Positions 1 to 24,034 of a stretch of 24,034 nucleotides of DNA are shown here, piece after piece. This DNA is from a virus. The translations under genes and the position numbers were made by a program. The stretch is from the IMG/VR virus record IMGVR_UViG_3300032240_000959, positions 1 through 24,034 of that record; one strand, given 5' to 3'. Within the stretch, counting starts at the first letter, position 1. The number at the start of each line of letters is the position of its first letter. The notes under the pieces are model-generated. The model was given only the letters and a program-made list of their open reading frames with translations. It was not told the DNA's origin and did not search any database.

Positions 1-3
1 AAA

Positions 4-39
4 ATGACCCAATATATCAAGAACTATAACCATAAATAA
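4..39 (+). repeat. Short ORF from conserved MTQYIKNYN start, copy A
   Basis: An 11-residue ORF reading MTQYIKNYN-HK then stop. Its first nine codons match the start of the RCC1 protein at 11420 and the short ORFs at 6099 and 9563. Against those copies its differences within the nine codons are synonymous. The match ends at codon 10. The leading aaaatgaccc is also seen just after the stop of the RCC1 gene ending at 6097, so another member of that family may end just outside the window. It is either a truncated gene start or a translated leader; the sequence cannot decide. Confidence 0.6.
31..38 (+). promoter_or_regulatory. Candidate T4-type late promoter
   Basis: The octamer CATAAATA differs at one base from the T4 late promoter TATAAATA and is identical to the octamer before gp13 at 19632. 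It lies 32 bases before the ATG at 71, leaving room for a transcription start and the AAAGG ribosome site near 58-62. It also overlaps the last codons of short ORF copy A. Confidence 0.45.
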
Positions 40-70
40 CCAAACAATAAGAATAATAAAAGGTTTGTAA

Positions 71-553
71 ATGCCTATATTAAAAATACTACCAAGTGCA
101 ATTGATTCCACAGCTAACTATGCCTTTAGTACTGTTACTGTTTCCGGTGGTGTTGAGATAGCAACTTCAGTTATTGCAAATAACGCAGTCACTTCATCAG
201 CATCCGTAGTTTTAAATGACATTACTAATCAGTTTGATAGTCTTAAATGTGTATTTAATTTGACATCCGATCAATCAAATGTAATTAACATTATGAACTC
301 CAGAAATTTGGAAGTCATTATTAACGGTGCTAAATTGGCACCATATGTAACCGAGCTTCGATACCCATGGTTAACACCATACGATTCTTTTAAAGGTCAT
401 AGGGTGGTAAGTAGTAATACCAGTTCTCAGCTTGTAATTTACAATGCTCCAGAGCAAGGACAACAAGCAATACTAACACTTATAAATAGCTCATCAAGTT
501 CACAAACTAAGAAGTATCCATATTCAGCCGCTACAATAGCACTAGGAGATTAA
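71..553 (+). CDS. Small virion/tail-fibre-type structural protein
   Basis: A 160-aa protein rich in Ser, Thr, Asn and Val with no signal peptide or membrane segment. Residues about 48-130 follow a pattern I associate with small beta domains of T4-like tail-fibre proteins: an LNDITNQFD-type segment, a hydrophobic strand ending in FNLT, then NLEVIINGAKLAP followed by predicted strands. The N-terminus ends in IATSVIANNAVTSS, resembling the low-complexity leader of phage fibre proteins. AAAGG lies upstream of the ATG, which supports this start. It is followed after 5 bases by the 953-aa structural gene, so the two are probably co-transcribed. Virion role is inferred from composition and position; the exact location (baseplate, fibre or head decoration) is unknown. 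Confidence 0.6.
   Translation: MPILKILPSAIDSTANYAFSTVTVSGGVEIATSVIANNAVTSSASVVLNDITNQFDSLKCVFNLTSDQSNVINIMNSRNLEVIINGAKLAPYVTELRYPWLTPYDSFKGHRVVSSNTSSQLVIYNAPEQGQQAILTLINSSSSSQTKKYPYSAATIALGD
481..488 (+). promoter_or_regulatory. Possible intragenic late promoter
   Basis: A perfect TATAAATA lies inside the end of the 160-aa gene, about 70 bases before the next start at 559. Spacing would suit a late promoter for the 953-aa structural gene. The motif is short and AT-rich and also encodes Leu-Ile-Asn here, so it may be chance. Confidence 0.25.
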
Positions 554-558
554 TTAAA

Positions 559-3420
559 ATGGCCAAGCACGTTATCATTGAGAATTATACATTTAACCCG
601 TCAACCAGAACAATTACGGTAAATGGTAAAAATATTCGTAGAGAGCAGTTGTTGTTGATTACCAACACAACCTCTGGTACAGTTGTGTACAATTTTTCTG
701 ATCCATCTTTAGGAGCAACTAGTTACACAAATGCTGCCAACACAATCTCGGGTTTAGAAACAACTACTGTTATATTGAATTACAATACTTCTGCAATGGG
801 TTCTACCGATAAGTTGGCCATTCTAACAGAAGAATCTTATCAAGAAATGGTACCTGCTGAAGTATATCGTGACCCTGTGGACAAACTTCGTATTTCTTCT
901 CCTCAGGCATTGATTGATACAGACTTTGAATATGGTCCTCAACCTACCAAATGGGAATCAATTAATCTTTTGAACAATCGTCCTGGTGCTTTCTATGATC
1001 CAACTCAAGGTATTTCAAATATTTCTACTAGCGTAACATTTTCTGGTGCGGCTGGTGCATATCAAATTACCAATATTACTGCATCAGGTAAAGTAGTTAC
1101 TGTAGCAATTAACAATACAACAGGTATTACTGTTGGTACTCCTATTTTTGTACAAGGTACACTAGATTCAGGTAACGCAGACGGATGGTGGCTTGTTGAA
1201 TCTGTTTCAGCTGCTACAAACTTTACTTACACAGTAACAAATACTCCTGCAGCTACTCTATTTGATTCTAATAAATCAACTGTGTTTATTGGTGCTTTCT
1301 ATAGTGGCGCTGGTATACCAAGTTTGGGTACTTCTGGTGGTACAATTACTCTTAGTGGTACGGTTGCTACAGTAACAACAGCAAACTCTCACGGACTCCG
1401 TGTTGGTGATGGCATTTACGTTGTTGGTACTACTGGTGCTACAGGTACACTTAATAGTTCTTGGCTTGTTGCTAATACTCCTAACACCAACATATTTACA
1501 TTCTCTTGTGGTGCTACAGGAACAATTACTGGTCCAGCAAATGCCACAATTTATCCAAGACCATTAGGTTATGTACAACACAGGCCATTTGATGGCGGTG
1601 TTCAATTCTCTAACGTATCACCATATCATGGTTATCAAGTTGTTCGCCAAACTCGTAGACAATTCCGTTATCAATCAGGTAAAGGTATTCAATTCTCTAC
1701 TGGTTCTATTTTAAAACCATCGATATCAACAGATAACATAACAAGTTCTGGTACAACTATTACTGTAACAACTAAGTTTGCTCATGGTCTTGGTGCTAAC
1801 TCACAAATTTTAATTTCAGGTGCCACAGAAACCGCTTACAACGGATTGTTTACTGTGTCTGGTGCTAACACTCCATTACAATTTACATATACCGCCAACT
1901 CAGTACCTTCTGCTGCTACAGCAACAGGTTTCCCATTAAATGTTTCACCATATTCTTGGTATGGTGCTGCTAATCGTATTGGTATGTTTGATTCACAAAA
2001 CGGATTCTTCTTTGAATATGACGGACAAACGTTATATACCGTTAAACGTTCAAGTACAACTCAAATTTCTGGTGTAGTTTCAGTTGTTAATGCCAAAGGT
2101 GATGTGAATGGTACAAATACCAAATTTAGTTCACAATTAAAACCTGGTGATGCCATTGTTATTCGTGGACAATCTTATTTTGTGCAAACAATTGCATCAG
2201 ACACTTTAATGTACATTTATCCTGAATATCGTGGCGTTACTGCAGTTGCTTGTCAAGTTTCTAAAACAATTGATACCCGTGTGCCACAATCACAATGGAA
2301 TATTGATAAATGTGATGGTACTGGTCCTTCTTTATATAATGTAGATTTGACTAAAATGCAAATGTTCTATGCTGATTATAGTTGGTATGGTGCTGGTGCA
2401 ATTCGTTACGGATTTAAAAACAATCGTGGTGAAATTATTTACTGTCATCGTACACCAAATAACAACATTAATACTGAAGCGTACATGCGTTCAGGTAACT
2501 TACCTGCTCGTTATGAAACCAACACAATGCCAGTTACAACATATTTAACTGCTACATTGACTGCTGGCGCTACATCAATGACAGTTAATGATACAACATT
2601 ATTTCCTTCTGTAGGAGTATTAAATGTTACAGCTGCAACTGAAACTGGTGGTGCAATTGAATATATTTACTACACAGGTAAAACTGCAACAACATTTACT
2701 GGATTACAACGCAACTCAGCAAATACAACAGGTGTTGCTTTAGGTACAAGTACAGCAACAACATTTACCTATTCAGCAACCGCACCAGTTAAAGTTGAAT
2801 TATTTTCACCAGGTGCAGCAACAACAGTTAGCCATTGGGGTTCTTCTGTGATAATGGACGGCCGTTATGATGACGATAAATCATTTATTTTTAACTTTGG
2901 CCAAAATACTCAACAAGTATATCCAAGTCCAACAATACGTTATCCGGTGTTTAGTGTTCGTTTAGCACCCGCAATTGATAATGGTAATGCTGGTATTTTA
3001 GGACAACGTGAAATTATTAACCGTATGCAATTAGCTCCTGCTTCAATAGGTGTTTTTGCTTCTAATAATGCTATTCGTGCTGAATTGGTTTTAAATGGTC
3101 GTGTTTCTTCTGGAACATATGCACCAGTTGGAGGATCTTCTTTAGCACAATATGCTACTCATGGTCCTTCAGCAACCATTTATGGTGGTGAATCAATTTG
3201 GACCGGCTTTGTACCTAAAGATAATACAGATGCCACAGACTTAACTAGGTTGCGTGATATTGGTAACAGTATTTTGGGTGGCGGTACAACAAATGCTGTG
3301 TCAAATACATCAAGTCAAATTTATCCTGATGGTCCAGATATTTTAACTCTATGTATTACTCCATTAGGCGGTGGCGCCAACGTTGCCGCACGTTTGAGTT
3401 GGTCAGAGGCACAAGCTTAA
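559..3420 (+). CDS. Large virion structural protein, cyanophage T4-like type
   Basis: A 953-aa multidomain beta protein. Residues 104-133 (RDPVDKLRISSPQALIDTDF and the following EYGPQPTKWE) and 580-619 (WNIDKCDGTGPS, then LDLTK-like and YSWYGAGAIRYGF) match my recollection of conserved blocks in virion structural proteins of T4-like cyanophages. Between and beside them are at least three similar beta modules at about 168-235, 260-330 and 390-460. Each has a strand pair, then an HGL- or TGI-type turn, G-x-x-I-x-(V/I)-x-G, and an FTYT or FTFS strand. Another small module around 662-740 contains ATSMTVNDTTLFP and an EYIYYTG strand. AGGAG at 545-549 supports the ATG. The protein is most likely part of the baseplate, tail fibre or another surface structure; the specific T4 counterpart is not clear. 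Confidence 0.75.
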   Translation: MAKHVIIENYTFNPSTRTITVNGKNIRREQLLLITNTTSGTVVYNFSDPSLGATSYTNAANTISGLETTTVILNYNTSAMGSTDKLAILTEESYQEMVPAEVYRDPVDKLRISSPQALIDTDFEYGPQPTKWESINLLNNRPGAFYDPTQGISNISTSVTFSGAAGAYQITNITASGKVVTVAINNTTGITVGTPIFVQGTLDSGNADGWWLVESVSAATNFTYTVTNTPAATLFDSNKSTVFIGAFYSGAGIPSLGTSGGTITLSGTVATVTTANSHGLRVGDGIYVVGTTGATGTLNSSWLVANTPNTNIFTFSCGATGTITGPANATIYPRPLGYVQHRPFDGGVQFSNVSPYHGYQVVRQTRRQFRYQSGKGIQFSTGSILKPSISTDNITSSGTTITVTTKFAHGLGANSQILISGATETAYNGLFTVSGANTPLQFTYTANSVPSAATATGFPLNVSPYSWYGAANRIGMFDSQNGFFFEYDGQTLYTVKRSSTTQISGVVSVVNAKGDVNGTNTKFSSQLKPGDAIVIRGQSYFVQTIASDTLMYIYPEYRGVTAVACQVSKTIDTRVPQSQWNIDKCDGTGPSLYNVDLTKMQMFYADYSWYGAGAIRYGFKNNRGEIIYCHRTPNNNINTEAYMRSGNLPARYETNTMPVTTYLTATLTAGATSMTVNDTTLFPSVGVLNVTAATETGGAIEYIYYTGKTATTFTGLQRNSANTTGVALGTSTATTFTYSATAPVKVELFSPGAATTVSHWGSSVIMDGRYDDDKSFIFNFGQNTQQVYPSPTIRYPVFSVRLAPAIDNGNAGILGQREIINRMQLAPASIGVFASNNAIRAELVLNGRVSSGTYAPVGGSSLAQYATHGPSATIYGGESIWTGFVPKDNTDATDLTRLRDIGNSILGGGTTNAVSNTSSQIYPDGPDILTLCITPLGGGANVAARLSWSEAQA

Positions 3421-3430
3421 GGGAGGTAAA

Positions 3431-4396
3431 ATGTCCTCTCGGGATTATATAAGACACCTAGTATTAGCCAACACGGCACCCAATGGTGCCAGAGTTGGTG
3501 ATGAATATTTTGATCCAGTTGCCAATAAACTTTATAAAGTATTGGCAGTTAATGGAACAACTGTTACTAGTACAGAAATTTTAATTGCTGTTGGTGGTAA
3601 TACATACACAGGCAATTTAATAATTTCTGGATCATCCGCTGCAGGTAATGGTATTACTTTTGCTGACGGTACAAGACAAACTACGGCAGCTACTGGTACA
3701 GGTTCTTCTGGTTCTTCTGCTAATTTAATATCATTTACTACTGTTGCAGATACATTCACAGGTAATGGAAGTAAAACACAATTTACTTTGTCTGTTGTAC
3801 CAGATTCAAAAAATAGCACGTTTGTTTATTTGAATGGTGTATATCAAAACAAATCTACATACTCAGTAGTTGGTGCTAATGTTATATTTACCGGTATTGC
3901 TACCGCAAATGATACTATTGAAGTAACTACTGTTGCTGGTAGTGTTATGAACGTAAGTCCTTCTGGTTATTCAACAAGAATATATCAAGGTAACGGATCA
4001 ACTACTGCATTTACAATTAGTGCTGGTCAAACTGCAAACACCGTCATGGTGTTTAACAATGGTATTGGCCAATTCCCTGTTAGCGACTACACAGTAAGCG
4101 GAACAACACTAACATATCTTGTAGCACCACAGTCGGATGAAACGGTGCAGATTCGTGAAATGCCTATCAATCAATTGGTTGCAGTTACACAACCAAATTT
4201 GAGAAGATATACTGCCAATGGAGTTCAAACAACATTTACAGTAACAACAGGTCAAACAGCCAACTCAATGTTTGTATATGAGAATGGGGTATGTCAGATG
4301 CCTATTAATGATTACACAGTAAGTGGAACAACCTTGACGTTTACTACAGCACCAACTGCTGATAAAGTAATTCAAATTAGAGAAATGCCAGTTTAA
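3431..4396 (+). CDS. Tail-fibre protein with three tandem C-terminal beta modules
   Basis: A 321-aa protein. The N-terminal part (1-85) holds NTAPNGARVGDEYFDPVANK, typical of phage fibre N-terminal regions, and ITFADGTRQTTAA at 75-87, a common phage fibre motif. A Gly/Ser linker (88-98) leads to three repeats of about 62 aa at 106-169, 182-246 and 258-321. Each carries GNG-x-x-T-x-F-T, then (V/F)-(Y/F)-x-N-G-V, then Y-x-V-x-G-x-x-(L/V)-x-(F/Y). The last two are closest and both end in IQIREMP or VQIREMP. GGGAGG at 3421-3426 is the strongest ribosome site of the left half. The next gene starts nine bases after the stop. Fibre or adhesin role is inferred from the modules; receptor unknown. Confidence 0.75.
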   Translation: MSSRDYIRHLVLANTAPNGARVGDEYFDPVANKLYKVLAVNGTTVTSTEILIAVGGNTYTGNLIISGSSAAGNGITFADGTRQTTAATGTGSSGSSANLISFTTVADTFTGNGSKTQFTLSVVPDSKNSTFVYLNGVYQNKSTYSVVGANVIFTGIATANDTIEVTTVAGSVMNVSPSGYSTRIYQGNGSTTAFTISAGQTANTVMVFNNGIGQFPVSDYTVSGTTLTYLVAPQSDETVQIREMPINQLVAVTQPNLRRYTANGVQTTFTVTTGQTANSMFVYENGVCQMPINDYTVSGTTLTFTTAPTADKVIQIREMPV

Positions 4397-4405
4397 GGAT
4401 AAAAA

Positions 4406-6097
4406 ATGCCATTTACACAAATAACAACCACAAATATTGCCAATGGCGCTGTTACTTTTGCACAGACTGCTGCTGGCGCTTTTACTTTAATACCAATCAT
4501 TACTACAATTCAAATTGCAGATTCTTCTTATAATGTTTTAGATGATACAGCAGCTAATACTACTGGTGGTTATGTTGTTATTACTGGAACAAATTTTGGA
4601 TCCAATTCACAAGTTATTATTGGTACAACTAACGCTACCAGTACAACATATGTTAATTCAACAACCATTCGTGCACAAGTACCTGCTCTGTCGGCGGCTT
4701 CATATCCCGTTTATGTTTTTGATAATACTAGTGGCGCTGTTGGAATTAAGCCTAATGGTTTAACATATAGTTCATTTCCAGCATGGAGTACAGGTGCAAC
4801 ATTAAGTAATCAGGTAGCCAATACTGCTTTTGGTGTTAACCTTAGTGCTACATCGGATTCGAATATAACATATTCCAATACTTCAGTATTACCTACAGGT
4901 ACTTCTTTATTAGCTAATGGATATTTTTCAGGTACAGTTACCATTGGTGTTCAAACCGCATACTCATTTGATGTTAAAGCTACCGATGTAGAATTACAAG
5001 ATGCTTCTAGAACATTTAGTGTAACGGTGACCGTTGCGCCGGCAAATTTGTGGGCATGGGGTGGCAATCCTAATGGCGGATTAGGACAAAATGATTTAGT
5101 CTATAGATCCAGTCCAGTACAAGTAGGATCAGCAAGTAATTGGAGTCTAGTGAGTGTTGCTAGTTATGCCACCATGGCCACCAAAACAAATGGTACTCTG
5201 TGGGCTTGGGGACGTAATACTTATGGTCAATTAGGACAAAATGATGGAGTTAATAGATCCAGTCCAGTTCAGATTGGTGCACTAACAAACTGGAATCTAG
5301 TGAGTTGTGGTTATTATAACATGGGTGCCATCAAAACTGATGGTACTCTGTGGGCATGGGGACGTAACGATAATGGCCAATTAGGACTCAATGATATAGC
5401 TAATAGATCCAGTCCAACACAAATAGGATCAGGCACCACTTGGAGTCAAGTGAGTGCAACGGGTGGAGGCTTCTGGTTGGCCACCAAAACTGATGGTACA
5501 TTATGGGCATGGGGTCAAAATAATTATGGCCAATTAGGACTTAATAATCAAGTTAATAGATCCAGTCCAGTTCAAGTAGGATCAGGAACCACTTGGAGTA
5601 AAGTGAGTGCTAGCCTTGGGACTGGAAATGGTTCAGCCATCAAAACTGATGGTACATTATGGACATGGGGTCAAGGTAATTATGGGCAAATAGGAATCAA
5701 TGATCTAACTTATAGATCCAGTCCAGTTCAAGTAGGATCAGGAACCACTTGGAGTCTGATAAGTGCCAGTAATTATTCATTCGCAGCTACTAAAACTGAT
5801 GGTACATTATGGACATGGGGACGGAATATTCAAGGTAATTTAGGACTCAATGATTCAGTTTGGAGATCCAGTCCAACACAGGTAGCAGGAACCACTTGGA
5901 GTAAAATAAGTCTTGGCCTATGGGAAAGCTCAGCCATTAAGACAAATGGTACTTTATGGACATGGGGATGGAATGTTTATGGCGCATCAGGACTCAATGA
6001 TCGAGTAAGTAGATCCAGTCCAGTACAAGTAGGATCAGCAACCAATTGGGCAAACACAAGTTGTGGTGGATTAGTCACCGTAGCCATCACAAATTAA
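4406..6097 (+). CDS. RCC1-repeat virion/adhesin protein, paralogue 1
   Basis: A 563-aa protein. Residues 1-29 form a short leader (TTTNIANGAVT) like phage fibre N-termini. Residues about 30-120 resemble an IPT/TIG immunoglobulin-like domain (GGYVVITGTNFGS, then STTIRAQVPA and YPVYV). Residues about 125-211 resemble a putative-Ig/cadherin-like domain (FPAWSTGATLSN, LPTGTSLLANGYFSGTV, DASRTFSVTV). From 214 to the end are seven RCC1-type repeats of about 50 aa with the framework LWxWGxNxxGQLGxND, RSSPVQVGS, W(S/N)xVS and (A/T)xKTDGT. Seven is the number needed to close an RCC1 propeller. AAGGA at 4395-4399 supports the start. The N-terminal halves of this protein and paralogue 4 (9626) are especially alike. 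There is no signal peptide. A surface-binding role is inferred. Confidence 0.8.
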   Translation: MPFTQITTTNIANGAVTFAQTAAGAFTLIPIITTIQIADSSYNVLDDTAANTTGGYVVITGTNFGSNSQVIIGTTNATSTTYVNSTTIRAQVPALSAASYPVYVFDNTSGAVGIKPNGLTYSSFPAWSTGATLSNQVANTAFGVNLSATSDSNITYSNTSVLPTGTSLLANGYFSGTVTIGVQTAYSFDVKATDVELQDASRTFSVTVTVAPANLWAWGGNPNGGLGQNDLVYRSSPVQVGSASNWSLVSVASYATMATKTNGTLWAWGRNTYGQLGQNDGVNRSSPVQIGALTNWNLVSCGYYNMGAIKTDGTLWAWGRNDNGQLGLNDIANRSSPTQIGSGTTWSQVSATGGGFWLATKTDGTLWAWGQNNYGQLGLNNQVNRSSPVQVGSGTTWSKVSASLGTGNGSAIKTDGTLWTWGQGNYGQIGINDLTYRSSPVQVGSGTTWSLISASNYSFAATKTDGTLWTWGRNIQGNLGLNDSVWRSSPTQVAGTTWSKISLGLWESSAIKTNGTLWTWGWNVYGASGLNDRVSRSSPVQVGSATNWANTSCGGLVTVAITN

Positions 6098-6098
6098 A

Positions 6099-6143
6099 AT
6101 GACCCAATATATTAAGAACTATAATATTGCAAACAAAAATTAA
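6099..6143 (+). repeat. Short ORF from conserved MTQYIKNYN start, copy B
   Basis: A 14-residue ORF reading MTQYIKNYNIANKN then stop. Its ATG lies one base after the stop of the preceding RCC1 gene, and its stop ends three bases before the ATG of the next one. The first 12 codons equal those of the gene at 11420 apart from one synonymous change. No ribosome site precedes it, so any translation would rely on reinitiation. It could relay ribosomes between the two genes or be a dead remnant. Confidence 0.6.
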
Positions 6144-6146
6144 TCC

Positions 6147-7832
6147 ATGGCAACTCAATTAATTGCAAATAATTTTACTTCAGGATCCATTACAGCTGAC
6201 AAACTTACTGTTGGTGCTTTAAATCCTGTCCTTACTTCTGTTGCTATCTGTGATGCATCTTATAATGTTCTAGATGATACCGCAGCCAATACTGGTGGTG
6301 GTTACATACAAGTTACTGGTACCAATTTTACAACCAATTCAGTTGTTGTTATTAATACAACCACATCAACTAGTACCACTTATGTAAACAATACAACACT
6401 CAGAGCTCAAGTACCAGCATTTGCAGCTGCAAGTTATCCTGTATATGTCATTGATACTTACGATGGTTCTACTGCCATTCGTTATAACGGAATTACTTTT
6501 AGTAATACTCCAATATGGGGAACAGGTACAACATTGAGTAATCAGGTAGCCAATACTGCCTTTGGTATTAATGTAAGTGCTAATTCTGATTCTTCTATAA
6601 CATATTCAAATACTACTGTGTTACCAACAGGTACCACATTGGCATCCAATGGATATTTTTCAGGTACAGTTACCATTGGTGTTCAAACAACATACAATTT
6701 TACTGTTAAAGCAAATGATGCTGAGAATCAGGATGCATCAAGAACATTTAGTGTGACGGTGACAATTTCTGGGCCAAACCTGTGGGCTTGGGGACGTAAT
6801 GATAGTGGCCAATTAGGACTAAATGATACAGCCTATAGATCCAGTCCAACACAAATAGGAACAGGAAGCAATTGGAGTTCGGTGGCTACTAATAATAACC
6901 AATTTAACAACGCAGCCATCAAAACTGATGGTACTCTGTGGACATGGGGACGTAATAACTTTGGGCACTTAGGACTCAGTGATATAGTTACTAGATCCAG
7001 TCCAACACAAGTAGGAGTATTAACCAATTGGAGTAACGTGAGTATGGGTCTCTATAACATCATAGCCACCAAAACTGATGGTACTTTATGGGCTTGGGGA
7101 TATAATGGTAATGGGCAATTAGGAGTTAGTGATTTAAACAATAGATCCAGTCCAGTACAAATAGGATCAGGTACTACTTGGAGTCTGATAAGTACTAATA
7201 ATTATACCAGCCTAGCCACCAAGACTGATGGTAGCTTATGGTCTTGGGGAGGTAATAATTATGGCACGTTAGGATTCAATGATCGAATTTATAGATCCAG
7301 TCCAACACAAGTAGCATCAGGAACCACTTGGAGTAAGTTTAGTGCGGGTCAAGCTAACGCCGTAGCCATCAAGACTGATGGCACATTGTGGGCTTGGGGA
7401 TTTGCTGCTTATGGTCAATTAGGAAACAATACCGGTGGACCCGCTAGATCCAGTCCAGTACAAATAGGATCAGGTACTACTTGGAGTCTGATAAGTACTA
7501 ATAATTATACCAGCCTAGCCACCAAGACTGATGGTACTCTATGGGTATGGGGAGCAAACCTTGGCGGCACATTAGGACTTGGTGATCGGGTTTATAGATC
7601 CAGTCCAACACAAGTAGGATCAGCAACGAATTGGAATCAGATCAGTATGGGTTATTATAATGCCGCAGCAATCAAGACTGATGGTACTTTATGGGTATGG
7701 GGAATTAATTATTATGGCCAATTAGGACAAAATAATGTAGTTTATAGATCCAGTCCAACACAAGTGGGCACAAATACGAATTGGAGTAAAGTGATTACTG
7801 GTGTTAACACCATAGCAATTACTACAAATTAA
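6147..7832 (+). CDS. RCC1-repeat virion/adhesin protein, paralogue 2
   Basis: A 561-aa member of the family with the same architecture: leader 1-28 (IANNFTSGSITADKL), TIG-like domain about 29-118, putative-Ig-like domain about 121-208, then seven RCC1 repeats from 211 to the end. The fifth repeat has an altered turn (GNNTGGPARSSP). Repeats 3-4 and 5-6 share a perfect 92-bp stretch, the clearest recent copying event in the window. No Shine-Dalgarno sequence precedes the ATG, which follows the stop of a 14-residue ORF by three bases; the start is chosen because its N-terminus aligns with paralogue 3. Position and domain makeup suggest a fibre or adhesin; no catalytic motif is seen. Confidence 0.8.
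   Translation: MATQLIANNFTSGSITADKLTVGALNPVLTSVAICDASYNVLDDTAANTGGGYIQVTGTNFTTNSVVVINTTTSTSTTYVNNTTLRAQVPAFAAASYPVYVIDTYDGSTAIRYNGITFSNTPIWGTGTTLSNQVANTAFGINVSANSDSSITYSNTTVLPTGTTLASNGYFSGTVTIGVQTTYNFTVKANDAENQDASRTFSVTVTISGPNLWAWGRNDSGQLGLNDTAYRSSPTQIGTGSNWSSVATNNNQFNNAAIKTDGTLWTWGRNNFGHLGLSDIVTRSSPTQVGVLTNWSNVSMGLYNIIATKTDGTLWAWGYNGNGQLGVSDLNNRSSPVQIGSGTTWSLISTNNYTSLATKTDGSLWSWGGNNYGTLGFNDRIYRSSPTQVASGTTWSKFSAGQANAVAIKTDGTLWAWGFAAYGQLGNNTGGPARSSPVQIGSGTTWSLISTNNYTSLATKTDGTLWVWGANLGGTLGLGDRVYRSSPTQVGSATNWNQISMGYYNAAAIKTDGTLWVWGINYYGQLGQNNVVYRSSPTQVGTNTNWSKVITGVNTIAITTN
7142..7233 (+). repeat. 92-bp perfect direct repeat, first copy
   Basis: This stretch is identical base for base to 7445-7536, 303 bases downstream, i.e. 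two RCC1 repeats away. It covers the RSSP word, the GSGTTWSLIS strand and the normally variable loop (STNNYTSLA). It ends within the KTDGT segment. Identity through the otherwise hypervariable loop indicates a recent intragenic duplication or conversion. Confidence 0.95.
7445..7536 (+). repeat. 92-bp perfect direct repeat, second copy
   Basis: Second copy of the 92-base unit at 7142-7233. The bases just before and after differ between copies (a versus c upstream, g versus c downstream), so these are the exact limits of identity. Confidence 0.95.
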
Positions 7833-7883
7833 TCCATAATTCAATTCAAAATGGTTTAACCTTTGATTAATAAATAAAACAAT

Positions 7884-9566
7884 ATGACAACACAGATAAC
7901 CGCAAACAACATCACCAATAATACCATCACTGCCACTCAGTTGGTTGCTGGTTCTTTATCTCCAAAAATTAGAACAATTTCTATCTGTGATTCTTCTTAT
8001 AATGTTTTAGATGATACAGCAGCTAACACTACTGGTGGTTACATTCAAATTACCGGTTCAACTTTTGGTGCCAATTCACAAGTTATCATTGGAACAAACA
8101 ATGCAACTTCAGTAACATATGTAAACACTTCAACAATCAGAGCTCAGGTACCAGCAGCAGCCGCTACAAGTTATCCTGTATATGTTATTGATACTGATAC
8201 TGGTGGTACTGCAATTAAAATTAATGGTTTAACACACAGTTCATTTCCAGCATGGAGTACCGGTGCAACATTAAGTAATCAGGTAGCTAATACTGCTTTT
8301 GGTGTTTCATTAAGTGCATCATCGGATTCTAATATAACATATTCAAATACTTCAGTATTACCAGCTGGTACCACATTGGCTGCTAATGGATATTTTTCAG
8401 GTACAGTTACCATTGGTGTTCAAACCGTATACTCATTTGATGTCAAAGCAAATGATGCTGAGAATCAGGATGCTTCTAGAACATTTAGTGTAACGGTGAC
8501 AGTATCAGCAACGGGATTATTTTCTTGGGGTGCCAATCAAGGCGGCGCTTTGGGACAAAATGATGTAACTCTTAGATCCAGTCCAACACAAATAGGATCA
8601 GGAACAACATGGTTATCAATATCTATGAATGAAAATACCACTTCAGCAGGTGTAAAAACCGATGGTACTTTATGGACATGGGGAGTTAATAGTCAAGGTC
8701 AATTAGGACTCAATGATAGAGCTAATAGATCCAGTCCAGTTCAAGTAGGATCAGGAACAACTTGGACATCCGTTGAAGTTTCATACCTTGCGGTATTTGC
8801 TATTAAAACCGATGGCACTTTATGGTCATGGGGACTTAATAGTTATGGCCAATTAGGAACCAGCAATATAGCTAATAGATCCAGTCCATCACAAGTAGGT
8901 GCATTGACAAATTGGTCACTTTTAACCACAGGACATTATAGTGCAGCAGCCGTCAAAACAGACGGTACTTTATGGTCATGGGGTCAAAATGCTTATGGCC
9001 AATTAGGACAAAATAATGTAGTTTATAGATCCAGTCCAACACAAGTAGCAGGCACAACTTGGAGTAAGCTTTCGTCTGGTATGCAACAATTTATTGCAAT
9101 AAAAACCGATGGTACATTGTGGACATGGGGACGGAATAGTCAAGGTCAATTAGGACTCAATGATATAGCTAATAGATCCAGTCCATCACAAGTAGGATCA
9201 GGAACAACATGGTCACTAATAGATAGTACTGGATCATACACTTTGAGTTCTTTTGCAATACAAAGTAATGGAACATTATGGGCATGGGGGCGTGGTAGTG
9301 AGGGACAATTAGGACTCAATAATCCAATTAATAGATCCAGTCCAACACAAGTAGGATCAGGAACAACTTGGTTAACAACAGCTGCAGGTTATTTTACTGC
9401 AGGTGCAATCAAAACTGATGGTACTTTATGGGAATGGGGTAATGGAATTTTAGGAAACAATGATGCAGTTGTTAGATCCAGTCCAGTACAAATAGGAACA
9501 CAAACAACTTGGAAAAAAATAACTAAAAGCTTTAGTGATACTATGGCTTATGCTGCATTACCATGA
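7884..9566 (+). CDS. RCC1-repeat virion/adhesin protein, paralogue 3
   Basis: A 560-aa family member: leader 1-28 (TANNITNNTITATQL), TIG-like domain about 29-118, putative-Ig-like domain about 122-207, then seven RCC1 repeats from about 209. The first repeat is atypical (GLFSWGANQGGALG). The seventh is degenerate: WEWGNGILGNND lacks several residues of the usual turn, though RSSPVQIG and the following strand remain. A 46-bp stretch in the Ig-coding part (8382-8427) is identical to 4913-4958 in paralogue 1. There is no ribosome site in front of the ATG; a TAATAAATA string sits just upstream but is too close to the start to serve as its promoter. Its TGA stop overlaps the ATG of short ORF copy C. 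Confidence 0.8.
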   Translation: MTTQITANNITNNTITATQLVAGSLSPKIRTISICDSSYNVLDDTAANTTGGYIQITGSTFGANSQVIIGTNNATSVTYVNTSTIRAQVPAAAATSYPVYVIDTDTGGTAIKINGLTHSSFPAWSTGATLSNQVANTAFGVSLSASSDSNITYSNTSVLPAGTTLAANGYFSGTVTIGVQTVYSFDVKANDAENQDASRTFSVTVTVSATGLFSWGANQGGALGQNDVTLRSSPTQIGSGTTWLSISMNENTTSAGVKTDGTLWTWGVNSQGQLGLNDRANRSSPVQVGSGTTWTSVEVSYLAVFAIKTDGTLWSWGLNSYGQLGTSNIANRSSPSQVGALTNWSLLTTGHYSAAAVKTDGTLWSWGQNAYGQLGQNNVVYRSSPTQVAGTTWSKLSSGMQQFIAIKTDGTLWTWGRNSQGQLGLNDIANRSSPSQVGSGTTWSLIDSTGSYTLSSFAIQSNGTLWAWGRGSEGQLGLNNPINRSSPTQVGSGTTWLTTAAGYFTAGAIKTDGTLWEWGNGILGNNDAVVRSSPVQIGTQTTWKKITKSFSDTMAYAALP

Positions 9567-9619
9567 CCCAATATATCAAGAATTATAATATTGCAAACAA
9601 CTCACTCATTAGTAAATAA
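9563..9619 (+). repeat. Short ORF from conserved MTQYIKNYN start, copy C
   Basis: An 18-residue ORF, the longest partial copy. Residues 1-16 (MTQYIKNYNIANNSLI) equal the N-terminus of the RCC1 protein at 11420, with only three base differences in 48, all synonymous. It then runs Ser-Lys-stop. Its ATG overlaps the TGA of the preceding RCC1 gene as ATGA, a classic reinitiation arrangement, and it ends six bases before the next ATG at 9626. Confidence 0.65.
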
Positions 9620-9625
9620 ACCACT

Positions 9626-11416
9626 ATGGCAAAAATATCATCAAATAATATTCTAACTGGCACAATTACTTCAGATAAGCTTGATGCATCTGTTGTAAGT
9701 GGTTTAACAAATGCAAATAACGCTAACGTGATTGCAACAACTGCTTCTACTTTAGCGGCTGCAGCCTTTGTTACTGCAAATACCAATGCGGCAATTTTAG
9801 CCAATACTGCACCAATCATTACTACAATTCAAATTGCTGATTCTTCTTATAATGTTTTAGATGACACAGCAGCCAATACTACTGGTGGTTATGTTGTTAT
9901 TACAGGTTCAGGATTTGTTTCAACGCCTGCAATTTTATTTGGTACAACATCAGCAACTGCAGTAACATATGTAAGTTCAACAACATTGCGTGTACAAGTA
10001 CCAGCATTAAGTGCGGCTTCATATCCTGTGTATGTAGTAAACACTAATGGCGGTACTGCAATTAAAATAAACGGTTTGACTACTAGTTCATTTCCAGCAT
10101 GGAGTACCGGTGCAACATTAAGTAATCAAGCAGCTAATACTGCTTTTGGTGTTAACCTTAGTGCTACATCGGATTCCGGTATTACATATTCTAATACTAC
10201 ATCATTACCTGCTGGTACTTCTTTATTAGCTAATGGTTATTTTTCTGGCACCGTAACAATTGGTGTTCAGACCACATATACATTTAATGTTAAAGCTACC
10301 GATGTAGAATTACAAGATGCATCAAGAACATTTAGTGTAACGGTGACAGTAGGTCCACCACCAGGAATATGGACATCGGGAAAAAATGATTTTGGCCAAT
10401 TAGGACAAAATGATCGAGTTTATAGATCCAGTCCAACTCAAGTAGGATCAGGAACCACATGGAGTCAGATAAGTACTAGCCAAAACACCACAATGGCCAC
10501 CAAAACTGATGGTACTTTATGGATATGGGGAAATAATCTTAAAGGTAATTTAGGACTTAATGATCAAGGTATTAGTAGATCCAGTCCAACACAAGTAGGA
10601 GTGTTAACCAATTGGAGTTTGGTGAGTGTTGGTAATTATAGTGTTGCAGCCATCAAGACTGATGGTACTTTATGGAGATGGGGACAGAATAATTATGGCC
10701 AATTAGGACTAAATGATCTAATTGATAGATCCAGTCCAGTACAAGTAGGAGTGTTAACCAATTGGAGTTTGGTGAGTGTTAGCGGTTATATAACTACAGC
10801 CATTAAGACAAATGGTACTTTATGGGCATGGGGAGAAAATACCTTCGGTTCATTAGGACTCAATGATATACTTTTTAGATCCAGTCCAGTACAAGTGGGA
10901 TCAGGAACCACATGGAGTAAAATGACTAATAATCGCACTGCCTTAGCCACCAAAACTGATGGTACTTTGTGGGCATGGGGATGGAATGCTCGTGGTCAAT
11001 GCGGACTTGGCGATGTAACTAATAGATCCAGTCCAGTTCAAGTAGGATCAGGAACCACTTGGAGTCAAATAAGTAATGGTGCTGGTGGTACCGGCAATAT
11101 AGCCACCAAGACAGATGGTACTTTATGGGCATGGGGTTCTAATTTTGGGGCCGAATTAGGACTCAATGATACAGTCTATAGATCCAGTCCAGTACAAGTA
11201 GGATCAGGAACTACCTGGAATCTGATAAGTACTAGCCAACGGAACACCATGGCCACCAAGACAGATGGTACTCTATGGACCTGGGGAACTAATAGTAATG
11301 GCGGATTAGGACAAAATAGTATAGTTAATAGATCCAGTCCAGTACAAGTGGGAGCAGCAAGTAATTGGAGTTTGATAAGTATGGGTTCATATGGTTTTAT
11401 AGCCAAAACAACATAA
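9626..11416 (+). CDS. RCC1-repeat virion/adhesin protein, paralogue 4
   Basis: A 596-aa family member with a longer N-terminal region: after NNILTGTITSDKLD comes an Ala/Asn-rich, probably helical segment (about 25-62) ending in ANTAP, as in paralogue 5. The TIG-like domain (about 63-153) is nearly identical to that of paralogue 1 in DNA as well as protein. The putative-Ig domain follows (about 157-243), then seven RCC1 repeats from about 246. The first repeat reads IWTSGKNDFGQLG, so the usual second Trp of the WxWG motif is missing. A 40-bp perfect repeat (10591-10630 and 10741-10780) lies exactly one 150-bp unit apart. No Shine-Dalgarno sequence is visible; the start follows short ORF copy C by six bases. 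Confidence 0.8.
   Translation: MAKISSNNILTGTITSDKLDASVVSGLTNANNANVIATTASTLAAAAFVTANTNAAILANTAPIITTIQIADSSYNVLDDTAANTTGGYVVITGSGFVSTPAILFGTTSATAVTYVSSTTLRVQVPALSAASYPVYVVNTNGGTAIKINGLTTSSFPAWSTGATLSNQAANTAFGVNLSATSDSGITYSNTTSLPAGTSLLANGYFSGTVTIGVQTTYTFNVKATDVELQDASRTFSVTVTVGPPPGIWTSGKNDFGQLGQNDRVYRSSPTQVGSGTTWSQISTSQNTTMATKTDGTLWIWGNNLKGNLGLNDQGISRSSPTQVGVLTNWSLVSVGNYSVAAIKTDGTLWRWGQNNYGQLGLNDLIDRSSPVQVGVLTNWSLVSVSGYITTAIKTNGTLWAWGENTFGSLGLNDILFRSSPVQVGSGTTWSKMTNNRTALATKTDGTLWAWGWNARGQCGLGDVTNRSSPVQVGSGTTWSQISNGAGGTGNIATKTDGTLWAWGSNFGAELGLNDTVYRSSPVQVGSGTTWNLISTSQRNTMATKTDGTLWTWGTNSNGGLGQNSIVNRSSPVQVGAASNWSLISMGSYGFIAKTT
10591..10630 (+). repeat. 40-bp perfect repeat, copies one blade apart
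   Basis: Identical to 10741-10780, at an offset of exactly 150 bases, i.e. one RCC1 blade. It encodes VGVLTNWSLVSV. Two bases differ just upstream, then the shared RSSP word resumes. Suggests recent copying between neighbouring blades. Confidence 0.9.
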
Positions 11417-11419
11417 TTC

Positions 11420-13231
11420 ATGACTCAATATATTAAGAACTATAATATTGCAAACAACTCACTCATTTCAGTTGTTTTTAATTCTGATATTGCAAACAAT
11501 ATCAATGCCGCTTCTATATCTTCTGATGCGGCAAATACTGCCAATGTTTCCGCACAAGCTGTTAATACATCTGTTACACTACAAACTCAACAAATTGCTA
11601 ATACAGCACCAACAATTAATGTAATTTCAATCACAGATTCATCTTATAATGTTCTAGATGATACAGCAGCTAACACTACTGGTGCATACTTACAAATTAC
11701 TGGATCCAATTTTCAATCTGGTGCCATTGTTATGGTGGGTTCTAGTAATACCGCATTAACAACCACATTAGTAAACTCAAATACATTAAGAGCTCAGATA
11801 CCGGCCATTACATCAGGAACTTATCCTGTGTATGTAGTGAACACTAATGGTGGTACGGGTATTCGTGTTAATGGATTAACTACTAGTTCATTCCCAGCAT
11901 GGTCTACAGGATCAACATTAAGTAATCAAATAGCCAATACTGCATTCTCGGTATCACTAAGTGCATCATCGGATTCCGGTATTACATATTCAAATACTTC
12001 AGTATTGCCTACTGGTACTTCTTTGTTAGCCAATGGCTATTTTTCAGGTACAGTTACCATTGGTGTTCAAACAACTTATTCATTCAATGTCAAAGCTACC
12101 GATGCTGAGAATCAGGATGCTACCAGAACGTTTAGTGTGACGGTGACAGTTGGTATAACGCCTGGATTGTATATGTGGGGAAGGAATGATCGTGGCCAAT
12201 TAGGACAAAATGATGTAGTTTATAGATCCAGTCCAGTTCAAGTAGGATCAGGAACCACTTGGAGTCAGATAAGTACCTCTTCTCTTAGTGCCGCAGCTAT
12301 CAAAACAGATGGTACATTATGGACTTGGGGAAGAGGTATTGAAGGTCAATTAGGACGAAATGATCAAGTTGATAGATCCAGTCCAACACAAATAGGAGTA
12401 TTAACTAATTGGAGTTCGGCAAGTGCTGGTACATTTAACATCATAGCCATCAAAACAAATGGCACGCTGTGGGTATTGGGGGGAGCTAATTTTCGTGGCC
12501 AACAAGGACTAAATGATCAAGGAAATTACAGATCCAGTCCAACACAAATAGGAGCATTAACCAATTGGAGTCAAGTGGCAATTAATCCCGATAATGGTAA
12601 TTGTATGGTCATAGCGAGAAAAACAGATGGTACTTTATGGACATGGGGATATAATGGTACTGGTAATTTAGGACAAAATAATTTAACTTATAGATCCAGT
12701 CCAGTACAAGTAGGAACAGGAACTACTTGGAGTCAGGTGAGTGTTGGCAGATTTAACGCCGCAGCCACTAAAACAGATGGTACACTATGGATATGGAGTA
12801 ATAATTCTAATGGCCAATTAGGACAAAATGATAGAATTGATAGATCCAGTCCCGTACAGATAGGATCAGGAACCACTTGGAGTCAGGTGAGTGTTGGTAT
12901 GTATAGCATCATGGCCACCAAAACTGATGGTACTTTATGGACATGGGGATTTAATAACCTTGGCCAATTAGGACTCAATGATCTAGTTAATAGGTCCAGT
13001 CCAGTACAAATAGGAGTATTAACCAATTGGAGTTTGGTGAGTAGTTCCCGATACATAACCACAGCCAAAAAAACAGATGGTACTTTATGGACATGGGGAT
13101 TTAATAACCTTGGTCAACAAGGATTAAATGATCGAGGAAATTACAGATCCAGTCCGACACAAATAGGATCAGCAACCAATTGGAGTCAGGTGAGTGCTGG
13201 TGAATCTGTCATGATAGCCATAGCAACATAA
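11420..13231 (+). CDS. RCC1-repeat virion/adhesin protein, paralogue 5
   Basis: A 603-aa protein and the only family member in the window whose N-terminus is the full MTQYIKNYNIANNSLI sequence that appears truncated elsewhere. An Asn/Ala/Ser-rich probable helical segment (about 17-63) ends in ANTAP, then come the TIG-like domain (about 64-155), putative-Ig-like domain (about 160-246) and seven RCC1 repeats. The third repeat is altered (WVLGGANFRGQQG) and the fifth has WIWSNNSNGQLG, losing the usual WG glycine. It is the only paralogue with silent changes in the RSSP DNA word. A 38-bp perfect repeat (12926-12963 and 13076-13113) joins the last two blades. The ATG lies three bases after the preceding stop, with no ribosome site. 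Confidence 0.8.
   Translation: MTQYIKNYNIANNSLISVVFNSDIANNINAASISSDAANTANVSAQAVNTSVTLQTQQIANTAPTINVISITDSSYNVLDDTAANTTGAYLQITGSNFQSGAIVMVGSSNTALTTTLVNSNTLRAQIPAITSGTYPVYVVNTNGGTGIRVNGLTTSSFPAWSTGSTLSNQIANTAFSVSLSASSDSGITYSNTSVLPTGTSLLANGYFSGTVTIGVQTTYSFNVKATDAENQDATRTFSVTVTVGITPGLYMWGRNDRGQLGQNDVVYRSSPVQVGSGTTWSQISTSSLSAAAIKTDGTLWTWGRGIEGQLGRNDQVDRSSPTQIGVLTNWSSASAGTFNIIAIKTNGTLWVLGGANFRGQQGLNDQGNYRSSPTQIGALTNWSQVAINPDNGNCMVIARKTDGTLWTWGYNGTGNLGQNNLTYRSSPVQVGTGTTWSQVSVGRFNAAATKTDGTLWIWSNNSNGQLGQNDRIDRSSPVQIGSGTTWSQVSVGMYSIMATKTDGTLWTWGFNNLGQLGLNDLVNRSSPVQIGVLTNWSLVSSSRYITTAKKTDGTLWTWGFNNLGQQGLNDRGNYRSSPTQIGSATNWSQVSAGESVMIAIAT
12926..12963 (+). repeat. 38-bp perfect repeat, copies one blade apart
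   Basis: Identical to 13076-13113, offset 150 bases. It encodes DGTLWTWGFNNLG including the usually variable residues after WG, so blades 6 and 7 of this gene recently shared sequence. Confidence 0.9.
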
Positions 13232-13237
13232 TTTAAA

Positions 13238-13264
13238 ATGACCAAAAATATAGCACCTATATAA
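13238..13264 (+). repeat. Possible degenerate copy of the MTQYIKNYN start
   Basis: After the last RCC1 stop there is aaaatgacc, as in copies A and B, then a diverged stretch, then tataatattg near the expected spacing, as in copies B to D. The ORF is only eight residues (MTKNIAPI). Resemblance is weaker than for copies A to C and could be partly chance in AT-rich DNA. The TATAAT string could alternatively act as a -10 element for the gene at 13298. Confidence 0.3.
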
Positions 13265-13282
13265 TATTGTGAATTGATTATT

Positions 13283-13290
13283 AAGAAAGG
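13283..13290 (+). promoter_or_regulatory. Ribosome binding site fixing a GTG start
   Basis: AAGAAAGG lies seven bases before GTG at 13298. This supports GTG rather than the in-frame upstream TTG at 13274, which has no such site and would put eight extra residues before the sulfotransferase start MKKVYFLSG. Confidence 0.7.
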
Positions 13291-13297
13291 TTTTACC

Positions 13298-15058
13298 GTG
13301 AAAAAAGTATATTTTTTATCAGGACTTCCTAGGTCCGGTTCAACAGTATTGGCTGCTATTCTCAGTCAACATCCAGATTTACACACATCGGCCACATCAG
13401 GTCTTTTAGACATGCTGGTTGGTACACTTCGTGCATGGGCTGATTCTATGAATACCAAAGCGCAGAAGGACCAAAAAGCGGCAGAAGAAGAAATTCAACG
13501 AGTTCTTAAAAATATTTGTAATACCAAATATGCCGATGTAGATAAGCCAGTCATTCTAGACAAAGCCCGTGGATGGGCTGATGATACGAATATGCGTACC
13601 ATGGCCAAAGTTCTTGAACACAAGCCAAAAATTATTGCCACAGTCCGTAAAGTGGAAGATTGTGCGGCTTCATTTGTTCGTATTGCCAAACCTGAAAATC
13701 TTGATAAGTTTTTGGTAGAAGATGAACTAATTGGTCATCTCAAAGAATCGTATCAAACATTAGAAAAAGGATATTCATTTGCACCAGAATGTTTTCTGAT
13801 TGTTGACTATGATGATTTGATGAATGATCCACAAAAAGAATTAAATCGAATACATGAGTTTTTAGAATTACCACCATTTGATTATGACTTGAATGCAATT
13901 GATGGTACCAATTTACAAGAACGTGATGAAGAAGTTTGGTTGGTTCCTGGCCTGCACGATGTTCAACCAAAATTAGGTTACCAACACAAACAAGATTCTA
14001 AAGATGTTTTACAACACCGTTATTGGGAGTTTGTACAACCAAGATTTTGGTTAGGAGAGAAAGCGGCCAATAAACCCATTCACGACCTTGATATGCAGTT
14101 AGCTGCTGGTCTAATGGGTAACTTCAAAGAAGGTTTACGATTAGCCAATAAGATTGAACAAGAAGAACCTTGGAATAACCGAGCAGCTTTCAATCGTGGT
14201 TGGTATAAAATGTATGAAGGTAAACTTCTAGAAGGTGAAAAACTGTTATTTCGTGGTAGACTTGAAAAGGTGTTTGGTAATGAACCACCCAAGTCACCGA
14301 TGCCAATGTGGGATGGTAAATCTAAAGGTACCGTGTTATTAAATTTAGAAGGCGGATTAGGCGACCAGATACACGGAGTTCGTTACGCAAGGGACATTGC
14401 TAAGATTGCTGGAGAAGTGATTGTGGCGTGTTCTGGTTCGTTGGCGACCATGTTTCGTGGTGTAGAAGGAGTTGTTGCTGTGTGTCAAACAGATGCCACA
14501 TATGGTATTGTTCATGATTTTTGGGCACCATCCATGTCTACCATTCAGTTACTCGAATATGAGTATAAAGATATTTCAGGTAAACCATATATAAATAAAC
14601 CACTAGTAGAACCACACAAAGGTCTCAGAATTGGTTTAAGATGGCAAGGCAATCCACAGTTCGAACATGAACAACATCGGATATTCCCACCAACAAAACT
14701 ATTTGATGTTTTAGATGATGTGGATGCAGAGTTCATTTCTCTACAAAGAGATGAAGGTTCTCAATACAAACCTTATTGGGTAAAAGAAGTACCATTAGGT
14801 CATTGGGAAGAAACAAGATTGGCTTTGGCTAGTTGTGATTTAATTATCACATCTTGTACCTCTGTAGCACATCTTGCCGGATCCATGGGAATTCCTACAT
14901 GGATTGTGGTGCCAGTTTTACCATATTATCTGTGGGCTCCTCCAGGAAATACCACAGTTTGGTATGATTCTGTAAAGTTGTATAGACAAGAAGTATTTGG
15001 AGATTGGTCTACTCCATTTAATCACATTAAAAACGATTTACAAAATTTTAAAAAGTAA
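13298..15058 (+). CDS. Sulfotransferase fused to TPR/GT9-like glycosyltransferase
   Basis: A 586-aa fusion. Residues 1-220 are a PAPS-dependent sulfotransferase: MKKVYFLSGLPRSGST carries the 5'-phosphosulfate loop (9-16), and VRKVEDCAASFVR near 116-128 fits the 3'-phosphate site with its Arg and Ser. Residues about 270-330 look like one TPR-like helical pair (AAFNRGWYKMYEGKLLEGEK). Residues about 340-564 match the C-terminal domain of TPR-linked, GT9/heptosyltransferase-like enzymes: LNLEGGLGDQIHGVRYA, GLRWQGNP, SCTSVAHLAGSMGIPTW and WAPPGNTTVWYDSVKLYRQ. It would transfer sulfate from PAPS and a sugar from a nucleotide sugar, acceptors unknown. The start is GTG after AAGAAAGG. It opens the glycan cassette directly after the RCC1 array. 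Natural two-enzyme fusion versus misassembly cannot be fully excluded, but the reading frame is clean. Confidence 0.85.
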   Translation: MKKVYFLSGLPRSGSTVLAAILSQHPDLHTSATSGLLDMLVGTLRAWADSMNTKAQKDQKAAEEEIQRVLKNICNTKYADVDKPVILDKARGWADDTNMRTMAKVLEHKPKIIATVRKVEDCAASFVRIAKPENLDKFLVEDELIGHLKESYQTLEKGYSFAPECFLIVDYDDLMNDPQKELNRIHEFLELPPFDYDLNAIDGTNLQERDEEVWLVPGLHDVQPKLGYQHKQDSKDVLQHRYWEFVQPRFWLGEKAANKPIHDLDMQLAAGLMGNFKEGLRLANKIEQEEPWNNRAAFNRGWYKMYEGKLLEGEKLLFRGRLEKVFGNEPPKSPMPMWDGKSKGTVLLNLEGGLGDQIHGVRYARDIAKIAGEVIVACSGSLATMFRGVEGVVAVCQTDATYGIVHDFWAPSMSTIQLLEYEYKDISGKPYINKPLVEPHKGLRIGLRWQGNPQFEHEQHRIFPPTKLFDVLDDVDAEFISLQRDEGSQYKPYWVKEVPLGHWEETRLALASCDLIITSCTSVAHLAGSMGIPTWIVVPVLPYYLWAPPGNTTVWYDSVKLYRQEVFGDWSTPFNHIKNDLQNFKK

Positions 15059-15070
15059 TAGGAGATAGTA

Positions 15071-15490
15071 ATGCCGACAAGAACAGGTTATAATATTCGT
15101 GTGCAAGATGGTAAAGTAACTGATGTTTGGGATACCCCAGCACCAGAAGGTCAAATTGGTTGGTCACCAGCCGTAGAGATTACTCCAGAACTCACAACTA
15201 ACCGTGAAATTCTAACTACACACTCAATCGATATCACTAAGAATCCAATTGAAATTGTTTGGGAAAAAAGAAGTTTGTCTGTTGCTGAACGTAAAGATTC
15301 TTTAATTAGCCAAGCTAATTTTACCGTAACAATGTTAGAAAATCAATTACAGATGGCAACTCAAATGAATAACACAGATAGAATTGCTGAGTTGACAACA
15401 CAAATTGAAGCGGCGACTCCAGTTCGGAATGCTAAAGTTGCCGCTGTTACAGCTGCTACTACTCATGAGGAAGTTGACGCTTTAATGTAA
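15071..15490 (+). CDS. Small protein with coiled-coil C-terminus, tail-fibre-assembly-like
   Basis: A 139-aa soluble protein. The first half (NIRVQDGKVTDVWDTPAPEG, then a Trp-Ser-Pro segment) resembles short phage proteins encoded behind tail fibres. The second half (about 75-139) is Gln/Ala/Thr-rich and probably helical or coiled-coil (VAERKDSLISQANFTVTMLE), as in the C-termini of some fibre-assembly proteins. AGGAGA at 15059-15064 supports the ATG. It lies 12 bases after the sulfotransferase gene and in its strand direction. I do not recognise a specific family; a fibre-assembly or accessory structural role is a guess from length, composition and context. Confidence 0.5.
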   Translation: MPTRTGYNIRVQDGKVTDVWDTPAPEGQIGWSPAVEITPELTTNREILTTHSIDITKNPIEIVWEKRSLSVAERKDSLISQANFTVTMLENQLQMATQMNNTDRIAELTTQIEAATPVRNAKVAAVTAATTHEEVDALM

Positions 15491-15517
15491 TTTTGTTTTT
15501 TATTATGAAAGTTTGAT

Positions 15518-16237
15518 ATGAATTCTTTGTTTTGTTCTTATAATATGGATGTAGATAAGGCCTACATCATTCGAGTTAAAGATAATAAAAAATCTGAAGA
15601 TGTAGCCTTACGATGTGCTGAATCATGTAAAAAAATAGAAATGCCTTTTGAATATTGGGATGCTTACGATGGTTACTCACATCGTATTAAAGAACCTGAA
15701 CATTCCAAAAATAGTTCTGTAATGAAAATGATTAAAGTTACAGACCATTATATGACTAGAGGTGAAGTTGCTTGTGCATTGTCCCATATTTCATTGTGGG
15801 CTAAATGTGTTGAACAAGACCAACCATTGGTAATTTTAGAACATGATGCAGTAATGGTACAACCATATCTCAAACACGCAGTATTTAATTCAATTGCATA
15901 TCTAGGTAATAATGAGCAGGTCAATGGTGGTTGGCCAATTCTACCAACACCTACACATGCTTCAGAAGGTCCAAATTATCATTTTATTTGTAGGGCTCAT
16001 GCGTATGCAATTGATCCTGCTGTAGCAAAAAATATGATTGCTCATGTAATTAAATTTGGTCTTACTGCACCACTAGATATTATTGTTCGTGCTGATATAT
16101 TTCCAATTCATCAAATGGGTGTTTATGCCTATGATGTTAAAGAAAAAGATGAAGAAACCGGTGAGTTAAAAACAACCATACTTGGTAGACCTTTGAGTGG
16201 TAGAACAACTGAACGTAATGATAGGTTAGAGAAATGA
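15518..16237 (+). CDS. GT25-like glycosyltransferase
   Basis: A 239-aa protein resembling glycosyltransferase family 25 (LPS-biosynthesis type). It has YIIRVKDN near the N-terminus (16-23), a WDAYDG segment (47-52), and TRGEVACALSHISLWAKCVE (80-99) followed by LVILEHDAVM (104-113), which corresponds to the family's LILEDDV acidic motif. The middle acidic residue is His here (EHD), so activity or metal use may differ. HAYAIDPAVAKNMI (residues 166-179) matches the later family region. The start at 15518 has a weak GAAAG site; an alternative ATG at 15545 would remove nine residues. The gene ends in ATGA overlap with the methyltransferase. The acceptor and donor sugar are unknown. Confidence 0.75.
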   Translation: MNSLFCSYNMDVDKAYIIRVKDNKKSEDVALRCAESCKKIEMPFEYWDAYDGYSHRIKEPEHSKNSSVMKMIKVTDHYMTRGEVACALSHISLWAKCVEQDQPLVILEHDAVMVQPYLKHAVFNSIAYLGNNEQVNGGWPILPTPTHASEGPNYHFICRAHAYAIDPAVAKNMIAHVIKFGLTAPLDIIVRADIFPIHQMGVYAYDVKEKDEETGELKTTILGRPLSGRTTERNDRLEK

Positions 16238-16833
16238 AATATACTGTAATGTTCCATGAGTTTACGCAAAGAAGTATACAACAATTTATTGGCATGTATG
16301 GTTCACCAAAGACTGTAATTGAGATTGGTTGTTTTGAAGGACACACCACATTTGGTTTAACTGAGATGATGGTACAATCCAATTCAAATTACAAGCACTA
16401 TGCAATTGATCCATATGATATGTCTGATGATTTACCATTAGATGTTTTAAATGAAGCCGGTCAGTTGTTTATGTCCAATTTGAAAGAATTCAAATACAAA
16501 GATAATGTAGAGTTTATTCACGACACATCTTGGAATGGATTATTAAAACTACTACATCGTGGTGTCAAAGCAGATTTAATCTATATTGATGGTGACCACA
16601 GAGCAGAAACGGTACTAGAAGATTTGGTTTTGAGTTTTAATTTGATTGATGTTGGTGGAGTTATTCTTTGTGATGACTGTGTGTCATGGAAACACCAAGA
16701 TAAAGACAAACGGTTCAATCTTCAATCTTCACCAAAATTAGCCGTTGATAATTTTATTCAATGTAATTGGGATAAAGTGGAAGTATTAACACTTAACAAT
16801 GGTTATCAAACTGCTTTTAGAAAACTAAAATGA
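16234..16833 (+). CDS. Class I SAM-dependent methyltransferase
   Basis: A 199-aa protein with a Rossmann-type methyltransferase core: motif I VIEIGCFEGHTT (28-39), the acidic end of the second strand in YAIDPYD (57-62), and DLIYIDGDHRAETVLEDL (114-131) followed by GGVILCDDC (141-149). This layout matches the Methyltransf_24-type family often found in sugar or surface-polysaccharide clusters. Its ATG overlaps the stop of the GT25-like gene as ATGA, and its own stop overlaps the next start the same way, so the three are translationally coupled. The substrate cannot be told; a sugar of the same glycan or a protein side chain are both possible. Confidence 0.8.
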   Translation: MKYTVMFHEFTQRSIQQFIGMYGSPKTVIEIGCFEGHTTFGLTEMMVQSNSNYKHYAIDPYDMSDDLPLDVLNEAGQLFMSNLKEFKYKDNVEFIHDTSWNGLLKLLHRGVKADLIYIDGDHRAETVLEDLVLSFNLIDVGGVILCDDCVSWKHQDKDKRFNLQSSPKLAVDNFIQCNWDKVEVLTLNNGYQTAFRKLK

Positions 16834-17663
16834 TTCACGTTGTATTGAGAACCTGTAACAGAACTTCATTACAGTCGGATAGAATAGTTAATAAATCGGA
16901 ATGTATTCTCAGATGTTTGAATTCCATTATTATTAATCTTAAAAATATACCAGAAAAAACATTACATATTGTTGATGATAATTCTTCTATTGATTTTCAA
17001 GACATATTAAAAGAACTTATTCGGCCACATGATTATGTAACCATTGATTTTTTACCGGCAAGAAATCAAGAAGGTTTATCTGCAAAGAAAAAATCTAGGT
17101 ATTCTGTTGAGATAGCTTACAAACATATCTATAATTTACCTGATGATGACCTGGTATACATTGTGGAGGATGATTATCTACATTTCCCTAATTCTATTGA
17201 GGAAATGATTAATTCTTGGAACTATCTTTCAAACATCACTGGTTTAGAAGTAGGTATTTTTCCACAAGATTTTAATCAATTATATTATCATCCAAACAAT
17301 CCACACAACGACACTTATTTTAGGCCTTGTCTTGTTGTTCCAACAGAGCATAGATACTATAGAAGCACATGGTACACACAAGAATCATTTATGGTTCAAT
17401 CAAAAATATTTAAAAAGTATAAAGAACATTTTGATTCGTTGTTAATTATTGGTGAAGAAGATCATCATTGGGAAGGCAATACCATCTCTGCGGTGTGGAA
17501 TAAACCAGAATTTAAAATGTTTATGCCAATTGGTTCTTTAGTAATACACATGTCAAACAAAATGGACATTCCATTCTTTGTAACAAAGGAAGATGTAATC
17601 AATTTATGGAAACAAAACGAAACATATTGGTCGTTGGAACAGGATTCTCAGGTTCAGTTATAG
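16830..17663 (+). CDS. GT2-like (GT-A fold) glycosyltransferase
   Basis: A 277-aa protein. The N-terminus reads IHVVLRTCNR (2-11), the usual first strand of a GT-A enzyme, then LHIVDDNSS (45-53) for nucleotide binding. DLVYIVEDDYLHFPNS (107-122) holds the acidic EDD triad in place of DXD. Lengthwise it is a plain single-domain enzyme. The start overlaps the methyltransferase stop (ATGA). The last 58 bases overlap the start of the UDP-galactopyranose mutase gene in another frame. It may use UDP-galactofuranose made by its neighbour, but that rests on adjacency alone. Confidence 0.75.
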   Translation: MIHVVLRTCNRTSLQSDRIVNKSECILRCLNSIIINLKNIPEKTLHIVDDNSSIDFQDILKELIRPHDYVTIDFLPARNQEGLSAKKKSRYSVEIAYKHIYNLPDDDLVYIVEDDYLHFPNSIEEMINSWNYLSNITGLEVGIFPQDFNQLYYHPNNPHNDTYFRPCLVVPTEHRYYRSTWYTQESFMVQSKIFKKYKEHFDSLLIIGEEDHHWEGNTISAVWNKPEFKMFMPIGSLVIHMSNKMDIPFFVTKEDVINLWKQNETYWSLEQDSQVQL

Positions 17664-18601
17664 CCAGAGAACTGGCAAATAAAGATTACAAAGTTACCAT
17701 AATTGACCAGAGAGTCCATATTGGCGGCAACTGTTATGATGAGATGGTTAATGGTGTTTTAGTTCATCGCTACGGTCCACATATCTTACACACGAATAAC
17801 AGTAAAGTATTTGAATGGTTATCTCAATACACTCAATGGATTCCATATCAACACAAAGTCAAAGCATACCACAAAGGTCAGTTCTTAACCTTACCACCTA
17901 ATCAAGAAACACAAAAAATTCTTGGTAATAAATTATTCGAAACTCTCTATGCGCCTTATTCCAAAAAGATGTGGGGCTTGCCAATTGAAAAAATAGATGA
18001 TACCATATTGAATCGTGTTAAAGTAAGAGATGACTTAAATGAGTTGTATTTTCCAAATGATACTTACCAATATTTACCCAAAGGAGGATACAAAAAACTC
18101 TTTGATAACATATTGAATCATAAAAATATTAAAGTAATATTGAATACCAAATTTAATAAAAATATGGAGAAAGATTATGATTACATATTCAACTCTATGG
18201 CCATCGATGAGTATTATGATTATTGTTATGGTGAATTACCATACAGGTCTATTAAATTTCATTCATCCAAAATATCTTATTTTAATATGCCAACGGCAGT
18301 AGTTAATTTTACGGATGATGGACCATTTACTCGTATTACAAAATGGTCTTTATTTCCCGAACATGGCACAGGTGAAAGATATACATTAGAAGAACCTTGT
18401 GATTACAAAGACAATAACATGGAACGATATTATCCAGTTAAAGATTCTGATGGTTTTAATAGAGAGATATATAATAAGTATAAGGACATAAAAAACGATA
18501 AGGTCCAGTTTATTGGTAGGTGTGGCCTATATGTTTATATTGATATGGATATGGCAATTAGTTCATCATTAGCAGTAGTTGATAATTTTATTAAGGAGTG
18601 A
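17606..18601 (+). CDS. glf: UDP-galactopyranose mutase
   Basis: A 331-aa flavoenzyme interconverting UDP-galactopyranose and UDP-galactofuranose. The FAD-binding start is ILVVGTGFSGSVIAREL (7-23), then TIIDQRVHIGGNCYD (31-45) and YGPHILHT (56-63). Substrate-site residues are retained: Trp in YSKKMWGLP (118-126), Arg in NRVKVRDD (136-143), Tyr residues in FPNDTYQYLPKGGY (149-162), and Arg305 plus Asp313 in GRCGLYVYIDMDMAI (304-318). In the last motif a Val stands where many bacterial enzymes have a second Arg. It is somewhat shorter than bacterial homologues of about 370 aa. The FAD motif begins at residue 11, so the start cannot be much later, which makes the 58-base overlap with the preceding gene real. 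Confidence 0.92.
   Translation: METKRNILVVGTGFSGSVIARELANKDYKVTIIDQRVHIGGNCYDEMVNGVLVHRYGPHILHTNNSKVFEWLSQYTQWIPYQHKVKAYHKGQFLTLPPNQETQKILGNKLFETLYAPYSKKMWGLPIEKIDDTILNRVKVRDDLNELYFPNDTYQYLPKGGYKKLFDNILNHKNIKVILNTKFNKNMEKDYDYIFNSMAIDEYYDYCYGELPYRSIKFHSSKISYFNMPTAVVNFTDDGPFTRITKWSLFPEHGTGERYTLEEPCDYKDNNMERYYPVKDSDGFNREIYNKYKDIKNDKVQFIGRCGLYVYIDMDMAISSSLAVVDNFIKE
18593..18598 (+). promoter_or_regulatory. Ribosome binding site fixing the start at 18604
   Basis: AAGGAG lies five bases before ATG at 18604. It favours that ATG over the in-frame GTG at 18598, which overlaps this site. Confidence 0.75.
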
Positions 18602-18603
18602 AT

Positions 18604-19440
18604 ATGCAAAAGATTTTGATTATGGGATTACCAGGTTCCGGTAAAACATATTTGGCCAAAGCATTAAAAAAGTACCTTGAAGAACACGGTGAAATCAGTT
18701 ATTCTCGAGCATTAAATGAACACATTGGTGATTTTGGTTGCCAAGTTAAATGGTTTAATGCTGATGAAGTTCGTAAGAAATATAATGATTGGGATTTTAC
18801 AGACGCTGGTCGTATTCGCCAATCATTAAGAATGGCACAGTTTGCTTTGGAATCTGGTGGTGATTATGTTATCTGTGATTTTGTGGCACCATTGGTAGAG
18901 ATGAGAAACAACTTCAAAGCAGATTGGACTATTTGGATGGACACCATTGACAAAGGTCGTTTTGAAGATACTAACAAAGCATTTATTCCACCAGAAGTAT
19001 ATGACTTCCGTGTAACAGAACAAAATGCTGAAAAATGGGCTGAATTCATTGGTAATCATATCATTGAGAATCGTAGGCGTCCAACATTTGACTGGCAAAG
19101 AGAAACTGTACAGATGTTAGGTCGTTGGCAACCATGGCATGCTGGCCATAGAGCCTTATTTGAAAGGTCTATTGCCAAAACTGGACAAGTGGTTATTCAA
19201 ATCCGTGACTGCCAAGGATGGCAAGGTTCTAATCCTTTTGCGATTGAACAAGTTAAATTTTATATTCGTAGAGATTTGGATCCATTATTTCAAGGTCAAT
19301 ATGAGATTCAAGTAGTGCCTAACATCGTAAATATTACATATGGCCGTGATGTTGGTTATAAAATTGAACAGGAAACATTTGATGATGCAATACATTCAAT
19401 CTCTGCTACAAAAATTCGTAAGGAATTAGGAATTGAGTGA
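18604..19440 (+). CDS. APS-kinase-like / HxGH nucleotidyltransferase fusion
   Basis: A 278-aa two-domain enzyme. Residues 1-150 are a P-loop kinase of APS-kinase type: GLPGSGKT (8-15), FNADEVRKKYNDWDF (51-65), then AGRIRQSLRMA and GDYVICDFVAPLVEMR, giving the order seen in CysC-like enzymes. Residues about 167-278 are a nucleotidyltransferase: MLGRWQPWHAGH (171-182) with the HxGH motif, SNPFAIEQVKFYI (209-221) and SISATKIR (265-272). The C-terminal motifs look nearest to NadM-type NMN adenylyltransferase. Kinase followed by an HxGH domain is also the order in animal PAPS synthase, whose second domain is ATP sulfurylase. So the product may be PAPS, fitting the sulfotransferase upstream, or the protein may serve NAD salvage. 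It touches the genes on both sides. Confidence 0.8.
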   Translation: MQKILIMGLPGSGKTYLAKALKKYLEEHGEISYSRALNEHIGDFGCQVKWFNADEVRKKYNDWDFTDAGRIRQSLRMAQFALESGGDYVICDFVAPLVEMRNNFKADWTIWMDTIDKGRFEDTNKAFIPPEVYDFRVTEQNAEKWAEFIGNHIIENRRRPTFDWQRETVQMLGRWQPWHAGHRALFERSIAKTGQVVIQIRDCQGWQGSNPFAIEQVKFYIRRDLDPLFQGQYEIQVVPNIVNITYGRDVGYKIEQETFDDAIHSISATKIRKELGIE

Positions 19441-19636
19441 TACACCAGTAAGAAGTTTAGCTAAAGCGGTATCATGGAGAATAACAGGTACGATTGATAC
19501 CTTTTTGGTTTCTTGGTTTATCACTGGCCAGCTTCTTTTGGCTAGTGGTATAGCCTTTACCGAAATCATGACCAAAGTGTTTTTGTTCTGGTTTCACGAA
19601 AGGGTATGGAATAAAGTTAAATGGGGCAAGGCATAA
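19433..19636 (+). CDS. DUF2061-type small membrane protein
   Basis: A 67-aa protein that matches the DUF2061 family almost end to end: RSLAKAVSWRITGTIDTF (7-24), a hydrophobic span, GIAFTEIMTKVFLFWFHERV (39-58) and WNKVKWG near the end. Two membrane helices are likely, at about 20-36 and 38-55. It starts at TTG, eight bases inside the end of the preceding gene, with AAGGAA seven bases upstream; no ATG is available in frame before the conserved start. Function of the family is unknown. I recall it lying beside sulfate-activation genes in bacteria, which would suit its place after the APS-kinase-like gene, but I cannot check that here. Confidence 0.85.
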   Translation: MSDTPVRSLAKAVSWRITGTIDTFLVSWFITGQLLLASGIAFTEIMTKVFLFWFHERVWNKVKWGKA

Positions 19637-19639
19637 ATA
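19632..19639 (+). promoter_or_regulatory. T4-type late promoter before gene 13
   Basis: CATAAATA overlaps the stop of the DUF2061 gene and sits 21 bases before the ATG of gene 13, which has a strong AGGAGG site at 19650-19655. The octamer is identical to the one at 31-38. Spacing fits a late transcript of neck and terminase genes starting near 19648. Confidence 0.6.
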
Positions 19640-19660
19640 CCTTAATCATAGGAGGTTAAT

Positions 19661-20434
19661 ATGCCGGCCGTAACAAGTAGAGCAACTTTAAAAGATTACT
19701 GTTTAAGAAGATTAGGTTTCCCTGTCATTGAAATCAATGTTGATGATGACCAGCTGGAAGACCGAATTGATGATGCCATTCAATATTGGCAAGACTATCA
19801 TTTTGATGGCTTACAAAAAGTTTATTATATTAAACGTGTAGATGCCACAGACATTAATAACAAATACATCGATTTAAACAATGTGGTAGATTCTGCCAAT
19901 GTTCCTTTGGACATTGTTGGGGTTACTCGTATATTTCCACTTCAAGATTCTCAGGCAACCATTAATATGTTTGACCTTAGATATCAACTTCGTCTAAACG
20001 AACTCTACGATTTTACCTCCGCATCTTACGTCAACTATACTTTGACACAGCAACATTTACGTTCATTGGAAATGTTGTTTACTGGAGAAGTTCCTATTCG
20101 TTTCCAAAGACACATGAAAAAACTATTGATTGATTGGGCATGGGGAGCATCCGAAGCACCATCAGGTACTATTGTTATTGCCGAATGTTATGCAACGATT
20201 GATGCCACAATTTATAACAGAGTGTGGAATGATCGTTGGATTAAAGAGTATGCTACTGCATTAATCAAGAGAACTTGGGCTAATAATCTTAAAAAATTCT
20301 CAGGTTTACAATTACCTGGTGGCGTTACACTTAACGGTGATAAAATTTACGAAGAAGCGGTAGAAGAAATTAAAATGCTTGAAGAACAAATGGAAGTACA
20401 ATACGGCGCACCTTTGGAGTTTTTCTTAAACTAA
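19661..20434 (+). CDS. 13: gp13 neck (head completion) protein
   Basis: A 257-aa protein recognised as T4 gp13-like by SRATLKDYCLRRLGFPVIEI (5-24), the acidic DDDQLEDRIDDAIQYWQDYH (28-47) and an RFQRHMKKLLIDWAWGASEA segment (residues 147-166). It closes the filled head at the portal and forms the neck with gp14. A strong ribosome site and a late-promoter octamer precede it, marking the start of the conserved morphogenesis operon. Gene 14 follows after a single base. Confidence 0.93.
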   Translation: MPAVTSRATLKDYCLRRLGFPVIEINVDDDQLEDRIDDAIQYWQDYHFDGLQKVYYIKRVDATDINNKYIDLNNVVDSANVPLDIVGVTRIFPLQDSQATINMFDLRYQLRLNELYDFTSASYVNYTLTQQHLRSLEMLFTGEVPIRFQRHMKKLLIDWAWGASEAPSGTIVIAECYATIDATIYNRVWNDRWIKEYATALIKRTWANNLKKFSGLQLPGGVTLNGDKIYEEAVEEIKMLEEQMEVQYGAPLEFFLN

Positions 20435-20435
20435 C

Positions 20436-21323
20436 ATGCCAACATCAGTTTATTTTAATAATTATAACTCCAATGCCGAGCAAAGAGTTATAGAAGATTT
20501 AATTGTAGAGTCCATGAAAATCATGGGCTTTGATGCGTTCTATTGTCCAAATGACAATGATCAAGCTCGTGACCTTTTATATGGTGAAGATCCAGTTAAA
20601 AAGTTTCAGTCGGCTTTTCCATTAGAAATGTATCTTTCTTCTGACCCATTAGACTACCTAGGTCAACAAGAATTCTTTTCTAAATTTGGTTTAGAAATTA
20701 AAGACGTTGTTAAAGTAATGATATCAAGAAGGTCTTTCCAACAAAGGGTTCCACAAAATACCTTTAATAGACCAAGAGAAGGTGATTTAATTTATATACC
20801 TTTCTTAAATGGTACCGGTGAATTATACGAAATTACTTTTACTGAACAATCTAAAGATATGCACATGCTTGGAAGAAAACAACCATATTTTTATGAACTT
20901 AGATTAGAGAAATTTAAATATTCACAAGAAATTGTTGCTACAGGCATGGATGATATTGACCATATTGTTAATGATTCTGCTTACATGATTAAGTTAAATA
21001 CCAATACTGGAAATGGAAATAATTATATTATACACGAAACAGTATATCAAGCAGCTGATCAAACTCAAGCCAATGCTACAGCAGTTGCTATTGTTCAAAC
21101 ATGGAGTGCAGCAAACAATCAACTAATGGTAAGTAATATTTCTGGTGAATTTATTAATAATCAAATTATTATTGGTGTATCAAGCAACGCAAGACATACT
21201 TTGTTAAATTTTGATCCATTATTAGATAATTCATTCAATGAAACATATAGTAATAAACTTTTACAAACAGAAGCTAATTCAATTGTTAATTTCTCTGAAA
21301 CTAATCCATTTGGTACTTTATAA
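20436..21323 (+). CDS. 14: gp14 neck protein with inserted beta domain
   Basis: A 295-aa T4 gp14-like neck protein: the N-terminus PTSVYFNNYNSNAEQRVIED (2-21), GFDAFYCPND (31-40) and KVMISRRSFQQR (93-104) are typical. It works with gp13 to make the neck to which the tail joins. It is longer than T4 gp14 (about 256 aa); the extra length lies in residues about 185-258, a beta domain with HETVYQ, SNISGEF and GVSSNARH that resembles one in the adjacent gp15. The start lies just after the gp13 stop without a ribosome site, and the stop overlaps the gp15 start by one base, so coupling is likely. Confidence 0.92.
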   Translation: MPTSVYFNNYNSNAEQRVIEDLIVESMKIMGFDAFYCPNDNDQARDLLYGEDPVKKFQSAFPLEMYLSSDPLDYLGQQEFFSKFGLEIKDVVKVMISRRSFQQRVPQNTFNRPREGDLIYIPFLNGTGELYEITFTEQSKDMHMLGRKQPYFYELRLEKFKYSQEIVATGMDDIDHIVNDSAYMIKLNTNTGNGNNYIIHETVYQAADQTQANATAVAIVQTWSAANNQLMVSNISGEFINNQIIIGVSSNARHTLLNFDPLLDNSFNETYSNKLLQTEANSIVNFSETNPFGTL

Positions 21324-22318
21324 TGTCTACACCAACATATAATAGAATTATTCGTAAACTGGTTGTAGGCTTTGGTAATCTTTTTAAAGACCTTACTTTG
21401 GTTCGTTACAATCCAGATTTAACTGAAGCTGAAAGAGTTTTAGTTCCTATTGTATATGCAACAAAAGAATTTTATGTAAGACGTTTAGAAGATGATCCAG
21501 ATTTAAGTAAAAAAATACAAACAGCATTACCAAGAATGTCATTTGAAATGTCAGGTCTTACTTATGATGCTTCTAGAAAACAGAATACTAATTTTAAACA
21601 ATTTGCCAAAACAACTTCTGGTGTGGTATCACAATATAATCCAGTACCATACAATTTTGATTTTAATCTTTATTTGTATGTTCGTAATATTGAAGATGCC
21701 ACACAACTTATTGAACATATACTTTCTTATTTTACTCCAGATTATACTATTAAATTAAATTTAATTCCAGAAATGGGGATTACTAAAGAAGTTCCAATTA
21801 TTTTAAATTCAACATCATCAGATATCATTTATGAAGGTGATAAAAATAATGATACTAGGATGATTATTTGGACTTTAAACTTTACAGTTAAAGGATTTAT
21901 ATTTGGTAAAATTACTCAAACCGGATTAATTAAAACATCCATTACAAATATTCTTAATCAAATTTCACCTGATGATACTGTCGTGTTTAATATGGCAAAT
22001 ACAGGTACAGGAACATATCAAACAGGTGAAACTGTATATCAAGGATATTCTTCAGGTACGGCAACAGCAACTGGTAAAGTTGTTGTTTGGTCCAACAACA
22101 CTTTACATTTGACTAATATAAATGGAAACTTCATTTCTTCTATTCCTATTTGGGGTACTATTTCTAATGCTAATTATAATTTTACTGGATATAATGTAAC
22201 ATCTAAACGGCCAGAAGATTTAGCAAAAATTATTGTTGTGCCTAATCCAACAACGGCCAACTCTAATGGTCCTTACACTTATACAACAACCATAACGGAG
22301 TTTCCTAATATATCATGA
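21323..22318 (+). CDS. 15: gp15 tail sheath stabiliser / tail completion protein
   Basis: A 331-aa T4 gp15-like protein that caps the tail at its head-proximal end. It shows NRIIRKLVVGFGNLFKDLTL (7-26), VPIVYATKEFYVRRLEDDPD (41-60), LPRMSFEMSGLTYDASRKQN (69-88) and the later VKGFIFGKI core. T4 gp15 is about 272 aa; the surplus corresponds to residues about 226-291, a beta domain (GETVYQGY, TNINGNF, TISNANY) like the one in gp14. The last 30 residues are polar and end in ITEFPNIS. It overlaps both neighbours by 1 and 4 bases. Confidence 0.92.
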   Translation: MSTPTYNRIIRKLVVGFGNLFKDLTLVRYNPDLTEAERVLVPIVYATKEFYVRRLEDDPDLSKKIQTALPRMSFEMSGLTYDASRKQNTNFKQFAKTTSGVVSQYNPVPYNFDFNLYLYVRNIEDATQLIEHILSYFTPDYTIKLNLIPEMGITKEVPIILNSTSSDIIYEGDKNNDTRMIIWTLNFTVKGFIFGKITQTGLIKTSITNILNQISPDDTVVFNMANTGTGTYQTGETVYQGYSSGTATATGKVVVWSNNTLHLTNINGNFISSIPIWGTISNANYNFTGYNVTSKRPEDLAKIIVVPNPTTANSNGPYTYTTTITEFPNIS

Positions 22319-22734
22319 ACAATTTTGAAAAATCTATGGCAGAAGTATTTGATGTAACACCTACAGTAGTTGAAGAAAAGAAAAAAGAAATTTTACCTTC
22401 TGTTAAAGATGACAAAGAACAAGAACTTCAACAAGATTTAACTGATGCCTATGAACAGTCTAAAGAAAATCTACAAGGTATTATTGACCAAGGTAAAGAA
22501 GCCATGGGAGAAATACTAGAGATTGCCAAGGCCGGTCAGCACCCAAGAGCATTCGAAGTATATGGAACTTTACTTAAAAATATGGTAGATGCCAACAAAG
22601 AACTTCTTGCCATTCAAAAACAAATTCGTGAGATGGAAGGAATCAAAAAAGATTCTGCTGCCACAAATATTGACAAAGCCATTTTTATTGGTTCAACTGC
22701 TGAGTTAAACAAACTCATTAAAGGCAAAGAGTAA
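22315..22734 (+). CDS. 16: gp16 terminase small subunit
   Basis: A 139-aa, highly charged and mostly helical protein in the T4 gene 16 position. Residues 35-60 are acidic coiled-coil-like, followed by AKAGQHPRAFEVYGTLLKNM (71-90) and VDANKELLAIQKQIREMEG, the conserved core of T4-like small terminases. It regulates the large subunit during DNA packaging. The ATG overlaps the gp15 stop, and the stop shares one base with the gp17 start. A typical length for cyanophage-type gp16 and slightly shorter than T4's. Confidence 0.88.
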   Translation: MNNFEKSMAEVFDVTPTVVEEKKKEILPSVKDDKEQELQQDLTDAYEQSKENLQGIIDQGKEAMGEILEIAKAGQHPRAFEVYGTLLKNMVDANKELLAIQKQIREMEGIKKDSAATNIDKAIFIGSTAELNKLIKGKE

Positions 22735-24034
22735 TGGCAATTAAAGGTAACGATTCGTATCGTGATAATCCCTTACTTAAAAAAGTAGGTGTTGAACACA
22801 AATTTACAGAAGAACAAGTACAAGAATACGTTAAGTGTTCCAAAGATCCTGTATATTTCTGTATGAACTACATTAAGATTGTCAACGTTGATGAGGGTTT
22901 AATTCCTTTTAAGATGTGGGAATTTCAAAAAGAAATGTTGGAACTTTTTAGAGATAACCGATTTGTTATTACTAAATGTCCTCGACAGGTTGGTAAAACT
23001 ACCACAACAGTTGGTTATCTTCTTTGGGCTACCATATTTACTGATTCACAAAACGTAGCCGTTCTGGCAAACAAAGGTTCATTAGCAAGAGATATCTTAG
23101 CCAAGTATCAACTGGCATATGAGAATTTACCACAATGGCTCCAACAAGGCGTGGTGACATGGAACAAAGGTAATGTAGAACTAGAGAACGGGTCTAAGGT
23201 TATTGCGGCCTCCACATCATCTTCAGCAATCCGAGGTGGTTCTTTTAACATTGTATTCTTAGACGAATTTGCTTTCGTACCCGGTAATATTGCCAATGAG
23301 TTCTTCAACTCAGTTTATCCTGTAATCTCCTCTGGTAAATCTTCCAAAATTATTATTGTTTCCACACCAAATGGTATGAATTTATTTTATAAGTTATGGA
23401 TGGATTCTATTGAAGGTAGAAACAACTATAAGAATTTTGAGATTCATTGGTCTATGGTACCAGGTCGTGATGAGAAATGGAAAGAAGAAACCATTCGTAA
23501 TACTTCTCAACGACAATTCTCACAAGAGTTTGAAACGGAATTCTTAGGTTCTTCCAATACTTTGATTTCTGGTTACAAATTACAACAATTAAGATATATT
23601 GATCCTGTGGCTGAGTTTGATAAGATGAAAATCTATGAACATCCTATCAAAGAAAATGGTGAAGATATTAAATCAGACCATTTATATGCCATGGCGGTTG
23701 ATGTGTCAGAAGGTAAGAACTTAGATTCTTCAGCTTTCTCTATATTTGATATATCAACTACACCTTATAAACAGGTTGCAACTTATTCCAGTTCATCCAT
23801 ATCACCAATTTTATTCCCTACGGTGATTGTGAATGCTGCTAGATTGTATAATGATGCCTTTGTTTTGGTAGAAATTAATAACAATCCACAGGTGGCAGAC
23901 TTTATACATTCAGATTTAGAGTATGAGAATCTATTGAAAGTATTTACCGGTAACAAAAAACCACAGCAACTCTCAGCTGGATTTGCCCGTGGTATTCAAA
24001 TGGGACTTAAAATGTCCACTCAGGTTAAACAGGT
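22734..24034 (+). CDS. 17: gp17 terminase large subunit (3' end outside window)
   Basis: The first 433 codons of the packaging motor. Walker A is the deviant T4 form CPRQVGKTT (82-90). Walker B is IVFLDE (173-178), followed by the coupling motif STPNG (210-214). The nuclease domain begins with Asp323 in MAVDVSEG and Glu380 in VLVEINN, the positions of T4's metal-binding Asp and Glu. The Walker A Lys is at 88, against 166 in T4, so the N-terminal extension is about 78 residues shorter. The ATG shares one base with the gp16 stop; AAAGG lies at 22720-22724. The frame is open to the window end, so the protein is cut off by the window, not by mutation. Confidence 0.97.
   Translation, partial: MAIKGNDSYRDNPLLKKVGVEHKFTEEQVQEYVKCSKDPVYFCMNYIKIVNVDEGLIPFKMWEFQKEMLELFRDNRFVITKCPRQVGKTTTTVGYLLWATIFTDSQNVAVLANKGSLARDILAKYQLAYENLPQWLQQGVVTWNKGNVELENGSKVIAASTSSSAIRGGSFNIVFLDEFAFVPGNIANEFFNSVYPVISSGKSSKIIIVSTPNGMNLFYKLWMDSIEGRNNYKNFEIHWSMVPGRDEKWKEETIRNTSQRQFSQEFETEFLGSSNTLISGYKLQQLRYIDPVAEFDKMKIYEHPIKENGEDIKSDHLYAMAVDVSEGKNLDSSAFSIFDISTTPYKQVATYSSSSISPILFPTVIVNAARLYNDAFVLVEINNNPQVADFIHSDLEYENLLKVFTGNKKPQQLSAGFARGIQMGLKMSTQVKQ

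Follow-up and report, generated by a model that had tools for sequence, protein, structure and literature searches.

The stretch of DNA that we analysed (the window, the full 24,034 nucleotides of virus record IMGVR_UViG_3300032240_000959, to which all coordinates refer unless another locus is named) carries five tandem genes whose products are, with a probability that we put at roughly two in three, virion-associated and probably tail-borne adhesins with exchangeable propeller heads, evolving in a manner similar to that of the fungal HNWD genes. In the mechanism that we propose, a short gene-specific N-terminus would dock each protein onto the particle, the TIG and Ig domains would form a stalk, and the exchangeable binding head at the C-terminus would be a closed seven-bladed RCC1 propeller. 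The propeller face made up of loops 1-2 and 3-4 would be the likely contact surface for ligands on the host surface, probably polysaccharides. The family would evolve by whole-gene duplication and loss, with blades exchanged and homogenised within the array, diversifying selection acting on residues of the face, and folding restoring seven blades in each head.

Architecture and predicted fold

The five open reading frames between positions 4406 and 13231 (Table 1) share one layout, an N-terminus followed by TIG, Ig and seven RCC1 repeats, in agreement with what a sequence-only reading of this DNA had claimed. When anchored on the RSSP motif, the repeats number exactly seven in each gene (35 in total, at a spacing of 47-54 residues), and the shared five-gene, seven-repeat pattern is far beyond chance. 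The RCC1 profile of Pfam, which had been suggested for repeat detection, matched all five proteins over the cut-off (E 1e-52 to 1e-59), as did the RCC1-like propeller model PF25390, and in an RCC1 search of the whole record 33 of the 35 repeats exceeded the cut-off. For TIG, genes 1, 4 and 5 scored above the Pfam cut-off; for the Ig domain He_PIG, genes 2, 3 and 5 did so, and gene 1 fell slightly under it. The assignments below cut-off were made by paralogue alignment and predicted strands. The paralogues aligned with gene 1 at 63-66% identity. An independent contig, L009, also contains the 3ʹ end of gene 5 (99.1% identity over 12861-24034), and a megablast search of cultured phages with the array DNA gave no match.

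Table 1. Features of the window
Feature	Position	Strand	Description
Virion structural protein, PHROG 5838	559..3420	+	Left border of the variable cassette; conserved in 79 loci
Short protein, PHROG tail-fibre matches and DUF4183	3431..4396	+	Directly upstream of the array
RCC1 gene 1 (putative adhesin)	4406..6097	+	563 aa; N-terminus 1-30, TIG ~31-121, Ig ~122-212, propeller 213-563 (nt 5042-6094); ORF, Pfam, seven repeats, AlphaFold model, HERC2 RLD2 match
Relic of gene-5-type 5ʹ end	6099..6136	+	Matches 37 of the first 38 bases of gene 5
RCC1 gene 2 (putative adhesin)	6147..7832	+	561 aa; propeller from about nt 6774
RCC1 gene 3 (putative adhesin)	7884..9566	+	560 aa; propeller from about nt 8511; AlphaFold model
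Second gene-5-type 5ʹ relic	9563..9610	+	35 of 38 bases identical over 9563-9600; aligned as far as 9610
RCC1 gene 4 (putative adhesin)	9626..11416	+	596 aa; propeller from about nt 10361
RCC1 gene 5 (putative adhesin)	11420..13231	+	603 aa; propeller from about nt 12161
Sulfotransferase	13274..15058	+	Long C-terminal extension
Glycan/sulfate module	15518..19437	+	GT25 glycosyltransferase, methyltransferase, GT2, UDP-galactopyranose mutase, APS-kinase-like + NMN-adenylyltransferase-like protein
gp13, gp14, gp15, gp16, gp17 homologues	19661..24032	+	T4-like neck, tail-sheath stabiliser and terminase proteins; bound the cassette on the right

AlphaFold models of the proteins encoded by genes 1 and 3 (mean pLDDT 91 and 88, respectively) each contained 28 propeller strands, i.e. 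seven blades of four, and the closed seven-bladed propeller that had been expected was thus recovered for both modelled proteins. The gene 1 model superposed end-to-end on the closed HERC2 RLD2 propeller (7q40) with a Z score of 53 and 1.5 Å over 351 residues, and matched BLIP-II with a Z score of 30. Its N-terminal ~30 residues were of low predicted confidence, and no attachment domain was recognised in them. The fold is the same as in BLIP-II and in the RCC1 domains of HERC2, RPGR and UVR8 (PDB 1jtd, 7q40, 4jhn, 4d9s); however, these binding modules belong to cellular or secreted proteins, their blades are diverged, and they lack the stalk of the phage proteins. Since seven is the number expected for the RCC1 fold, seven blades per se are no surprise.

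Blade number and gene turnover among viral relatives

Free variation of blade number in relatives, which the sequence-only reading had named as evidence against its claim of a constant seven, was not what we found in 242 complete viral RCC1 proteins. Seven repeat matches were present in 218 of them and 14 or 21 in another 10, while 10 further proteins resolved to a multiple of seven (7n) when inspected by eye. On inspection, match counts of 37 and 20 became 35 and 21, and a count of 8 became 7, the original counts having come from split or missed repeats; a count of 27 was taken as 28, judged by span only. Genuine departures from 7n were rare (five repeats in L260, six in L302 and in S-SRM01 gp335, about 19 in L212). 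The blade number is therefore not freely variable, but "constant" is too strong a word, as proteins with 5, 6, 14, 21 and 35 repeats exist. The protein of L321 was assigned neither to the 7n group nor to the genuine exceptions. A scan of bacterial genomes for homologues, meant as a control for blade number, yielded one fragment, and the 7n counts refer to viral proteins. In a survey of recently amplified propellers, RCC1/BLIP-II formed the third largest group, with a few viral members among it, and blade number scattered around the number preferred by each family (PMC9218822); unlike this scatter, the viral set examined here kept to 7n in about 98% of complete proteins.

The blades of the window had also been described as nearly identical in DNA, which we could not confirm: mean identity was 68% for blades of the same gene and 67% for blades of different genes, with individual pairs spanning 51-85%, and only 2 of 595 blade pairs reached 84%. 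The nearest neighbour of a blade lay inside its own array for 26 of the 35 window blades, and for every blade in L235 (40/40), L095 (35/35) and L089 (21/21). These self-similar arrays still hold seven blades per gene, or 21 in three propellers. RCC1 trees were too weakly resolved to show concerted evolution directly. We also considered whether the five genes descend from the 35-repeat single protein of L092/L138 or were fused to give it. The shared total of 35 is probably a coincidence: for none of 57 full-length blades of L092/L138 was the window seen as the reported nearest neighbour, and the nearest neighbours were mainly in the other member of that pair.

The number of RCC1 genes at orthologous sites, a comparison proposed together with that of the blades, was 5, 3, 1 and 1. 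Viral RCC1 arrays thus vary in gene number, with blade number held at 7n. Gene loss is recorded in the window by two truncated 5ʹ relics (Table 1). The first reads MTQYIKNYNIANKN and then a stop codon, and the second overlaps the stop codon of gene 3 and is truncated by a stop of its own. In L172, a gene with a gene-5-type N-terminus lies directly 3ʹ of a gene-1-type gene; this order, taken together with the relic sequence, indicates that a gene was lost between genes 1 and 2, where the first relic marks its place. The N-termini of genes 4 and 5 are orthologous to those of L172 9812-11620 and 8256-9806, respectively, and three of the five distinct N-termini have counterparts in L172. Between phages the N-termini are orthologous, whereas the propellers are not. 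Hetero-oligomerisation of the five proteins is only hinted at by their distinct N-termini.

One variable propeller face

In the window, the loops joining strands 1 and 2 and strands 3 and 4 of each blade (loops 1-2 and 3-4), which lie on one face of the propeller, had a mean entropy of 2.03 bits, compared to 0.81 bits for loops 2-3 and 4-1, and the excess had the same direction in all eight arrays analysed. The ratio of pN at variable codons to pS in the framework, obtained by a counting method with the seven variable codons picked from the same data, was 1.5 in the window, 2.2 in L089 and 1.4 in L235; it was above 1 in the least saturated (youngest) arrays only and about 1 in older ones. Several variable codons encode 10-13 residues, yet their third bases are frozen. 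In the window and L089, these third bases were more uniform than codon usage predicts, whereas all four letters occur at the first and second positions; at one codon, 33 of 35 copies were NNA, and equal uniformity was reached in none of 1000 simulations.

The array could instead be a neutral recent duplication, in which seven blades are kept by constraint and loops vary as unconstrained parts. Loops are usually the least constrained parts, and the near equality of pN and pS at loop codons in older arrays agrees with this explanation; however, variation is found on only one of the two faces, relaxed constraint predicts a pN of at most about pS as opposed to the 1.4- to 2.2-fold excess, and the third bases of variable codons are over-uniform. 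We regard neutrality as unlikely and infer that selection caused the diversity of the face.

In L089 the variable codons follow an NNC pattern, which hinted at a diversity-generating retroelement. Codons with constant adenines (AAC, ACC and ATC, each 21/21) sit between the variable codons of the L089 repeat; variability is not confined to template adenines, and a simple element of this kind is therefore excluded. No reverse transcriptase was found among the annotated genes of the 24-kb record.

A known parallel is the HNWD (het-d/het-e) WD40 family of Podospora anserina, whose repeats move within a gene as well as from one gene to another, and in which diversifying selection acts on a small number of positions in each repeat, located on one face in the d-a and b-c loops (PMC1805685). 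Both are propeller gene families with one-face diversification, and repeat exchange would be a further common feature; the excess of amino-acid change on the face was seen here by the same count, with positions chosen from the same data. The fungal proteins are WD40-type NLRs of unstable repeat number, whereas the phage proteins are of RCC1 type, probably in the virion, and held at seven. Diversification of this kind, described for fungal allorecognition, would thereby be extended to probable phage adhesins, and the variable face supplies specific residues for receptor-binding tests.

Head exchange, genomic setting and known phages

The protein of L177 10131-12722 is 76% identical to the RCC1 protein of L227 9209-10921 over residues 1-215 (N-terminus, TIG and Ig), but has three LamG/ConA-lectin domains in place of the propeller; both genes occupy the same site, ahead of gp13. 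In L091, with flanks of 86-88% nucleotide identity, LamG-domain proteins are found at the array position. In the Pseudomonas phages PollyC and SeaP3, proteins at the position of the T7 fibre combine a weak match to the T7 tail-fibre N-domain with RCC1. A tail fibre would be expected to have an attachment N-terminus and an exchangeable head; we observed head exchange and orthologous N-termini, and no known attachment domain. The array also lies in a structural block, with the PHROG 5838 protein and a tail-fibre-like ORF upstream and gp13-gp17 homologues downstream, the latter bearing out the T4-like context suggested earlier. In two samples of loci, 26/60 and 26/64 had a sulfotransferase gene no more than 300 bp 3ʹ of an RCC1 gene, and the order of the glycan/sulfate module is conserved in L172 and L177.

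The earlier proposal of an adhesin set agrees with the position of the array, with the exchange of domains and with the variable face. We infer that the proteins are present in the virion and that the propeller heads bind ligands; use of several receptors is plausible. More tentatively, the five propellers may form a recognition repertoire of several differently specific heads that are interchangeable in structure, perhaps modified by the sulfotransferase, in which blades are traded within the array, one face diversifies and folding filters the products to seven. The multiple copies and diverse faces would also suit blocking or shielding, and together with the glycosyltransferase and sulfotransferase genes downstream they could point to decoys, surface coats or post-infection action on the envelope (e.g. 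superinfection exclusion) rather than receptor-binding heads. We consider this quite unlikely: no signal peptide was seen by eye or predicted, the genes lie among structural genes, and it is typical of fibres that the head on a stalk is exchanged for lectin domains.

Phages with RCC1 genes in tandem have been described before, with 13 neighbouring RCC1-like genes in 121Q, 6 in PBECO4 and 11 in phAPEC6 (PMC5259590, PMC7247149), and RCC1-like gp1 of GAP32 was detected in the virion by mass spectrometry (PMC5259590). These Rak2-like jumbo phages resemble the present one in their several adjacent RCC1-type genes and T4-related genome. Their proteins, however, consist of RCC1 only, have about 380 aa and were too diverged for blade counts here, whereas the genes in the window combine a TIG-Ig stalk with strongly periodic blades and are located in a tail/neck cassette beside glycan genes. 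For phAPEC6 the authors proposed DNA ordering (PMC7247149), and PHROGs class RCC1 proteins under DNA metabolism. A function inside the capsid or the cell, on DNA or on structures resembling chromatin, nevertheless seems very improbable to us. The "chromosome condensation" label is inherited from the fold, and such a role does not fit the TIG-Ig stalks, the LamG head exchange, the fusion to a T7-type fibre N-domain or the hypervariability of one face; this argues against reading a DNA function into "regulator of chromosome condensation" in phage annotation. In cyanophage S-SRM01, as here, RCC1 genes stand beside a long-tail-fibre gene, followed by sulfotransferase and glycan genes, but they lie scattered and do not form a single tandem block, and the TIG-Ig stalk was undetected in the one protein scanned. 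Their repeat counts are 6, 7 and 7, one gene having lost exactly one blade.

Blade number, predicted fold and assembly

As the sequence-only reading had proposed, the window carries five tandem open reading frames with exactly seven RCC1 repeats (blades) apiece. Several tandem RCC1 gene copies in phages, and virion presence of RCC1 in one phage, have been published (PMC5259590, PMC7247149). Two viral-contig scans with different seeds, together with loci fetched by synteny and one by protein, gave 242 distinct complete RCC1 proteins including the window's five; this sample includes related sequences, and its retrieval queries were seven-repeat proteins. Direct repeat matching counted seven in 218 proteins, 14 in four and 21 in six. 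For ten further proteins, with 8, 20, 27 or 37 matches, joining the split and missed repeats by eye gave 7, 21, 28 or 35. Three were genuine exceptions, with about 19 (L212), six (L302) and five (L260) repeats, and one more (L321) had an ambiguous count. The cultured phage S-SRM01 has RCC1 proteins of 6, 7 and 7 repeats, the first of which (gp335) arose through loss of exactly one blade; BUCT-ZZ01 has 14 repeats and the marine virus AG-345-E08 has 7, 7 and 7. Seven blades are thus not absolute but strongly favoured. The L212 protein adjoins proteins with 21 and 7 repeats. In L092 and L138, a single frame with 35 repeats (five times seven), the sum over the five window genes, lies directly after the same virion protein that forms the left border of the window's variable cassette.

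For genes 1 and 3, AlphaFold2 models based on 51 and 34 aligned sequences (window and fetched loci) reached mean pLDDT values of 91 and 88, and the RCC1 part of each had 28 strands, or seven times four. The structural matches of the gene 1 model (Foldseek, VIA-align) were closed RCC1 propellers: it superposed on HERC2 RLD2 (7q40) with Z 53.3 and 1.5 A over 351 residues, and matched BLIP-II with Z 30.

The window, a complete IMG/VR virus record of 24,034 bases, probably represents part of a genome. T4-like neck and terminase genes (gp13, gp14, gp15, gp16, gp17) form the block at its right end; among cultured phages the terminase is nearest to Synechococcus myoviruses, at 58% identity, and a tRNA search of the window found none. 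The end of gene 5 and all of the sequence 3' of it are confirmed by contig L009, an independent assembly with 99.1% identity to window positions 12861-24034. The five-gene array itself might be misassembled, but its collapse during assembly seems unlikely, because the blades are sufficiently diverged: exact runs common to them are at most 85 nt long (median 16).

Features of the window and of the compared viral loci (L numbers)
Locus	Coordinates	Feature	Remark
Window	4406-6097	Gene 1, RCC1	
Window	6099-6136	Relic of gene-5-type start	After gene 1; ended by stop
Window	6147-7832	Gene 2, RCC1	
Window	7884-9566	Gene 3, RCC1	
Window	9563-9610	Relic of gene-5-type start	After gene 3; ended by stop
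Window	9626-11416	Gene 4, RCC1	
Window	11420-13231	Gene 5, RCC1	
Window	13274-15058	Sulfotransferase	Directly after gene 5
Window	18598-19440	Two-part protein (PHROG 10255)	APS-kinase-like N-terminal half, NMN-adenylyltransferase-like C-terminal half
Window	19433-19636	Small DUF2061 membrane protein	Between glycan module and gp13
L089	9145-14649	Three RCC1 genes	21 blades
L092	13980-19346	35-repeat frame	
L138	2513-7861	35-repeat frame	
L172	8256-9806	RCC1 gene	Partner of gene 5
L172	9812-11620	RCC1 gene	Partner of gene 4
L177	10131-12722	LamG protein	Before gp13
L212	10688-13624	RCC1 protein	
L227	9209-10921	RCC1 protein	
L246 (S-SRM01)	12773-13807	gp335	
L260	1437-2360	RCC1 protein	
L302	3111-4109	RCC1 protein	

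Probable separate amplification and turnover of the arrays

RCC1 propellers are known to have been amplified from single blades (PMC9218822). The 12 bases encoding RSSP were nearly fixed inside some arrays and different from phage to phage: AGATCCAGTCCA in 32/35 window blades, CGTTCATCACCA in 19/23 blades of L235 and CGCTCCAGCCCT in 13/13 of L089. The nearest relative lay within the own array for all blades of L235, L095 and L089, and for 26 of the 35 in the window. These two patterns suggest that the arrays were homogenised or amplified separately and retained seven blades per propeller all the same, which is the strongest support for the earlier proposal of selection for a closed propeller. 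The youngest-looking array found was that of L089, its blades almost identical save a few NNC-type codons.

The site bounded by a tail-fibre-like gene to the left and a sulfotransferase gene to the right contains five RCC1 genes in the window, three in L172, and one each in L177 and L227. In a tree of the N-terminus and TIG domain, genes 5 and 4 paired with their L172 partners (support 100/100 and 98/99). The propellers of these pairs did not group; they were 52% and 56% identical to those of the partners and more similar to the remaining propellers of the window, at 54-61% and 55-61%. The relic after gene 1 occupies the position of L172's gene-5-type gene. Taken together, the relics, the differing gene counts and this discordance indicate that genes of the window array were lost as well as gained, and that stalk (TIG-Ig) and head (propeller) had separate histories. 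The closest described process is that of the WD40 family HNWD of Podospora anserina (PMC1805685).

Variable face and probable exchangeable head

Strands 1-4 of a blade, as delimited in the gene 1 model, alternate in direction, so that one face is formed by loops 1-2 and 3-4 and the opposite face by loops 2-3 and 4-1. Mean residue entropy in the window was 2.03 bits for the former against 0.81 for the latter, and the excess had the same direction in 8/8 arrays (permutation p 0.0001-0.015). In L089 the framework was nearly invariant, and four codons, each with 7-10 residues, had C as third base in 81-100%. In the window blade alignment, the third base was A in 33/35 at codon 25 (model position 20) and T in 34/35 at codon 27 (model position 22), and the first and second positions of both codons were fully mixed; this third-base test is free of codon-choice bias and assumes contig codon usage. 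Non-synonymous diversity at seven variable codons, divided by framework synonymous diversity, came to 1.5 for the window, 2.2 for L089, 1.4 for L235 and 1.7 for L231, and was close to 1 for older arrays; this ratio is inflated by the choice of these codons for their variability. A retroelement was considered as the source of blade variability; the L089 codons do not bear its signature.

The L177 protein, at the locus where L227 carries its RCC1 protein, shares residues 1-215 (N-terminus, TIG, Ig) with that protein at 76% identity and ends in three LamG lectin domains instead of a propeller. In the relative L091, whose flanks match the window at 86-88% identity, the position of the RCC1 genes is taken by a LamG protein together with further, unnamed proteins. 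Pseudomonas phages PollyC and SeaP3 bear an RCC1 head on a protein at the fibre position, with a sub-threshold match to the T7 tail-fibre N-domain (E 7e-5), and an RCC1-like protein was detected in GAP32 virions by mass spectrometry (PMC5259590). On these four grounds we favour the propeller as the exchangeable binding head of a virion adhesin. We infer that the RCC1 proteins are also part of the window phage's virion and bind a ligand. A limited search of openly accessible literature found no paper on phage RCC1 proteins that describes the rule of seven or its multiples, a variable face or a head swap.

Sulfotransferase neighbourhood

Of the informative loci in the two samples, 26/60 and 26/64 had a sulfotransferase gene no more than 300 bp 3' of an RCC1 gene; among 114 RCC1-negative loci of 10 kb or longer, 7 had one at any position (Fisher p below 1e-8, with relatedness ignored and controls from other genome regions). 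It directly follows the RCC1 gene in loci such as L089, L188, L196, L203 and L227, and S-SRM01 has the same neighbourhood. Its product may act on the adhesin or on host glycans. The PHROG 10255 protein travels with the sulfotransferase, and might or might not supply its sulfate donor. The DUF2061 protein also occurs in L009, L177, L193, L220 and L240.
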